Shown piece after piece: positions 1 to 64,000 of a stretch of 64,000 bases of DNA (positions are counted from its first letter, which is position 1; the number at the start of each line of letters is the position of its first letter). The notes under the pieces were generated by a model. The model did no database searches, was not told the origin of the DNA, and saw nothing but the letters and a program-made list of their open reading frames with translations. Source of the DNA: Stentor roeselii (taxonomy: Eukaryota > Ciliophora > Heterotrichea > Heterotrichida > Stentoridae); assembly GCA_006503475.1 (NCBI GenBank), contig RSEH01000079.1, positions 1 to 64,000 of the forward strand, written 5' to 3'. The position numbers and the translations under genes are program-made.

Positions 1-1260
1 CTTTGAATGATGCACCTTGAAAGATTATCATCAAGGATATATAACAATTTGTTCCAAAAAGCTATCTTAAAAATATTTCTATTGTAAACAGCTACTAAAT
101 ATTTTTCATTCCGTGTAAAGTATAATCCTATAAGTTGATTGGTATCATAACTTAGCAGAAAATCTTCTCTACACTCAATTTTATTCCAAACTGAAATACT
201 GCCATTATTTTTATAATCAAAAGTAAAAAATCCATTGTTCAAAGATCCTCTCAAGTTTTCGACATTACAATCAAATTTTTTTTCAGAAAAATTATTCAAA
301 TACAGATTCTTTCTTTTCATTTTGATTTTCCAGATTAGAAATCTATAGTCAGATGATCCAGTAACCAAATAATTTCCATTAGTAGAGTAAGAACAGCTAT
401 ATATCAAACCTGAACATTGATTCAGAGCAAATTCTTCTCTTTGTTCTTTTATATTCCAGATTTTCACCGTGAATGATCCAGTTGCCAGATAATTTCCATC
501 AGGAGAGTAAGAACAGCAAGATACACAAGTTGGATGTCCATTCAGAGCGAACTCTATTCTTTGTTCTTTAATATTCCAGATTTTAACTGTTTTGTCGTAT
601 GATCCAGTTGCCAGATAATATCCATCAGGAGAGTAAGAACAGCAAGATACAACAGCTGAATGTCCATTCAGAGCGAACTCTATACTTTGCTCTTTTATAT
701 TCCAGATTTTAACTGTGTTGTCGGATGATCCAGTTGCCAGATAATTTCCATCAGGAGAGTAAGAACAGCAAAATACAAATACTGAATGTCCATCCAAAGA
801 AAACTCTACTCTTTGCTCTTTTATATTCCAGATTTTAAATGTTTTGTCGGATGATCAAGTTGCCAGATAATACCCATCCTGAATATCCATTCAAAGTGAA
901 CTCTTCTCTTTTATATTCCAGATTTTAACTGTTTTGTCTCTTGATCCAGTTGCTAAATAATTTCCATCAGGAGAGTAAGAACAGCATGATACCCAGTCTG
1001 AATGTCCATTCAGAGTGAACTCTTCTATTTGTTCTTTGATATTCCAGATTTTAACTGTTTTGTCTTCTGATCCAGTTGCAAGATAATTACCATCAGGGGA
1101 GTAAGAACAGCAATATACCCAATTTGAATGTCCATTCAGAGTAAATTCTTCTCTATTCTCTTTGGTATTCCAGATTTTAACTGTTTTGTCTTGTGATCCA
1201 GTCGCCAGATAATTTCCATCAGGAGAGTAAGAACAGCAATATCCTCTTTTTTCAAAGACT
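1..1260 (-). repeat. 126-bp tandem repeats encoding WD40 units
   Basis: About seven recognisable units of 126 bp lie head to tail, most of them highly similar at DNA level. Similarity falls off below about position 400. One unit near 850-900 is truncated. Confidence 0.8.
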
Positions 1261-1418
1261 TTCATCGGCCATGAATATGTTTTTTCTTTAAATTTTGAAT
1301 ACCTTTTATAGTACTTATATATCTTCTTTTGAAGCTCAGCTCCTCGACTGTCATCATTATCTCCAGAAATCTCGAGTATTTCTTCTCTCGCTACTCTTTG
1401 TGAACCAGATTCCACCAT
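1..1418 (-). pseudogene. WD40-repeat protein gene, decayed, continuing past the left edge
   Basis: The minus strand from the ATG at 1418 encodes a ~60-residue charged N-terminus and then WD40 repeats in a 42-residue (126-bp) unit, each with a CCSYSPDGNYLATGS core and a KIWNIKE strand. Three repeats are intact down to about 890. Then a repeat is shortened by an internal deletion, and two in-frame TGA triplets occur at 891-893 and 855-857; the second replaces the expected glycine codon in an ATGSSDKT motif. Below 850 the same frame stays open to position 1, with four more recognisable repeats, one of them two residues short, and then diverged sequence. A WD40 propeller would be a protein-interaction scaffold, but this copy looks broken. 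Near-identical repeats suggest that unequal exchange made the deletion. It could instead be a shorter functional gene ending at 891. Confidence 0.75.
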
Positions 1419-3704
1419 TTATAGACTTAGATTTTCAAGCCAAAATATACCTTTAATAGTTTATACTAAAATCTAATCAAAACTTATAATTATCTATTAT
1501 CTGTTGTAATAGTAGTTTAATACTCTACTAATCAATAAATAATTCTTTAAGATTGTTCACTCGCTATCATAGTTATAAGTGCAGTTGTCGATAATTGGGT
1601 TGTGGAAGTGGTCGATGAATTCGCTAATGAAAATAAATAGTCTAGTGTCAAGTGCTTTGTATTGGGCATTTCTTATTCTCATTCTTTAATATCTTGTATA
1701 AAGAATTGTCATCTCTGAAATGTTTTCTGCAATTGTGCGATTGCAGAGACATGCAAATCGCAAATTTAGAACTAGTTTCGTTTCTAATGCTTCGCCTCCC
1801 TCGATGCAAGGAGTGGTTTCTTCGAATGTATCAATCGTAGGTAAAGCTCTTTCGCGCTGAGGACTGATAAAAAGCAGGAAAAATATTTGATTTATTGAAA
1901 ATCGAATACTTTACGAATGATAATGGTTTGATTAGGAAATTTAAAATAGAGAAAATTATGAGATATCACTTAAGTGCTTGAATATAAAATATGTTTCGGT
2001 TTATTAGATTAGAAGAATTATTCTTGATGGATTAGTGCATTAAAGTTAGTCTATATGAAAATATTTAATAATCAAAAATTGAATGATAGAAAGGTACACA
2101 AACCAATCATTTTCACAATTCGTGAAAATTTCAATATCAATAAGTTTTAATTGAAGAATTTCGTAATAATCATTTTTTGTTTATTTCTCTTATTTTGAGT
2201 GATGTATATTTTTAATATTTAGATGTTTATTATATGCTTAGACCGAGTAAGTTGCTATTTTTTGAATAATTGTAAAATATCTAAATAATCATTATAAGCT
2301 GTTCTATAGGGTAACTTTATTATCCAAATATTTAAAAAAGTGAAGTCTTTTAATAAATATTAAATTATTAACTTTGAAAGAATTTAGATTTAAGAATGCA
2401 TCAGTTTACATTGATTATTCTTAAAATAAATTATAATTACCTTTGCTTATGTAATTTCCCAACTTCTGATATATCAGACAAAATTAAAACTAGTCAAACT
2501 TTAAGGTTGTAACTATAATAATATAATATATATTATATACCAATACAAGTTTGATTCTTTGAAAAATTATTATGTGTTTTTATTGAAAAAAATATAACTA
2601 TATTGAATATTTATTGAATTTAATGATATTAACACATTCAAAGGTTTTTGGGTGATTTATTTAATTTAATCATAAGTAACAACCATAAACATATCTTTAT
2701 TGATATATCGGACAACAGAGATAATTGGGATGAATTTTTGAAATAAAAATTTGTTATTTTTATAACAACTAAATTTCTAATTTATTCTTCATTTTAAATA
2801 AATAGCATGCGAATTTCAAAAAAAATCATCATTAAATCCAAACTCTGGAGTTCTGAGCTTTTAAATTCAAATTATAATTAGATTAGGTTGATATCAAATA
2901 TCAATAAAATAACTTAAAATTCTTTAAAATCAACTTAATCGTTGTCATGAAGTCTTCAAAGGTTTTTTTAAAATAATTTCTTCTGTTACTCAAGTAATTG
3001 GTTTAATTATTTGAAAATAAAGTTGTAAGATCCTCGGAGCCCACTAAAACTTGATTGAATCTCAGATAGTTTTATATCATTTTTGAATTCTATCTGATAG
3101 GATGCACAGGGCCCTGCCTTTTACATAATTTTGAGAGCTTTATGAAGGGATTTTTATTATATAAATTATACAGTGTACTCAGAAACTAGACTAAATATTA
3201 GATAAAAAGACATATTGAATGTAGATGCTATGAGCCGATTCAAAATTATAAGTAATTTGAATGTTCAAAAAGCATTAAGATTAGGTTTATTTGAAGGTCT
3301 CGATTATATGAACTTATTTCTTGAGGCAGGCAAAGATATAAATTACTGTAAACTACTTACTAAGTATAAAAATATTTGCTTGTCAAACCATTTTGATGAA
3401 ATTCATGAATAAAATGATCTGATTCCAAGCCACACAGATACTAGGACTAATGAAATAATCAATACTTCTTCAGTGCAAAAGACTTAAGTTGATTCTTTAT
3501 GATTACATATCCAAATTTATTGTCAATTCATAATTTGTAAAATTCTTTCAAGTTAGATAGAGACTGATTAGTCAAATTAATTTAATAGTTCATAAATATT
3601 TACACAATCAATTCTAGTTATTATAAACTTATATTCGGATTCCCATCTAAATATAAAACTTTTCGCTACAAATTTGACATATTATCAAATTTTTATTTGT
3701 AAAT
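1419..3704. other. AT-rich stretch without a convincing gene
   Basis: No long open frame and no recognisable domain in about 2.3 kb. The longest small frames are 1652-1840 and 3215-3412 on the plus strand. The second encodes 65 residues with a plausible helical composition but matches no family I know. I see no tRNA-like structure. The stretch probably holds decayed sequence plus the upstream region of the membrane protein gene at 3705. Confidence 0.5.
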
Positions 3705-4220
3705 ATGGAAGAAGAAAACCATGATATTGATATAAACATTGAGCAAGCCCAAATAAATACTACTAGAAGAATGATTTCGAAGATCGACTTTCACAAGCAA
3801 ATGTTGAAAAGTTTAATAATCCTGTTTTTCATATGTTCAACATTTGCTATAGCATTTTCAGGGTATTTATGGTTGATTTTCTTGTTACTTATATTCTTTG
3901 GTTTCTTTTTTTTGACTTCAATTGTTGGATTCTTGATTTTAAGAAGTAAAACTTCGTGCTGGTTTACTTGCTACTTCATTTGCAATATTTTACTAGTTGG
4001 TTTATCTTTAGTAGGAAAAGCCTTTCTCATCTTCTTATTTGTTGCTACATCAGTTGGTTGCTCTTGTGAGGATAAATCTTATTCTAAATGTGACTGCTCT
4101 TGGGGCACAATCATAACATTAGAAATTTTTGTATTCAATTGCATTCTATTAGCTTTATCGACAATGATAGCTTATCACGCTTATAGAATTTCGAAAGAAT
4201 TATCTATGAGCAAATCTTAA
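3705..4220 (+). CDS. Small four-helix membrane protein, function unknown
   Basis: A 171-residue frame starts at ATG 3705 and ends with TAA. A hydrophilic N-terminus (about 40 residues, acidic then basic) is followed by four hydrophobic segments at about 36-55, 57-78, 88-118 and 136-158. Between helices 3 and 4 is a short cysteine-rich loop with the pattern CSC...CDCSW. The layout of four helices with one cysteine-bearing loop resembles tetraspanin-like proteins, but the loop is too short and lacks the CCG motif, so I do not assign a family. It is the only intact-looking gene between two WD40 relics. Composition is more AT-rich than the compact core of the window. Confidence 0.6.
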   Translation: MEEENHDIDINIEQAQINTTRRMISKIDFHKQMLKSLIILFFICSTFAIAFSGYLWLIFLLLIFFGFFFLTSIVGFLILRSKTSCWFTCYFICNILLVGLSLVGKAFLIFLFVATSVGCSCEDKSYSKCDCSWGTIITLEIFVFNCILLALSTMIAYHAYRISKELSMSKS

Positions 4221-7200
4221 ACTAGAATTAATTAGTTTAAATCTCTTTAAAAATCTTGCAATTTTAATTTATTTCACCTTAAGAATAATATTCTATATGG
4301 TTGATGTTTAATATCAACAATTTTCCCCATTCTAATCTTAAATAGTAACATTTTATAAAAATATTGAAGTAGTTTCAGTCTATGATTATTTGAGGTTTTA
4401 GCCTTTTAATCTGAATTAATATTCGAACCCTAAGTATTATAGATTTATTTACATCAAAGATCATCAAATTTTCAATCAATATGTATAAATCACTCTGGCT
4501 AACTATCATTAATAAAAAATAAACAATGTAATGATCACAATCGAAGTTGTTTCATAAAAAACCTTTTAATTTGAATTAAAAATCACTATGCGAAAAAAAT
4601 TGTGATTAAAATACATTACTATGCAAAATTTTTATATTATTTGATAAACAGTTTCAATACTTAATAATTCTTTAGTCAATTCAGTTATTTTATTGATATT
4701 CCAAATTTTAAGGAATTTAATTTACCTGTGGTTCAAAAGTTTCAATTGGTTTTTCTTAAGATATTTAATATGTTATAGATGGCCTTTCCTATATCAATGA
4801 ACCAAAATTATACTGATGATTAGAGTTTATTAACTATTGTAAAGCTGGATTTTCTGATGGAAATCTATAATACATTATGACATCAGGTAGAATATTGATG
4901 CTACTATACCAACAATTTATTAAATCCTCTTGTTGAAATATTAATCGTAAGTAAGACTTTAAAGAATTAGATTAATGTCTTATTACTGTTGGCTTAACAT
5001 TTTTAAACCGCTTAAAGATTTAGTACATCTGATGAGATGATGAACTCAGTTTAGATTTGAAAACATGCATCTTATAAACAATTGAAAATTAAGATTCAAT
5101 TTTCTAGAAGGTTAAATTATGATCATAAAACTGAAAACTTTACAAATGTTCCCAAAAATATTCATGTTGAATTCTATCACAAAGAACATGAAACCAATAA
5201 GAAAAACGTTGAATATTAGATAAATTAATAATTCAAACTTCGCGAGATACCTTCAACAGAGAGTACTGAATTTCTAGCAACCTGATCAACAATTATAAGG
5301 TTTAATAAGACAATAAAAAGAAGGATACAAGTTATTAATCTTTATTCATATCATCTTCGAACTTACCAATTGGAACCGAGGTCAGAGAAGATGAAAAGGA
5401 TGGGATGTTGAATCTAAAAGATCATTAATAATCTTCATAATATTCTACTCATAAGATAGCAATAGCTGCTTCTTTCTTCTAGTTCAACACAATCGAGTTG
5501 TTTATTTGAATATTGACATCTTTATCTACACTAAAGGTTACTATTGATAAGAAAAACATGCAGGATTCAGGAATCGACTCTAAAGTCACTCTGATATATT
5601 CTTGATGTGTTTTTCCTAAATTTGGTCTAAGTTTTGAATGCAACTTCTACATACATTTCCTAATAACTATTGAAATTTTTATTACTTTCACACTTGAACA
5701 GTGAAATTCGATTGAAGAATTAATCAGATCATTTAGACTTTATCCAAATTGCACTGATCGGTAATAATAAATCTGAAGAACATCTATGGTAGTAACATTT
5801 TAGAACATTCAGATTTTTTGAGCTCATATGAAGGAATAACTTGGGAATTTAAACTTATGAGATTCTAGAGCAGGTCTAATAAAATCCTTATTTGAAATAT
5901 TATTGATTTTCTAACATTTAGTGCAATAGTTCATGCATTTAATGTTATTTTTAGTGGTTTGTTATTTTTTATTAAGTTTTTAGAGAAAATTTATATGAAA
6001 ATTAATAATTATCTTCGATAGTAATCTTTAGGATTATCAAACACTTGCTTTCTTTGATAGATAATGATTGGTAAATAGTGAATGATATTGACTGAATGTA
6101 AAAAAATATATAAATTATGAAAAGAACACTGGAAGATTAGTGAGAAAATATTCACAAGTTTCAAAATCTATGCTTAATTAATAAGATTATTAAGCTATGC
6201 AAACCTCTAGTTGTTCATATGAGACAAATTTAAGTTGTAATGATATTTAAGTACTAAATTTCATAATTTGAAAATCTGGCTTAAAATTTAAAATTTAAAT
6301 TAGCATTAATCATATTATTTACAGTTAAATCAAGCTATTAATATCAGAGTCTATATTTGGTACCTATAACTCAAATTAAAAATAGATACTAATTCTATTC
6401 AATTTTGAGAATTTACAATTATCTTCTTTTATTTGTCTTATATCCATTCTTGAATTTATTAAGAGAATTAATTTTAGTTTAAGAAATGATCATTTTTTTT
6501 TATATAAAGATAAAAACCCTTTAATTAATCCAAGAATCAAGTTTAGCAATATTATCGACTCATCTTCAAAGTTCTTTAGTAAGGCTATTTTCTCTTGTGA
6601 TTGATAAAATTTATATTTTCTAATTCAAAAAAAATCTAAATTCTATCATCCCTAAAAATTTCAATTTTTCGTTCCTTATGTGAAAAGTTTTACTAAAACT
6701 TATAAGAGATGATTTTATAAAGATCACAAAATTAATCATGATCGATTCTTTATTATGCAATTCATTCCAAATAGAGCATAATTCAGAGTTCAAGCATCTC
6801 ATGATAACTCTTATTTTATCTTATATAAATCCATGCTGATATAATCAATAGCAAAGATTAAAAAACTTGAATAAAAAAGAAACAATTCGTTTAAAAATTG
6901 ATTAAAATATGATATTCTATCGTTCTATAAAACTATTTAGATTTTCTAGGATATCATAATTAGAATTTTTTAGAGAAACTTAATCTTATTGTTAGATAAC
7001 TCTAAAGAATATCTACAAAAAGCCATTTGATGATTCTTTTCGCTTATATATCTTCTTTAAAATTTGAGATAGTTTGAGTATTCCAAGTAATTTAGTTAAA
7101 TTTATAACTAAATCATAATTAATTTGATGCTTTTATTTTATCATAAATCAGTTCATCTTTCCTATGTAAGATAGTCTTGATTAACATTAAACTATCCAAG

Positions 7201-8560
7201 CCCATTTAATGTTTAAAATCTGCTCTTATACTTGTTGAATCAGTGTGCATCTTATTTAATATAGCAAACTCCTTTTCTTTCCTTTTAGTCATTCAAGATA
7301 ATATACTAGAGTCTAAGACTCTTTTAAAACAACTGCATTTCGTTAAAATCATAAAGATTTATAAATATAATCTTCATTCTACTCAGTAATAGTAAGACAA
7401 TTGAGTAAGACTTCTAAATCTTATACGAATCTTTAGGCTAAATCATTAGCTGAGTTCTTGAACCCGGATAACAAAAAAATTTTGATTTTTCACTGAACTT
7501 GAAATAAATCGTACTTAGAAATAATCATTCAAAAATATCAAACTTTTTTAAGACTTTAATTTATAGTTAGGACACCTTAATACCAAAAAGGTATATAAAA
7601 GAGAAGTTTGTATAAACATTTGTAAATACTTCTATCCAAATCTTATGTTTCAGGAAATTTAAGGATCTTTAATGATCAAAAGATTGCTTTATATGAAGTG
7701 TGTCTTGTTAAAATTCTATGAAAGAAGAAAAGAATTTTTCTGGAGAAAAACAATGAAAAACCTTGCTAGTTATTTAAACAAGACTTAGGTTATAAATTCA
7801 GATAAGATAAAAAAAGAGGAGACTAAACCATAATGAGATTTCATCTAAGTAATTAATGACAATACTCATCGCTTTCTTGAAAACATAAAAATTGAGCTAA
7901 AGGCTATTACTTCTTTTGTATAAACTTTTATGTTTTGATAAATGTGCTAGCTTACTTCTGCATATTAGTTAGAGTACTAAATTATTTAAATAATTTGCAA
8001 TAGTATATAAAATTAACCCTGCTATATACATACAGAATTAGCGTATATTTTTTTTTATTTTCCTAATTTTTTTTGTTTTAATTCAAGTAAAGTCTAATCA
8101 ATAAAACAGAATACCATAGATTATTGACTCGGTATCTTTAATATACTTAATCCTAGGCAAGACAAAAAATTATCCTGGATGAATATTTATGAACAAGGAA
8201 ACTTTTATATACTTTTCGTAGTTTAAACAATCGATATTAAAATTGGATTCAATTTGAATATAATAAGATAATTTCACTTTATACTTATATAAACTTAGTT
8301 TAATTCACTATTTACAATCATCCTAAAGAAAAACCGTTTAATTATTTATAAAAACCTTTTCAAAAGTAATTTTACAATAACATTCAGTATAAATCCTAAG
8401 ATAATTGAAAAATCTACCATAAGAACCAATAGGCTTATCAAATATGGATAAAAAGGTTTCTTTACTTATAAAAGACAATAAGATCTCACCAATCTCTAAA
8501 AGGTGAAGAACCTATAAGAAATCTTGCACTTAAAAATGAAACTCTACAAAGAAAGCATAT
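4221..8560. other. Gene desert, very AT-rich
   Basis: More than 4 kb with no frame above about 60 residues on either strand. Parts, especially 4,750-6,070 on the plus strand, read like former coding sequence: runs of 20-40 sensible residues interrupted by all three stop codons and frame changes. I could not tie them to a family. There is no repeat unit, no transposase or reverse-transcriptase motif and no RNA gene that I can see. Confidence 0.5.
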
Positions 8561-9600
8561 AGACGAGTATATCCTCGACGAAGTCGTGCATGAAATAGTT
8601 AAAGTTGATTTAAAGGAGATTTCAATCTAGGAACTAATAAATCCTCTGTAAATAGTTTAGAATTCCCTCCAAAGCAAAGCTACTTGCAAGCGCATCATCA
8701 GATAAAGCCAAAAAAATCTCGAACTATAAAGAAAGAAATTGAACTTCACTTTCAAAGGCCACAGAGGACCTATGAACTCCATCAGCTTCTCTTTCACAGG
8801 AGAGTATCTAACATGTCCTCTGAAGATCACACTACAAATTATGGAATTTAATGAAATGCGAAAAGAATTCAGCCTTTTAGGTCATTCAGGCTCTTAAACC
8901 TCCATCTTCTTTTCTCACAAACTGTTCAAAAGGAAAGTATAAAAATATTGAATTTAAAAGAGGCAACAAGAATTTTCCTTATTCGGTCATTCAAGCTGTC
9001 GCTTATTCTCATGATGGAAGACTCATTGCCAGTGAATTGAATGATAAACTGATAAAAGTCTGGAATGTGGAAGAAAAACGTGGAGAGTTTACATTAAATA
9101 GCAATTCTGAAAGTATCAACTTAGTTATTTTTTCTCCTGACGAAAAACATCTCATTAATTGTTCAGCGAAATCAATAAGTATCAAATTTTTTAACCTGGA
9201 GAAACTTTGTGAAGGATTTTCATTGAATGGCCATCATTATCCAGGGAAAGTGTTTAAGTTCTCGTCAGGTGAGGATTATTGGCGAGTGGATGGCGAATTA
9301 ATACTGTAATCATTTGGGACTTATGAAAAAAGGGAATTTACTTTAAATGACCATAATTCGCCAGCTCTTTGTTAAGTTTCTCTCATAATGATCGAATACT
9401 AGGCTTTAGTCTAAAGACAATAAAATTAATATCTGGAGCATTCAGGAGGCAAGATAAGATTCTAATTTAAAAATTCATAAAGGCATTATCAACTCTGTTT
9501 CAATGAATTCAGATGGAGAAATTTTAATAAGTATCCTAAGTTTAAATAAATTTCGATCTTTGATATTATATCAAAACTTTAAGATTACTGAAACCACAGG
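8560..9600 (+). pseudogene. WD40-repeat protein relic
   Basis: The plus strand carries scattered WD40 signatures: an MRKEFSLLGHSGS stretch near 8,870, a 90-residue open piece at 9037-9309 with DKLIKVWNVEEKRGEFTL and a degenerate second blade, and a KINIWSIQEA stretch near 9,430 followed by an NSVSMNSDGEILIS blade. Stops and frame changes separate the pieces, so no intact protein can be made from the region. The EEFTL/EFSLNGH spacing matches the WD40 gene at the left edge, so both probably come from one family, here in opposite orientation and much more decayed. Confidence 0.7.
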
Positions 9601-10019
9601 CTAGTAGACACCAACAAGAGAATATCATAGAAATTTATTTAGAAAGTATATCCTATATAAAAATAAAAAAATTCAATTTACTATATATTCTAATATAAAG
9701 TATTCGATGAGGAATACTGAGAGTCTTAAAATCATTTTTCTTTCCTAATTTGTTCTTAATCTCCTAAGTGTTGAATCACAAAAAAAAATCTATTGAGGAC
9801 TAATAAACTATTCAAATTAAAGAAATTCTTAATTTTACTTATTAGATTTTGACATTATTCAATAAAAAACAAAAAAGCATTCTCTAAATTTTTTTAAAGA
9901 TATTAAACTTTCCTGAAATGATTCATCATCACTGAAAAGATGTTAAAATCACTCCAAACTTTTTAATCTCAAACTAAAAATTCACAATAAAATTAAATAA
10001 ACTCATTAAAACCTAAAAC
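9601..10019. other. Intergenic, nothing recognised
   Basis: AT-rich DNA between the WD40 relic and the stop of the receptor gene at 10020. No open frame or RNA-like structure was seen. Confidence 0.5.
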
Positions 10020-13000
10020 TTAATCTTTCCTCATTCTCTTCATAAAATCTTTATTCTTAATCCTATAAACCAAAAGTCTTTGAAACAGCCCAAAGTTAAA
10101 AGCGAGTTTAATCATCTGATAAACAGTTTTCCCTTCCTTAGCAACGAGCAAACTAGGAGGGAGTTTAAGATTTTTCCTAATTCCAAGTCCAAAAATGACT
10201 GACCATCCAATGATATCCACACCAACAATCCAAACACGATTAACTTCAGTACAAACCGCGACAACATACATTAAAGTGTTCCAAACAACACAAAAATACC
10301 CGACTTTAACCCACAAGTTAAGCCGATCAAAGTTATAAGCGTTATTTTTCATTAAAAATACTAAAATTGCAGCCATACCCGTTAAAAAAACAAGAGCGAA
10401 CCAGATCTTTTCCATAATTCCCAAGATAATAAAGACCTTTTCCAGAGTTGTAATCAAAATGCATAAAAAAGTCTTAAGCATGAAGAAAGCCTGACTTGCT
10501 TTGATGTTTTTCGTTAAATTATCCTGTTCTCCTGACTTGTAAAAATAAGACAAAACCGAATGAGTAACAAGTAAAAACATGCAAATAGAGACAAGTATCA
10601 AGTGACTTCTATTCCAGCACTCATAACTGCAATCATTGTCTAAAAACGCACCATGGGACATCTGAGAAAACCTGCAAGAAAAAACTGAAGAAAGATAAGA
10701 AAAAATCGGAATAAACAAGAAGTTGATCACTACCAACTTGATCAGACTCTCTATCTTTAAAAATTTTCCTCTGTGATTTTCTATCAATTTCAGCTTAAGT
10801 CTTGAAACCATCAGAAAGACAAGACTTATTATCAAGCTGACAATGATCAAGCACAACAAGGTCCAGTAGACTTTATCTCTAAATTCAAAAGCTTTCAGCC
10901 AGTTAAAAGAAAAGATATTCAAGTACCTTCCGAAAGTCACACTCACATGCATCATAGACGGACCCAGAGAAATCATCTGAAAAGGTTCGAAAATCACGGC
11001 GATTATTTCAAGGTAGTCATCAGGTTCGATGAACTTGACGGTTGCAAGCATTGGAATAGAAATCAATTTGAATTTTAAAATCCACAACAATGAGATAAGC
11101 GCTGAAATCACTAAAACAGCCAAGTTCAGTAAAGTTTCTTTAAAAATACTTGAGTCGCTTTGAGTTACTTTGTAGTTAAAAAAATCACAGTTCAGGTAAT
11201 AGTCTTTCATGCTCTTCGGGTGGGTCTCGCCCAAAGGCCAAACTGACTTCTCCAGTTTTAAGTAGTTTAAAGACGTTGGAGATGCACGAGCGGATTCTTT
11301 TATTAAAAACTCGCCAGTTGAAGGGTCTTCGAACATGTTGTAGAAACTCACTGAGTTGATCTCTCTGGAAAGAGAGTCCTCGTCAAAGAGAATCATTCCA
11401 GTGACTCCTAAGAACTTTGAAGCTTTTATGGACTTTGTGATCAACTCGTGGTCTTCGTAGTCTTTCCCTGATAATAGCACTAGTTCCACTGCTTTTATTA
11501 TACTCAGCACGGCGTCCATGTAATAGCAAGGCAGCCAAGTCTCGAAATTTGAATTTTCGTATTCTTTTCTTAGCTCTTCTCCGTATTTTCCTGTCCAGAA
11601 TGAACCGTAGAGAAAATGAGAACCATGAAGAAGTTCTTTTCTTTTTTTTATTTTAAGGGAGTCTTGAACTTTTAAAGCGTCTAGTCCTGCTGGGGTGACA
11701 AAAAAATAAGAAAAATCCCCTCTTCTGATTCCATGATCATATAAAGCCTCTAAAAAGTTAAAAGGCGTAGGATGCGACATAGCAAGTACAATAAAATAAC
11801 ATCCAGTTTCAAAAGCATCTTCAAAATTCTCCTTAAACTCCTCCCACATATCACTACTAAAGTTCATAGGAATTTCTCTAAACTGAGGTCTATTAATAAT
11901 ATTCAAGACTTTTTCCTGATCCAAATACAAAAGATGTGAATAAATCATCTTTCCCCAAGCATCATCACTATAAAAAACAATAACATTTAAATTCCCAAAG
12001 ACTTTCAAGATATGAGCTGAATACTGCAAAATCACATCAAGAGTTGAAACAACTCTGAAAAAACTAGAAGGCAAGGTAAAGTTTTTCAATGTTGCCCCCA
12101 TTCCATTAACTACAGGAATTCTGAGTCCTTGTCTCCTGAGGCCTTCAATTGCTAAGACTGACGGGTAGTAAAATGAGGGAATGTGAGCAACACCCAGTTG
12201 ACTTCCGAGAGATGCGAGACATGTGCTGAAGTTTTTGTTTTCTGATGAATTCTTGCAGTTGAAATCGTCGAAAAGTTTAAATTCGAAACCTTTTAAAGGA
12301 TTTTTTGTGTTGATGTAGTTTATCATGAATTTGGTTCCTTGATGGTAAAGTTGGTTCTGACGGGCATCGTATTGACCTGGTAAACTGCAGTTTGTGTCAG
12401 CGGAAATTGTGATCGGGATCGAATTTAGTTTGGTTCTTTTAAACTTGTTACCGAAAAAGGTTATTTCTTCGGATACTGTTACAACTCCATCTAGTATTGA
12501 TCCTACTTTGTGAATTCGATTATTGAAGCGGTTCATTATTGAATATGTGCATGGTTTTTTTACTTTTGCGAACTCATTCATTATCTGAAAACGAGCGATG
12601 TTTTTACCTGATATCTTATTAGTGAACTTCGTAATTGCTAACATTTCTAGTCTACGTTCATTAAATGCAGTGTCTAAATCACTATAGGCTAAACTTAAAC
12701 TTCCATCAGTCTTCATATACAAAAAGCATTCTTCTCCATAAATAATCAAATTCCACTCTTTTTCTAGGTTTAAAACATTAAAACTGTGAACTAAAGCATA
12801 GCAATCTGTCAAATCAGGTAAAACTACAAAGTTTTGCACCCCTTCAGCCTTGAAGAACTTTCCCAAATGGTTAACAATAGTATCCACACTAGCTGAAGGA
12901 TGGTATCCTGAAGAGATAGCATAATTAAATTGATTTTTGATAAAAGAAGCATTTTCAATGTTTTGGTCTGTTGCTGAATAAAAAATTGCAAATTTGTCCA

Positions 13001-13376
13001 TCTTGAGCCACTCTATCAAGCCATTTAAAGATCTTTGATAACACCCTAAGTCCGGCTCTGTGAAAAAACTCCATTTACTATCAGTTCCTTTTCCTACAAT
13101 AATTGCGGGAATTTCAACCATTTCCGCGATAACCATTGTCTGAAGTTGAAGTTCTCTAGAATTAGTCACCAATACGATAAAGTCGAAATCATCAAAGCTT
13201 TCTAAAAATTTTTTCGTTAAAGGAATGTCAAAAATTGTTATTCCCGGCATAAAAACCAGATCTACTCCTGTTTTGTTGATTCCTATAAGCATTTTATGGT
13301 AGCCCATTCGAAGATCATCAGATTTGATGGCTGAAAGTGAGGTTAGAATGGTTAGGAAGACTGATAGCACCCACAT
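10020..13376 (-). CDS. Double Venus-flytrap receptor with polytopic membrane domain (type A, copy 1)
   Basis: A single 1118-codon frame from ATG 13376 to TAA. Residues 1-18 form a signal peptide. Residues about 25-315 look like a shortened periplasmic-binding (Venus flytrap) domain, with DFIVLVTNSRE, then IPAIIVGKG and FFTEPDLGCY. Residues about 320-740 form a second, more typical ANF_receptor-like domain starting ITISADTN and continuing QNQLYHQGTKFMI, IPVVNGMGATLKN and HPTPFNFLEALYD. Many N-glycosylation sequons support an outside location. From about 745 there are roughly eight membrane helices, a cysteine-rich outer loop (CRF...DNDCSYECW) and a conserved inner tail, PPSLLVAKEGKT...QMIKLAF. 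Eight helices and no class C signature argue against a metabotropic glutamate/GABA-B receptor. Ligand and output are unknown. It is closest to the copy at 54659. Confidence 0.8.
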   Translation of the reverse strand: MWVLSVFLTILTSLSAIKSDDLRMGYHKMLIGINKTGVDLVFMPGITIFDIPLTKKFLESFDDFDFIVLVTNSRELQLQTMVIAEMVEIPAIIVGKGTDSKWSFFTEPDLGCYQRSLNGLIEWLKMDKFAIFYSATDQNIENASFIKNQFNYAISSGYHPSASVDTIVNHLGKFFKAEGVQNFVVLPDLTDCYALVHSFNVLNLEKEWNLIIYGEECFLYMKTDGSLSLAYSDLDTAFNERRLEMLAITKFTNKISGKNIARFQIMNEFAKVKKPCTYSIMNRFNNRIHKVGSILDGVVTVSEEITFFGNKFKRTKLNSIPITISADTNCSLPGQYDARQNQLYHQGTKFMINYINTKNPLKGFEFKLFDDFNCKNSSENKNFSTCLASLGSQLGVAHIPSFYYPSVLAIEGLRRQGLRIPVVNGMGATLKNFTLPSSFFRVVSTLDVILQYSAHILKVFGNLNVIVFYSDDAWGKMIYSHLLYLDQEKVLNIINRPQFREIPMNFSSDMWEEFKENFEDAFETGCYFIVLAMSHPTPFNFLEALYDHGIRRGDFSYFFVTPAGLDALKVQDSLKIKKRKELLHGSHFLYGSFWTGKYGEELRKEYENSNFETWLPCYYMDAVLSIIKAVELVLLSGKDYEDHELITKSIKASKFLGVTGMILFDEDSLSREINSVSFYNMFEDPSTGEFLIKESARASPTSLNYLKLEKSVWPLGETHPKSMKDYYLNCDFFNYKVTQSDSSIFKETLLNLAVLVISALISLLWILKFKLISIPMLATVKFIEPDDYLEIIAVIFEPFQMISLGPSMMHVSVTFGRYLNIFSFNWLKAFEFRDKVYWTLLCLIIVSLIISLVFLMVSRLKLKLIENHRGKFLKIESLIKLVVINFLFIPIFSYLSSVFSCRFSQMSHGAFLDNDCSYECWNRSHLILVSICMFLLVTHSVLSYFYKSGEQDNLTKNIKASQAFFMLKTFLCILITTLEKVFIILGIMEKIWFALVFLTGMAAILVFLMKNNAYNFDRLNLWVKVGYFCVVWNTLMYVVAVCTEVNRVWIVGVDIIGWSVIFGLGIRKNLKLPPSLLVAKEGKTVYQMIKLAFNFGLFQRLLVYRIKNKDFMKRMRKD

Positions 13377-14321
13377 TTAATTATATTGGAGAGTTTTTTG
13401 AATTATGATGCAAAGAGATGTCTAGAATATAAAGGGAAGACATAGTTTTTATGGAGAAGCTATTTAAAGATTACAATTTAGATAATTTAAAGAAATTTGG
13501 TTTGGTAAATATCTATCTTCATCACAGAGAATCGCAGAGTTTTGCAAATTTTTGGTATCCTTGATTTGTGCAAATGAGAAGGTTTTACTTGCATGAACCT
13601 CGGACTAGTTTGTGACCTCCTGATTAGATCCTTTCGATAGATTTAAAGAATTTTGGTATTTTAGATTTAAATTAAAAGTTTTCAAACATTTAGTTTTATC
13701 TGATATTAAGAAATAATTGTTGTATTTCAGTACTTGTGCTTAAATTTTACGATACTCTTGATTGGAAAGGTGCATATTATAATTCTCAAGAAGGTGAAAG
13801 GATAAATATAGATAATTTTAGGATAAATTAGTAAAGGGTATTTTAGCAAGTTTGTTGAACAGAAATTCAAAGATTTTAGTTCAGTTCTAAATTTTTTATA
13901 TAAATATGAAATATGAAAAGCTTATTTTAATATAAGAATTGAATAATATCAAAATTTGAAGAGAGGTTGACAACTAATAGTTGAACTTGAACATAATTTT
14001 TGACAATCTTGAGTTAATATCAAACAAACTGCAATGATTTGTTGAGATTTTTTCATTGAACCTTAGGCGGAAGTAAAGGTTATAAAAATTATCTTGATTG
14101 TCTAACTACCATCATCATTTTAACACTTTCCTGTTAATATATATTGATACTAATTGAAATTTCATCTAGTTCATCATAAATTTAAGAAATTTAATTCTTA
14201 AAATCAAATATCATCTCAATATCTATAAACCCCAAAAATCTAAATAAATCCCTAACTCAAGTTAATTCTATTATATAACCTAAAAATCCCTAACTCTACA
14301 TCAATTTATTATAACCTAAGT
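13377..14321. other. Intergenic, AT-rich
   Basis: About 0.95 kb between two minus-strand surface-protein genes, so it holds the promoter of the receptor and the 3' region after 14322's neighbour. Two CCCTAACTC-like octamers lie near 14,257 and 14,287 but do not form an array. No gene was seen. Confidence 0.5.
13380..13385 (-). promoter_or_regulatory. TATAAT-like box, 3 nt before ATG
   Basis: Minus-strand TATAAT directly before the receptor start at 13376. One of nine such boxes in the window; see the findings for the pattern. Confidence 0.4.
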
Positions 14322-17300
14322 TTAAGTTTCTTTAGTGATATTTTTTCCTTCATTCTTCAAATCCGGCTGAACTTTTTCACGATTTTTTCTTTCTTCCAAA
14401 AATTTCTGTATTTTTTCCTTAATTTTCTTGAAACTTGAATAAACCGAGTAAACAATATTCATAATCCAAGCAATAGTAATGATATAAATACAAGCGAAAG
14501 CCATTTTCTCACTGAACTCATCCCAATGAACTCTTGTGAAAAGAATCAAAAAATAATAAAAAAAAATCAAAGCTTCTTTGAAGAAATGATAAAAATTACT
14601 TATTCTTGATTTAAAAATTTGAACAAAAGCAATATACAGCGGAACCTGAATATTTTTTACTAAAAGAGCGAAAAGTGCAGGAATTATCAACTGAAATAAC
14701 CCATCGCTACTAAATTCCAAGGAAATAACAATGAAAACTCTCCGAAGAATGTACAACAAGTAAAAAAACCATTCTCTGTAATGATTTTCTTTAAAATCTA
14801 TGAAGAAAGTCCCGAATTTTTCATTGAAAATTTTATGAGATTCTTGGGATTCGAGTTTAGACTTTTTAGAAACTAAGATGAGGTAGATTAGGAACAGAAT
14901 GCTTTCAATTGCCTGAATATTCCTTACGATAATTATCAAACTCATGCAGAAGTCAAGGATTTCAAATGCAGTTTGGGTAGTTGAACTGAAGATGCTTATA
15001 CGAAGACAAATCAGGAATTCTAATAATGATTGAACCCAAAATCGCAGAAAGACTGAAAATTTAAAGTGAGACTCAATTGAAGCCAATTTTGGTTTTAAAG
15101 TATTTATCATCATTAGCAGTCTTACTATCAGGAAAATAGAAATAAAAATGCAAAGTGTTTGAAGATAAGGCTCAGTGTTAAATATAAACGAACTGGTCTT
15201 GTAGCCGAATAATTGAAGCTTTTTATTTAAGTCGTTACCATAAACTTGCCCAGTAATTTTTGATATAAAATGAGGACTTCTTTTTTGAATTCGAATACTC
15301 AACAAAAACTCTCGAAGAATTGGGTTCAGTTTAATGTTTGATAGATATACTGAGTAGAAGATTTCTGCTGTATTCAGAAAGTCAAAAAAAACTTCGAAAT
15401 TAAAACTGATAGCTCCAGCTCCAAGTGTTATCAAAAGTCCAGCAAAAACCCCTTTTCTTCCAACAGATTTAATTTCATCAGCTTTTTTCTTCAAATCTCT
15501 ATCTTCAATTTGCTGTTGATTAAATTTGATAACTTTTTCAAGTGTTTCCCTGAAAAGTTTCGTATCATTCTTGGAGTAAATATCTTTATTAAAAACAATT
15601 TTTAATTGAGTTTCTTCATCAAGCAAATCAAGATCAAAGATTATTTTAAAGACTTTCAAGTCAACAGCAGAAACTTTGAATTTAATTTTCTTATTTTTTA
15701 ATGAAACTTGAATTTGGTCTTTTTCTAATTTTTTTTTAAGTTCTTGAGTAAAACAAATAGTTACATCCAGGTCCTGACTAATTCTAAGATCAGCGTAAAA
15801 CACATTTAAAATGCATTCGATGTTGAAAATATAGTCGACTTCACAGATACAGACTCCATATTGATTAAAAATGCTATTTTTTGAACATTTTTCGCAGTCA
15901 TTTTCTGATTTGCATTTCGAGCAGAGACTTGGACATGATTTGCATGTTTTTTTGGTAATGTCGAAATATGAGGAATCATTACATTTGAAACATGAACCGT
16001 TTTTTAACTCGAAGTTTTCATTGCATACTGAACATGAACTTGGTTGGAAATCTGAACAAGTGGAGCAGTTAGAGTCATCACAAAGGTTACAATATTCCTG
16101 GGCTTTACAAGTTGAATTACACGAACTACTGCAGTTTAAACAATCTGAGTTCAAATAATATTGATTCAACTCACATGGATTATTGCATTCACCTTCAGCT
16201 GTGCAGTAAGAGCAACCCTGACAATTCAATCCTGAAAAAAGCTTATTTTTCGGATAGACTGAGTTAAAAATTTGAAATCGGTGAATAAACCCTTTGTACG
16301 ATGATTTAAATTCAGAGTCAGATCCTATCAATAGCAGCTCTTCGCTTGAATCAATAAATGGAAAAGTGGAAATCAAGATAACTTTAATGGTTTTTCCGTT
16401 TAGGACTAATGAAAGTGTTGATCCTGATGTGAATTCATTTGAAAAATAAAGATGATTCCAGGTTTTTTCATCGAAAGACTCACCTGATGTTGACTGGGAA
16501 ATATTATTCGTTGTTAGACGAATGCTAAATATGGACTTGGAAAATTCAATTAGGACTAAGTGACTTTGATTCATTTTTCTTGAAAGTAAAACTGCTGAAT
16601 CAATCAAAGGTTTAACCCAGAGCGAAATAGTAAAATCAAATCCGAATAAATCTAAAACACTTATCTCCAAGTTAGAATTCTCCCCAAAATAAACCCCTCG
16701 TCCCAAAGCAGATTCCGGTAAATTTCCATAAAAATTAGCTCTTTTCACAGCCATCACATTAAAAACCTGATCAAAAAACCTGTCACTAACCCCTTCAAAC
16801 TTAAAGTTCAAAACAAGTCGATCATGATCAATTCCAAAACATTTTCCTTCTCTCTCCAGATATCCCAAAGGACAAGACTTCAAACAAACATTTTTCATAA
16901 TAAAATCTTTACAACTCAAGCATTCAAAAAGTTCTTTTCCAGAACAAGTCAAGCAAGAAGAGTGACAACTGAAGCAATTTGGAGGAACTTGACTAAAATC
17001 ACGACAAGTCAAGCAAGAGTTGAATGATTCACAAGTTAAGCAGTCATCTTTGCAGGGTGAGCAAGAGTTTATTGATATGTTGAAGTAAAAACCTGAAAAA
17101 CATCGACAGACTTGATTTTCACAAGATTCGCAGACCTCTGCACATGAAGAACAGGAAAAAAGAACTCCTGATAATCGATATTCGTAAAATCCTGAATCGC
17201 AAATGCAGTCATTTGATGAGAAAGAGGAATTTGGAACTTTACACGTGCAGGTTGAGTTGTTGCATGTTAGGCAGATTGGAAGGCAGGGTGAACATTGGTT

Positions 17301-18545
17301 AGTGTTTGGGGAAAGGAAATAATTGGTTTTGCAAATGCATTTTCCTTCGATTAGGTCAGTGTTTTTATCTGAGCATTTTGTACATGATGAATAGTCTTGG
17401 CATGCTTTACACATAGAATTGCAAGGTATGCAAGAATCAATATCTAATAATTGACCCGTAGAGTAGAGTCCTTCTCTGCAAATGCATTTCCCATTAACAA
17501 TATCAGAATCAAATGACATGCAGGCAGAACAGCTTACCTCATCATAACACTTAAAACAATCAAGTTTGCAATCTCCTTGTCCTCCAGTAGTAAGCCAGCA
17601 ACCAGCCCTTCTCCTCCCGCTCGGACTATAAATACAGAAGCATTCATTATTGCTGTTAAATTCACAGCTTTCAGTTGAGCATTTACAATCAATAGTAATG
17701 TTTCCCCTGCATGGAATCGTTGCGTCTAAACATGCAATTCCAGCTGAATCTTCAGTTAAAACATTAGACCTAGGCCCACATCCTGAAAGTAAATCAGGAA
17801 AAATAAAACTTATTTCACAAGGTTCGCAATTCCCAATAATGCAAGTCGAGCTCTGAGATCCAAGATAATTATCCTTCATTCCAATCTGATAAAACAAAGC
17901 AAAATACCAAATAAAGCCCTGAAAGCCTTTGATCCATGGATTATTATCATCTGTATAGTCGATTCCTAGATTGTGAGCAGTCATTAATACAGTCTCTATA
18001 TACGTATCTTCAAAGGTCACAGATATGGCTTCTAAGTTGTCAATATAAACTAAAGCTTGTTGGTTTGAACTAAGTTCAAAAGTAATTAAAGTCCATTTGT
18101 CTAAATAAAAAATACCTATGAAAAATGAATTAGAAGAACCATAATAGTATCGATAATCATTGTCTTTCATGAATGATAATATTGGAGAGTTAGTTGTTAG
18201 GTCGTGGAAAAGCAATAAACCTAGATTCGCCTCCCAACGACAGAAAAGTCGCCCCAGGTCTTGGATTATCAATGACTTAGCCCAGATAATCACTGAGAAA
18301 GTACTGGGGTATGCCACGTAAAGATTTTCACTGATTGGAGCTATTGAAATCATTGAATCTAATCCGAAGTAAGCCCCTCGATCTGTGAATGTGCAATCTC
18401 GCATGTCAGTAGATCTTGAATTTCCATTGAATCCAAATAGTCCATTCCCAGAGTAATCATGAATGATTTGCCCATAATTTTGGTAAAATCGATATTCTAT
18501 GATTTGACTTCTGATCAGACAAATGAGATAAAGACTTAATAACAT
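14322..18545 (-). CDS. Giant LamG and cysteine-rich repeat membrane protein
   Basis: One uninterrupted 1407-codon frame, ATG 18545 to TAA. Residues 1-13 are a signal peptide. Residues about 16-225 form a LamG/concanavalin-like jelly roll (YRFYQNYGQIIHDYSGNG, then FSVIIWAKS). Residues about 230-575 are furin-like/growth-factor-receptor cysteine repeats (C..C...CKTC type). A second LamG-like domain covers about 580-770 (FKFEG...FTISLWVKP), followed by a second cysteine-rich block to about 905. A short strand-rich segment leads to eight or nine membrane helices between about 1030 and 1375, and a charged tail. The plan is known from many ciliate surface proteins of unknown role; the C-terminus recalls TRP-like polytopic regions but I see no pore motif. 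It probably sits at the cell surface as a receptor or adhesion protein. Confidence 0.75.
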   Translation of the reverse strand: MLLSLYLICLIRSQIIEYRFYQNYGQIIHDYSGNGLFGFNGNSRSTDMRDCTFTDRGAYFGLDSMISIAPISENLYVAYPSTFSVIIWAKSLIIQDLGRLFCRWEANLGLLLFHDLTTNSPILSFMKDNDYRYYYGSSNSFFIGIFYLDKWTLITFELSSNQQALVYIDNLEAISVTFEDTYIETVLMTAHNLGIDYTDDNNPWIKGFQGFIWYFALFYQIGMKDNYLGSQSSTCIIGNCEPCEISFIFPDLLSGCGPRSNVLTEDSAGIACLDATIPCRGNITIDCKCSTESCEFNSNNECFCIYSPSGRRRAGCWLTTGGQGDCKLDCFKCYDEVSCSACMSFDSDIVNGKCICREGLYSTGQLLDIDSCIPCNSMCKACQDYSSCTKCSDKNTDLIEGKCICKTNYFLSPNTNQCSPCLPICLTCNNSTCTCKVPNSSFSSNDCICDSGFYEYRLSGVLFSCSSCAEVCESCENQVCRCFSGFYFNISINSCSPCKDDCLTCESFNSCLTCRDFSQVPPNCFSCHSSCLTCSGKELFECLSCKDFIMKNVCLKSCPLGYLEREGKCFGIDHDRLVLNFKFEGVSDRFFDQVFNVMAVKRANFYGNLPESALGRGVYFGENSNLEISVLDLFGFDFTISLWVKPLIDSAVLLSRKMNQSHLVLIEFSKSIFSIRLTTNNISQSTSGESFDEKTWNHLYFSNEFTSGSTLSLVLNGKTIKVILISTFPFIDSSEELLLIGSDSEFKSSYKGFIHRFQIFNSVYPKNKLFSGLNCQGCSYCTAEGECNNPCELNQYYLNSDCLNCSSSCNSTCKAQEYCNLCDDSNCSTCSDFQPSSCSVCNENFELKNGSCFKCNDSSYFDITKKTCKSCPSLCSKCKSENDCEKCSKNSIFNQYGVCICEVDYIFNIECILNVFYADLRISQDLDVTICFTQELKKKLEKDQIQVSLKNKKIKFKVSAVDLKVFKIIFDLDLLDEETQLKIVFNKDIYSKNDTKLFRETLEKVIKFNQQQIEDRDLKKKADEIKSVGRKGVFAGLLITLGAGAISFNFEVFFDFLNTAEIFYSVYLSNIKLNPILREFLLSIRIQKRSPHFISKITGQVYGNDLNKKLQLFGYKTSSFIFNTEPYLQTLCIFISIFLIVRLLMMINTLKPKLASIESHFKFSVFLRFWVQSLLEFLICLRISIFSSTTQTAFEILDFCMSLIIIVRNIQAIESILFLIYLILVSKKSKLESQESHKIFNEKFGTFFIDFKENHYREWFFYLLYILRRVFIVISLEFSSDGLFQLIIPALFALLVKNIQVPLYIAFVQIFKSRISNFYHFFKEALIFFYYFLILFTRVHWDEFSEKMAFACIYIITIAWIMNIVYSVYSSFKKIKEKIQKFLEERKNREKVQPDLKNEGKNITKET

Positions 18546-19549
18546 TTATTATTTATTATAGGTATATCTCTACCTTAGACATAATTTATAATCTTTCTAT
18601 TTATTCAACTAATATAAACTAAAACTATTTAGCATTCGCATCAAAGAAACAGATTGACATATAAACCAATTTAATGTTTGAAGGCATTCACAAAATTTTC
18701 ATGTTTCTTCTTCGCTATTAAAATATTTCATATGACCTTTTATTTAAAACCGCATCGAATTTATGAAAAAAAATTACTTATATAATAGAAGAGTATCACT
18801 TATTATGACAATATCTTTCGATTTTAAGTAATTAAAATAAAAACTTTAATATCCCAAGTCTGAGCTATTTTTCAAAAAAAGAACTAAACTTAATGTTTTC
18901 AAGATCTTGAAAATTACAAAATAACTAAAGGTTCCTTGTCATTAATATGGTTTGATCCAGATCCTATTTTTTGACGATTCATCCACTACTAAGGAGTTTT
19001 GAAACCTGAAATTATTCAAAGATTATCAAACACAAATTGAATTAAAATAAAAATCCAGCATAACTTTAAAGCATTTCCTTTCCGAACTACCACTGTCTAA
19101 AACTTCAAAAAATATAAATATCACTAGAAAATATCATAAGTTTCATTTAAAGGTTTAAGCTTTAAAGACCAAAATCTTGTTCCAGCAACAAACTAGATAA
19201 AACCTCCAAATTAATCAAGGATCAACAAAAGAATTAACAATATGAATAAGCTAAAATTGTTCTATAGTTTATATTTCATCCTAAAAGCTAAGATTATATT
19301 ATAAATCAACTAGATAGGAATTAAATAAGAATCATTTTTTTATCCGATCATATTAGAATAATTATCGAATATCAAAGCTCGATTTAATTATGTGAAGGAT
19401 AAAGTAATTAAAATATTCACCTGATAGTCATATCAATTCACTCATCATTAAAAAAAATACTTGTGAAAATCCAAGTACTTTAAAAAAGAGATAGACTGAA
19501 TTATTTATTTCATGCATTTGAGATTTACTGCTAAACTATTAACACAAAC
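18546..19549. other. Intergenic, nothing recognised
   Basis: One kilobase of AT-rich DNA upstream of the LamG protein gene and downstream of the gene at 19550. No frame above 60 codons and no repeat was noticed. Confidence 0.5.
18555..18560 (-). promoter_or_regulatory. TATAAT-like box, 9 nt before ATG
   Basis: Minus-strand TATAAT upstream of the start at 18545, the longest spacer of the nine boxes seen. Confidence 0.35.
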
Positions 19550-20110
19550 TCAACTTTTTAACAAAGAATCAACAATAAAAAACCTCTTATTCGGTTCAGC
19601 CAAGAGAACATCTTTAACCTCTTTAATCTCATGTTTTACCTTAACCCTCAACTTTTTGGGCAGAACACTTTGAATAATGATATTTTTTCCCAAGCTTTCC
19701 TCATTATTAAAATACCCAGTCATGAAATTCTTCTGAAAAGCGCGACTTTCCTTTTGTTTTATTCTATTAATGCAGTTCATCAGCATCTTCGACTTATTTC
19801 TAGTGGTTTCAACACTATTAAAGTAAATGCTTTTCAAATGAAAATTAGTTCGACAGACCAAGTCTTCACTTTTCAGTCCTTTCGGAGTTAATCGCGAACG
19901 AGTCAACTTCGGAGTCTTTGATCGAATAAGCGACGGCTTTAAATGAAGAGATTTATTTGGTTGTAAGTTTAGGATGTTTACGTTTGTGTTTTCTTCCCAG
20001 CCGAAAAGACTGCCAAGTTTTCTTTCGTCTTTTATTCGAAGTGCTCTTGAAGAACATTTTTCGCTTTCTTTTGTTAGACTTGCGATTAGGTCTTTTTCGA
20101 GGTGTTTCAT
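19550..20110 (-). CDS. Hypothetical basic protein
   Basis: A 186-residue frame from ATG 20110 to TAA. It is rich in Lys, Arg and Ser, has no signal peptide or membrane helix, and carries a likely disordered middle (residues about 55-90, many SKTPKLTRS-type segments). The C-terminal third (KKLRVKVKHEIKEVKDVLLAEPNKRFFIVDSLLKS region, in part) looks folded. No family is recognised. It is divergent from the otubain-like gene at 20623, so the 0.5-kb gap could serve both. Confidence 0.6.
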   Translation of the reverse strand: MKHLEKDLIASLTKESEKCSSRALRIKDERKLGSLFGWEENTNVNILNLQPNKSLHLKPSLIRSKTPKLTRSRLTPKGLKSEDLVCRTNFHLKSIYFNSVETTRNKSKMLMNCINRIKQKESRAFQKNFMTGYFNNEESLGKNIIIQSVLPKKLRVKVKHEIKEVKDVLLAEPNKRFFIVDSLLKS

Positions 20111-20622
20111 TATTAGATGAAGTTTAAGTTAGGAGATTAGGAAATTTTGATGGGTTTAATTTTTATATGAGGAAAATTTTGTTTTACTGGAGTTTTAGAT
20201 GAGAAGGTTTTAGGATTTTTAAAGATGATTTTTGGGTCTTTCGTGTTTTGAAGTTGATATTTAAGGGGAAAGTTTTTATATTGGAGATTTCTTAGAATTA
20301 CTGGATATTAAAATGAATAGTATTCAAAAGCACTAGCTTATCATCCATTTTAACTCGTAAGAGTCTTCTTTACAAGTCATTAATTTATCTTTTCTTGATT
20401 TTACAAAAGGATAATTAACAGCTTTTATTTAAATTGAATGTTTTAATCTTTTTCAGGGTACTCTAGCTTGATCTACTTTAATAATTTCTGAAATTTCGAC
20501 AGAATTCCATGTAAATCTTTAATCAAATCGATAAATGAGCTCAAAAAGGTTTACTCACCAATTCAAACAGGTCTCTCTAAAGAATAATCTTTAAACCATA
20601 AACCATTTCTTTAAAATAATAT
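20111..20622. other. Divergent intergenic region, probable two-way promoter
   Basis: It separates the hypothetical gene on the minus strand from the otubain-like gene on the plus strand. An ATG with a short frame near 20,536 could be an upstream exon of the plus gene, but I found no 15-nt intron that would join it in frame. Nothing else was recognised. Confidence 0.4.
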
Positions 20623-21330
20623 ATGTCCTTCTTTCAGGTAGATCAAACAGATGCATTCTTTGATAATCTTATTCAAAATAAGTTCTTCTACATTCGACAC
20701 TTTCCTGACCTTTCATTCTATGAAACATTGATACTAGCTTACTTAGAGAGTTTATTCTCTGAAGACTCTTTCTACAATCGTGTTTATTTAAAGACTCAGT
20801 AAGTACTAATCAGTCTTTTCCAGTCAGAATCATTCACAAATCTAAAACAACTTCTTTACTATCAAACTGAACCCATCCATCCTTTCGGCCAGTTTTTCGA
20901 AGCTGGTCTTGACCAAGTTCTATTTGAAGACATTAAAAACTTATCAAAAACTCTCATGTTTTCAGGACTTCATTATTTTTCTTATAATTTCAATGTCTCC
21001 ATCACGATTTTTAAGTCAAATACTGAAGTCATTCGTATTAGAGAACATCAATTTGAGAACCCTGTTGAAATTGCGGTTTATGTGTTGTTTGATAAAAATT
21101 TTATTGTTTATCGATTGGATGAAGAGATGGATTTGGAGTATTCTCGACCTCGTGTCCAGTCTGAACTAACCGCCGACCATAAACTTTTTTTCCGAGACAT
21201 TTCCAATTTTCTTCTAAATTTCATCAACGAAAAATCACCCAAGCTGATAACAAGTCTAGAAAAAAACCGATTCCAAAATTTATGTTCAGAAATATCTTCA
21301 AAGCGAGAATTTTTCAATCCAGAAGAATAA
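20623..21330 (+). CDS. Otubain (C65)-like protein lacking the catalytic cysteine
   Basis: Two exons, 20623-20798 and 20814-21330, joined across a 15-nt intron, give 230 residues. The order of elements resembles otubains: a short N-terminal helix, then FFYIRHFPDLSFYETLILAYLESLF where otubains have a RGDGNCFYRAF-type active site, an alpha-helical middle, and a C-terminal strand section (VEIAVYVLFDKNFIVYRL) where otubains have the PGHYDILY histidine. Here the cysteine position holds no Cys and the histidine is absent, so if the assignment is right it is a pseudoenzyme that may bind ubiquitin without cutting it. The alternative is an unrelated ciliate protein. The stop lies 28 bp before the arrestin start on the same strand. 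The ATG is the first in frame; upstream stops exclude a simple extension. Confidence 0.5.
20799..20813 (+). other. 15-nt intron
   Basis: GTAAGTACTAATCAG interrupts the otubain-like gene. It contains an in-frame TAA, and its removal joins two coding stretches in the same frame. A at position 10 fits the putative branch site. Confidence 0.85.
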
Positions 21331-21358
21331 CTTTAACTAAACCTTCATCATTCAATAA

Positions 21359-22366
21359 ATGGACCATATAGGGAAAGTGAAGATTTACCTTGAGTCAGGA
21401 AACGTTGTGGCTGGTGAATACCTGAAAGGCTGGGTCGTAATTAAATGCAACAGCGACGGACACAAGGTCGTTTTAACCACTTTCGGCACTGAAACCTTGA
21501 ATATCACTAAAAACTCTGGAGAAACTACAGAAAAGCCTTTTCTTATCTTTGATCATGTTGAAACCTTGACGTCAAAGACAACACAAATCGAAGAAACTTT
21601 CCCATTTAAGTTAAAAATCCCGAAATTCGCTCCAAGTTCCTTTTCCCTGACCCATATCGACGAAACTCATGAAAGAAGAATCGAAGCGTCAGTTGAGTAT
21701 AAAATTACTTCTTTCATCGAAACAACTTCTGGAAAAATCGCAGAAAAGTCGAAAAAATTCGTCGTTTTGGCTTCAAAAACAAGAGAAAACTTGAAAAACG
21801 AGTCAAAATCAACGAATTCACTGAAAAGTTGTTGGTGCATTCCAAGAGGTCATGCTTCAATTTCAGTGAAAAAAACGGAAGAAGACAATAGTTTTTCTGA
21901 TAATCTCTTTAAGTACACAGTGACTCTTTCCTCTTCTGCAAATAAAAAACTTGATTCTGTTGTAGTCCAGTTTATTTTTGAGTTTTATGCGAAAGTTGAA
22001 GGCCAAAAGACTGTAAAAGCGATTAAAACGATTAATCGAGTTGTTCCGAACATGAATGACTTCCGCAGTGATCTGGAATCAAACAGCGATCTTTCGATTG
22101 AAATGGAATTTTCGGCTTTTGATGGAAAATCTTCGGATATTTATTCATCGTGTAAGACTCGCTACTTTCAGTCAAGGGTCTTTTTGAAGGTTTGCACGAT
22201 TTATGATGTTGGGTGGCGATCGAAGTACTTTGAACTTGACCATGAGGTGATGGTTTGTCCTAAAATTATCCAGGGGGGGAATGTTATTGATGAGCAGGAT
22301 GGTGAGACTCACCAGCTTAAGACTATTGTTGTCAGTGAGGCGAATAGCAAATTTTACTCAGAGTAA
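21359..22366 (+). CDS. Arrestin-fold protein (alpha-arrestin-like)
   Basis: A 335-residue frame, ATG 21359 to TAA. The N-terminal half has the arrestin_N pattern: KVKIYLESGNVVAGEYLKGWVVI strand pair, then FPFKLKIPKFAPSSF, the usual turn where alpha-arrestins read F.F.LP..LP.SF, and a VEYKI strand. A linker (about 145-160) leads to a second beta-sandwich (about 165-315) and a short acidic tail. Arrestins bind phosphorylated membrane receptors and adaptors and direct their endocytosis or signalling. I see no PPxY motif, so ubiquitin-ligase recruitment as in fungal alpha-arrestins is not shown. The GPCR gene begins 16 bp after its stop on the same strand, which makes a functional pair plausible but not proven. 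Confidence 0.75.
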   Translation: MDHIGKVKIYLESGNVVAGEYLKGWVVIKCNSDGHKVVLTTFGTETLNITKNSGETTEKPFLIFDHVETLTSKTTQIEETFPFKLKIPKFAPSSFSLTHIDETHERRIEASVEYKITSFIETTSGKIAEKSKKFVVLASKTRENLKNESKSTNSLKSCWCIPRGHASISVKKTEEDNSFSDNLFKYTVTLSSSANKKLDSVVVQFIFEFYAKVEGQKTVKAIKTINRVVPNMNDFRSDLESNSDLSIEMEFSAFDGKSSDIYSSCKTRYFQSRVFLKVCTIYDVGWRSKYFELDHEVMVCPKIIQGGNVIDEQDGETHQLKTIVVSEANSKFYSE

Positions 22367-22382
22367 ATAGTTAGTAATATAT

Positions 22383-23243
22383 ATGCTCACGGATATACAG
22401 CTGGCGATGTACATAGTCTCAAGTGTCGGTGCAGGAATGTCAGCGCTAGTCGCAGGTTTTGTCGTATATGTCTATTCAACAAACTCCTCATTCAATACAT
22501 TTTCCTGCCGATTAACTCGACTATTAAGTCTGACCGACGTTTGCCTCAGCATAAGTAACACCTAAAAAGCCTTTATCCTTCCATCCGAAGAAGCAGACTG
22601 GCTCTGTGACACTCAAGCAGTCTTAATCACTTACTTTTTACTAGCAAGTATTCTTTGGACTGCAGCGATTTCCCATGCAGCATTCACAGTAACAACAGAA
22701 AGTGACTACGACGAGCACTTTCTAATGAGAAGGTATTTTGCTTTGGCCTTCGGCGCTCCAGTTCTAGCTTTTTCTTTGCCTTTAGTTCAAAATGAATACG
22801 GAGCAGCTGAAGGCTGGTGTTGGATTTCAGCGAAAGGACTGGCGGGTACTTCATTGAGGTTTATCTGTTATTATATTCCTTTAGCACTGGTTGTTGGTTA
22901 TAATATTGTCAAGTATCGGAAGATTTTGAAAGAATTGGATGATCAGGATAGTGCCAGACAGGTTTCGAGAAGACTTAAGTTTTATCCTTGGATTTTAATT
23001 ATCACACAAATGACTTTGACTGTTCATCGACTTATTTTCTTTTTTTTTGGAGTTTTTTGGACACCTTTGGCTGTTGTTGGAGTTTTGCTTAATAGCTTGA
23101 TGGGGTTTATCAATGCATTGCTTTATGGGTTTAATGATACACTTATTGAGTATATTTTGGGATGGTGTCGAACTGGTGAAAGGAATGAAACTGATATGGA
23201 CTCGGTTGAGAATTCGATGGTGCATCATTCTTTAAATCGGTAA
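22383..23243 (+). CDS. Seven-helix GPCR of the cAMP-receptor (CAR) type
   Basis: Exons 22383-22554 and 22570-23243 join across a 15-nt intron to give 281 residues. Seven hydrophobic helices can be placed. Family marks are a short outside N-terminus, WLCDTQAVLITYFLLASILWTA at helix 3 (CAR-type receptors have a C..Q.FL.Q.F...S.LWTA pattern), a WCWIS loop before helix 5, an inner loop with many charges (KYRKILKELDDQD), and a helix 7 ending in N.LLYGFND. The C-terminal tail is short with several Ser/Thr, possible phosphorylation sites for arrestin. The ligand cannot be read from sequence; ciliate members need not bind cAMP. The arrestin gene ends 16 bp upstream. Confidence 0.8.
22555..22569 (+). 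other. 15-nt intron
   Basis: GTAACACCTAAAAAG in the GPCR gene, with an in-frame TAA; removal restores a continuous helix 2. Position 10 is A. Confidence 0.85.
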
Positions 23244-23458
23244 TTTTTAATAATTATTGTGGATTAGAGGGTTTTAAGAGGAGTTATTGTTGATGTTTCG
23301 TTTTTGTTTAGATAGGGTTGTTATAGGTTTTATTCAAGTTTAATGTTTTAGTTCAATATTTGTTTATTTGGTAGTTTTTTGATTATATTCTAAATTAACA
23401 TAAGTTCCATAAATTTAACAAGTTTTAACCGCCTTAACCTCTTGACCCATCCATAAAC

Positions 23459-23887
23459 TTAATATTTTATTTCACAAACCCTGACATAATCAATCAACTT
23501 CTTTTCTTCTTCAGTTCCATTTTCTCCAAAGAACTTATCAAATGCATTTTTTTTCGTCTTTTTCCTCATATAAAGCTTTTCCTGATCCAAGTCAAAGTTT
23601 TTTATTTGAAATTCTTGAAGTACCTTTGAAAGATACTCATCAATCGTGTTCCCTTTAGGAGTTTCTGCTTGATTTGACTTGATTTTACAAACTGGGTTCT
23701 TGTTAAACGATTTTTTCGAGTTGATTGACCAGTTCCTTGAAAAAGTTGGAGAAAAGTTTCTAAGAGGAGAGACTTTATCGAAGTTGTTGAAAGCTTTTGA
23801 GAGTTTTTCATTTGTTTCGATAAGACTGAGAAGAGTGATCCTTGGGATGGGACTGTGATGAGACCTTTTATAGGAAGGGTTGAGCAT
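23459..23887 (-). CDS. Hypothetical basic protein
   Basis: A 142-residue frame from ATG 23887 to TAA. The N-terminal two thirds are Ser/Asn/Lys-rich and probably disordered; the end (EEKKLIDYVRVCEIKY region) may form a helix. No domain, signal peptide or membrane segment. It lies convergent with the GPCR gene (215 bp between stops). It could be a real short ciliate gene; composition matches its neighbours. Confidence 0.5.
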   Translation of the reverse strand: MLNPSYKRSHHSPIPRITLLSLIETNEKLSKAFNNFDKVSPLRNFSPTFSRNWSINSKKSFNKNPVCKIKSNQAETPKGNTIDEYLSKVLQEFQIKNFDLDQEKLYMRKKTKKNAFDKFFGENGTEEEKKLIDYVRVCEIKY

Positions 23888-24180
23888 TATTTGGTTGATT
23901 TATAGATCATTCAATGTGTTATGAAGATATTTAAAGAGTCTTTGATACTTTTCGAGAATTTTAAGAAATTTCAGATTTTTTTACGAGGGAAAGGTTTTGA
24001 TTAGGTCAGCTTTGATTTAAAAATATTTTTTTTATTGAGTTTGGTGAAGTGGAATTGTGAATTGCTGTTAGTAGAGAAAATTATTATGTTGGAGGTTTTT
24101 CGTTTTGTGGATTTGGAAAGTGGAAGGCTTGTTGAGAATTCTTAATAATTGAATACGAATTAATTCACAAACTAGATTAA

Positions 24181-24471
24181 CTACTGAGATGCCATTAATT
24201 CAAGCACTTGTCTTATAAGCACCTTAAACTCTTCTAAACTGATTCTTCCATCTCTGTTCGTGTCAAGTTCTCTAAGCACATCTCTAACATCACTGTCACT
24301 GGGCTGGTCCATGCCAATATCATTCGCGACGCTACACATAACAGTCTTAAGTTCAGGCTCATCAATGAACCCAGAGTGGTCACTATCAACAGCATCGAAG
24401 GCAGCTTTGGCAACTTCAAAAAGTTTTCTATCATCTCTGAGAATCGCTTCTATCTCAGTAGGACTGGCCAT
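24181..24471 (-). CDS. Two-EF-hand calcium-binding protein
   Basis: I choose the ATG at 24471 (96 residues ending in TAG), not the one at 24540, because the upstream 23 codons are hydrophobic and unlike a calmodulin-type start, and because a TATAAT box sits just before 24471. Two canonical EF-hand loops are visible: DSDHSGFIDEPE at about residues 27-38 and DTNRDGRISLEE at about 69-80, each with acidic residues at positions 1, 3 and 12. There is no catalytic domain. It is probably a small calcium sensor of the calmodulin/centrin superfamily, with half the usual length. It lies 86 bp downstream of the helicase gene on the same strand. Confidence 0.8.
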   Translation of the reverse strand: MASPTEIEAILRDDRKLFEVAKAAFDAVDSDHSGFIDEPELKTVMCSVANDIGMDQPSDSDVRDVLRELDTNRDGRISLEEFKVLIRQVLELMASQ

Positions 24472-24472
24472 A

Positions 24473-24478
24473 ATTATA
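24473..24478 (-). promoter_or_regulatory. TATAAT-like box, 1 nt before ATG
   Basis: Immediately upstream of the chosen start of the EF-hand gene; it supports that start over the longer frame. Confidence 0.4.
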
Positions 24479-24557
24479 ACAATTTTAACTAACCCATCAA
24501 CTCTAAAAAACCCTTCCTTAATCCCCAAACAAAACATCAATCAATCCATTTATTCTA

Positions 24558-26237
24558 CTATCTGCAAAATTGTCTCTTTTCTTCACCATTCAGAAAGTTT
24601 TTCGCTGATTTTTTAAAGAAATTTTTCTCATTCATCTTTTTCGCCTTTTTTCCAGAGACCTTTACATTAAGATTAACAAAAGGAGGAACTGCGAGTCCAA
24701 AGGCTTTAGAGACTTTCTGTAAATCAAGTTGTGCAACATCAAAAATTTCTTTATGATGATGAGATCCATAAGCCATTAAATAAGCTCGATAAGCATCTCT
24801 AGCTTCTTGATGCAAAAAGTAGTTTTTTTCAATGAGTCTTTGATATTGTTCTTGAATATTCGCAAGTTTCTGTTCTTCGTATTCAAATTCACTAAGAGGG
24901 ACTTTTGCCCTTTTGAGAAATCTAAGAAATCCCAGCTCCTGCGGTAGCAGGAGCAATAAGGCCCTGCCCTTACGTTCAGCTCTTGCTGTTCTTCCAACAC
25001 GATGAATGTATTCATCAGGTTCATCAGGAGGATCATATTGAACAATCCAATCAACTGCAGGAATATCAAGTCCTCTAGCAGCGACGTCAGTGCAAAGTAA
25101 GACAGCAGCTTGGGCATTGCAGAATTCATAAAAAGTTGTAGTTCTTTTTCCTTGTTTCTGTTTTCCATGAATATGCAAAACAGGGACATCGACGTAGTTC
25201 AACATGTCATGATGAAACTTGACTGATTTACAAGAACTAAAAAAAACCATGATTTTTTTTTCGTTGTTTTTCTTTAAAAAAGTGAATAGGAGTAAAAATT
25301 TCTTGTCAGCTTCAATTACAACGTAAGCTTGTTGAAGACCTGAAACTGTTGCTGTTGATAAAGACTCGATTCCTACCATTACTGGGTCTTTTAAAGAGAC
25401 TCTGCAGAGTTGGTCAACTTTTTTCGTTTGAGTTGCCGAGTAAAGAATAGTCTGTCTTTCCTTCGGGAGTAATTTCAAGATATGATTCATTTCTTCTTCA
25501 AATCCTTGCTTTAAAATCGCATCAGCTTCATCAATGATAAGAGTTAAAAGATTGCTAATCACAAAATGCTTTGAATTCAGCAAATGGTCTAAAAGTCTTC
25601 CAGGAGTAGCAACCAATAAATTCACATGTTTCGAGAGCTTTGAACTCTCAGTCTTCGTGTTAGTCCCTCCCATGATAACCCCGTGAGAATGACTGAGACC
25701 AGAAAGCAGTGACTTCGCAACATTGTATATCTGTAAAGCCAGTTCTCGTGTTGGAGTAATAATCAACACTCCTGTCCCCTGCACTCTTTTAAATCCAGCT
25801 CTTTGCAAAAGGTTAATCGCAGGTATTAAAAAAGCTAAAGTCTTTCCTGAGCCTGTTTTGGCAGCTCCTAGAATATCATGACCTTTAAGAGCCGGGGGGA
25901 TTCCCTTCGCTTGGACTGAAGTTAAAAACTCGAAACCACCAGAAGCCAAAGATTTTTTCAGAGAGTCGACGATTTCAAGGTCGTTGAATTTTAACTCAGT
26001 AAAAATACCGGACTCTTGATTTTCTTTGACTTCTGGAAAAGATTTGGAAAGTGGGTGTTGAGAGGTTTCATTTTCTTGAAGCACTTTTAAGGAATTTTCA
26101 GGTGTTAGGACTTTTTCTGTCAGTTCAAGAATGGGTGATGAAGGGTCTTCTGAGGGTTTCAGGCGCTTCTGGCAAGGCTCAGTTGACTCTTTTTTCCGTT
26201 TCTGCTGAAGGATTATCTTTTCAGATAAATTCTTCAT
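24558..26237 (-). CDS. HAS1: DEAD-box RNA helicase, Has1/DDX18 type
   Basis: A 559-residue frame, ATG 26237 to TAG. After a basic, disordered ~85-residue leader come the Q-motif region (FEFLTSVQAKGIP), motif I AAKTGSGKT (125-133), PTRELALQI, TPGRLLDHL, DEAD (236-239), SAT (267-269), and in the second lobe CTDVAARGLDIP and HRVGRTARA. The C-terminal extension is diagnostic: LIEKNYFLHQEARDAYRAYLMAYGSHH, then IFDVAQLDLQKVSKAFGLAVPP, as in yeast Has1 and human DDX18. These act in the nucleolus in 40S and 60S ribosome assembly, releasing snoRNAs. All core motifs are present. The start is 14 bp from the stop of the upstream kinase gene. Confidence 0.93.
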   Translation of the reverse strand: MKNLSEKIILQQKRKKESTEPCQKRLKPSEDPSSPILELTEKVLTPENSLKVLQENETSQHPLSKSFPEVKENQESGIFTELKFNDLEIVDSLKKSLASGGFEFLTSVQAKGIPPALKGHDILGAAKTGSGKTLAFLIPAINLLQRAGFKRVQGTGVLIITPTRELALQIYNVAKSLLSGLSHSHGVIMGGTNTKTESSKLSKHVNLLVATPGRLLDHLLNSKHFVISNLLTLIIDEADAILKQGFEEEMNHILKLLPKERQTILYSATQTKKVDQLCRVSLKDPVMVGIESLSTATVSGLQQAYVVIEADKKFLLLFTFLKKNNEKKIMVFFSSCKSVKFHHDMLNYVDVPVLHIHGKQKQGKRTTTFYEFCNAQAAVLLCTDVAARGLDIPAVDWIVQYDPPDEPDEYIHRVGRTARAERKGRALLLLLPQELGFLRFLKRAKVPLSEFEYEEQKLANIQEQYQRLIEKNYFLHQEARDAYRAYLMAYGSHHHKEIFDVAQLDLQKVSKAFGLAVPPFVNLNVKVSGKKAKKMNEKNFFKKSAKNFLNGEEKRQFCR

Positions 26238-26251
26238 AAATATTATAAACC
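26238..26251 (-). promoter_or_regulatory. 14-bp intergenic spacer with TATAAT
   Basis: The whole gap between the kinase stop and the helicase ATG. On the minus strand it contains TATAAT (26242-26247), ending 4 nt before the start. Confidence 0.4.
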
Positions 26252-27369
26252 TTAAGCTAAGTAATCCATCACCATAGTTCTAAAACTTTGTTTACTTGAA
26301 TACTGAAGAAATCCATGTTTTAACAGTTCTTTCGACGAAATTCTTCTTTCAGGTCTTTTTTCAAAGCACTTTGCAAGAAAATCATGAAACTCTTCAGACC
26401 ATTCTTCTGTCTTGGAAAGTAACGGAGAAGGTGAATTGCTGGTAATAGTAAGAGTTTCTATATTACTACATCCTTCAACAGGCACTTTTCCTTCAGCAAG
26501 TTCAAAAGCGACGATTCCCACAGCCCAGATGTCGACTTTATCATCATACCCATCACGATCAATCATTTCAGGAGCCATATAAGCAGGAGTCCCAACAATC
26601 GTTGTTCGACAAGCGTTTTCCGCTGTAAGTTGAGCAGTGAAGCCGAAGTCTGTGATTTTTACGTCTCCTTCTTGGTTGAAGAGAATGTTTTCAGTTTTAA
26701 TATCGCGATGTACACGTCCGAAACTGTGAAGAAAGTCGATTGCTTTGAGGACTTCTCGGCTTATGTAAGAAATCACTCGTTCCTGGAACCTTGGAGATTT
26801 TTTTGATAGGGAAAAGACGGAGCCGGACATTAACTCGAGTAAAAGAAAGATCTTGCTGAGGAGTTCTTACTTTTCGAATTCGAAGGCCTCTTCGAGACGG
26901 ACTATGTTCTCGTGAGATGTCATTTGCATTAAACCGATCTCGTTTATTGCTTGGGATTTGTTGAAGGTTGGTGATAATTCGATTATTTTCATTGCGTGCT
27001 TTGAATTTGAGTCGAGATTTTGAACTGAAAATACACTTCCTGAAGCTCCTCTGCCGAGAAGGGTTAGGATGGAGAAGGACAGGGATGGGTCTTTTTTCTT
27101 GATTACTGCTTTTTTCTTGATTATGCTTGAAAAGTCTTTGAATTTTGGAAGGTCCTGTTTCCTTTGTTCCTTAGTAAAACACTCAATACAAAACCTTTTC
27201 CTCATAATAGGTCCCAAAAACCTATGCTTGACAGAAACACTACAAGTCTCACAAAACAATTTTTCTATTTAAAACTACTGCAAATTTTGCATTTCCTAGT
27301 CTTTCCGCCGACATTAAAACCAGCAAGACAACCCTGACAAGTTCCAGCTTCATGATTCTTTTTCTCCAT
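26252..27369 (-). CDS. STE20-like protein kinase with N-terminal FYVE-type zinc finger
   Basis: Three exons (27279-27369, 26871-27264, 26252-26855) joined across a 14-nt and a 15-nt intron give 362 residues. Residues about 10-65 carry CQGC, then RKCKICKKLFCETCS and CIECF, the spacing of FYVE/FYVE-related fingers, which often bind PI3P on endosomes; the basic RRHHCR ligand patch is only partly kept, so lipid binding is uncertain. The kinase domain has GRGASGSV, AMKII (lysine), EIGLM (helix C glutamate), HRDIKTEN, DFGF and GTPAYMAPE, all intact. The GTPAYMAPE and overall shape suggest the STE20/STE group. A C-terminal basic end follows without other domains. The start lies 9 bp from the stop of the gene upstream. 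Confidence 0.82.
26856..26870 (-). other. 15-nt intron
   Basis: Minus-strand GTAAGAACTCCTCAG, with an in-frame TAA at its start. Removal joins the helix-C/strand-4 region to the hinge (KIFLLLELMSG). Position 10 is C instead of the usual A. Confidence 0.85.
27265..27278 (-). other. 14-nt intron
   Basis: Minus-strand GTAGTTTTAAATAG. Only removal of 14 nt restores the frame, and the joined peptide has the exact C-x2-C-x4-C-x2-C spacing of an FYVE finger. Other introns here are 15 nt. Confidence 0.75.
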
Positions 27370-27378
27370 AAAAAATAA

Positions 27379-28578
27379 CTATACACTATTCCTTAATTTC
27401 TTAACATCTTGACAAGTCCTAAACTGAATCCTTGATCGAGATTCACTTAAAATCGACTTTAATCTAGCAGTCTTCGGTGTAGCTCTTTGCACAGTTTGAA
27501 TACTTACCTCACAATTCGAAGGTCTATTCAAATTTCTTGCAGTTGCTGGAACCTCTCCCAAGTCCTTTACCCAGACCTTAGGTCTAGTTTTTTCAAGATA
27601 AAATAAAAGATCATTTAAACTATCCCAAGACTTTTTTGAAGTCCTTGATTCACGGAAGGACTTTCTTTGAGACTTGAGGTGTCCAAGACTTGGGTCTTCA
27701 GGGAAGTCGATGTTTTCGTAGATTTTTTTACGGTCCTTGTCAATCGTTTTTCCGATCATTTCGAGGAATTCTTGTGAGTTGTTTTGAGGCTTTTTTGTTG
27801 GGATTTTTATGGATGTCTTGTCTTTGTTTATGTAGGAAGAGATTGATGAACGGTATAGGTTTGGAAGCTCTTCTTCTGATAAGGACTCTTCGGAACTGGA
27901 CTCTTGGGTTATTAGTTTTATGCTTGACTTGCGCATTAGAGTTCTTTGGAGAGAGAGTACTTTGAACTTAAGGTCGGTTATTTTTACTAGGACTAAAGCT
28001 CCCATTAGGTCTTTGGTTAGGTCTAAAGTTAAATCTTGAACTTCTTTGTTGCTGAATTTTACAAGAAGTTCGTTTATGTGAACGAGGAAGTTTATGATTT
28101 TTTCTATCTCTGAATGGTCTTTTATACTTTGGCCGGTCATTCTTCCAAACTTATTAACAGTGACTTCCGTGGCCAGTTCTCCATCCACATTACTCGCAAC
28201 AACAGTGAAAATTTCCGTATAAGAAGTGATAGCCATATGAATACTAGTAACCTGCAATCCATGAAGTTGATTCTCAGCCAGTTCAATGGCCTCTTTCGCA
28301 GTAACAAGTTTTTTTCCATTCCTATGATAAAGAAAGCAAACAATTTTTTCAGGTGCGTATTCTTCCAGCATAGGAACCCTAATATTCAAGAAATAATTAA
28401 GCAAATATCGAGTCTTAGTCACAACTTTTGTAGCTCTGCAAAAGACTTCTTCAGTCTTCGTATTTCCGAACCAACTAGTCACTTTGGTTCCTCTGCAAAT
28501 TCCAGTTTCAAGGATTTTAACTGACAAATGTGAATTCGACACTTCCTGAAGGAACCATTTATAGCTTCTTTCGTCCAT
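27379..28578 (-). CDS. Unknown protein, folded N-terminal half, disordered C-terminal half
   Basis: A 399-residue frame, ATG 28578 to TAG. Residues 1-210 have regular hydrophobic spacing with alternating strands and helices (WFLQEVSNSHLSVKILETG, then EEYAPEKIVCFLYH and a long amphipathic helix), suggesting a globular domain. The rest is Ser/Lys/Arg-rich with EESSSEESLSEEELP-like acidic patches and many possible phosphosites. I recognise no family, signal peptide or membrane helix. It sits in a minus-strand run of five closely packed genes, with the kinase start 9 bp after its stop. Confidence 0.7.
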   Translation of the reverse strand: MDERSYKWFLQEVSNSHLSVKILETGICRGTKVTSWFGNTKTEEVFCRATKVVTKTRYLLNYFLNIRVPMLEEYAPEKIVCFLYHRNGKKLVTAKEAIELAENQLHGLQVTSIHMAITSYTEIFTVVASNVDGELATEVTVNKFGRMTGQSIKDHSEIEKIINFLVHINELLVKFSNKEVQDLTLDLTKDLMGALVLVKITDLKFKVLSLQRTLMRKSSIKLITQESSSEESLSEEELPNLYRSSISSYINKDKTSIKIPTKKPQNNSQEFLEMIGKTIDKDRKKIYENIDFPEDPSLGHLKSQRKSFRESRTSKKSWDSLNDLLFYLEKTRPKVWVKDLGEVPATARNLNRPSNCEVSIQTVQRATPKTARLKSILSESRSRIQFRTCQDVKKLRNSV

Positions 28579-28634
28579 TTTAATTATTTACTCAGTTTTC
28601 TTGAAAATTCGAATTTAAAGGCCTTCTGGAGTTA

Positions 28635-29342
28635 TTAAGATTGAGAGGGCTTGTATTTTTTTAGAAGTTCTTCTGAGTGGATTCGCTTAAACTTCTCTTT
28701 TCGGAGAAGGGACTCGAGTTCTTTTATGTAGATGTGAAGAGATTTCTCTTCTTGGTCGCAGAGATCGCTTTTTTGGCTTACGTTGCAGGATGTGTTTTGG
28801 CATGGTCTTGATATTTGGCTTGGGGATTTGCTTGGAATGGAGAGGTTGCTGGTTTCGCTTTGATTGTCTTTAAAGCGTGAGTTTCTGCTTTTTAGGAATA
28901 TTCGATTGTTTTGGACTTTGATGAGTTTACTGTCGTTTCTATTAGCGAAGCCAGGGTTATTAGCCGTAGCTTCAACTAAACTATCAACATGAGTACATAC
29001 CTGATTTTTCTTAATATTCTCACTCTGAACCGATTTAATAGAAACCCTAGACCCAGGCCTCGACTCCTTAAAACTCCTTCTCGATCCTTTCGAAAAAGGT
29101 CTCATTTCTTTTTTCATTTCTGACAAATTCTCTATAACTTTCTCTTTTTCATCAAAACAATCATTTAAATCCTTATAATTTTCCTCCTTTTTCTCTAAAC
29201 CCGTTTGACTTTTATCAGAAATTCTCGATTTCTGAGACAATCTAAAAACCGATTTCGAACTAACAGGTCTTGAAAGAGTTCTTCCTTTTTCATTACTTCT
29301 CGAAAGATTTCCTCTTGAATAAAAAGCTGGCCCAGTCATCAT
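28635..29342 (-). CDS. Disordered Ser/Lys/Arg-rich protein with C-terminal coiled coil
   Basis: A 235-residue frame from ATG 29342. It is dominated by Ser, Lys, Arg and Asn with repeated SRPGSR/RSFKESRPG-type segments, probably disordered, and ends in a short coiled coil (about 205-232, IKELESLLRKEKFKRIHSEELLKK in part). No domain was recognised. It could be a cytoskeleton- or basal-body-associated protein by composition, which is inference only. The stop is 56 bp from the start of the gene at 28578. Confidence 0.55.
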   Translation of the reverse strand: MMTGPAFYSRGNLSRSNEKGRTLSRPVSSKSVFRLSQKSRISDKSQTGLEKKEENYKDLNDCFDEKEKVIENLSEMKKEMRPFSKGSRRSFKESRPGSRVSIKSVQSENIKKNQVCTHVDSLVEATANNPGFANRNDSKLIKVQNNRIFLKSRNSRFKDNQSETSNLSIPSKSPSQISRPCQNTSCNVSQKSDLCDQEEKSLHIYIKELESLLRKEKFKRIHSEELLKKYKPSQS

Positions 29343-29473
29343 TCTGTTTATTTTTTACAAGTTAAACTTAGAAGCAGTCAAAATTTCTTTATTGACCCTT
29401 TGAATCCACATGTTGTGGTCTTGAATATAAGTAAAAGCCATTTATTTCAAAATAAACCTCTCACATTAATTAT

Positions 29474-30421
29474 TCATTCAAAAGCGATTCTCTGTCTTTT
29501 CCTTCGAAAGATCATGAAAAACACCCCAATTCCGAAAAAGCACGAAAGAACTCCAACAACAATGCAAAAAACTCCTAAAAACACTGACTTTCCACCGAAA
29601 GGCGAAGAAGTAGTCAAAACAACTCGTTTTTCCCCATCAAAGTCACTAACATCATAATTACTATGAACCAACAAGTAATACTTCCCTTTTTCCAAGTCAT
29701 TTTCTATCTTTCCCCAGAGTTTTCTTGAAGTAGAAAGTCCTGAAGGACTAGCCCAGTTGATAAAATGTCCTGATTATGTTTTACCTGTTTCAATATCAGT
29801 CCACATCAAATGACTTTCATGATTTTTAAACTTTTCATGACGGTCAAAGTCCCAAGAAATATCTTTAAATGAAATTTTTACCTCATTTTGCCCTTCTTGT
29901 GGAAAAATCTCAAAAGTGTCGTTGAAATGAGACCTGGCGACAAGTCCACAAGGTCTTGCCAGGCTTTTTTTAGTGAGATAAGGGTTGTTTTGAATGAGAC
30001 CTACCTGGTCAATAGAAACAGCAGGGTAACATTTTCTTTTAGCTTCTGATTTAGTGACTGTTTTTCCCATTAGTTGGTAAATATCGCGACTTTTTACGTA
30101 TTTTCTGTGACTTTGGTAGAAATTCGTAATTTCGTAGTAAAGGAAGACTGGATTTTTCATTTTGTCGGAAAGACTGAATTCGATTGAACATGTGCCAGGG
30201 TGTAACCAGTCTGAATCGCATCCTGAACGATTATCGTATCGAATTGTGTGCTCGATCACTGAGTTTGAATAAGTGATTAGGATTATTGAGATTAGGATTA
30301 GGAAAAAACCTGAAAGACAGTAGATTATTCCTAAACTTCGCTTTGAGATGGAGAATTTGAATGAACGGAGTTTTTGTTGTTTAAATGAAGAATTGCCTGG
30401 CTTGTTTTGATGCGATTCCAT
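29474..30421 (-). CDS. CDC50: CDC50/LEM3-family flippase subunit
   Basis: Exons 29785-30421 and 29474-29769 join across a 15-nt intron to give 310 residues. There is an inner N-terminus, a first helix at about 31-53 (GIIYCLSGFFLILISIILI), a large outer domain and a second helix near the C-terminus (FLGVFCIVVGVLSCFFGIG). Family marks are FSLSDKMKNPVFLYYEITNFYQSHRKYVKSRD (shortened here), CYPAVSIDQVGLIQN-like cysteines, the HFINWASPSGLSTSRKLWG block created by splicing, and GGKSVFLG before helix 2. CDC50 proteins escort P4-ATPases and are needed for phospholipid flipping. Length is a little below the family norm (about 340-390). It ends in TGA, showing that TGA is a stop in this genome. Confidence 0.9.
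29770..29784 (-). other. 15-nt intron
   Basis: Minus-strand GTAAAACATAATCAG, with an in-frame TAA and A at position 10. Removal creates the conserved HFINW block of CDC50. Confidence 0.9.
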
Positions 30422-30664
30422 TATTAGTAAGATTTTTCTGGATTATGATAAAAATTTGACTTGAATTGTTTCAATGAAATGGAATGGGTTGAAGGGGATT
30501 TTTAATCAGATTGGAAGGATTGTGGGAAAATTTTGGATTTTGAGGAAGATTGGGAAATGTTGGAGAGTTTTTTATTGATGAGAGGAAAAGTTTTGGAAAA
30601 ATTTTGAGTTTCTTTGATTTTTTTTGGATTTTCTTGGTTAAGGATAATTTTAAGGACTTATCTA

Positions 30665-31009
30665 ATGTTTTGCACATTTGTTTATAAAATTTCCAGAATA
30701 AAATCTTTAGCTACTGAAAAAAATTATGAGAAGGTCTCAGAACTTACACCGCAGAATTTAAGGAAAGTCAAAGAGAGATCTATTTCTCAAGTTAGACCTT
30801 TGATTCTTTCTCCACTCAGCGATCAACCCACGCCAAATTTCGATAAGAAGCACTCAGAGCGACTTATACCAAGACGAAACTCATTCCAGCGCCTTCCAAG
30901 TCTAAAAGACCTCCAATCAGAATTCAAGCAAATAGAAGCCCAAGAAGAAATCGCGATATCCCTGGTCCTAAAAGATTTCTTCCCAAATAATTTCAGTCTT
31001 CTGGACTGA
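30665..31009 (+). CDS. Small hypothetical protein
   Basis: A 114-residue frame ending in TGA. I prefer the ATG at 30665 to the one at 30614 because the 17 upstream codons are hydrophobic and G/T-rich like the surrounding spacer. The protein is basic, probably disordered to about residue 80 (many Arg/Ser/Pro) and has a helical end (DLQSEFKQIEAQEEIAISLVLKDFF in part). No family recognised. It is divergent from CDC50 and lies 41 bp before the coilin-like gene on the same strand. Confidence 0.5.
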   Translation: MFCTFVYKISRIKSLATEKNYEKVSELTPQNLRKVKERSISQVRPLILSPLSDQPTPNFDKKHSERLIPRRNSFQRLPSLKDLQSEFKQIEAQEEIAISLVLKDFFPNNFSLLD

Positions 31010-31041
31010 CCATTTCGTATTAACCACTCCATCAAACTTAA

Positions 31042-31047
31042 TATAAT
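31042..31047 (+). promoter_or_regulatory. TATAAT-like box, 3 nt before ATG
   Basis: Plus-strand TATAAT between the small hypothetical gene and the coilin-like start at 31051. Confidence 0.4.
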
Positions 31048-31050
31048 AAA

Positions 31051-31893
31051 ATGAGACTCAAGCTCCATCTAGACGAGAGCGTCTTTGGAAGCACTTCGAA
31101 ACTTTGGATAGAAGCTCCAGATTTAATCAAAATTTCCGATTTTCAAGAATATCTCGCTGATTATCTCGGCATCAATCATTCTCTCGATATTTTCATTCAA
31201 GATTTTTACCTTCACCCTTTTTTAAGTTTTTCTGAAATGATTCAAGACTCGGTTTTACTTGTTGTTAAAAAAGTTGAAGTCTTTCAAAAGAATGAAAAAA
31301 TCGTGATTAAAAAGAAAAAAATTCTTAAAAGTAAAGAAAAATTTGATGAAAGAAAAGAAAAATTTGATGAAAGTCAAGAAAAATCTGATGAAAGTCAAGA
31401 AAGGTTTTATGGAAATGAACGGGAAATGAGGGGTGTTAATGAATTTAAGGGTTTTAGAGGAAATTATGAGAAAAATTATGGAAAAACTCAGGGTCAAAGA
31501 ACACTTTATAATAGAAATGGGGATGTTGTTAGTGTTGCTCCGATTGAGAATCAGCTTAAGATTTTAAACCCTATTGAGGAGTTTGAAGAAAAGAAAAAGG
31601 AGTGGAAAATCAAACCCATACCTGAAAGAAAGCCGAAAGTTTTCAATTGTCCGCAACTTATTACGAAAAAAGATGAAGTTTTGCAGTTTGAGCAGCTGAG
31701 CCCAGGACTTCTAATCAGTTTTTCTCTTAAAGGAAACCCAAAAGTAATGGTAAAGATCATTTAGACTGGGACTGTAAAATCAACTGGAAAAATTTTTGTG
31801 ATAGTTTCAGTTGAAGACTCGACAGGCATTTTTAAAGATAAGAAAATTAGGCAACAGGACTTTGTAGAAATCAGAAAAATATACAAAAATTAG
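31051..31893 (+). CDS. Coilin-like protein
   Basis: Exons 31051-31749 and 31765-31893 join across a 15-nt intron to give 275 residues. Residues 1-75 follow the coilin N-terminal pattern: MRLKLHLDES, then LWIEAPDLIKISDFQEYL and an IFIQDFYLHPFLSFSEMIQDSVLL-type ubiquitin-like fold that mediates self-association. The middle is a Lys/Glu-rich linker with KEKFDE repeats. The end (LSPGLLISFSLKG, then TGTVKS and IFVIVSVEDS) forms an atypical Tudor-like barrel, created only after splicing. Coilin scaffolds Cajal bodies, sites of snRNP maturation in the nucleus. It is shorter than animal coilins and lacks an obvious RG box. A ciliate coilin is plausible, though divergence keeps the call below certain. 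Confidence 0.7.
31750..31764 (+). other. 15-nt intron
   Basis: GTAAAGATCATTTAG in the coilin-like gene; its final TAG would otherwise end the frame. Position 10 is A. Confidence 0.85.
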
Positions 31894-32221
31894 TTTGAGA
31901 ACTAGGAGAGCTAAATTAAGAAAATTAGATAAGCTATTTATTATTTATTTTCGATTTAATGGTTGAACAATAAGTTTAGTTAAGTACTTTAAGACAAATT
32001 CAAATAATTCGGCTTTTATTGTCACATCTACATAAAAAACAAGCAAAACATTAAATGTATGGAAAATATTGAACTATTATGATTTAAACATAATTTTTTC
32101 CTAGACTCAAGATAGATTTTTATACTATTAGAAAGAGTCTGTTTTAAAATTATTGATTTAAAGATATACATAGAGGGGAAATAATTAAAAACTTGCTTAT
32201 CGGTACTTTATTATAAATCAT
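31894..32221. other. Convergent intergenic region
   Basis: 328 bp of AT-rich DNA between the stop codons of the coilin-like gene and the globin gene. Nothing recognised. Confidence 0.5.
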
Positions 32222-32578
32222 CTATTCTGGAACAAGGTCCCATTTGAAGGAATACATGATCCCCACTATACTTTCAATATCATTTTCTTCAATTCCATAG
32301 TCCCTTAAAGAAATTTCATAAAGCATTATATACCTCTCAAATACATCATCAGTGATTTCAAGAGTCTTATGCACTCTTTTAACTGAATATGGGAAATGCT
32401 CTCCACTTCTCTTAAAAGCCACATTCAACAAACAAGAGTGCATATTTTTAATACGATCTATGTCTCGACCAGCGAAATAAACTTTAAGCACAGGGTCAGT
32501 GATTGTAATTTGATAGAAATCATTGATCAGTTTATTCCAAAAGTCTCTGTCTCCATATCGATCATAGATGGAATCCAT
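32222..32578 (-). CDS. Truncated (2/2) hemoglobin-like protein
   Basis: A 118-residue frame, ATG 32578 to TAG, the normal length for a truncated globin. It shows the family order: an N-terminal YDRYGD...FWNKLINDFYQITITDPVL helix A/B region, VYFAGRDIDRIKNMHSCLL leading into helix E, and a helix F segment RVHKTLEITDDVFERY with the likely proximal heme ligand His70. Truncated globins bind O2 or NO and are common in ciliates such as Paramecium and Tetrahymena. The usual GG or GGP turn after helix E is weak, so the loop is divergent. Confidence 0.75.
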   Translation of the reverse strand: MDSIYDRYGDRDFWNKLINDFYQITITDPVLKVYFAGRDIDRIKNMHSCLLNVAFKRSGEHFPYSVKRVHKTLEITDDVFERYIMLYEISLRDYGIEENDIESIVGIMYSFKWDLVPE

Positions 32579-33250
32579 TAAAATTTTTATATTATATAAA
32601 ATTTTTGTTTAACTAAAATTTTGTTTTATACGAATTTGGACTCAGATCAAAAAGATTCTTTGAATTAAGAAATTTAAATATTTTAATCAGGACATCATTT
32701 TGAGAGATCTTCTAAGAAATTTATTTTCAAGGTTATTTTTGGTAAATATAACAACTGAAGTAATTTGCTAAATTTTATAAATTTTCTAATTTCTATTTCT
32801 AATCCTTTCAAATTCATTCAATAAAGGAAAGTTGGTGAAAATCACAAGATTTTATTATAGTACTCTTTATAATGTAGAATAGTTTAATTTTTATTTAGCA
32901 TCAAGGAATGCTGAATATCAAGTTTTTCAAGAGATGATAAAACTTAAAAATTATAGATTTTATCTTCTATTACAAGATTTTAATGTCTTTAAAAATTATT
33001 ATTCAGTAGTCTTAAGAAATCCAGATCATCCTTTAAATTATTTAGGAAAAAAAATCTTATCCTCTATTTATCTCAACCAAAAAATAATATCTTTAAAATC
33101 AAAACTGTTTCACATTCTTGAAATACTCTTAAATTCCCCATCTTCTAAAAATCCATTCTATACTAAAAGATAATTTTTTCCATCCTAAACATTCCAAAAA
33201 CCTCAAAACTAATCATTTCCACTAATCCAAAAACCCATCATAAATAACAA
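32579..33250. other. AT-rich intergenic region
   Basis: 672 bp between the divergent globin and cyclic-nucleotide-binding genes. It contains one small frame, listed separately. Otherwise nothing recognised. Confidence 0.4.
32934..33173 (+). CDS. Possible small gene or relic
   Basis: A 79-codon plus-strand frame ending in TAA. The frame stays open about 20 codons upstream of its ATG and reads sensibly (ASRNAEYQVFQEM leading into MIKLKNYRFYLLLQDF), which hints at a longer exon whose 5' end I cannot place: no 15-nt intron joins it to an upstream start. No family recognised. It may be a fragment. Confidence 0.3.
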   Translation: MIKLKNYRFYLLLQDFNVFKNYYSVVLRNPDHPLNYLGKKILSSIYLNQKIISLKSKLFHILEILLNSPSSKNPFYTKR

Positions 33251-34468
33251 ATGATATCCTCAATCAAAGAACTCTGTTCCCAGCCAAAAGGTCTTCGAAG
33301 TGAAGAGTCAGTACTATCCTTATGTTCATTATTACAACAATTCAAAGTCTTTTCAACTTTATTAAAATCATCAGGTCTTTCAAGTCTAAAAGAAGTAAGT
33401 CAATTAGTTTTATACGAATTCATTTCAAACTCATCATTCGTCTTCCGTTTCGGTGACATCGGAACACGTTTTTACACAATAATTGACGGAAGAGTGAGCA
33501 TGCAAGTGCCAAACAACAAGTCAATGCAAGAAGTGATGGTCTATTCATCAGGCTCATCATTCGGAGAGATCGCTTTAGAAGCTTACAAGACTCGAGGAGC
33601 TTCCGCTTATTGTCTAACCGACTGTCACTTCATCTGCCTAGAAAAAAAAGACTACCTTCAATACATGCAGCGTTATCTTGCTGAAAATAAACAAGAAATC
33701 GTAGATTTCTTGAAAAATCTTCCTTTTTTCAACCAAATGAGCATCATTCTACTGAAAAAATTAACTTACAACATAAAAGAAGTCCTTTTCAAAAAAGGAC
33801 AAATTGTCTTTCAAGAAGGTGATGAAGCTAATTTCGTTTTTATCCTTCGAACAGGCGAATGTCATCTCGACAAACTTCTCTCTATTCGAAGCTCTCCTTG
33901 CAAAACTCTTCGACAAACACATCGAGTTGAAAAGTTCACCGCGAAGACTGTCGGCCCTGGAGCCATGATAGGAGAAGAAGCTGTTTTAAACAACTTGCCT
34001 TATAATTTTTCTTGTATTGTCTCTTCTGAATCCGCTGTTCTTTTTCAGATATCATCAAAAGAGTTCTTTGCTAGAATCAATACTGATGATCTTTTAAAGT
34101 ACTTGAAAAGACAAAGTGAAAGTAAGAAAAATTTATTGAATACTTGGGAAAATAACAGAAATAACTTGTCGAGGATTTTTTTTTGTCAGGAAAAAGAAGA
34201 GGAAAAGGAAGATATTGTTGTGAAGAGTGTTAGAAAGATGAGACTCAGAAACTGCGTTTCTGAGAAGAAGGTTAGGATTGATAGTAGAAATGCTTCGAGG
34301 GTTGTTTTAGATGCTATTGCTTGTGAAACTCAGAGGAGTAATGGACTACCGGAATTGATTAGAGCTAGGTCTAATCCCAAGGCGTCGAAAGGAGTGAGTC
34401 TTGTGTCGATGAATGGCTTTCCTGTCCTGCAAGGGATTTGGAGTAAGGTGGGTAGGAAACCGTCTTAA
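33251..34468 (+). CDS. Protein with two cyclic-nucleotide-binding domains
   Basis: A 405-residue frame, ATG 33251 to TAA. The first cNMP-binding fold spans about 25-150, with FRFGDIGTRFYTIIDGRVSM and a phosphate-binding cassette FGEIALEAYKTRGASAYC, close to the FGELAL...RAA pattern of PKA regulatory subunits. The second spans about 160-285, with GQIVFQEGDEANFVFILRTGE and a cassette MIGEEAVLNNLPYNFSCIV in which the usual Arg is replaced, so cAMP/cGMP binding there is doubtful. The rest is a basic disordered tail. There is no kinase, inhibitor RRxS site or docking domain at the N-terminus, so it is not a standard PKA regulatory subunit; a ciliary or signalling scaffold that senses cyclic nucleotides is possible. 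It converges on the Cyc8-like gene, 26 bp between stops. Confidence 0.82.
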   Translation: MISSIKELCSQPKGLRSEESVLSLCSLLQQFKVFSTLLKSSGLSSLKEVSQLVLYEFISNSSFVFRFGDIGTRFYTIIDGRVSMQVPNNKSMQEVMVYSSGSSFGEIALEAYKTRGASAYCLTDCHFICLEKKDYLQYMQRYLAENKQEIVDFLKNLPFFNQMSIILLKKLTYNIKEVLFKKGQIVFQEGDEANFVFILRTGECHLDKLLSIRSSPCKTLRQTHRVEKFTAKTVGPGAMIGEEAVLNNLPYNFSCIVSSESAVLFQISSKEFFARINTDDLLKYLKRQSESKKNLLNTWENNRNNLSRIFFCQEKEEEKEDIVVKSVRKMRLRNCVSEKKVRIDSRNASRVVLDAIACETQRSNGLPELIRARSNPKASKGVSLVSMNGFPVLQGIWSKVGRKPS

Positions 34469-34494
34469 CGACCATCTATGTATTAATTATATCA

Positions 34495-37023
34495 TTACCT
34501 CTTTCTCTTCTTCATAGCAAGGTCCTTAGTTTTATCTCCTCTTCTCTTCTTCCTAAAATCATCATCATCAATATCTTCATCATCATCATCATTGAGTTTC
34601 GTCAAAGTTTCAGCCAAGTCTTCTTCGCTTTCTTTTTTTGTATTAGGTGGCTGAGGTCGATTTCCCATCATTCTCATGTGCATCAAGCCCATCATCGGGT
34701 TCATCATCATGCCGGGCATCATTCCTCCCATTTGACTCATCATCATGTTTTGAAGAGCCATTTGTTGATAAGGGTTCATCGGTTGAGGAGTGTTTTTTCC
34801 TGAGTTGTTCGCGGGAGGCACCATGTTCGGCATCATCCCCATCAGCATGGCCATGTTTGGAACTCCCATCGGGAACATGCCGGGCATACCTGCAAGACCT
34901 CCCATTCCTGGCATTGATCCTGACATACCTGGAGGCATACCTGCCATGGGAGACGCATAAGGATTATTCATTGAAGCATTCGGCATGTTACCCATGTTAG
35001 GCATGTTGCCCATATTTTGCATATTCGGCATGTTTGGCATGTTGCCCATGTTTTGCATATTCGCCATGTTAGGCATATTCGGCATGTTTGGCATATTCGA
35101 CATTGAAGGCATGTTTGGCATGTTTGGCATGTTTGGCATATTTGGCATATTTGGCATATTAGACATGTTTGGCATTCCACCCATTGAAGCCATGTTCATG
35201 TTTGGCATTCCTGGCATGTTCGGCATCCCAGACATATTCGGCATTCCAGGCATTCCAGGCATGTTGCTCATTCCAGGCATATTGGACATGTTAGGCATAT
35301 TTGCCATTGGCTGGTTAAAGTTCATATTCGCAACAGGAGCAGAGTTCCCAAGTGGTTGTGGATTGATATTATTATTTCCACTATGCATATTTTGGTTGAT
35401 ATTCTGAGCAGGAGCCGGTGCTGACATAGTAAAAGCAGGAGTTCCGTTATTATTACTGACTTCGGGTTGAAAAGTCTGAGGTGGTTTAACAGGAGCAGGT
35501 GCAGGAGGAGTGACAACAGGAGGAGGTTGTGCCTTGACCACAGGTGGAGGAGGTTCTTTATGTTCCAGTTTAATCTGAGGCGTAGGAACATATCCTGGAG
35601 TCTTTTGAGGCGGTTGACTTATTCGCTTCGGAAGCTCCGGCATTAAAGACAAGTGACTCACTGACCGGGTCTCTGCATGAGTTATCTTCGGCTTGACTTC
35701 TGGAGCTGTCGGGGAATAAGCTGAAGACTCGTTTGAATCACTTTCTCCTGATTTTTCTTCTTCGTACTCCTCATCGGAAGACTCTTTTACTTTTACCTCC
35801 GGCTGCGCAGCAGACGGCTCCTTCTTCAACTTGTTTATGTCGGGAAGGTTCTTCATTGGCTTTAAACCTTTGTCGTTCTTTTTTATTGAAAAAGGAACTT
35901 CGGATAACTCGAATGTAGGATGAACGAATTCTGGAATTTGTTGAAGGTCTTCACTGTTTTGAAGCTTTTGCTTTCGCTCTGCAGCTAGACTGTTTGTACT
36001 CTCTAGGCTTAGTGCTCGTTGGTAGGCTAGGGATGCTTCTTGTCGCTGGTTGCAATGCTCGTAAAGAACTGCCATGTTGAACCAGATGTCGCTTGAGTCT
36101 TGTGAAATGTTCGAAGCTTTTACGAAACACTCGAAAGCGTCTTGTGGCTGCATTGCTTTCGCGTAGAGGATACCAATGCTTGACCAGTACAGGTATGCGT
36201 TTGGGTTCTTGTAGATTGCTTTTTGGAAAGCTGCTTGGCCTTCTGTGTAGTTTTTCATTTCGAGGTAGGTCCTTCCAAGTAAATAATACAAGTCCCCAAC
36301 CTCAGCACAATTCTCCTTTGCAAAGTCAATCGCCTTATTAAAGTTCTCAATAGCATCCTCAAACTTCCCTTTATGCACAAGAGCCCATCCCAAATACTCC
36401 ATAGTCTTAAAATTCTGTCCATCCATCGAAAGTGCTTCTTCATAAATACCCAGAGCCTCATCAATCTTATTCTCCCTTTCATAGCAATTCCCAATATGAC
36501 AAAGTGCATCAACTTTCCTCGAAACTGGAATATTTTCACAAGCAATTGAATTCTTCAAATAAATCACAGCATTTTCAAAAGCATTCGTTTTCTTATAAAT
36601 AAGTCCCAACTTGTAAAGCACTTCATGTTTCTGTTCAAAGTTCGGGTCTATTCTGAGAACAGCTTGATAAGCCGGTTCAGCAAACTCATAACTCTCGAAT
36701 TTGTGGTATAAAAGGCCGATTCCGTACCAAAGCTGGGGATCCCTGTTGTCTTCCATGGTGTAAAGGGCTTTTTGATAGGCTGTGAAGCACTTCTGGTACT
36801 CTCCTTTAAGTAAATAACAATGGCCTAGTGCAGTCCACGCTTTACCGTTTTCCTCGTTGACCCTTACTATTTTTTCGTAGTGCTTGCAGGCGGAAGCGTA
36901 GTCACTCTGACTTGCGAAGTACTGGGCAAGCTCGCTTAGGGCTCTGATGTTGAACGGGTTCTCTTCTAACTCTTTTTCAAGCTCTTCCACTTGTAAAGCT
37001 GTGAGGTTAAATTCACTTGACAT
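34495..37023 (-). CDS. Cyc8/Ssn6-like TPR corepressor
   Basis: An 842-residue frame, ATG 37023 to TAA. Residues about 18-355 hold about nine tetratricopeptide repeats. The second to fourth match Cyc8/Ssn6 and UTX closely: WTALGHCYLLKGEYQKCFTAYQKALY, then DPQLWYGIGLLYHKFESYEFAEPAYQ. Cyc8 pairs with Tup1 to repress transcription and can also act as a coactivator. Residues about 390-560 are acidic, Ser- and Pro-rich; about 560-690 is a long Asn-Met-Pro low-complexity tract; the end is acidic and then a KKRR-type nuclear signal. The Met-rich tract replaces the Gln-rich tract of the yeast protein. There is no JmjC domain, which argues against UTX. Confidence 0.85.
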   Translation of the reverse strand: MSSEFNLTALQVEELEKELEENPFNIRALSELAQYFASQSDYASACKHYEKIVRVNEENGKAWTALGHCYLLKGEYQKCFTAYQKALYTMEDNRDPQLWYGIGLLYHKFESYEFAEPAYQAVLRIDPNFEQKHEVLYKLGLIYKKTNAFENAVIYLKNSIACENIPVSRKVDALCHIGNCYERENKIDEALGIYEEALSMDGQNFKTMEYLGWALVHKGKFEDAIENFNKAIDFAKENCAEVGDLYYLLGRTYLEMKNYTEGQAAFQKAIYKNPNAYLYWSSIGILYAKAMQPQDAFECFVKASNISQDSSDIWFNMAVLYEHCNQRQEASLAYQRALSLESTNSLAAERKQKLQNSEDLQQIPEFVHPTFELSEVPFSIKKNDKGLKPMKNLPDINKLKKEPSAAQPEVKVKESSDEEYEEEKSGESDSNESSAYSPTAPEVKPKITHAETRSVSHLSLMPELPKRISQPPQKTPGYVPTPQIKLEHKEPPPPVVKAQPPPVVTPPAPAPVKPPQTFQPEVSNNNGTPAFTMSAPAPAQNINQNMHSGNNNINPQPLGNSAPVANMNFNQPMANMPNMSNMPGMSNMPGMPGMPNMSGMPNMPGMPNMNMASMGGMPNMSNMPNMPNMPNMPNMPNMPSMSNMPNMPNMPNMANMQNMGNMPNMPNMQNMGNMPNMGNMPNASMNNPYASPMAGMPPGMSGSMPGMGGLAGMPGMFPMGVPNMAMLMGMMPNMVPPANNSGKNTPQPMNPYQQMALQNMMMSQMGGMMPGMMMNPMMGLMHMRMMGNRPQPPNTKKESEEDLAETLTKLNDDDDEDIDDDDFRKKRRGDKTKDLAMKKRKR
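34980..35320 (-). repeat. Degenerate 9- and 18-bp tandem repeats encoding NMP/GMP units
   Basis: The DNA is a run of near-copies of GGCATGTT- and GGCATATT-type units (seen on the plus strand), giving Met-Pro-Asn-Met repeats in the Cyc8-like protein. The opposite strand therefore also stays open, which is a by-product. Confidence 0.8.
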
Positions 37024-38039
37024 TAGTAATTATACACCATACATCTTTTTCAATGCACACCATTCGTTTGGATCGATTCGAATAAAGAGCCTTTGACTAA
37101 ACATGGCTAGATTGACTGGGAAAAGGGAGGATTAGATTGGATTTGGATTTATGTTGGGACTAGGGAAAATTTTTGGACGGGAATAGGGAGGATGTGGATT
37201 GGGATTTATGAAATGGGAGTGAAACAGTTTCCCAGAAAAAAAGTTTAAAGATGTGAAAATTCTAAGAAATCCAAGCATATCTCAGTCAACTGTAGACGAA
37301 ATCGAGTGAAACTTGAAAAATCTGTAACCCTCTTTTTCCCGGTATTAGGACAGAAACTGAAATCCATATCTACTGTAAAGGTAACCATCAAGTTAAAGTC
37401 AAGTATTTAAAACAAACACCGGGCAAGTTCCTCACAGAGTAAAAGCAAGTAACAGACATTTTTATTATTCACCAATCAAAATCTTCCTAGTTCGACGCTC
37501 TCATCAGAATCTTATTAAAGCCTGATCATTTTCTCCGAACCGCCAAGGACTGAGAAACTGGAAACTTTCAAAGCTGAATTTATTCCGATTTGTTTGGATG
37601 AAAATATGGAAGTTTTCGAGATGATTTAGATAAGGATCTCAGATCTGGATTTCGAGAAAAGGATTGTCGTGAAGGGGCTTGGAGACTTTTTTATGGGGTT
37701 TTTAGATGATTGGATTAGTTATGGTCTGGAAGGAATAGTGATTTTATTATTAAGATTTCAATTTTTGGTGTTTAAATCTAGAAGTTTCTTAAAAATCTGA
37801 CCTCTGACTTTGATCACCTAGGCCATTCATTTTAAAGATTCGATTCGTCTTCAACTTGAATGATTTATCAGCCTTAAATGTTAAATATTCGCGGAGAAGC
37901 CAAACAATAAAAACCCTAAAACCACTCCAAACCTTTTAAAATCCATCAACTTCCAATCCAAAAAACCCATTAAACCAACCTCTAAAATCCCTATAAATGT
38001 TAAAATCACTCTAAATCCAAAACAAAAATCCAAAAAACT
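37024..38039. other. 1-kb intergenic region with a possible gene relic
   Basis: From about 37,490 to 37,780 the plus strand reads as coding-like sequence in two different frames (ALIRILLKPDHFLRTAKD, then PRTEKLETFKAEFIPICLDE and DLDFEKRIVVKGLGDFFMGF) broken by stops. Base use here is closer to genes than to spacer. I cannot name the family. The remainder holds the upstream region of the Cyc8-like gene. Confidence 0.35.
37029..37034 (-). promoter_or_regulatory. TATAAT-like box, 5 nt before ATG
   Basis: Minus-strand TATAAT upstream of the Cyc8-like start at 37023. Confidence 0.4.
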
Positions 38040-39929
38040 CTAATTAAAACTTAAAATCCTAAGTAACCTGAGTACTTTTTTAACAGTATCACTAAGCTGA
38101 ACACTTTTCAATTCCTTCATCCTTTCCCTAGCACTATCCGTAGCATGGTCTTCCATGACCAAATTCAACAAAAAGTGACTAATATCCCCATCAGCACTTT
38201 TCATTTTCTTCTCATCCGAAGTTTCCTTAAGTCCAGTCAAGCAGCACTTATTAAAATGCCAACTGACAGTCCTCCAGTCATGTTCTTCATCTTCGGCAAA
38301 AAACGAGTCATACTCCAAATTTTCCCTGATCCTTGCTAAGACCACATCACCTTCAACAAGTCGATTCCACTTCGTACTTCTAAATGCAAAAGTCCTGATA
38401 TTCATCGAAATATCAAAAATCGCTAATTCTTCAGCATCCCTTGACTTCTGAGTTAATCCAGTCGTTGCAAAATCACGTTCATCAGGCATTAAAAAGATCC
38501 CACATCTTGCAAGTTGAAATAAAAGTGCTCCAGGAGTCATTTTCACATTTTCTAAAAAGCGAAGTTCAGATATTCCTGAAGAATTTACAAATTCTAAATA
38601 TCCTGGAGTGATGATAAATTGAATGTCGATTCTTTTTCCTTTTATGTCGAGTAACACCTGCTCGTCACTGACTGCACGAATGAAAAAGTAAGAAAAAGGG
38701 AAATCTGCTGTTCTTTCTGATAAGACTGCGAAAGGTGCAAGTCTTTTTGTTCTTGCGGAAATGGATTTGGGTTCAGGGGAATAAACTATGTCGCTTATTT
38801 CGGACTCGGACCATGAAAGACTGTTGGGCTCCCAGACTGCGACTCTTAAGGCCCCGGGGGTGGGAATGTAGAGGTAGGAAGGCAATTCGAATGTCATTTT
38901 TAAAGGGGTTATGTTTGTGTTTCCTGTCGCAGCAATTTCTGGACTTGGGTAGGGACGAGGGTTTAAAGTTATTTCAGTGCTTTTTATTGGACGAAGTTTC
39001 CATTCTTTTACACCTTTTGGTTGGTCTGGGTATCGGAAGTTTACTACTTCGAAGATTCCACCGATTACTAAGTCGGTTTGGTCGTTTCTTGACAGGTAGT
39101 CATAGCTAGTCCAAAACACTCTCATAACACAAGACTCTTCAAACAACTGCCTCGGAAGTTCCGCTGAAAGAGTGGACCCATTAAATTCAATAGCTTTAAA
39201 CTTCGGTCCAGTATTCTGATAATTAAGCCAAATTCCCGCTTTTAAATCAGGTCGAAAAGACTTCAAAAAAACATCTTTCTGAGGAGTGGGTTCGGCAAGA
39301 CTCTTAAGTTTCGAACCCGGTGCAGCTGATAAAGGTTCTACAATTTTAATAAGATACTCATCAGCTCTTTGCAGTATCAAAGCCGTAGTTTCATCAAGTT
39401 TCTGCTTGGCAAGAGTTCTAATTCTATAGATATAACTAAGACACCAATTTTTCCTTTCCTGGTCATTTTCTTCTAAAGCATCAGCAAGTGAGTTGATAAG
39501 TGACTGAGTGACTATCTCTGCTTCTTGACACTTATCAAGTACAGCATCTAATACATGAATTTCAGCTTCTGACATCAAAGTAATGTAAGAGTTCATTTGA
39601 CTTTCAATCGCCGGGTCAGGCATCGGGTTACATTCGATGAACTTGGACCATTGGTTCTCATCGTTTGACTTGCTTTTGATTGATGACAGTTCTCGTGAAA
39701 TTTCTTCAAGCCAACCTTTTAACTTGTTTTTTTCTTCACCAAGACGAATTTCTTCTTCTTTTCGAAGTTTTTCTTCGAGTTCTCTTTGGATTTTGTCTTG
39801 TTGTTCTTTTTTCTTCTGCTCTTCTTCGAGACGGATTCTTTCTAGTTCTTGTTGCATTCGAAGTTCTTCTTGTTGCTTTTCGTATTCTTCTTGAAGCTGC
39901 TTTTTTGACTTCTTCTTTTTTGCGCCCAT
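38040..39929 (-). CDS. Axonemal dynein-associated protein, DNAI7/CASC1 (IC97) family
   Basis: A 629-residue frame, ATG 39929 to TAG. It begins with a highly charged Lys/Glu/Gln coiled coil (about 1-75, KKKKSKKQLQEEYEKQQEELR in part), the Casc1 N-terminal region with its GWLEEI...NQWSKFIECNPMPDP pattern, a helical segment, and then a beta-rich Casc1 C-terminal region (IGGIFEVVNF, LRPIKSTEITLNPRPYP, GALRVAVWEPN). Chlamydomonas IC97/FAP94 and human DNAI7 associate with inner-arm dynein I1/f and tubulin. Length and order fit the family (about 600-720). This implies motile cilia. The upstream coiled-coil gene stops 13 bp before its start. Confidence 0.82.
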   Translation of the reverse strand: MGAKKKKSKKQLQEEYEKQQEELRMQQELERIRLEEEQKKKEQQDKIQRELEEKLRKEEEIRLGEEKNKLKGWLEEISRELSSIKSKSNDENQWSKFIECNPMPDPAIESQMNSYITLMSEAEIHVLDAVLDKCQEAEIVTQSLINSLADALEENDQERKNWCLSYIYRIRTLAKQKLDETTALILQRADEYLIKIVEPLSAAPGSKLKSLAEPTPQKDVFLKSFRPDLKAGIWLNYQNTGPKFKAIEFNGSTLSAELPRQLFEESCVMRVFWTSYDYLSRNDQTDLVIGGIFEVVNFRYPDQPKGVKEWKLRPIKSTEITLNPRPYPSPEIAATGNTNITPLKMTFELPSYLYIPTPGALRVAVWEPNSLSWSESEISDIVYSPEPKSISARTKRLAPFAVLSERTADFPFSYFFIRAVSDEQVLLDIKGKRIDIQFIITPGYLEFVNSSGISELRFLENVKMTPGALLFQLARCGIFLMPDERDFATTGLTQKSRDAEELAIFDISMNIRTFAFRSTKWNRLVEGDVVLARIRENLEYDSFFAEDEEHDWRTVSWHFNKCCLTGLKETSDEKKMKSADGDISHFLLNLVMEDHATDSARERMKELKSVQLSDTVKKVLRLLRILSFN

Positions 39930-39942
39930 TTTTTATAACTGA
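39930..39942 (-). promoter_or_regulatory. 13-bp spacer with TATAAA
   Basis: The whole gap between the coiled-coil gene's stop and the DNAI7 start; minus-strand TATAAA at 39932-39937, 2 nt before the ATG. Confidence 0.4.
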
Positions 39943-41559
39943 CTAGAAAGTTAATGAGGTTAAAAGGTGCCTCAGGTGGGTTAAGGAGATGGAAATGGAC
40001 TTTAAGTGATGGGAGAGAAGGCCGTAGTGAGGCACAAGGGTTGAATGGGAAATTTTTTGGATGCAGGTCTGGCAGATCGATTCGGAGATGTTGAAACATG
40101 TTGAACATTCTAAGTGGGTGCATGGGTCGTGGATGTGGAGGGATTGGGAGGGGGAGGAACAGCTGGAGCATTTTAAGTTTGATGAGATCAGGTCATTATC
40201 ATGTAAAACCTTATCAATAATATCAACAATCTCCTGAAAAGAGTCAAAAGGCAAACTGCTACTCTGAGCTTTAAGAGACCCAGAGCACTCATTAGTTTCA
40301 TTAATAATCCAATTCAACTTTTCAATAATTAAATTTTTCTCTTCAATTTGATTCTGCAAATACTCATCATTTCTTTTAATCTTTTCCAATTCCAGTGAAG
40401 TACTAATAAGTTTTTCTTCATTTTCAAAGTACTTTTGTTGAAGCCTAAAAAGATGATGTTCAGTATACCCATCAATAAACTTGCTATTAACAACAGTTTC
40501 CGCTCTTTTAGTATTTTTTCTAACATTTTGAAGACTTTTCGAAAGATTTTCCTTAAGTTCTGAATTTTCCTTCAATATTTCTTCAACTTTCAACATAAGA
40601 CAAGTTTCATTTGTCTTACTCGAAGCTTTAGTCATTTCTAAGTCCGTCTTTAAACAAGAAGAGATTTTTTTTTCTTTCATCAGTTTTTTTTGTAAGTCTT
40701 TTATTTGCTCCCAACAGTCTTTCAACTCAGTTTCTTTACTCAACAAACTTCGAGTAACCTCATCAAGACCTACTTTTAATTCATTTTGATTTGAAATAAT
40801 ATGAAAATTTTTTGACTTGATGCTAAAATACTTCTTTTCTGTACTTGTCACTTGTTCAATTGCTACTTTTCGCTTGTCTTCTGAAATCTTCAGAAGACGT
40901 TCTAGGTCTTCAAGTTCATCGCTTTTTTGAGAAGCTTCTTTTGACAGGTCTGAAAGTTTTTGGTGAAGAGTGTCGAGCTCGGAATTTTTTATTTCCAGGT
41001 TTTTTTCGAGAATTGATATTTTTTTTAATAGATTTGATTTTTGGGTTTCGGTTTCGGTTAGTTTTTGTTTCTGATCCAGAAGGTTTTTTGAGAGGTTTTG
41101 GAGAGTTTCTTGGAAATCTTCGTTGTCGATACGGAGTTTTAATAGTTCTGATATGTTTTTAGAGGTTTTTGGAATTCGTTCTGGAACGACTACATTAGAT
41201 GTCTCCTCTTGTCTTACTCTCCTCACCTCATTGAAATCCTGAATTTGCTTTTCAAGAGTTTCAATATACTCTTCCCGTTCTTTAATAAATTTCAAAAGAC
41301 CCAGGTATTGCTTTTTACTTATCGGGTTGTCTGAGAGTTTTTTAGTGAAATTTCCAAGTTTTTTACTTGTTTCGTGAAGTTTCGTGATTAGTAAATTATC
41401 TGATTTGGTATTTTGTTCAAGTTTTGCAATAAGAGCAGAATTTTTCAAAGATTTTGGATTGTTTTTAGGTGAATTCGGAGCAGATTTTTGAGATTTTATT
41501 TCAGGAAAATAGTTGCTTGATGATAGGTCATTGAAATTAAGTTTTAATGCCTTGCTCAT
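39943..41559 (-). CDS. Long coiled-coil protein with C-terminal Cys/His cluster
   Basis: A 538-residue frame, ATG 41559 to TAG. A basic, Ser/Asn-rich start (1-60) precedes nearly continuous heptads from about 75 to 440 (Leu, Lys, Glu, Ser-rich). The end, about 455-500, has paired cysteines and histidines (CSSCSSPSQ, then HIHDPCTHLECSTC and ICQTC) that could bind one or two zinc ions, RING- or B-box-like in spacing but not a clear match. No motor or membrane segment. It probably belongs to a cytoskeletal or basal-body structure, which is inference from composition and from the neighbouring axonemal gene on the same strand. Confidence 0.65.
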   Translation of the reverse strand: MSKALKLNFNDLSSSNYFPEIKSQKSAPNSPKNNPKSLKNSALIAKLEQNTKSDNLLITKLHETSKKLGNFTKKLSDNPISKKQYLGLLKFIKEREEYIETLEKQIQDFNEVRRVRQEETSNVVVPERIPKTSKNISELLKLRIDNEDFQETLQNLSKNLLDQKQKLTETETQKSNLLKKISILEKNLEIKNSELDTLHQKLSDLSKEASQKSDELEDLERLLKISEDKRKVAIEQVTSTEKKYFSIKSKNFHIISNQNELKVGLDEVTRSLLSKETELKDCWEQIKDLQKKLMKEKKISSCLKTDLEMTKASSKTNETCLMLKVEEILKENSELKENLSKSLQNVRKNTKRAETVVNSKFIDGYTEHHLFRLQQKYFENEEKLISTSLELEKIKRNDEYLQNQIEEKNLIIEKLNWIINETNECSGSLKAQSSSLPFDSFQEIVDIIDKVLHDNDLISSNLKCSSCSSPSQSLHIHDPCTHLECSTCFNISESICQTCIQKISHSTLVPHYGLLSHHLKSISISLTHLRHLLTSLTF

Positions 41560-41690
41560 GAATATTTACTAGTCTAAGAATGAGTAGATGTAGAATAAAT
41601 GATTCAAAATCACCCAAATCACCAAAAATCATTAAACCATTCCTCAACCAAACTCAATCAAAAAACCCCCCCAAAGAAAAAGTCTAAAAA

Positions 41691-42899
41691 ATGAATTCCC
41701 AGTCAACTTTTTTCTCAAGTTCCTTACTAACCTGTCCAATATCGCAATACCCTTGCAAGCTATTCAACTCCGAAGTTCCCGAGACTATCCAAATCCCATC
41801 ATCGACCAAATTATGTGAAATTTGTTCAAAAGACGATAAAATGTTTCTATTGTCATGCATAACATGCAACATCTCAGTTCACAGTCATTGTTACCTTCTA
41901 GAAACCTTTCAAGACCCTTGGCAATGCCAGGCATGTCTTCATCATCAGATAGATTCAATCGAAGTCTCCTGTAAAACTTGCGGCCAAGGCAAAGGCGCGC
42001 TTCGCCTGTTCCCAAAAGGCTGGAATCACGTTATTTGCAAGACCTGGCCCAGTCATCGTTTCTTGTCTGAAGGAAAATGTGGACTTTGTAATGACAACAG
42101 AGGAAAATTCGTCAATTGTGAAGTCTGTTGGAATGCTTTTCATCCTTATTGCGGGTACTTAAAAGGACTCAGGTTTCTTGCTGGAAGAGTCTCTTGTGAT
42201 GAGCACTTTGGATTTGAGAATATTGAGGAAGACTATATTCTTGATATCAAGGAAATGAATAAAAATGAGAAAAAAGAAGAACTTGGAGATGAACCGAAAA
42301 AAAAAAGAAAAATTGAAGATTTTTTTGATTTTAAAGAAAAGGGGAAAGAAGTTGAAAGAGATTTGGTCGAGGAAGGGAAAGAAGAGGAAAATTTGGAAAA
42401 AAATTTTGAGATTGAAGGAAATTGCAAGGAGGGGAAGAGAAAAAATGATAAGGAATTCACTTTTAAGGAAAATTTTAAGAAAAAAACAGAGGAGGATAAT
42501 AAAGGTGAGAGCAAAGGAAAAGGGTTTAAAGGATTGATGCAGTTGAGAAGTCGTGGTAAAGAAATTTTGCTGAAAAAAGATAGAAATGATGAGGAAAAAG
42601 GAAAAGATATCAAAAATCAATCTGAAAAGACAAAAAAAATCATATCTACTGAAAATTTTAACAAAAAAAATCAGAAGTTTTGTCTTAATCAGAACATTGC
42701 GAAATCGCTGAAAATCAAAGCGAAAGGAACTTTTGAAGAAATTCATCAGAGGATTGAAGATTATTTGTTTTTAAATGGAGAAGTGACCAATAAAGGATAT
42801 TCTCTTAATAAAAACTTGCAGAAGATTTTTGGAGTTAAAGTGATTCTGTACAAGGAAATCAGGGACGTTTTGAATAAGTTATGCAGTTTGGCTAGTTAA
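41691..42899 (+). CDS. PHD and extended-PHD chromatin protein with C-terminal SWIB-like domain
   Basis: A 402-residue frame, ATG 41691 to TAA. Residues about 42-82 form a PHD finger (CEICSKDDKMFLLSC..CNISVHSHCY...WQCQAC). Residues about 93-180 form a zinc knuckle plus second PHD (CKTCGQGKGALRLFPKGWNHVICKTW, then CGLCNDNRGKFVNCEVCWNAFHPYCG...CDEH), the ePHD arrangement of BRPF, JADE and AF10 proteins, which read histone H3. A Lys/Glu-rich disordered linker (about 190-320) follows. The last 75 residues (IAKSLKIKAKGTFEEIHQRIEDY, LNKNLQKIFGV, YKEIRDVLNKL) fit the SWIB/MDM2 fold. No bromodomain or EPL1-like region. PHD-ePHD joined to SWIB is unusual. It is divergent from the coiled-coil gene. Confidence 0.72.
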   Translation: MNSQSTFFSSSLLTCPISQYPCKLFNSEVPETIQIPSSTKLCEICSKDDKMFLLSCITCNISVHSHCYLLETFQDPWQCQACLHHQIDSIEVSCKTCGQGKGALRLFPKGWNHVICKTWPSHRFLSEGKCGLCNDNRGKFVNCEVCWNAFHPYCGYLKGLRFLAGRVSCDEHFGFENIEEDYILDIKEMNKNEKKEELGDEPKKKRKIEDFFDFKEKGKEVERDLVEEGKEEENLEKNFEIEGNCKEGKRKNDKEFTFKENFKKKTEEDNKGESKGKGFKGLMQLRSRGKEILLKKDRNDEEKGKDIKNQSEKTKKIISTENFNKKNQKFCLNQNIAKSLKIKAKGTFEEIHQRIEDYLFLNGEVTNKGYSLNKNLQKIFGVKVILYKEIRDVLNKLCSLAS

Positions 42900-43024
42900 T
42901 AATTGATAGTTTTTATTAGTTGACTTAGAATATTGAAAAGTTGTTGACTTCAAATAGAAGCGAAGATCCCTCTTTACCTGATAAAGCTTAATTAACTTTC
43001 TAACTATTATCTAAATGAATAAAT

Positions 43025-43822
43025 ATGGAGCATTCATTCTTCATCTCAACATCAGAACTGCATGACTTGATAAATTCAAACTCAGTCCAAGTAGTTGACT
43101 CAGGAATCAACCACCAAGAAGCTTTCAAATCAAGTCACATTCCAGGAGCCCTTTTCTTCAACATAAGTGAAGTCCGTAGCAAATCATCACCATTAAGCCA
43201 AGAGATGCCGAGTCAATCAGAGTTATTAGACTACTTGAAACAAGCCGGTTTTCGTGATACAACTACTCCAATAGTCGTTTATGACCAAGTCGGAATTCCT
43301 TTCGCAGCTCGTGCTTGGTTCATCTTGAGTCACTTCGGAGTAGCTAATGTGCGAGTTTTGAATGGTGGGTTCTCAAAGTGGGTCAGTGAAGGCAGACCGA
43401 CTGAGTCAGGTGAAGTTGTTGGGCAGATATATCCTGATGGAAGATTTGAATTGAATGAGGTCCAGGGAGACAGGCTCTTCTATTATAATATCAATGAACT
43501 AACTGTTCACATCAAAAATGGAACTACTCTAGATCGCATTTGGGATCCTAGACCCTCTGAAGCTTTTGAACAGGGAACTGTTGATACTGCTATTAATGTA
43601 CCTTTTAGTATGTTTTTTAATGAGGATAAAACTGTTAAGAGCAGAGAAGAAGTTGCTGAGATTATTAGGCAAAGGATTGGAAATCAAAGGATTGTTACGA
43701 GTTGTATGAAGGGGGTTAACGCAAGTCTTGGATTTTTGTTGTTGAAGTATGCTGGACATCATAATGCTGCTGCTTATACTGGATCATATGAGGAATGGAA
43801 AGCTATGAAATCGACTAGTTGA
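43025..43822 (+). CDS. Thiosulfate/3-mercaptopyruvate sulfurtransferase, copy 1
   Basis: A 265-residue frame ending in TGA. Two rhodanese domains: the inactive N-terminal one (VQVVDSGINHQEAFKSSHIPGALFF in part, then VYDQVGIPFAARAWFIL and NGGFSKWVSEG) and the catalytic C-terminal one (RIWDPRPSEAFEQGTVDTAINVPF, then TSCMKGVNASLG). Cys227 is the predicted persulfide-forming residue. The loop CMKGVNA is closer to the CRKGVT of thiosulfate sulfurtransferase than to CGSGVT of mercaptopyruvate sulfurtransferase, so substrate is uncertain. No targeting peptide is apparent. Together with the next copy it forms a tandem duplication. Confidence 0.9.
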   Translation: MEHSFFISTSELHDLINSNSVQVVDSGINHQEAFKSSHIPGALFFNISEVRSKSSPLSQEMPSQSELLDYLKQAGFRDTTTPIVVYDQVGIPFAARAWFILSHFGVANVRVLNGGFSKWVSEGRPTESGEVVGQIYPDGRFELNEVQGDRLFYYNINELTVHIKNGTTLDRIWDPRPSEAFEQGTVDTAINVPFSMFFNEDKTVKSREEVAEIIRQRIGNQRIVTSCMKGVNASLGFLLLKYAGHHNAAAYTGSYEEWKAMKSTS

Positions 43823-44133
43823 ATAAGTAGATATTAGGATTGTTGCAAAGATATGGTATTTGAATAAGTAATCGACTCAAATTCGATTCATAACTCTTGA
43901 CTACTTAACTAATGAATAAAATAATACTTAAGGATAATTTTTCAATCTTGAAATGATTAAGGATTATATTCTAATATGCTATAAAAATAAACCACAAAGA
44001 AAAAGTTATTTTCAGTGAACTTTTAAATAAAAATATTCCAAAAAAATAAGAATAATAATTAAATCTCAGAAATCCTCAAAGAATTCCAAAGTAGAAAAAT
44101 TCGATTGATATTTCACTTATCTTTCAAATAAAC
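43823..44133. other. Spacer between sulfurtransferase copies
   Basis: 311 bp of AT-rich DNA. It is not similar to the sequence before copy 1, so the duplicated unit begins at or just before the start codon. Confidence 0.6.
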
Positions 44134-44931
44134 ATGGAACACTCATTCTTCATCTCAACATCAGAACTGCATGACTTGATAAATTCAAATTCAGTCCAAG
44201 TAGTTGACTCAGGAATCAACCACCAAGAAGCTTTCAAATCAAGTCACATTCCAGGAGCCCTTTTCTTCAACGTAAGTGAAGTCCGTAGCAAATCATCACC
44301 ATTAAGCCTTGAGATGCCGAGTCAATCAGAGTTATTAGACTACTTGAAACAAGCCGGTTTCCGTGATACAACAACTCCAATAGTCGTTTATGACCAAGTC
44401 GGAATTCCTTTCGCAGCTCGTGCTTGGTTCATCTTGAGTCACTTCGGAGTAGCTAATGTGCGAGTTTTGAATGGAGGGTTCTCAAAGTGGGTCAGTGAAG
44501 GCAAACCGACTGAGTCAGGTGAAGTTGTTGGGCAGATATATCCTGATGGAAGATTTGAATTGAATGAGGTCCAGGGAGATAGAGTCTTTTATGATTATGT
44601 TAATGAACTTACTGCTCATATCAAAAATGGGACTAGTCAGGATCGTATTTGGGATCCTAGACCTTCTGAAGCTTTTGAACAGGGTGCTGTTGATACTGCT
44701 GTTAATGTACCTTTTGGAATGTTTTTTAATGAGGATAAAACTGTTAAGGGAAGAGATGAAGTTGAAGAGATTGTTAGGCAGAGGATTGGAAATCAAAGGA
44801 TTGTTACGAGTTGTATGAAAGGGATTGGTGCAAGTCTTGGGTTTTTGTTGTTGAAGTATGCTGGATATCAGAATGCTGCTGTTTATACTGGATCGTATGA
44901 GGAATGGAAAGCTAGGAAATCGACTAATTAA
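44134..44931 (+). CDS. Thiosulfate/3-mercaptopyruvate sulfurtransferase, copy 2
   Basis: Same length and domain plan as copy 1, ending in TAA. The catalytic loop reads CMKGIGA, with the cysteine again at residue 227; V-N is replaced by I-G, which may alter substrate handling. The first ~440 bp are almost identical to copy 1 (a handful of mostly silent changes), while the last ~350 bp, encoding the catalytic domain, differ several times more often. It probably acts in sulfide or cyanide handling or in persulfide transfer in the cytosol. Confidence 0.9.
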   Translation: MEHSFFISTSELHDLINSNSVQVVDSGINHQEAFKSSHIPGALFFNVSEVRSKSSPLSLEMPSQSELLDYLKQAGFRDTTTPIVVYDQVGIPFAARAWFILSHFGVANVRVLNGGFSKWVSEGKPTESGEVVGQIYPDGRFELNEVQGDRVFYDYVNELTAHIKNGTSQDRIWDPRPSEAFEQGAVDTAVNVPFGMFFNEDKTVKGRDEVEEIVRQRIGNQRIVTSCMKGIGASLGFLLLKYAGYQNAAVYTGSYEEWKARKSTN

Positions 44932-45258
44932 ATCAGTAGATATTAGTATTGAAGATTTTATGGCTTGTTTGTGATTTATTTATTATTCGATTTGTGAATT
45001 CTTTTAAGTTTCAAGAAGTTAATTTTTCAACTTTTTATTTGATTTCTTCTTATCAATAAATATTTTCCCAATTTAATCCTAAAATATATTCTAATGAATG
45101 ATTTTCAACTGTTAATAATCAATAAATAAACCACATTACCCTTCAATAAATCATAATTAATAATCCAACATCCCATAAAAATTATCCAATAAAATCCTGA
45201 TAATCAAACCAAAAACCCCCTTCCATCATTCAATTAAACCCAATCTAAAACAATTATA
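44932..45258. other. Convergent intergenic region
   Basis: 327 bp of AT- and then C-rich plus-strand sequence between the second sulfurtransferase and the coiled-coil gene. Nothing recognised. Confidence 0.5.
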
Positions 45259-47619
45259 TTATAATAAAATCTTATCCAACAACTTTCCAGCTTCCATAAC
45301 TTTTCCCCTTAAAACACTTTGATTGACCCTGCATTCCTCTTTAAACTTATACTCCTTGATCATAAGTTCACTCATATTAGAATAAAACTCAAAAACCGTC
45401 CTCTTATAAAACTCATTTTCCCTTCTTTCCGAAAAATTCTTCCACCTAAGTAAAAAAATTTTCAAGTAAAATCTCCAAATCCATTCAAACTTATTCAAAA
45501 CCGGTAACACCCTGAGGAACCCTTTAACATTAATTTGTCTTCTAACATCCCAACAATTTTTCCCTTCTCTTTCAAACAACTGTTGATAAAGTCTTAAAGT
45601 TTTCCTTTTATCATCAGCGACGACTTTATTCCGAAGCATGTAAAAAGCAAGAGAAGTGACACGATTTCTAGATTTTTGAAGTACTTCAAATGCAAACTGC
45701 ATTTTTTTCCATATAAACTTGAAAAACCATTGTTTCGTACGTTGTACTAATTGAGGATCATTGTAAAAATCATTGAAATATCGATGCCTATCACGAAGCC
45801 AGAAGATTTCAAGCCACATGCAGTCATTTGGAGTAGAAAAAAAAACTGGTGCAACGATAAAGCCTTTATTAAGCATCAAGACACGTACCCTCATCATGTA
45901 AAATGCAAGTTTCACTCTTCTTAAGTCTTTACCCTGTGCAAGTGAATAAGAATTTTGAAGCCAAAGGTAAAGACTCATTACAAGTTTTAAACTTTCAACA
46001 ATTTCAGGGTTTTTTTCATGTTCTCGAACAATTCTTGATACTTCTTCACGGAAGATTGGAAGACCTGAAGATGAAGTTTTACTTAAAAGTTGGAGAATTG
46101 ACTTGAATTCGAAAAGATGAGAATCTACTGAATGAAGTTTTTCTTCTAAGGAAAGAGAAAGTTTTGAAAGTTGTTGTTGTTGAGATAGTAAATCACTTTC
46201 GAGAAGAGAAAGTCTTTCTGTGTCGATTTCTAGGATTTTTGATTGGATTTCGAAGGAGTGCTTTGAGATCATTGAACTTTGAAGCTCGGAAAGGCTTAGG
46301 ATCTCGATTTCGGAGAGGTGGTGAAGGGGTTGAAGGGAAGATGAGGGGAGATTGGCTAGGTTTGAGTGAAGGTCTAACATTTGCTTTAGTTGGGTGACTT
46401 CGGATCTGCAGGTTTCTAGGTAGTCTGAACGTGCTTGAAAGACTCTAAAGTTTGATTCTTCTTTTTCAATCAGAGTTTCAGTGAAGTGAATAAGTGATGG
46501 TAACAAGTCATCAGCAAGATCATTCTGAAAATTTTTCTTTTGCATTTCCTTAAGTTCCTGAAGTATCAACTTGACATACCCAAGACTATCACAATGAACA
46601 TCCACAACAACAACAGGCCACAATTCTTCATTTCCACATTCCTGACTTTCACGATTTTTCAAAACATTTTTCCTTTCAATCGACTCCTCATCAAAACTTT
46701 TCACATCTTTAAAAATCCCTTCAAACTCCATCTCACGCCTTTCATTAAAAGCAAAAAAAGCAGCTTCTTTCTCAATCAATTCAATTTCTCGTTTTTCCAT
46801 CCATTCCGCTTCATCTCTAAGCCGTGCAGAGACTTTTTCTATTTCTTCAGCTTTAAAAATCAGTTCTTCTTCAAATTTTTTCAGTTTTTTCAGTTGTTGA
46901 GGACTTATTTCCTGATTTTCCGCAACTTGAAGCCAGAAATCATCTTCAAAAGACTCGAAAATTCTTGATTTTATTGAAAAAACTGAGTTTTTCGAGCAGT
47001 TTTCAAGGTTTTCCTCGAAAAAGGCCTTTTTGCTGAGTTCTTTTGAATGAAGTTGTTTTTCGCGGAGGATTAAGGAGTCGAATTTGGAGTTTAAAAGGGT
47101 TTCTAAGTTGTTTAATTGGGTTTCTTTTGAGTTTAACTGCTCTGAACGCTTTACTAGCTCAGAATGAGACTTTTTTAAAAGTGAGTCTTGTAAAAAATTG
47201 ACTTGGACTGACTTTTCGCAGCAGGTTTTTACTTGTTCTTGACTGGATGCGATTCTTTTTTCGAGTTCTGAGTTTTTTAATAGAAGGCTTTCGTATTTTT
47301 GCTCTTCGGTTCGAAGAGTTCCCCATAGCTCATCGACTTTTGTTTTGCGTTTATGAAGAACTTTCAAAATTGTTTCAAAATCCTCGAAACCGGGCTTATC
47401 TTTAAAAACGTCTTTCCATAAGTTATACAAACTTTCTTGAGTTGAACTTTTCCAAAACAGAAAAAGCGATTGTTTTTTTGACTTTTCCCTGAATAGACTG
47501 TGAAGTCGGATCAAGCCTTGAGACATTCTGGACTCTGAGGCTTGTGTTGAAGACTTCAGGGAAATCGAGGAAACTGAGTCGAAATACTTGTCGCGGGAAT
47601 CTAAAAAAAGTTTGGACAT
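45259..47619 (-). CDS. Large coiled-coil protein, possibly Sfi1-like
   Basis: I start at ATG 47619 (786 residues, TAA stop) and not at the more distant 47859, because the extra 80 codons would overlap the divergent reductase gene and read unlike the rest. Residues 1-70 are basic; about 75-170 and 240-330 are strong coiled coils; 420-560 is a further Leu-rich coiled coil. The last 230 residues are rich in Trp, Arg and Phe with WFFKFIWKKMQFAFEVLQKSRNR- and WRFYLKIFLLRWKNF-like segments spaced like Sfi1 centrin-binding repeats, though too irregular for certainty. If so, it would bind centrins in basal bodies or contractile fibres. No globular catalytic domain. Confidence 0.6.
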   Translation of the reverse strand: MSKLFLDSRDKYFDSVSSISLKSSTQASESRMSQGLIRLHSLFREKSKKQSLFLFWKSSTQESLYNLWKDVFKDKPGFEDFETILKVLHKRKTKVDELWGTLRTEEQKYESLLLKNSELEKRIASSQEQVKTCCEKSVQVNFLQDSLLKKSHSELVKRSEQLNSKETQLNNLETLLNSKFDSLILREKQLHSKELSKKAFFEENLENCSKNSVFSIKSRIFESFEDDFWLQVAENQEISPQQLKKLKKFEEELIFKAEEIEKVSARLRDEAEWMEKREIELIEKEAAFFAFNERREMEFEGIFKDVKSFDEESIERKNVLKNRESQECGNEELWPVVVVDVHCDSLGYVKLILQELKEMQKKNFQNDLADDLLPSLIHFTETLIEKEESNFRVFQARSDYLETCRSEVTQLKQMLDLHSNLANLPSSSLQPLHHLSEIEILSLSELQSSMISKHSFEIQSKILEIDTERLSLLESDLLSQQQQLSKLSLSLEEKLHSVDSHLFEFKSILQLLSKTSSSGLPIFREEVSRIVREHEKNPEIVESLKLVMSLYLWLQNSYSLAQGKDLRRVKLAFYMMRVRVLMLNKGFIVAPVFFSTPNDCMWLEIFWLRDRHRYFNDFYNDPQLVQRTKQWFFKFIWKKMQFAFEVLQKSRNRVTSLAFYMLRNKVVADDKRKTLRLYQQLFEREGKNCWDVRRQINVKGFLRVLPVLNKFEWIWRFYLKIFLLRWKNFSERRENEFYKRTVFEFYSNMSELMIKEYKFKEECRVNQSVLRGKVMEAGKLLDKILL

Positions 47620-47681
47620 TTGGAAATATGAAGATTTAAGAAGTTTTTTAGAGGAATTAACATTTGATATTAAAATAATAA

Positions 47682-48650
47682 ATGGGATTACTGGTTGACG
47701 GTAAATGGGTAGACGATTCCCACGACACCTCAATTCAATCCGACGGTAAATTTCTAAGACCCGAGACAGAATTCCGTAACTCTCTATCCCGTGACCCTTC
47801 ATCGACTTACCCATGCGAACTCGGTCGTTACCACCTATACATATCCTACGCATGTCCATGGGCGCACCGTACTTTAATAATGCGTAAGTTAAAAAATTTA
47901 GAAGACATAATCACATTATCAATAGTAGACCCATACATGAACGACGACGACGGGTGGAAATTTTCTGACTACCCAGGCGCCGTGCGAGACCCAGTCTTCA
48001 ACGCGGACTTCTTATACCAGATCTATCAACACGCCAACCCCAACATGACCGGGTGGGTCACAGTCCCTGTCTTATTTGACAAGAAGACGAAAACAATAGT
48101 AAACAATGAATCTTCTGAAATAATTTTAATGCTCAACAACTGCTTCGATGGACCTGATTTTTACCCTGAAGACCTTCGGACAAAAATAGAAGAAGTAAAT
48201 GAATGGGTTTATGATAAGATCAATAATGGAGTTTATAAAGCTGGATTCGCTTCTTCTCAAAGTGCTTATCTTGAAGCAGTTAAGGAATTGTTTGAAGGTT
48301 TGGATAGAGTTGAGGAGATTTTGAAGAAGAATAGGTTTTTGACTGGAGAGAGATTTACTATTGCTGATATTAGACTTTTTACTTGTTTGGTTAGGTTTGA
48401 TTCGGTTTATGTCGGGCATTTTAAGTGTAATTTGAAGAGAATTGTGGATTATGAGAATATTTGGGAATATGTTAGAGAAATTTATAATATGCCTGGAGTT
48501 GCTGAGACTGTTAATATGGATCATATTAAAGGACATTATTATAGAAGTCATAAGTGGATTAATCCTAGTGGCGTTGTACCTAAAGGACCTGTTATTGATT
48601 TCAGCTTACCTCATAGTAGAGCTTTAAAATTTAGTAATTTGGAGAATTAG
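47682..48650 (+). CDS. Glutathionyl-hydroquinone reductase (GST xi class, ECM4/YqjG type)
   Basis: A 322-residue frame, ATG 47682 to TAG, the normal family length. The N-terminal extension includes [11 protein letters not shown]; the thioredoxin-like domain has the catalytic [12 protein letters not shown] with Cys58, then [24 protein letters not shown] and NNESSEI; the C-terminal helical domain has [11 protein letters not shown], the [19 protein letters not shown] helix, and [31 protein letters not shown] with the Tyr residues typical of the class. It reduces glutathionyl-hydroquinones to hydroquinone and GSSG. No targeting peptide was seen. Found in bacteria, fungi and plants; its origin here cannot be told by eye. 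The gene is divergent from the coiled-coil gene, 62 bp apart. Confidence 0.92.
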
Positions 48651-48696
48651 GATTTTTTTAAGATATTGATTTTTTAGGTTTTTTTGGAAATTTAGG

Positions 48697-50049
48697 TTAT
48701 AATAAGAATTTTGTTAAAAAGGTAGGAATTTGGTTTATCATCAAAGAATTGTCGATACTGCTTGAGTATACATAACTCGGATCTTCTAATATATTAGGAA
48801 TTTTTTCTTCTGGTTTTTTGGATTCACTTGTTGCTGTTGCTGAATCTTTGAATTCTTCGAGTCTTTCGTCTTTTTTGTCTGGAAAGTTTAAAGGGTTGGA
48901 TTTTAAAGAAGATAAAAAGTCTTCTTCTTCTGTGAATAAGGGAAAATTTGATTCACGGCTTATTGGGTTGATTGGAGGTTTGTATATTTTATTATAAACT
49001 TTCTTCCAATCAATATTTTTCAGCCATTTGTGGGACTTGATTTCTTCAGTTCCTCTTTTATAACCCAGTCGGTCTTCTGGGTACTTTTTGAGAAGTCCAT
49101 CTAAAAGATTCTTGCAAGCTTTACTAAGATTTTCAGGAGTTTTTAAAATTCTTGAATCGTTGAGTTGAGGGATAGATCCTGTGAGCATGTCGTATAGGAA
49201 AATTCCTAGACTATAAAAATCCACAGGTTTCCCATGGATATCACCTTGAAGCATTTCTGGGCTGAGGTATCTGGGAGATCCACAAAAGCTAAAAGTGACT
49301 CCATGTTTCCCTCCAAGTTGTTTAGAAAGTCCAAAGTCAATAATCCTGATATGTCCCAGATGATCAATCAAGATATTTTCAGGTTTCAAATCACGATAAA
49401 CCACATTAAGATCATGCAGATATTCAAGAGCCATCAAAACTTCACAAAAGTAAAACTTTGCACATTCTTCATTAAAAGGTCCAAATTTTTTCATATAATT
49501 TGAAAGTTCTCCACCACAGCAAAAGTCGCTGACAATGAAAGCCATGTTTTGAGTTCTAAAAAAGTATTGAAGTCGAATAATAAAAGGATGGTCCAACTTA
49601 TTCATAATCTCGACTTCCGTTGAAATTTTGATGAGATCTTCAGGGTCACTTCCTAGCTTGAGACACTTAATCGCATATAAAAGGCCAGTATCGAGCTTTC
49701 TGCAAAGGACTACAAATGAAAATCCACCTTTTCCTATCATTCTGACAGGACGAAAGTCATCGATTGTAAGATCTTCGTTCACAGGCTGCCAGAAAACAGG
49801 GAAAAAAACATCTGATTCTAAAAAAATTGATGAATCGATCAAATCTTGAGTAAGGATGTAGTCAAAGCTTTCAGAAATACGTGATTCTAAACAAACTACT
49901 CCAAATTTTTTACTGATTCGGTAAAAATGCTCGATTATGAATTCTTTTGATACGATTTGGTTTGAGATCATCAAATGGTGTAGCTTGGAGTCTTGAATTA
50001 GGAAAGTTTGGACTTTAAATGAGTCGGATTTTCGAGGGGAATTTCCCAT
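48697..50049 (-). CDS. AGC-type Ser/Thr protein kinase
   Basis: A 450-residue frame, ATG 50049 to TAA. The start MGNSPRK is a plausible N-myristoylation site. After about 95 residues of unknown fold comes an intact kinase domain: GKGGFSFVVL, AIKCLK (Lys), STEVEIM (Glu), HDLNVVYRDLKPENIL, DFGLSKQLGG and SFCGSPRYLSPEML, typical of the AGC group (S6K, PKA or SGK-like). The PEDRLGYKRGTEEIKSHKWLKNIDW segment and the tail with PPINP, then EEDFLSSL, match an AGC C-terminal extension; the hydrophobic FxxFS motif is not clear. The rest is acidic and Ser-rich. Converges with the reductase gene, 46 bp between stops. Confidence 0.88.
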   Translation of the reverse strand: MGNSPRKSDSFKVQTFLIQDSKLHHLMISNQIVSKEFIIEHFYRISKKFGVVCLESRISESFDYILTQDLIDSSIFLESDVFFPVFWQPVNEDLTIDDFRPVRMIGKGGFSFVVLCRKLDTGLLYAIKCLKLGSDPEDLIKISTEVEIMNKLDHPFIIRLQYFFRTQNMAFIVSDFCCGGELSNYMKKFGPFNEECAKFYFCEVLMALEYLHDLNVVYRDLKPENILIDHLGHIRIIDFGLSKQLGGKHGVTFSFCGSPRYLSPEMLQGDIHGKPVDFYSLGIFLYDMLTGSIPQLNDSRILKTPENLSKACKNLLDGLLKKYPEDRLGYKRGTEEIKSHKWLKNIDWKKVYNKIYKPPINPISRESNFPLFTEEEDFLSSLKSNPLNFPDKKDERLEEFKDSATATSESKKPEEKIPNILEDPSYVYSSSIDNSLMINQIPTFLTKFLL

Positions 50050-50699
50050 TTTTAGATTATTTAGAAAATGGATTATGGGGTTAGAGGGTTTGGGTGAAGA
50101 GAATGGATTTTTTATGGTTTTAGTGAAAATAGTGGTTTTTTTTTTAGATGTGGGAAATTTTAGCGGGTTTTTGGTTGGGTTGATGGAAGGTGTTATTTTA
50201 GAGGATTTTGAAGAGGGTTTTATTAATTTTTAGAGGTTTCGAGTAATTTTTTAATGAAGAATAAAATTTTATGGTTTCTTGATTTTTTATATTATAATTG
50301 ATCCGATAAGTATAAGCTGATAAACAATATATATAAATATTTCTATCTTATTGTTATGATTTAGGATGATGGAATCAAATAGTGGTTTTATTCAAATCTT
50401 TTTTATTGAGTTAAGTAATTATAAGCATTTAGTGTTAAGAGAAAATTTATTTATTGTTAATTTTTCTTATTTCAAGATAATAGTAATCGATAAACTTAAG
50501 TTATATTATTTTAATCTTAAAATCTTAGTTATTTTAGTTATACTTTCCTCATAGATGTTTATACTGAACTTTAACTTGATAGTTGCTCAAGACTTAGTTT
50601 GGTTGACTTATACCAATCTAGCCTATAAAGGTTTACTAATCAGGAAATTAAGACTACCTAGGCCTTTATTTTTGAAGATTATTTACCTACATATTTATC
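50050..50699. other. Intergenic region before the receptor array
   Basis: 650 bp, G/T-rich on the plus strand to about 50,280 and AT-rich beyond. Two short plus-strand frames (50366-50554 and 50555-50770) are hydrophobic by composition but the second runs into the receptor gene's 3' end, so I do not take them as genes. Confidence 0.5.
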
Positions 50700-53600
50700 T
50701 TATTTATACTTCAAAAAGTCTTTATTCTTCCTTCTATATACTCGAAGTCTTTCTAACACCCCAAAACTAAAAGCCAGCTTAATCATTTGATGAATCGTTT
50801 TTCCTTCTTTAATAACAAGTAAACTTGGAGGCATCTTCACAGTCCTTCTAATTCCAATTCCTATTAAAATCACCCAACCAACAACATCAAGTAAAATAAC
50901 CCAAACATCAGAAATCTCTGAAAAAACAGCTAAAATATACATCAAAGTATTCCAAATAACACAAAGATACACAAACTTTATCCAAAGATTTAATCTATCA
51001 AAGTTGTATCCGTTCTTCTTACTTAAAAACAAAAAAATAATCATCATACAACCAAAAAAAATAAAACCAAAGATGAACTTTTGTTCAACTTCAAGAATAA
51101 TTAAAACTTTTTCTATTGTTTTAATCAGAACACAAATGAAAGTTTTTAACATAAAAAATCCTTGATTTGATTTGATGTTTTTTGTTAGACTTTCTTGTTG
51201 TTTTGATTTATTTAAATAAGAAAGAATTGATTGAGTAACAAGAAGTAAGAAAATGACGGTGACTATCAAAATGTGACTTTTTTGCCAGCACTTAAAATGA
51301 CAGTCGTTGTCTAGAAAAGCAGAGTTTGAGTCTTCTGAGTATCTGCATGAAAAAATTGAAGAAAGGTAAGAAAAGGTTGGAATGAATAAATAGTTAAAGA
51401 GCAATAATTCAAGAAAACTTTGAAATTTTTGAATGTTTTTTCTGAACTTTTCTGTTTTCGTTTTAAGAAACTTAAGCAGAGTGAGAGTGGTAAAAGAGAG
51501 GATCATGAATACAAAGATTAGGTAGAGCATAATCCAATAAGTTTTATCTCTGAACTCGAAAGCTTGAAACACATTTAATGAAGCAATATTCAGAAACCTT
51601 CCAAACTTAATATTTACATCCATCATAGAGGGCCCTAGTGAAATCATTTGAAAAGGTTCAAAAAACACTGCAATTATTTCAAGATAATCATCTGTTTCTA
51701 TAAATCTTATCGATGTTAAAGTTTCAATTGAAATAACTTCATATTTGCAAATGTAAATTAATGCGAATAGTCCTGAAATAATTAAAACCGCGAAACTAAG
51801 AAATGTTTCTATCATGATACTTTGTTTGTTTAGAGATACTTTGTATTTGAAGTACTCACAGTTAAGGTAAAAAGCTTTCATACTATTTGGTTTGTCTTCG
51901 CCTAATGGCCAGATAGATTTTTCTATTTTTAAAAAGTTTGATGAAAACGGAGAAGCTTTTGCACTTTCTTTAATTACAAACTTACCTGAAACAGGATCTT
52001 CAAACATATTATAAAGACTAATTGAATTGATTTCTCGAAACAGCGATTCTTGATCAAACATAACTGTTCCAGTAACTCCTTCAAACTTCACACTTTTCAT
52101 ACTCTTTGCTAGCAAATCATAATCTTCATAATTTTTTCCTTGAATCAAAACAAGTTTAACACCTTCTACAATACTCAAAACAGCAGCCATATAAAAACAA
52201 GGAAACCACGTCTTAAATTCCGTTTTTTCATATTCTTTTCTCACATTTTCTCCAAACTCACCTTTCCAAAACGAACTATAAAAAAAGTGCGAACCATGTA
52301 AGAGTTCTTTTCTTTTCTTCAACTGACTCTCCTCTACTAAAAGTGCATCAAGGCCTGTTGGAGTTACGAAAAAATAAGAAAAATCACCTCTTCGAATACC
52401 GAAGTCGTATAAAGCTTCTAAAAAGTAAAAAGGAGTCGGATGTGACATTGCGAAAATCATAAAATAACACCCTGTGTCTATTGCATTTTTTATGTTTCTG
52501 GTGAAGTTTGATAACATTGAAGGGCGGAAGCCCAGTGGAATCATTCTGAGCGATGGATCATTAACAATTTTTAGAAATTTTAAATTCTTCAGTGAAATAA
52601 GATAGGAATAAATCATTATGCCAAAAGGGTCATCAGAATAAAAACAGATGATGTTTAGAGGTCCCATGAATTTTAAGATCCTTAAAGTGTAGAAAATGAT
52701 AGTGTCCAGTGATGTCACTAATCTGAAATAGTTTGAAGGTACTTGAAAATTTTTTAAAGTGCTTCCCATTCCATTTATGACAGGAATTCCTACATTTGAG
52801 TTTCTTAGAAGAGTAATAGTTGATACTGATTCATAATAAAATGAAGGAATATAAGCAATTCCAAGTTTAGCTGCAGACTCAATGATGGATTGATTAGAGG
52901 TATTGTTAATTAAAATGAATTTTTTAGAGTCAAAATCATCATAAAGCAGCAAATCGAAATTCTTTAATATCCTGTTATTATAATTTATATAATCAATCAT
53001 AAATTTCGTACCTTGATGATATAATTGATTTTGATTTACATCATATAACTGATTAAGTATCATTTTCGTGTTAGCAGAAATACTTATTGGAGTTTTCTTA
53101 GTTTTCATTCTACTATAAGAGTTTTCAAAATATGTAATATTCTTCAAAACTGATACAATTCCATCATCAATAGTTCCGATCTGAACATTCATCGAGTTTT
53201 GAAAATTCATTAACGAATAAGAACAAGGGTTCTCAACCTTTTTGAATTCCTTTGCTATCTGAAATCGGTCTAATGTTTTTCCAGCAATAGGATATACATA
53301 TTTCAAAACTGAGTAAAAGTCGTAATCAGAAAATGATTTTGATTGATTTAAATCTTTATAAGCCAAGCCCAAACTTCCATTTACTTTCATATATAAAAAA
53401 CATCGGTCTCCATACAAAATTAAATTCCAGTTTTTTTCTAAGTTCAGTATATTCAAACTTTTGGAAATAACGTCGCAGTCATTATCCCTAGAAAGTATTA
53501 AAAACTCAAAGAATCCTTCACTTTTGTATATTTTTCCTAAGTGCTCTTGAGTTTTTTTAAGGTCTGCGGGTATTGCGAATCCTGAACTAAAGGATGAAGG

Positions 53601-54038
53601 AAACTCAGACTTAATAAATGTTGTTGTTTGAATATTTTCGATTGAAGCTGAATACAAAATTGCAAATTTTTCAAGCTTGAGCCAGTTTATAAGGCTTTTT
53701 AAGGTTTTATGGTAGCATGCGATATCAGGCTCCGTAAAAAAAATCCATTCGGTATTATTTCCCTTGCCGATGATTATCGTAGGAATTTGAGCGAACTCAG
53801 CTAGGATCATTGTTTTGTATTGGATTTCAGGTGAATCTGTATTCAATATAATAAAGTCTACCGTCTTGAAGTTGGACCAATATTCATCTTCAAATACAAA
53901 CGTGGAAATCGACACCCCTGGAAGCGGAATCAAATCAAAAAATAAGGGACTTCTACTCTCAAGAGAAAAGAAGTATCCTGCTTCAAGTGAGTGACTTTTC
54001 AACAGCAAAAAGGAAATAATAATCTCAAAAAAGGGCAT
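50700..54038 (-). CDS. Double Venus-flytrap receptor (type B, copy 1)
   Basis: One 1112-codon frame, ATG 54038 to TAA. Signal peptide 1-17. The N-terminal flytrap-like domain covers about 30-310 (FETVDF-like VDFIILNTDSPE, IPTIIIGKGN, FFTEPDIACYHKT); the second starts about 320 (ISISANTK, QNQLYHQGTKFMIDYINYNN) and runs to about 735; about eight helices follow. The conserved tail is PPSLLVIKEGKT...QMIKLAFSFG. Compared with type A it differs in FDLLLYDDFD and in TVMFDQES. Its last two thirds are almost the same as in the copy at 59084, and from 51096 to 52184 exactly the same. Role unknown; probably a surface chemoreceptor. Confidence 0.8.
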   Translation of the reverse strand: MPFFEIIISFLLLKSHSLEAGYFFSLESRSPLFFDLIPLPGVSISTFVFEDEYWSNFKTVDFIILNTDSPEIQYKTMILAEFAQIPTIIIGKGNNTEWIFFTEPDIACYHKTLKSLINWLKLEKFAILYSASIENIQTTTFIKSEFPSSFSSGFAIPADLKKTQEHLGKIYKSEGFFEFLILSRDNDCDVISKSLNILNLEKNWNLILYGDRCFLYMKVNGSLGLAYKDLNQSKSFSDYDFYSVLKYVYPIAGKTLDRFQIAKEFKKVENPCSYSLMNFQNSMNVQIGTIDDGIVSVLKNITYFENSYSRMKTKKTPISISANTKMILNQLYDVNQNQLYHQGTKFMIDYINYNNRILKNFDLLLYDDFDSKKFILINNTSNQSIIESAAKLGIAYIPSFYYESVSTITLLRNSNVGIPVINGMGSTLKNFQVPSNYFRLVTSLDTIIFYTLRILKFMGPLNIICFYSDDPFGIMIYSYLISLKNLKFLKIVNDPSLRMIPLGFRPSMLSNFTRNIKNAIDTGCYFMIFAMSHPTPFYFLEALYDFGIRRGDFSYFFVTPTGLDALLVEESQLKKRKELLHGSHFFYSSFWKGEFGENVRKEYEKTEFKTWFPCFYMAAVLSIVEGVKLVLIQGKNYEDYDLLAKSMKSVKFEGVTGTVMFDQESLFREINSISLYNMFEDPVSGKFVIKESAKASPFSSNFLKIEKSIWPLGEDKPNSMKAFYLNCEYFKYKVSLNKQSIMIETFLSFAVLIISGLFALIYICKYEVISIETLTSIRFIETDDYLEIIAVFFEPFQMISLGPSMMDVNIKFGRFLNIASLNVFQAFEFRDKTYWIMLYLIFVFMILSFTTLTLLKFLKTKTEKFRKNIQKFQSFLELLLFNYLFIPTFSYLSSIFSCRYSEDSNSAFLDNDCHFKCWQKSHILIVTVIFLLLVTQSILSYLNKSKQQESLTKNIKSNQGFFMLKTFICVLIKTIEKVLIILEVEQKFIFGFIFFGCMMIIFLFLSKKNGYNFDRLNLWIKFVYLCVIWNTLMYILAVFSEISDVWVILLDVVGWVILIGIGIRRTVKMPPSLLVIKEGKTIHQMIKLAFSFGVLERLRVYRRKNKDFLKYK
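51096..52184 (-). repeat. 1,089-bp block identical to 59483-60571
   Basis: I compared the two blocks line by line at an offset of 8,387 and found no difference. Differences resume at 51095 and 52185 and become frequent towards the 5' end of each gene. Confidence 0.9.
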
Positions 54039-54658
54039 TATTATAATTACTGCTAATGTTTAACTGAATGATATTAAGACCTTTTTAAGCAATTTTTTTA
54101 ATTTTTTTAGAGATTTTCTTGTATGTTGATATTTTATTTGAAGAAAGAAAGATATTTGAAAATTCATTTTTTTTGAAGAATTTATCTTAAAATTTCTTTT
54201 CAATCAAGTTTAAGTGGACTAAAAAGTAATGAAAAATTAGAAATCTTAGTAAAATCATTAAAACCGAAAAATTTTTCAAGTTTAGGATATTATCAAAGAA
54301 TTATTATATGCAAATTAGTTGGTTCTAGACGATTGTAAGTAAGAAAAATAGATTAGGTTAGATTATTATTATAAATTTTATACTATTTCTTTATAAATTT
54401 TAAATATTAAGGTAGGTTGTGCTGTTTCAAACATAAATTTTCGTTTTAGTTTGTTGATCATATTGAAATATATATTTGGTATATTTTTGCTTAGTAGTCA
54501 CCAGCATTCTTTCAATAAAAATAAAATTTTGAAAGAAAACCTTTTTTCTAATATTTAAGGCTCTCAATAATACTTAATTGATGAAATTTACCGATTATCT
54601 ACTGAATTTAAAGTTCTAATATAAATCATTAAAAACCTGAATTCAATTCCAAAAAACT
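54039..54658. other. Intergenic region in receptor array
   Basis: 620 bp of AT-rich DNA between two minus-strand receptors. Nothing else recognised. Confidence 0.5.
54040..54045 (-). promoter_or_regulatory. TATAAT-like box, 1 nt before ATG
   Basis: Minus-strand TATAAT touching the start of type B copy 1. The same box and spacing occur before type B copy 2. Confidence 0.45.
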
Positions 54659-57600
54659 TTACTTCTTCCTTTTTTTCATAAAATCCTTATTTTTGACCCT
54701 ATAAATTTGAAATCTTTCCAAAACTCCAAAGTTAAAAGCCAACTTAATCATCTGATAAACTGTTTTCCCTTCCTTCGCAACAAGAAAACTCGGAGGTAAT
54801 TTAAAAGTTTTCCTAATTCCAATGCCAATAATAACTGCCCAGCCAATGAAATCTAAAATAACAACCCAAACATGATGAATACTCGTTAAAACAGCGAGAA
54901 GGTACATTAAAGTATTCCAAATAACACAAAAATATCCAACCTTGACCCACAAATTGAGCCTATCGAAGTTATAAGCGTTTTTTATCATTAAAAATGATAA
55001 GATTACTGCCATACATGCTAAAAACAACAGAGCAAAGCAGAATTTTTCTGTGATTTCTGTGAAAATAAAGACTTTTTCTAGGGTTTTTATTAAAATGCAT
55101 AGAAAGGTTTTTAACATGAAGAAGGCTTGGCTTGATTTGATGTTTTTTGTTAGATTGTCTTGCTCTCCTGACTTGTGGAAATAAGAAAGGGTTGAATGTA
55201 GGATGAGAAGAATCATTGAAATTATTACGATAATTATATGAGTACTTTTCCAACATGAATATCTGCAGTCACTATCTAAAAAAGCACCACCAGATTTTTC
55301 CGAGAACCTACATGAAAATACTGACGAAAGGTAATTAAAAACAGGAATAAATAAAAAGTTAATCACAACAACTTTCACAAAACCTTCAACTTTTAAAAGT
55401 TTTTCCCAATGTTTTTCCAATAACTTCAACTTAAGTCTGGAAATAATTAAAATAAAAAGACCTATAAACATACTGACAATAATAACACAAAGGAATACCC
55501 AATAAGTCTTATCTCTGAACTCAAAAGCTTTTAACCAGTTAAATGAAAAAAAATTTAAATATCTTCCAAACGTCAAATTAACGTCCATCATGGAAGGACC
55601 TAAAGAAATCATTTGAAAAGGTTCTAAAGTCACTGCGATTATTTCAAGGTAATCATCTGGTTCAAAGAACTTAACTGAAGATAACATTGGAATAGAAATC
55701 AGTTTATATTTAAATATGAAAATCAGTGATATCAGTCCAGAGATCAACAAAACTGCAAGGTTTAAAAAGGTTTCTTTTAAAATACTAGAACTGTTCAGAA
55801 CTACTCTATAGTAAAAAAAATCACAGTTAAGGTAAAAAGTTTTCAAGCTTTTTGGATGAGTCTCACCTAAAGGCCATATTGATTTTTCTATTTTTAAGTA
55901 GTTCAGAGCTGTTGGAGACACTCGAGCAGATTCTTTTATTACAAATTTACCAGTTGAGGAGTCTTCGAACATATTGTAAAAACTTATTGAATTTATTTCT
56001 CTTGAAAGAGAGTTTTCATCGAATATTATCATTCCGGTGACTCCTATTATCTTTGATCCTTTTATTGCCTTGGTTATCAAGTCGTGGTTTTCGTAGTCTT
56101 TGCCAGAGAGTAGGACTAATTCTGTAGCTTTTACGATGATTAGAACAGCATCCATGTAGTAGCAAGGGAACCAAGTTTTATAGTCGGAATTTTCGTATTC
56201 TTTTTTTAGTTCTTCTCCATATTTACCTGTCCAGAAAGAATTATAGAGAAAATGAGAACCATGAAGAAGTTCTTTTCTTTTTTTCATTTGTTCTGAGTCG
56301 ATTGATTGAAAGGCATCAAGACCTGTAGGGGTCATAAAAAAATAAGAAAAATCACCTCTTCTTATTCCATAATCATAAAAACCCTCTAAAAAAATAAAAG
56401 GAGTAGGATGCGACATAGCAAAAACAACGAAATACCCTCCACTTTCATAAGCATCTTGAATATTTTCCTTAAACCTTTCCATCATAGACCTCTTAAAATC
56501 AACAGGAATTTCTCTAAATTCCTTACCATTGATAATCCTTAAAACATTCTGATTCTCCAAATCCAAAAGATGTGAATAAATCATTTTCCCCCAAACATCA
56601 TTACTAAAAAACACAATAATCTCCAATTTTCCAAAAATCTTCAAAATTTTCACTGAATACTGCAAAATTACATCAAGAGTAGAGACGACTCGAAAATAAT
56701 TTGATGGTAAATTCGAATTTTTCAATGTTGCACCCATTCCATTAACAACTGGGATATTGTTTCCGAGAGTTCTTAGTCCTTGAATGACTGGAACTGAAAG
56801 GTAATAATATGAGGGAATGTAAGCAACTCCTAAGTTATCTGATTGAGAATCAAGACAATCACTGAAATTTTTACTTTCGAAGGTGGATTTGCAGTTAAAT
56901 TCATCAAAAAGTTGAAATTTGAAACCTTTTAATGGAATTTTAGAGTTTAGGTGAGTTATCATGAATTTCGTGCCTTGATGATAGAGTTGGTTTTGCTTTT
57001 TGTCATGGGTTTGACTTGCTGTTGTTTTAGTGTCTGCTGATATTGTGATGGGAATTGAGTTTACTTTAGTTCTTGAGGTCTTATTACCAAAGTAAGTGAT
57101 ATTGGTGAATACTGTGACTTCACCCTCAAAAATTGATCCTACCACAATTGTTTCATCGTTAACATGATTCATTATAGAGTAATTACATGAGTTTTGGACT
57201 TTTGCAAAATCATTTCTTATCTGATAATGACTTTTCTTTTCACCTAGTATAATAGATAAATTGTCTGTAAACTGTTTTATTGCAAAATATTGTTTTTGTG
57301 ATTCATCATATACGAAATCAAGGGCATTATATACAAGACTTAAACTCCCAGGAGTCTTTAGATGTAAAAAGCATTCATCTCCAAAAACCACCAAATTCCA
57401 CTCTTTTTCTAATTTCAATTCTTTAAAACTCTCAATTACACTCTTACAATCCAAAATATCAGCCAAAACTAAAAAATCTTTAATCCCTTCAACCTTAAAA
57501 AACTTTCCCAAATGCTCCTGAATCTCGAATTCAAAAGAAGCAGGAAGAAATCCAGAAGAAATTGAATTCTGGAATTCACCTTTAATAAAAGAAGCAATTT

Positions 57601-58003
57601 CAATATTATCATTATTAACAGAATAAAAAATTCCCAACTTTTCCATACCCAGCCACTTCAAAAAACCATTCAAACATTTTTTATAACAATCCAAGTCCGG
57701 CTCAGTGAAAAATGCCCATTTTGTATTCCGTCCTTTTCCCAAAATGATTGCAGGAATTTCAAGAAGTTCTGAAATAATTATTATCTTAACTTGCAGTTCA
57801 GGAGAGTTTGTATTCGCGATGATAAAATCGAATTCTTCAAAGTTTTGTAAAAATTCTGAAGCATCGAGAATTGAAGTTATTGTTGCTGGATTTGCAGAGA
57901 TCATATCAGGGTCATGGAGGAATCTTTTGAGGTGTTCTGTTTTTGAAGAGTATGTTTTGGTTAGTATAAGAAATGAAGTGATCAGGAGATATTTTGAAAG
58001 CAT
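54659..58003 (-). CDS. Double Venus-flytrap receptor (type A, copy 2)
   Basis: One 1114-codon frame, ATG 58003 to TAA. Signal peptide 1-20. The N-terminal domain carries FDFIIANTNSPE, IPAIILGKGR and FFTEPDLDCYKK; the second begins ITISADTKTT and includes GFKFQLFDEFNCKST and IPVVNGMGATLKN. The membrane part matches the copy at 10020 closely (IPML.SVKF.EPDDYLEIIAV, FGRYLN.FSFNWLKAF), so the nearest relative lies 40 kb away and not next door. It is set between two type B genes. No TATAAT box touches this start. Confidence 0.8.
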   Translation of the reverse strand: MLSKYLLITSFLILTKTYSSKTEHLKRFLHDPDMISANPATITSILDASEFLQNFEEFDFIIANTNSPELQVKIIIISELLEIPAIILGKGRNTKWAFFTEPDLDCYKKCLNGFLKWLGMEKLGIFYSVNNDNIEIASFIKGEFQNSISSGFLPASFEFEIQEHLGKFFKVEGIKDFLVLADILDCKSVIESFKELKLEKEWNLVVFGDECFLHLKTPGSLSLVYNALDFVYDESQKQYFAIKQFTDNLSIILGEKKSHYQIRNDFAKVQNSCNYSIMNHVNDETIVVGSIFEGEVTVFTNITYFGNKTSRTKVNSIPITISADTKTTASQTHDKKQNQLYHQGTKFMITHLNSKIPLKGFKFQLFDEFNCKSTFESKNFSDCLDSQSDNLGVAYIPSYYYLSVPVIQGLRTLGNNIPVVNGMGATLKNSNLPSNYFRVVSTLDVILQYSVKILKIFGKLEIIVFFSNDVWGKMIYSHLLDLENQNVLRIINGKEFREIPVDFKRSMMERFKENIQDAYESGGYFVVFAMSHPTPFIFLEGFYDYGIRRGDFSYFFMTPTGLDAFQSIDSEQMKKRKELLHGSHFLYNSFWTGKYGEELKKEYENSDYKTWFPCYYMDAVLIIVKATELVLLSGKDYENHDLITKAIKGSKIIGVTGMIIFDENSLSREINSISFYNMFEDSSTGKFVIKESARVSPTALNYLKIEKSIWPLGETHPKSLKTFYLNCDFFYYRVVLNSSSILKETFLNLAVLLISGLISLIFIFKYKLISIPMLSSVKFFEPDDYLEIIAVTLEPFQMISLGPSMMDVNLTFGRYLNFFSFNWLKAFEFRDKTYWVFLCVIIVSMFIGLFILIISRLKLKLLEKHWEKLLKVEGFVKVVVINFLFIPVFNYLSSVFSCRFSEKSGGAFLDSDCRYSCWKSTHIIIVIISMILLILHSTLSYFHKSGEQDNLTKNIKSSQAFFMLKTFLCILIKTLEKVFIFTEITEKFCFALLFLACMAVILSFLMIKNAYNFDRLNLWVKVGYFCVIWNTLMYLLAVLTSIHHVWVVILDFIGWAVIIGIGIRKTFKLPPSFLVAKEGKTVYQMIKLAFNFGVLERFQIYRVKNKDFMKKRKK

Positions 58004-59083
58004 CGGGATATGGTTATTTATTATGGATTATTTAAGTATAAGGAAGAGATGCTTAAAGCTATTGATATTAAATTATTTGTAACTACCAGAATTTAGGTCA
58101 AATTTTATATGAAATATTTGGCGGGAACTAATGTGAAGCTATTATCATAATGATAAAAAAATTACTAAATTAAAAACTATTCTATCTAAAAAATTAATAA
58201 TTTTGAGTAGTGCTCTCAACTTCGATTAATTTAGAAGGTAATCTTATTTAATATTTATTTAGTTCAAGTCATTGTGAAAATATGGTTTCTTTAAGATTAA
58301 GATATGAATTTCTTGAATTCTTAAGGTTTTTTTGAATACCATTTCCTTGACATAACTATAAATTTTAAATTTTTACAAACAATCAAGATTCCTTGTATTT
58401 TATCTGAAATTAACTCAAGTGTTTATTTATAAGAATCGATTCAAATTAGTTTATTATTATATTTACTCAAAATGAAAACAAATTTGATCAATATGCATTT
58501 ATTTCGAAATACATGTTATATCTTATATAATAATTTACATGTATAAGTTATTGAATTTACAAATCAAGCAAGAATAAAAGGAACAGATATGAGTAATGAA
58601 AACAATAAAATTAAAAGAAAAAATAAAAATCATATTTTTAAGGATATTCTAACTATCTGTAAAATTATTTGATATTTGAAGGTATTTAAGATTTAATTTT
58701 TTTGTTGTTGTTGTCACTCATTAGATATTTATCATGATTGATAAGGAAAATAGATTTATTTATTATTTATTTGAAGGATATGTGAAATAATTTGATCAAA
58801 GTATGATTGCTCATATATTTATAAAGTATCTCAATTGAAATTTACTTTAGAAATTCAAAATGTTATTATTTCAAGATTCATATAAATATTAAACTCTAAA
58901 TATTCATAGATCCTCTTAAAGAAAGATAATAACCTTGATTCTGATGCAGAAAATGTTTAATTGCACTTTAAATAGAGAAAATTATAAATGACAGAATGTT
59001 TTACGACATATAATTAAATTCAAGTTTATATTTATATCCAATAAAGAACTTAAATCAATTGAAAATAACTAAATATTAACTAC
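58004..59083. other. Intergenic region in receptor array
   Basis: 1.08 kb of very AT-rich DNA (runs of A and T to 10 bp). No open frame or relic recognised. Confidence 0.5.
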
Positions 59084-62000
59084 TTACTTTTTAAATCTCA
59101 AAAAATCTTTATTCTTCTTTCTATATACTTGAAGTCTTTCTAACACCCCAAAACTAAAAGCCAGCTTAATCATTTGATGAATCGTTTTTCCTTCTTTAAT
59201 AACAAGTAAACTTGGAGGCATCTTCACAGTCCTTCTAATTCCAATTCCTATTAAAATCACCCAACCTACAACATCAAGTAAAATAACCCAAACATCTGAA
59301 ATCTCTGAAAAAACAGCTAAAATATACATCAAAGTATTCCAAATAACACAAAGATACACAAACTTTATCCAAAGATTTAATCTATCAAAGTTGTATCCGT
59401 TCTTCTTACTTAAAAACAAAAAAATAATCATCATACAACCTAAAAAAATAAAACCAAAGATAAACTTTTGTTCAACTTCAACAATAATTAAAACTTTTTC
59501 TATTGTTTTAATCAGAACACAAATGAAAGTTTTTAACATAAAAAATCCTTGATTTGATTTGATGTTTTTTGTTAGACTTTCTTGTTGTTTTGATTTATTT
59601 AAATAAGAAAGAATTGATTGAGTAACAAGAAGTAAGAAAATGACGGTGACTATCAAAATGTGACTTTTTTGCCAGCACTTAAAATGACAGTCGTTGTCTA
59701 GAAAAGCAGAGTTTGAGTCTTCTGAGTATCTGCATGAAAAAATTGAAGAAAGGTAAGAAAAGGTTGGAATGAATAAATAGTTAAAGAGCAATAATTCAAG
59801 AAAACTTTGAAATTTTTGAATGTTTTTTCTGAACTTTTCTGTTTTCGTTTTAAGAAACTTAAGCAGAGTGAGAGTGGTAAAAGAGAGGATCATGAATACA
59901 AAGATTAGGTAGAGCATAATCCAATAAGTTTTATCTCTGAACTCGAAAGCTTGAAACACATTTAATGAAGCAATATTCAGAAACCTTCCAAACTTAATAT
60001 TTACATCCATCATAGAGGGCCCTAGTGAAATCATTTGAAAAGGTTCAAAAAACACTGCAATTATTTCAAGATAATCATCTGTTTCTATAAATCTTATCGA
60101 TGTTAAAGTTTCAATTGAAATAACTTCATATTTGCAAATGTAAATTAATGCGAATAGTCCTGAAATAATTAAAACCGCGAAACTAAGAAATGTTTCTATC
60201 ATGATACTTTGTTTGTTTAGAGATACTTTGTATTTGAAGTACTCACAGTTAAGGTAAAAAGCTTTCATACTATTTGGTTTGTCTTCGCCTAATGGCCAGA
60301 TAGATTTTTCTATTTTTAAAAAGTTTGATGAAAACGGAGAAGCTTTTGCACTTTCTTTAATTACAAACTTACCTGAAACAGGATCTTCAAACATATTATA
60401 AAGACTAATTGAATTGATTTCTCGAAACAGCGATTCTTGATCAAACATAACTGTTCCAGTAACTCCTTCAAACTTCACACTTTTCATACTCTTTGCTAGC
60501 AAATCATAATCTTCATAATTTTTTCCTTGAATCAAAACAAGTTTAACACCTTCTACAATACTCAAAACAGCATCCATATAAAAGCAAGGTAACCACGTCG
60601 TAAATTCCGTTTTTTCATATTCTTTTCTCACATTTTCTCCAAACTCACCTTTCCAAAACGAACTATAAAAAAAGTGCGAACCATGTAAGAGTTCTTTTCT
60701 TTTCTTCAACTGATTCTCCTCTACTAAAAGTGCATCAAGGCCTGTTGGAGTTACGAAAAAATAAGAAAAATCACCTCTTCGAATACCAAAGTCGTATAAA
60801 GCTTCTAAAAAGTAAAAAGGAGTCGGATGTGACATTGCGAAAAGCATAAAATAACACCCTGTGTCTATTGCATTTTTTATGTTTTTGGTGAAGTTTGATA
60901 ACATTGAAGGGCGGAAACCCAGTGGAATCATTCTGAATGATTCATCATTAACAATTTTTAGAAATTTTAAATGCTGCAGTGAAATAAGGTAAGAATAAAT
61001 CATTATACCAAAAGGGTCATCTGAATAAAAACAGATGATGTTTAGAGGTCCCATGAATTTTAAGATCCTTAAAGTGTAAAAAATGATAGTATCCAGTGAT
61101 GTCACTAATCTGAAATAGTTTGAAGGTACATTAAAATTTTTTAAAGTGCTTCCCATTCCATTTATGACGGGAATTCCTACATTCGAGTCTCTTAGAAGAG
61201 TAATAGTTGATATTGATTCATAATAAAATGAAGGAATATAAGCAATTCCAAGTTTAGCTGCAGATTCAATGATGCATTGATTAGAAGTATTGAACATGAA
61301 AATAATTTGGCAATCAAAATCATCATAAAGTAGCAAATCAAAATTTTTTAATATTCTGTTATTATAATTTATATAATCAATCATAAATTTCGTGCCTTGA
61401 TGATACAGTTGATTTTGATTTACTTCATATAACTCGTTTAGTATCAATTTCGTGTTAGCAGAAATAGTGATTGGAGTTTTCTTGATTTTCAATCTATCAT
61501 AAGAGTTTTCAAAATATATAATATTCTTGAAAACTGATACAATCCCTTCATCAACAGTTCCAATCTTAACATTCATCGAGTTTTGAAAATTCATTAAAGA
61601 GTAAACACAAAATTTCTGAACCTTTTTGAATTCCTTTCTTATCTGAAATCGATCTAATGCTTTTCCAGATATAGCATTTATGTATTTCAAAGTTGATAAA
61701 AAATCATATTGAGCTAATGAAATCGCGTGATCAATATCTTGATATGCTAAACCCAAACTTCCATTTATCTTCATATAAAAAAAACATCGATCTCCATACA
61801 GGATTAAATTCCAGTTTTTTTCTAGGTTTAGCAGATTCAAACCTTTGGAAATAACGCTGCAGTCATAATTACTAGATAGAATTAAAAACTCAAAGAATCC
61901 TTCACTTTTGTATATTTTTCCTAAGTGTTCTTGAGTTTTTTGAAGGTCTGCAGGTATTGCAAATCCTGAACTAAAGGATAAAGGAAACTCAGACTTAATG

Positions 62001-62422
62001 AAAGTTGTTGTCTTAATATTCTCAACTGAAGCTGAATACAAAATTCCAAATTTTTCAAGTTTCAACCACTTTATCAAGCTTATTAAGGTTTTATGGTAAC
62101 ATGAGATATCAGGCTCTGTAAAGAAATTCCATTCTGTATTATTTCCCTTGCCGATGATTATTGTAGGAATTTGTGCAAATTCAGCTAGGATCATCGTTTT
62201 ATATTTAATTTCAGCTGAATCTGTATTCAAAATAATAAAGTCTACCGTCTCGAAGTTGGACCAGTAGTCACTTTCAAATATAAAGCTGGCAATTGATAGC
62301 CCTGGAAACTGGATAAAATCATGTACAAAAGGATTCCTGCCTTCAATAGACATGAAGTATCCTGCTCTAAGTGATTCACATTTCAACATAAGTAAGAAAA
62401 CAATAATCTTAAAGAAGGCCAT
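59084..62422 (-). CDS. Double Venus-flytrap receptor (type B, copy 2)
   Basis: One 1112-codon frame, ATG 62422 to TAA. Signal peptide 1-18. Same domain order as type B copy 1. The first ~330 residues differ from that copy at many sites, mostly in the N-terminal flytrap-like domain, while the second flytrap and all membrane helices are nearly the same. Notable changes are KLILNELYEVNQ for KMILNQLYDVNQ and a single-codon length difference near CQIIFMFNTSN. This pattern suggests a variable sensing head on a constant signalling body. Confidence 0.8.
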   Translation of the reverse strand: MAFFKIIVFLLMLKCESLRAGYFMSIEGRNPFVHDFIQFPGLSIASFIFESDYWSNFETVDFIILNTDSAEIKYKTMILAEFAQIPTIIIGKGNNTEWNFFTEPDISCYHKTLISLIKWLKLEKFGILYSASVENIKTTTFIKSEFPLSFSSGFAIPADLQKTQEHLGKIYKSEGFFEFLILSSNYDCSVISKGLNLLNLEKNWNLILYGDRCFFYMKINGSLGLAYQDIDHAISLAQYDFLSTLKYINAISGKALDRFQIRKEFKKVQKFCVYSLMNFQNSMNVKIGTVDEGIVSVFKNIIYFENSYDRLKIKKTPITISANTKLILNELYEVNQNQLYHQGTKFMIDYINYNNRILKNFDLLLYDDFDCQIIFMFNTSNQCIIESAAKLGIAYIPSFYYESISTITLLRDSNVGIPVINGMGSTLKNFNVPSNYFRLVTSLDTIIFYTLRILKFMGPLNIICFYSDDPFGIMIYSYLISLQHLKFLKIVNDESFRMIPLGFRPSMLSNFTKNIKNAIDTGCYFMLFAMSHPTPFYFLEALYDFGIRRGDFSYFFVTPTGLDALLVEENQLKKRKELLHGSHFFYSSFWKGEFGENVRKEYEKTEFTTWLPCFYMDAVLSIVEGVKLVLIQGKNYEDYDLLAKSMKSVKFEGVTGTVMFDQESLFREINSISLYNMFEDPVSGKFVIKESAKASPFSSNFLKIEKSIWPLGEDKPNSMKAFYLNCEYFKYKVSLNKQSIMIETFLSFAVLIISGLFALIYICKYEVISIETLTSIRFIETDDYLEIIAVFFEPFQMISLGPSMMDVNIKFGRFLNIASLNVFQAFEFRDKTYWIMLYLIFVFMILSFTTLTLLKFLKTKTEKFRKNIQKFQSFLELLLFNYLFIPTFSYLSSIFSCRYSEDSNSAFLDNDCHFKCWQKSHILIVTVIFLLLVTQSILSYLNKSKQQESLTKNIKSNQGFFMLKTFICVLIKTIEKVLIIVEVEQKFIFGFIFLGCMMIIFLFLSKKNGYNFDRLNLWIKFVYLCVIWNTLMYILAVFSEISDVWVILLDVVGWVILIGIGIRRTVKMPPSLLVIKEGKTIHQMIKLAFSFGVLERLQVYRKKNKDFLRFKK
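59483..60571 (-). repeat. Partner of the 1,089-bp identical block
   Basis: Identical to 51096-52184; covers the second half of the second flytrap domain to the fifth membrane helix. Confidence 0.9.
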
Positions 62423-63486
62423 AATTATATTTGTGATAATTATTCTATAAAGTTGATGCGAAGGCTTTTAACAAATATTAAATTATCTTCTTGAAAACAA
62501 GTTGGCCATATGGAAGTAGTATTGAGAACGAAATATATGCTCACAATAAGAGCCTGTTTAATAAATTTAAAAATTAAACATTCAACGAGAAGTCACACTG
62601 CATAAGTGTTTGAAGCAAAACAAGCATCAATTAATACAAGTTGACTTTATCATAGTTAATAACTTTCCATTCATAATAAATCAAATTAAGCTAAAAGCCT
62701 AAATTCAAAGAAAAGACATAATTTCTAAAACTTCTGTAATTACATAATTTTCTTAGATTTGAAAAATCACAGAGAAAGATTTCAACGTAAATTTTGATAT
62801 TCTTTAATGATTATTGATGTACTGAATAAAAAGACAAGCATAAAATTGGTGCAGAATCTGTTAAAGATATAAGTTTCATGCGATATTCAGCAGGACTAAT
62901 CAGTTGCATAGAGCGAAAAATTCTCCGATTTGACAGAATGCCTCAGTGAAATTAAAAAAGTTAATATATTTTAGTAAATAATTAGTAAAGCTGAACCTAA
63001 TTCGGTATTCTTGCAATAACACTTTACCAAAGATTCTAATCTATCCCTAGATTATTATCATAATCATCCTACAATTTTAGGCTCTAAAAATTTTAAAAGT
63101 AATGATATCAACAAAATCATACCATGTTATGCAAATATACTGATTGTTATAAAAATTTCCTGTCAAGTACTTAAGAAAGTATCAAAGCTTTTACTGAGTT
63201 AGCTCTTAAGACACCTCAAAAAGGTAAAAAACATTCAGATTGTTGCCTTTACAAAAACCTCAATCGGAAAATTGAAAAATCTGTTTACTATATGTTATAA
63301 ATTTTCACCTGTTTTAATCTGTATTAAAACAATAGTTTTCTATATCGAAGAAAAGTTCTTCATTGAATTAGTTTATATAAAATCGTTAAATATCTAAGAT
63401 TATTAAATTTCCTATATCTAACTGCTCTAAATACTTATTCTGATTATTACAATATTCCTAACCTCAATTAAATTACTGAATAAAAA
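62423..63486. other. Intergenic region in receptor array
   Basis: 1.06 kb of AT-rich DNA. On the plus strand between about 62,830 and 63,400 there are short coding-like runs broken by stops (for example LKKVKNIQIVAFTKTS), perhaps a relic, but no family can be named. Confidence 0.4.
62424..62429 (-). promoter_or_regulatory. TATAAT-like box, 1 nt before ATG
   Basis: Minus-strand TATAAT next to the type B copy 2 start. Confidence 0.45.
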
Positions 63487-64000
63487 TCAATGAAAGCTCT
63501 TCTTTTTAAAATAATTTCTCCCTTTAATTCGATACACCCTAAGTCTTTCCATCAACCCAAATCGAAAGGCCAACTTGATCATCTGATGAACAGTTTTCCC
63601 TTCCTTCACAACAAGTAAGCTCGGGGGAAGCATCAAAGCACATCGAACTCCAAGAGTCAAAATGACAGCCCATCCAAAAAAATCAACAAAAATGACCCAA
63701 ACATACCAAAGTTCAGTAGTCACAGCGACAACATAAATTAAAGTATTCCAAGCAACACAAAAGTAAAAAACTTTTACCCATAAGTTGAGTCTATCATAGT
63801 TAAAAGCTGAAAACTTGAACAAAAAAGACAAAATCACAATGACTACTGAAAAAAATACTAAAGCAAAGATAAATTTTTGATTTACTTGAGAAATTATCAA
63901 GATTTTCTCGATAATTACTATGAAAACTAGGAGAAAAGACTTAAGCATAAAGAAGGCTTGACTTGATTTGATGTTTTTTGTAAGAGATTCTTGTTGTCTT
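63487..64000 (-). CDS. Double Venus-flytrap receptor (third type), C-terminal part, cut by window edge
   Basis: The minus-strand frame is open from the right edge (RQQESLTKNIKSSQAFFMLK) to a TGA at 63487-63489. It holds the last four membrane helices and the conserved tail (MLPPSLLVVKEGKTVHQMIKLAFRFG, LMERLRVYR in part). It differs from types A and B in the tail (RCALMLPPS, RIKGRNYFKKKSFH) and in the helix region (NQKFIFALVFFSVVIVILSF in part), so it is a third lineage of the family. The N-terminal ~950 residues lie beyond the window. Confidence 0.8.
   Translation of the reverse strand, partial: RQQESLTKNIKSSQAFFMLKSFLLVFIVIIEKILIISQVNQKFIFALVFFSVVIVILSFLFKFSAFNYDRLNLWVKVFYFCVAWNTLIYVVAVTTELWYVWVIFVDFFGWAVILTLGVRCALMLPPSLLVVKEGKTVHQMIKLAFRFGLMERLRVYRIKGRNYFKKKSFH

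Follow-up and report, generated by a model that had tools for sequence, protein, structure and literature searches.

Two predicted Venus flytraps joined to a nine-helix membrane module in a large family of candidate chemoreceptors

Introduction

Natriuretic peptide receptors, which are receptor guanylyl cyclases, combine one flytrap and one membrane helix with kinase-like and cyclase domains. Class C G-protein-coupled receptors (GPCRs; mGlu, CaSR, GABA-B and T1R) carry a type-I flytrap over a polytopic membrane domain, with the N-terminus extracellular and the C-terminus intracellular. Ciliates show rich chemosensory behaviour. According to the excerpted text of a genome-wide survey of ciliate GPCRs, family C receptors were absent from the species covered (PMC9960496). 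Two outer flytraps within one protein are known from the receptor-type adenylate cyclases of trypanosomatids, which, according to the excerpts of the source, have this arrangement in most members, above a single membrane helix and a cyclase domain in the cytosol (PMC6027212). Here we analyse a 64,000-nucleotide stretch of DNA (the window), in which an initial annotation had recognized a tandem array of double-flytrap, eight-helix receptors and had proposed them as an undescribed ciliate family.

Results

Receptor genes of the window

The stop-side coordinates first assigned to the five members (10020, 50700, 54659, 59084 and 63487) are the exact ends of five minus-strand open frames (Table 1). 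The four complete genes (10023-13376, 50703-54038, 54662-58003 and 59087-62422) are intronless, use the standard code and contain zero internal stops. The fifth copy (L013), present with its 3' end at 63490-64000, has one in-frame TAA, located outside the window. Frames of 1,100 codons and more at 24-32% GC, together with a protein alignment preserved over 25 members, indicate that these are not chance frames. The window proteins (~1,115 aa) share one layout. A start resembling a signal peptide precedes two type-I Venus flytraps in tandem, which are followed by a polytopic membrane module and a short tail. As annotated, the N-terminus is hydrophobic and signal-peptide-like, in 26 of 26 extracted family proteins, according to a simple hydropathy rule rather than a trained predictor.

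Table 1. Receptor genes of the window and their predicted domains
Feature	Coordinates	Strand	Basis or remark
P0004, complete receptor gene, 1118 aa	10020..13376	-	outlying member of the window subfamily
P0004 flytrap 1	12405..13325	-	alpha/beta fold model and family profile
P0004 flytrap 2	11214..12404	-	ANF_receptor match, fold model, family profile
P0004 nine-helix membrane module	10080..11195	-	structure models, loop charges
P0001, complete receptor gene, 1112 aa	50700..54038	-	open frame
P0001 flytrap 1	53079-53999	-	
P0001 flytrap 2	51885-53078	-	
P0001 membrane module	50751-51866	-	
P0002, complete receptor gene, 1114 aa	54659..58003	-	open frame
P0002 flytrap 1	57041-57943	-	
P0002 flytrap 2	55850-57040	-	
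P0002 membrane module	54716-55831	-	
P0003, complete receptor gene, 1112 aa	59084..62422	-	sister of P0001; modules near-identical
P0003 flytrap 1	61463-62383	-	
P0003 flytrap 2	60272-61462	-	
P0003 membrane module	59138-60253	-	
Fifth copy, 3' end only	63487..64000	-	runs past the window edge

The ciliate code 6, used first, was dropped. The standard code was adopted on the stops of 31 genes read with it (TAA 17, TAG 12, TGA 2) and on 35,918 codons with 413 TGG and zero TGA, a count biased by the cutting of frames at TGA. The telomere repeats of the genome (CCCTAACA) and this code together suggest that the organism is probably a heterotrich ciliate; Blepharisma is described, in the excerpted source, as having the same telomere repeat but UGA for Trp (PMC9942806), which makes B. 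stoltei an improbable source. When at least 100 open codons were required on each side, the window held one 15-nt and one 14-nt tiny-intron candidate and none of the other lengths from 12 to 30 nt; many lengths appear at 60 open codons, and the evidence from the window is thin. A neighbouring family of LamG/cysteine-rich membrane proteins (14325-18545) was rejected as a relative of the receptors (hhalign 0.2%).

The ectodomain consists of two flytraps

The annotated pair of flytraps was confirmed by profiles, by a relative and by an AlphaFold model, which contains two consecutive flytrap-type alpha/beta domains. Flytrap 2 matched Pfam ANF_receptor in P0001, P0003 and P0004 (best E 8e-6); for P0002, the remaining complete gene, none is among the matches listed. 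The flytrap 2 profile, built from 25 members in which 14 positions are invariant, reached mGlu3 (E 2e-10) as well as T1R and GABA-B. The flytrap 1 profile (positions 27-135) matched part of a kainate-receptor flytrap (E 1.4e-5), and the flytrap 1 region was matched to ANF_receptor by single sequence in 11 of the 25 members. P0004 is not one of these, and its flytrap 1 alone had no Pfam match; searched as a single sequence, the whole P0004 protein found the NPR-A flytrap as its best PDB match (E 7.5e-4). In the relative L040 both flytraps are visible within one frame and match GluN1 and plant GLR3.4. Compared with each other as profiles, flytraps 1 and 2 show weak internal homology (probability 5.5%, E 0.007), so the case for two flytraps depends on the external matches and on the structure model. 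Sequence and structure model agree on a type-I flytrap ligand-binding ectodomain of the class C kind, and the predicted fusion of this extracellular domain with a membrane domain places the proteins, by architecture, among Venus-flytrap receptors in the broad sense. We are highly confident of this receptor architecture.

The membrane module has nine helices

The annotation had counted about eight helices; AlphaFold models and loop charges give nine instead, and a plain hydropathy count varies from 6 to 9. The module model reached a pLDDT of 88.2 and a pTM of 0.84. Averaged over 25 proteins, the net charge is positive in the tail and the four inner loops but negative in the four outer ones, which places the tail in the cytoplasm; in the computed topology the flytraps are extracellular. 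This tail is ~45 residues long and free of enzyme domains. Each of the five window copies carries its annotated pattern, KEGKT...QMIKLAF, with one or two differences, but the wider family does not share it; it is a mark of the window subfamily only. Within helix 2, module residues D60 and Q73 are invariant over 45 rows and E70 is kept in at least 90% of 20 rows, although polar residues within a helix are compatible with a non-conducting receptor too.

No Pfam membrane family was matched by more than one of the 45 modules at E <= 0.01, and Foldseek returned no significant match for the module among 39 in the PDB (best E 0.61), several of the insignificant ones being transporters. In these searches neither sequence nor fold resembles known channels. 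Lig_chan gave no Pfam match in the whole window proteins and, at module level, weak ones in two of the 45 (best E 0.076). Pfam and the structure model revealed no cyclase domain in the window proteins, nor the single helix with cytosolic cyclase of a receptor cyclase.

Homologues of the module exist in proteins of another kind. L041 and L042, from the same genome, end in a module whose homology to that of the receptors spans helices 4-9 (by hhalign, E 2e-14 at a probability of 98.3%, against 0.1-0.2% for reversed controls). In the two such proteins tested, there was no significant Pfam match, and no flytraps were seen in proteins of this type. Among 32 matches in BFVD, the sole significant fold match of the module was A0A5J6VI06, an uncharacterised protein from a Megaviridae environmental sample, which at 284 aa is too short for two flytraps. 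The match (E 9.3e-6, probability 1.00) has 14% identity, an rmsd of 5.6 and a TM-score, on the target, of 0.66. The viral contigs and prokaryote genomes searched yielded no sequence relatives of the receptor family.

A large family with homogenised modules

The annotated tandem array stands with its five members, yet these are a minor part of a family for which 77 loci were counted. In 63 of the loci the frame is intact and 1,000 aa or longer; the total takes in 14 short, broken or contig-edge loci. The census was reduced from 86 rows by excluding seven from L041-type contigs (C20, C62, C64, C71 three times, and C494) and by merging two second pieces (C214:38330 and C216:9050) into their own loci. 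Thirty-two loci lie in 12 clusters, defined by a spacing of at most 12 kb on either strand. Profiles and models were built on 25 and 45 sequences from one genome only. The interrupted or partial L013, L014, L023 and L024, among 30 fetched loci, were left out of the alignments; L032, a near copy of L026, was dropped from alignment A2, and the P0003 module from alignment A5, in which L036 and L049 are the same gene, leaving 44 distinct sequences of 45.

In 8 of the 9 pairs compared, flytrap 1 is the domain with the lowest amino acid identity. Between P0001 and P0003, identity rises from domain to domain (flytrap 1 78%, flytrap 2 94%, module 99%) and dS falls in the same order (0.40, 0.11 and 0.014), a gradient indicating that the module was homogenised and the ectodomain stayed different. 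In all nine pairs, dN/dS is below 1 in each domain wherever dS is computable.

G proteins and cyclases in the genome

A G-alpha search of the assembly that disregarded introns gave 19 matches, none over the cut-off. Of these, 17 lie in frames no longer than 246 aa; the longer sub-cut-off frames are C74 and C507 (647 aa), and by inspection C74 reads as a GIMAP/AIG-like GTPase. This result is no proof of absence, since it concerns one assembly with introns disregarded and since a 2001 title, listed among the references of another paper, speaks of putative G proteins in Stentor. Cyclases are readily found (77 Guanylate_cyc matches, mostly in ~2,000-aa frames). The one genome-wide 7tm_3 match, below the cut-off, is L038 (415 aa), which was rejected as a relative of the module (single-sequence hhalign 0.3%).

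Discussion

The model that we propose, to which we give an even chance, is an expanded family of heterotrich chemoreceptors in which flytrap closure drives a module that is a ligand-gated conductance or a gating subunit. Members of this large, locally duplicating family would sit at the surface of a heterotrich ciliate; a small ligand would close one or both flytraps, and closure would act through a short linker on the nine-helix module. The effector would be the module itself, which would either conduct ions under the control of the ligand or, as a subunit, gate such a conductance, and the output would be chemosensory control of swimming or contraction. A chemosensory role for the family is likely, and an ion-conductance output slightly less than evenly probable. 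We take the module as the effector because the tail is short and enzyme-free and no G-alpha gene was detected; the presence of a homologous module in flytrap-free polytopic proteins and the conserved polar residues of helix 2 were also counted for this reading. A ligand-gated conductance is more likely than a G-protein receptor. A bolder and rather doubtful extension is that the module is an unrecognised eukaryotic fold, a ligand-gated channel or transducer with a related fold in giant viruses, whose fusion to the double flytrap gave heterotrichs their main chemoreceptors in place of animal class C GPCRs and glutamate-gated channels.

The annotation held that neither class C GPCRs nor receptor cyclases fit, and we agree, as the ectodomain has two flytraps and the membrane part has no consistent Pfam family and no GPCR fold match. 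That the family consists of highly diverged class C GPCRs, with module helices 3-9 as the seven class C helices and two helices and a second flytrap added, is improbable. The only PDB sequences touched by the 45-row module profile at E <= 10 are two T1R3 chains (E 1.1 and 1.7), aligned under module helices 7-9 with what we take to be T1R3 helices 5-7, and helices 3-9 would also be suitably oriented. Class C receptors also head the whole-protein Foldseek ranking, but the flytraps by themselves may account for that order (rmsd 16-31 A for full-length receptor chains). Against this origin, the module alone found no GPCR among its 39 Foldseek matches; the seven-helix 7tm_3 is not among the matches listed for 45 modules at E <= 10 (25 of 38 Pfam families); the hhalign score against approximate class C 7TM sequences (20.8) was exceeded in 2 of 100 block shuffles; and no G-alpha was detected. 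A remote class C origin is a weak, unproven lead. We think it somewhat less improbable, though still unlikely, that these are metabotropic non-GPCR receptors whose module signals via a partner such as one of the many large cyclases of the genome. The abundance of those cyclases and a short tail with a pattern conserved inside the subfamily agree with this, whereas family-wide conservation of the tail motif was not seen.

Homogenised modules with divergent ectodomains are compatible with recognition or adhesion proteins too. Surface proteins of that kind (e.g. for self/non-self or mating recognition), which would transduce no small-molecule binding, could account for the gene clusters, the divergent flytrap 1, the broken copies and the gene-conversion-like homogenisation. 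The invariant positions of flytrap 2, the match of the L040 flytrap 2 to ligand-binding receptor flytraps and a dN/dS below 1 in all domains, wherever computable, speak against them, and we judge this very unlikely. Least probable of all is an uptake system in which the flytraps hand substrate to a nine-helix transporter: flytraps are periplasmic-binding-protein folds, transporters occur among the insignificant Foldseek matches and the module is also found in large polytopic proteins, but no transporter fold match was significant, and two fused flytraps in dozens of divergent copies suit sensing better.

If the family is a heterotrich class of flytrap chemoreceptors, it accounts for the fate of flytrap sensing in that lineage. 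It would also extend the few partners known to be driven by flytraps (7TM, iGluR pore, and single helix with enzyme) by one more membrane transducer. The genes are intact, intronless, in standard code and directly expressible, which makes the question testable at once. The proposal of an undescribed ciliate family is supported in part, its eight-helix count being off by one: the full-text literature matches listed, consulted in excerpt, contain no description of it, and the ciliate survey cited above is consistent with this.

Among known systems, natriuretic peptide receptors supply the flytrap that P0004 matches best in the PDB by single sequence. Ionotropic glutamate receptors (GluN1, kainate, plant GLR) are touched by the flytrap 1 profile in part of the kainate amino-terminal flytrap, but they differ in having a type-II ligand-binding domain with an inserted P-loop pore (Lig_chan), neither element of which was detected in the window family. 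The L041-type proteins share the C-terminal module and differ in the ~16-19 hydrophobic segments and long soluble region ahead of it; the giant-virus protein has a similar predicted fold. Class C GPCRs have one flytrap and seven helices, and the window family two flytraps and nine helices. The trypanosomatid cyclases, as far as the excerpted description goes, share the double flytrap, to which the window family instead joins nine helices and no enzyme. The two-flytrap ectodomain is thus already known, and its coupling to a nine-helix module appears, within the literature excerpts searched, to be new.

The receptor genes and their family

The window spans bases 1-64000 of contig C504, which is 167 kb long and belongs to a genome of 44.4 Mb and 522 contigs. 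The five receptor positions of the initial annotation (10020, 50700, 54659, 59084 and 63487) each proved to mark the stop end of an open frame on the minus strand. Four of these genes are complete and encode proteins of 1112-1118 aa; they contain neither introns nor internal stops. The three other complete copies share 54, 66 and 53% amino acid identity with that at 10020 (P0004). The fifth frame runs past the window edge into a broken copy (L013, C504:63502-66714) whose single in-frame TAA lies beyond the edge. Interrupted copies were found among intact ones, the others being L014/L024 on C478 (several stops) and L023 on C214 (TGA and TAA). The genes at 24540-50391 are ordinary neighbours; three of the ten frames scanned there had no Pfam match. 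The multi-helix C-terminus of the Laminin_G_3 protein was considered and found to be unrelated to the receptor module.

Features of the window (nucleotides) and of the modelled receptor (residues)
Feature	Position	Strand	Basis
Receptor P0001	50703-54038	minus	complete open frame; compared with P0003
Receptor P0003	59087-62422	minus	complete open frame; compared with P0001
Cysteine-rich protein, 1407 aa, Laminin_G_3 domain, own multi-helix C-terminus	14325-18545	minus	
DEAD-box helicase	24540-26348		Pfam, window frames
cNMP-binding protein	33122-34651		Pfam, window frames
TPR protein	34495-37281		Pfam, window frames
Casc1-like protein	37854-39971		Pfam, window frames
PHD protein	41562-42920		Pfam, window frames
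GST	47493-48848		Pfam, window frames
Protein kinase	48604-50391		Pfam, window frames
Helices 1-5	741-768, 785-804, 834-857, 869-899 (two pieces), 923-948		AlphaFold
Helices 6-9	962-985, 987-1010, 1017-1043, 1047-1070		AlphaFold

Genome searches, whose counts are lower bounds for the family, returned 42 matches with P0004 as the query, 82 with ANF_receptor and 86 rows with the membrane module of L040, a two-flytrap relative. From the last set at least 77 family loci were counted, 63 of them intact frames of at least 1,000 aa and 14 that are short or broken or lie at a contig edge; 32 loci lie in 12 clusters (spacing up to 12 kb). In the module tree, three window modules and that of locus L012 formed a clade of four with full support. 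No description of the family was found among the literature matches listed, and unnamed database entries may exist.

At synonymous sites, P0001 and P0003 diverge most in flytrap 1 (0.40), less in flytrap 2 (0.11) and least in the module (0.014). Because selection at the protein level does not readily lower synonymous divergence in this way, a conversion tract or recent exchange across the 3' half is likely. Loci L026 and L032 showed a milder form of this pattern (0.068, 0.012 and 0.023, respectively). Flytrap 1 had the lowest amino acid identity of the three domains in eight of nine compared pairs; in L026/L030 it was the module.

Two flytraps outside the membrane

The proposal of two outer flytraps was borne out by Pfam, family profiles, L040 and an AlphaFold model, with flytrap 1 at about residues 20-322 and flytrap 2 at about 322-735. 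Of the four complete window proteins, three matched ANF_receptor in their second half, at 25.5 bits in P0004 (cut-off 25.4) and, under the cut-off, at 22.4 and 19.6 bits in P0003 and P0001; P0002 gave no such match. The flytrap 2 profile (25 members) matched mGlu3, T1R and GABA-B (E 2e-10 and weaker), and the flytrap 1 profile matched a kainate receptor over profile positions 27-135 (E 1.4e-5). Taken singly, 11 of 25 flytrap 1 sequences matched ANF_receptor, and that of the first window member did not. L040 (1241 aa) carries two ANF stretches by Pfam, its first half matching GluN1 (E 3e-6) and its second plant GLR3.4 (E 3e-11). The two flytrap profiles resembled each other weakly (probability 5.5%). 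The receptor model (25 sequences, pLDDT 82.5, pTM 0.64) shows two flytrap-type alpha/beta domains in succession.

A nine-helix module

Hydropathy gave 6-9 segments per protein beyond residue 650, and the initial annotation had counted about eight helices; the model shows nine long helices, and the loop charges fit that number. Mean net charges of the eight loops in 25 proteins (+2.2, -0.3, +2.8, -1.8, +1.7, -0.4, +1.2 and -0.3) and of the tail (+2.0) alternate as required for nine helices that start outside and leave the tail inside, some outer values being small. Modelled alone (45 rows, 44 distinct), the module reached pLDDT 88.2 and pTM 0.84. Conserved residues, in module numbering, include an outer-loop set (C174, D188, C189, C193 and H198), two positions at helix 2 (D60 and Q73) and, preceding helix 8, a YNY.R.N-like motif with N288 in at least 90%.

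Within the genome, L041 and L042 have a C-terminus homologous to the module (hhalign probability 98.3%; reversed controls 0.1-0.2%), and L063, L064 and L065 were reached through L041 only. These five proteins, of about 1,240-1,550 aa with 16-19 further hydrophobic segments and a long soluble region, are a second ciliate family with a related C-terminal module. No flytraps were seen in them, and the two tested had no significant Pfam match.

Class C receptor or conductance

One alternative is a highly diverged class C GPCR. Class C receptors ranked top in Foldseek with the whole model (E 1e-14), at rmsd 16-31 Å against their full-length chains. The module profile touched only T1R3 in the PDB (E 1.1 and 1.7), and hhalign against approximate class C sequences scored 20.8, with 2 of 100 block shuffles higher. 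A class C origin is treated only as a lead. Against 350,542 PDB chains, the module alone gave 39 Foldseek matches up to E 10. None of them reached 0.001, the best having E 0.61, and none was a GPCR. At E <= 0.01, Pfam on 45 modules yielded three weak matches, each of a single member and each to a different family, one being 7TMR-DISM_7TM; 7tm_3 was not among the 25 families listed of 38 at E <= 10. No Pfam family matched consistently across the modules, and no PDB structure matched significantly, in keeping with the earlier view that the membrane part does not fit a class C GPCR. In BFVD, one of 32 matches was significant, an uncharacterised 284-aa Megaviridae protein (E 9.3e-6). The sole 7tm_3-like protein found in the genome (L038 on C446, 415 aa) is under the curated cut-off and has no flytrap match.

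The receptor tail is about 45 aa long and carries no enzyme. A genome search for G-alpha (PF00503) returned 19 matches with none over the cut-off, 17 of them in frames no longer than 246 aa; the two longer lie on C74 and C507. The C74 frame was rejected as G-alpha on inspection and appears to be a 463-aa GIMAP/AIG-like GTPase with a weak profile match (L066, C74:72500-74500). PF00211 gave 77 matches, and signalling proteins are therefore findable in this genome. Genome-wide, numerous frames about 2,000 aa long match Guanylate_cyc twice, and such paired cyclases are much expanded. Because the tail is short and enzyme-less, no G-alpha match exceeds the cut-off and cyclases can be found, we favour, with moderate confidence, a putative role of the nine-helix module as its own effector over a GPCR; it would act as a ligand-gated conductance.

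Comparison with known systems

The genome's contigs contain three exact copies of CCCTAACA at 220 places in forward and 327 in reverse orientation, and the reversed-pattern control at none. Among the matches listed, the arrays start within a few bases of a contig start or sit at single high coordinates; one at the end of C5 reaches base 153,582 of 153,588. The Blepharisma telomere repeat is also CCCTAACA (PMC9942806). The stops of 31 genes were TAA (17), TAG (12) and TGA (2), and their 413 Trp codons were TGG, a count biased by the cutting of frames at TGA. UGA is reported to encode Trp in B. stoltei (PMC9942806), so another heterotrich with the standard code is more likely than B. stoltei. 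Under the strictest join test, a single intron candidate, of 15 nt, remained within the window, a thin fit to the 15-16 nt introns reported for Blepharisma (PMC9942806).

For the ciliates covered by a GPCR survey no family C GPCR is reported (PMC9960496), and a 7tm_3 search of ciliates has been made (PMC12716839). Among the literature matches listed, paired or tandem Venus flytraps appeared in EvgS only. Trypanosome cyclases are described with two flytraps on one helix (PMC6027212); they share the two flytraps with the present receptors, but have one helix where these have nine.
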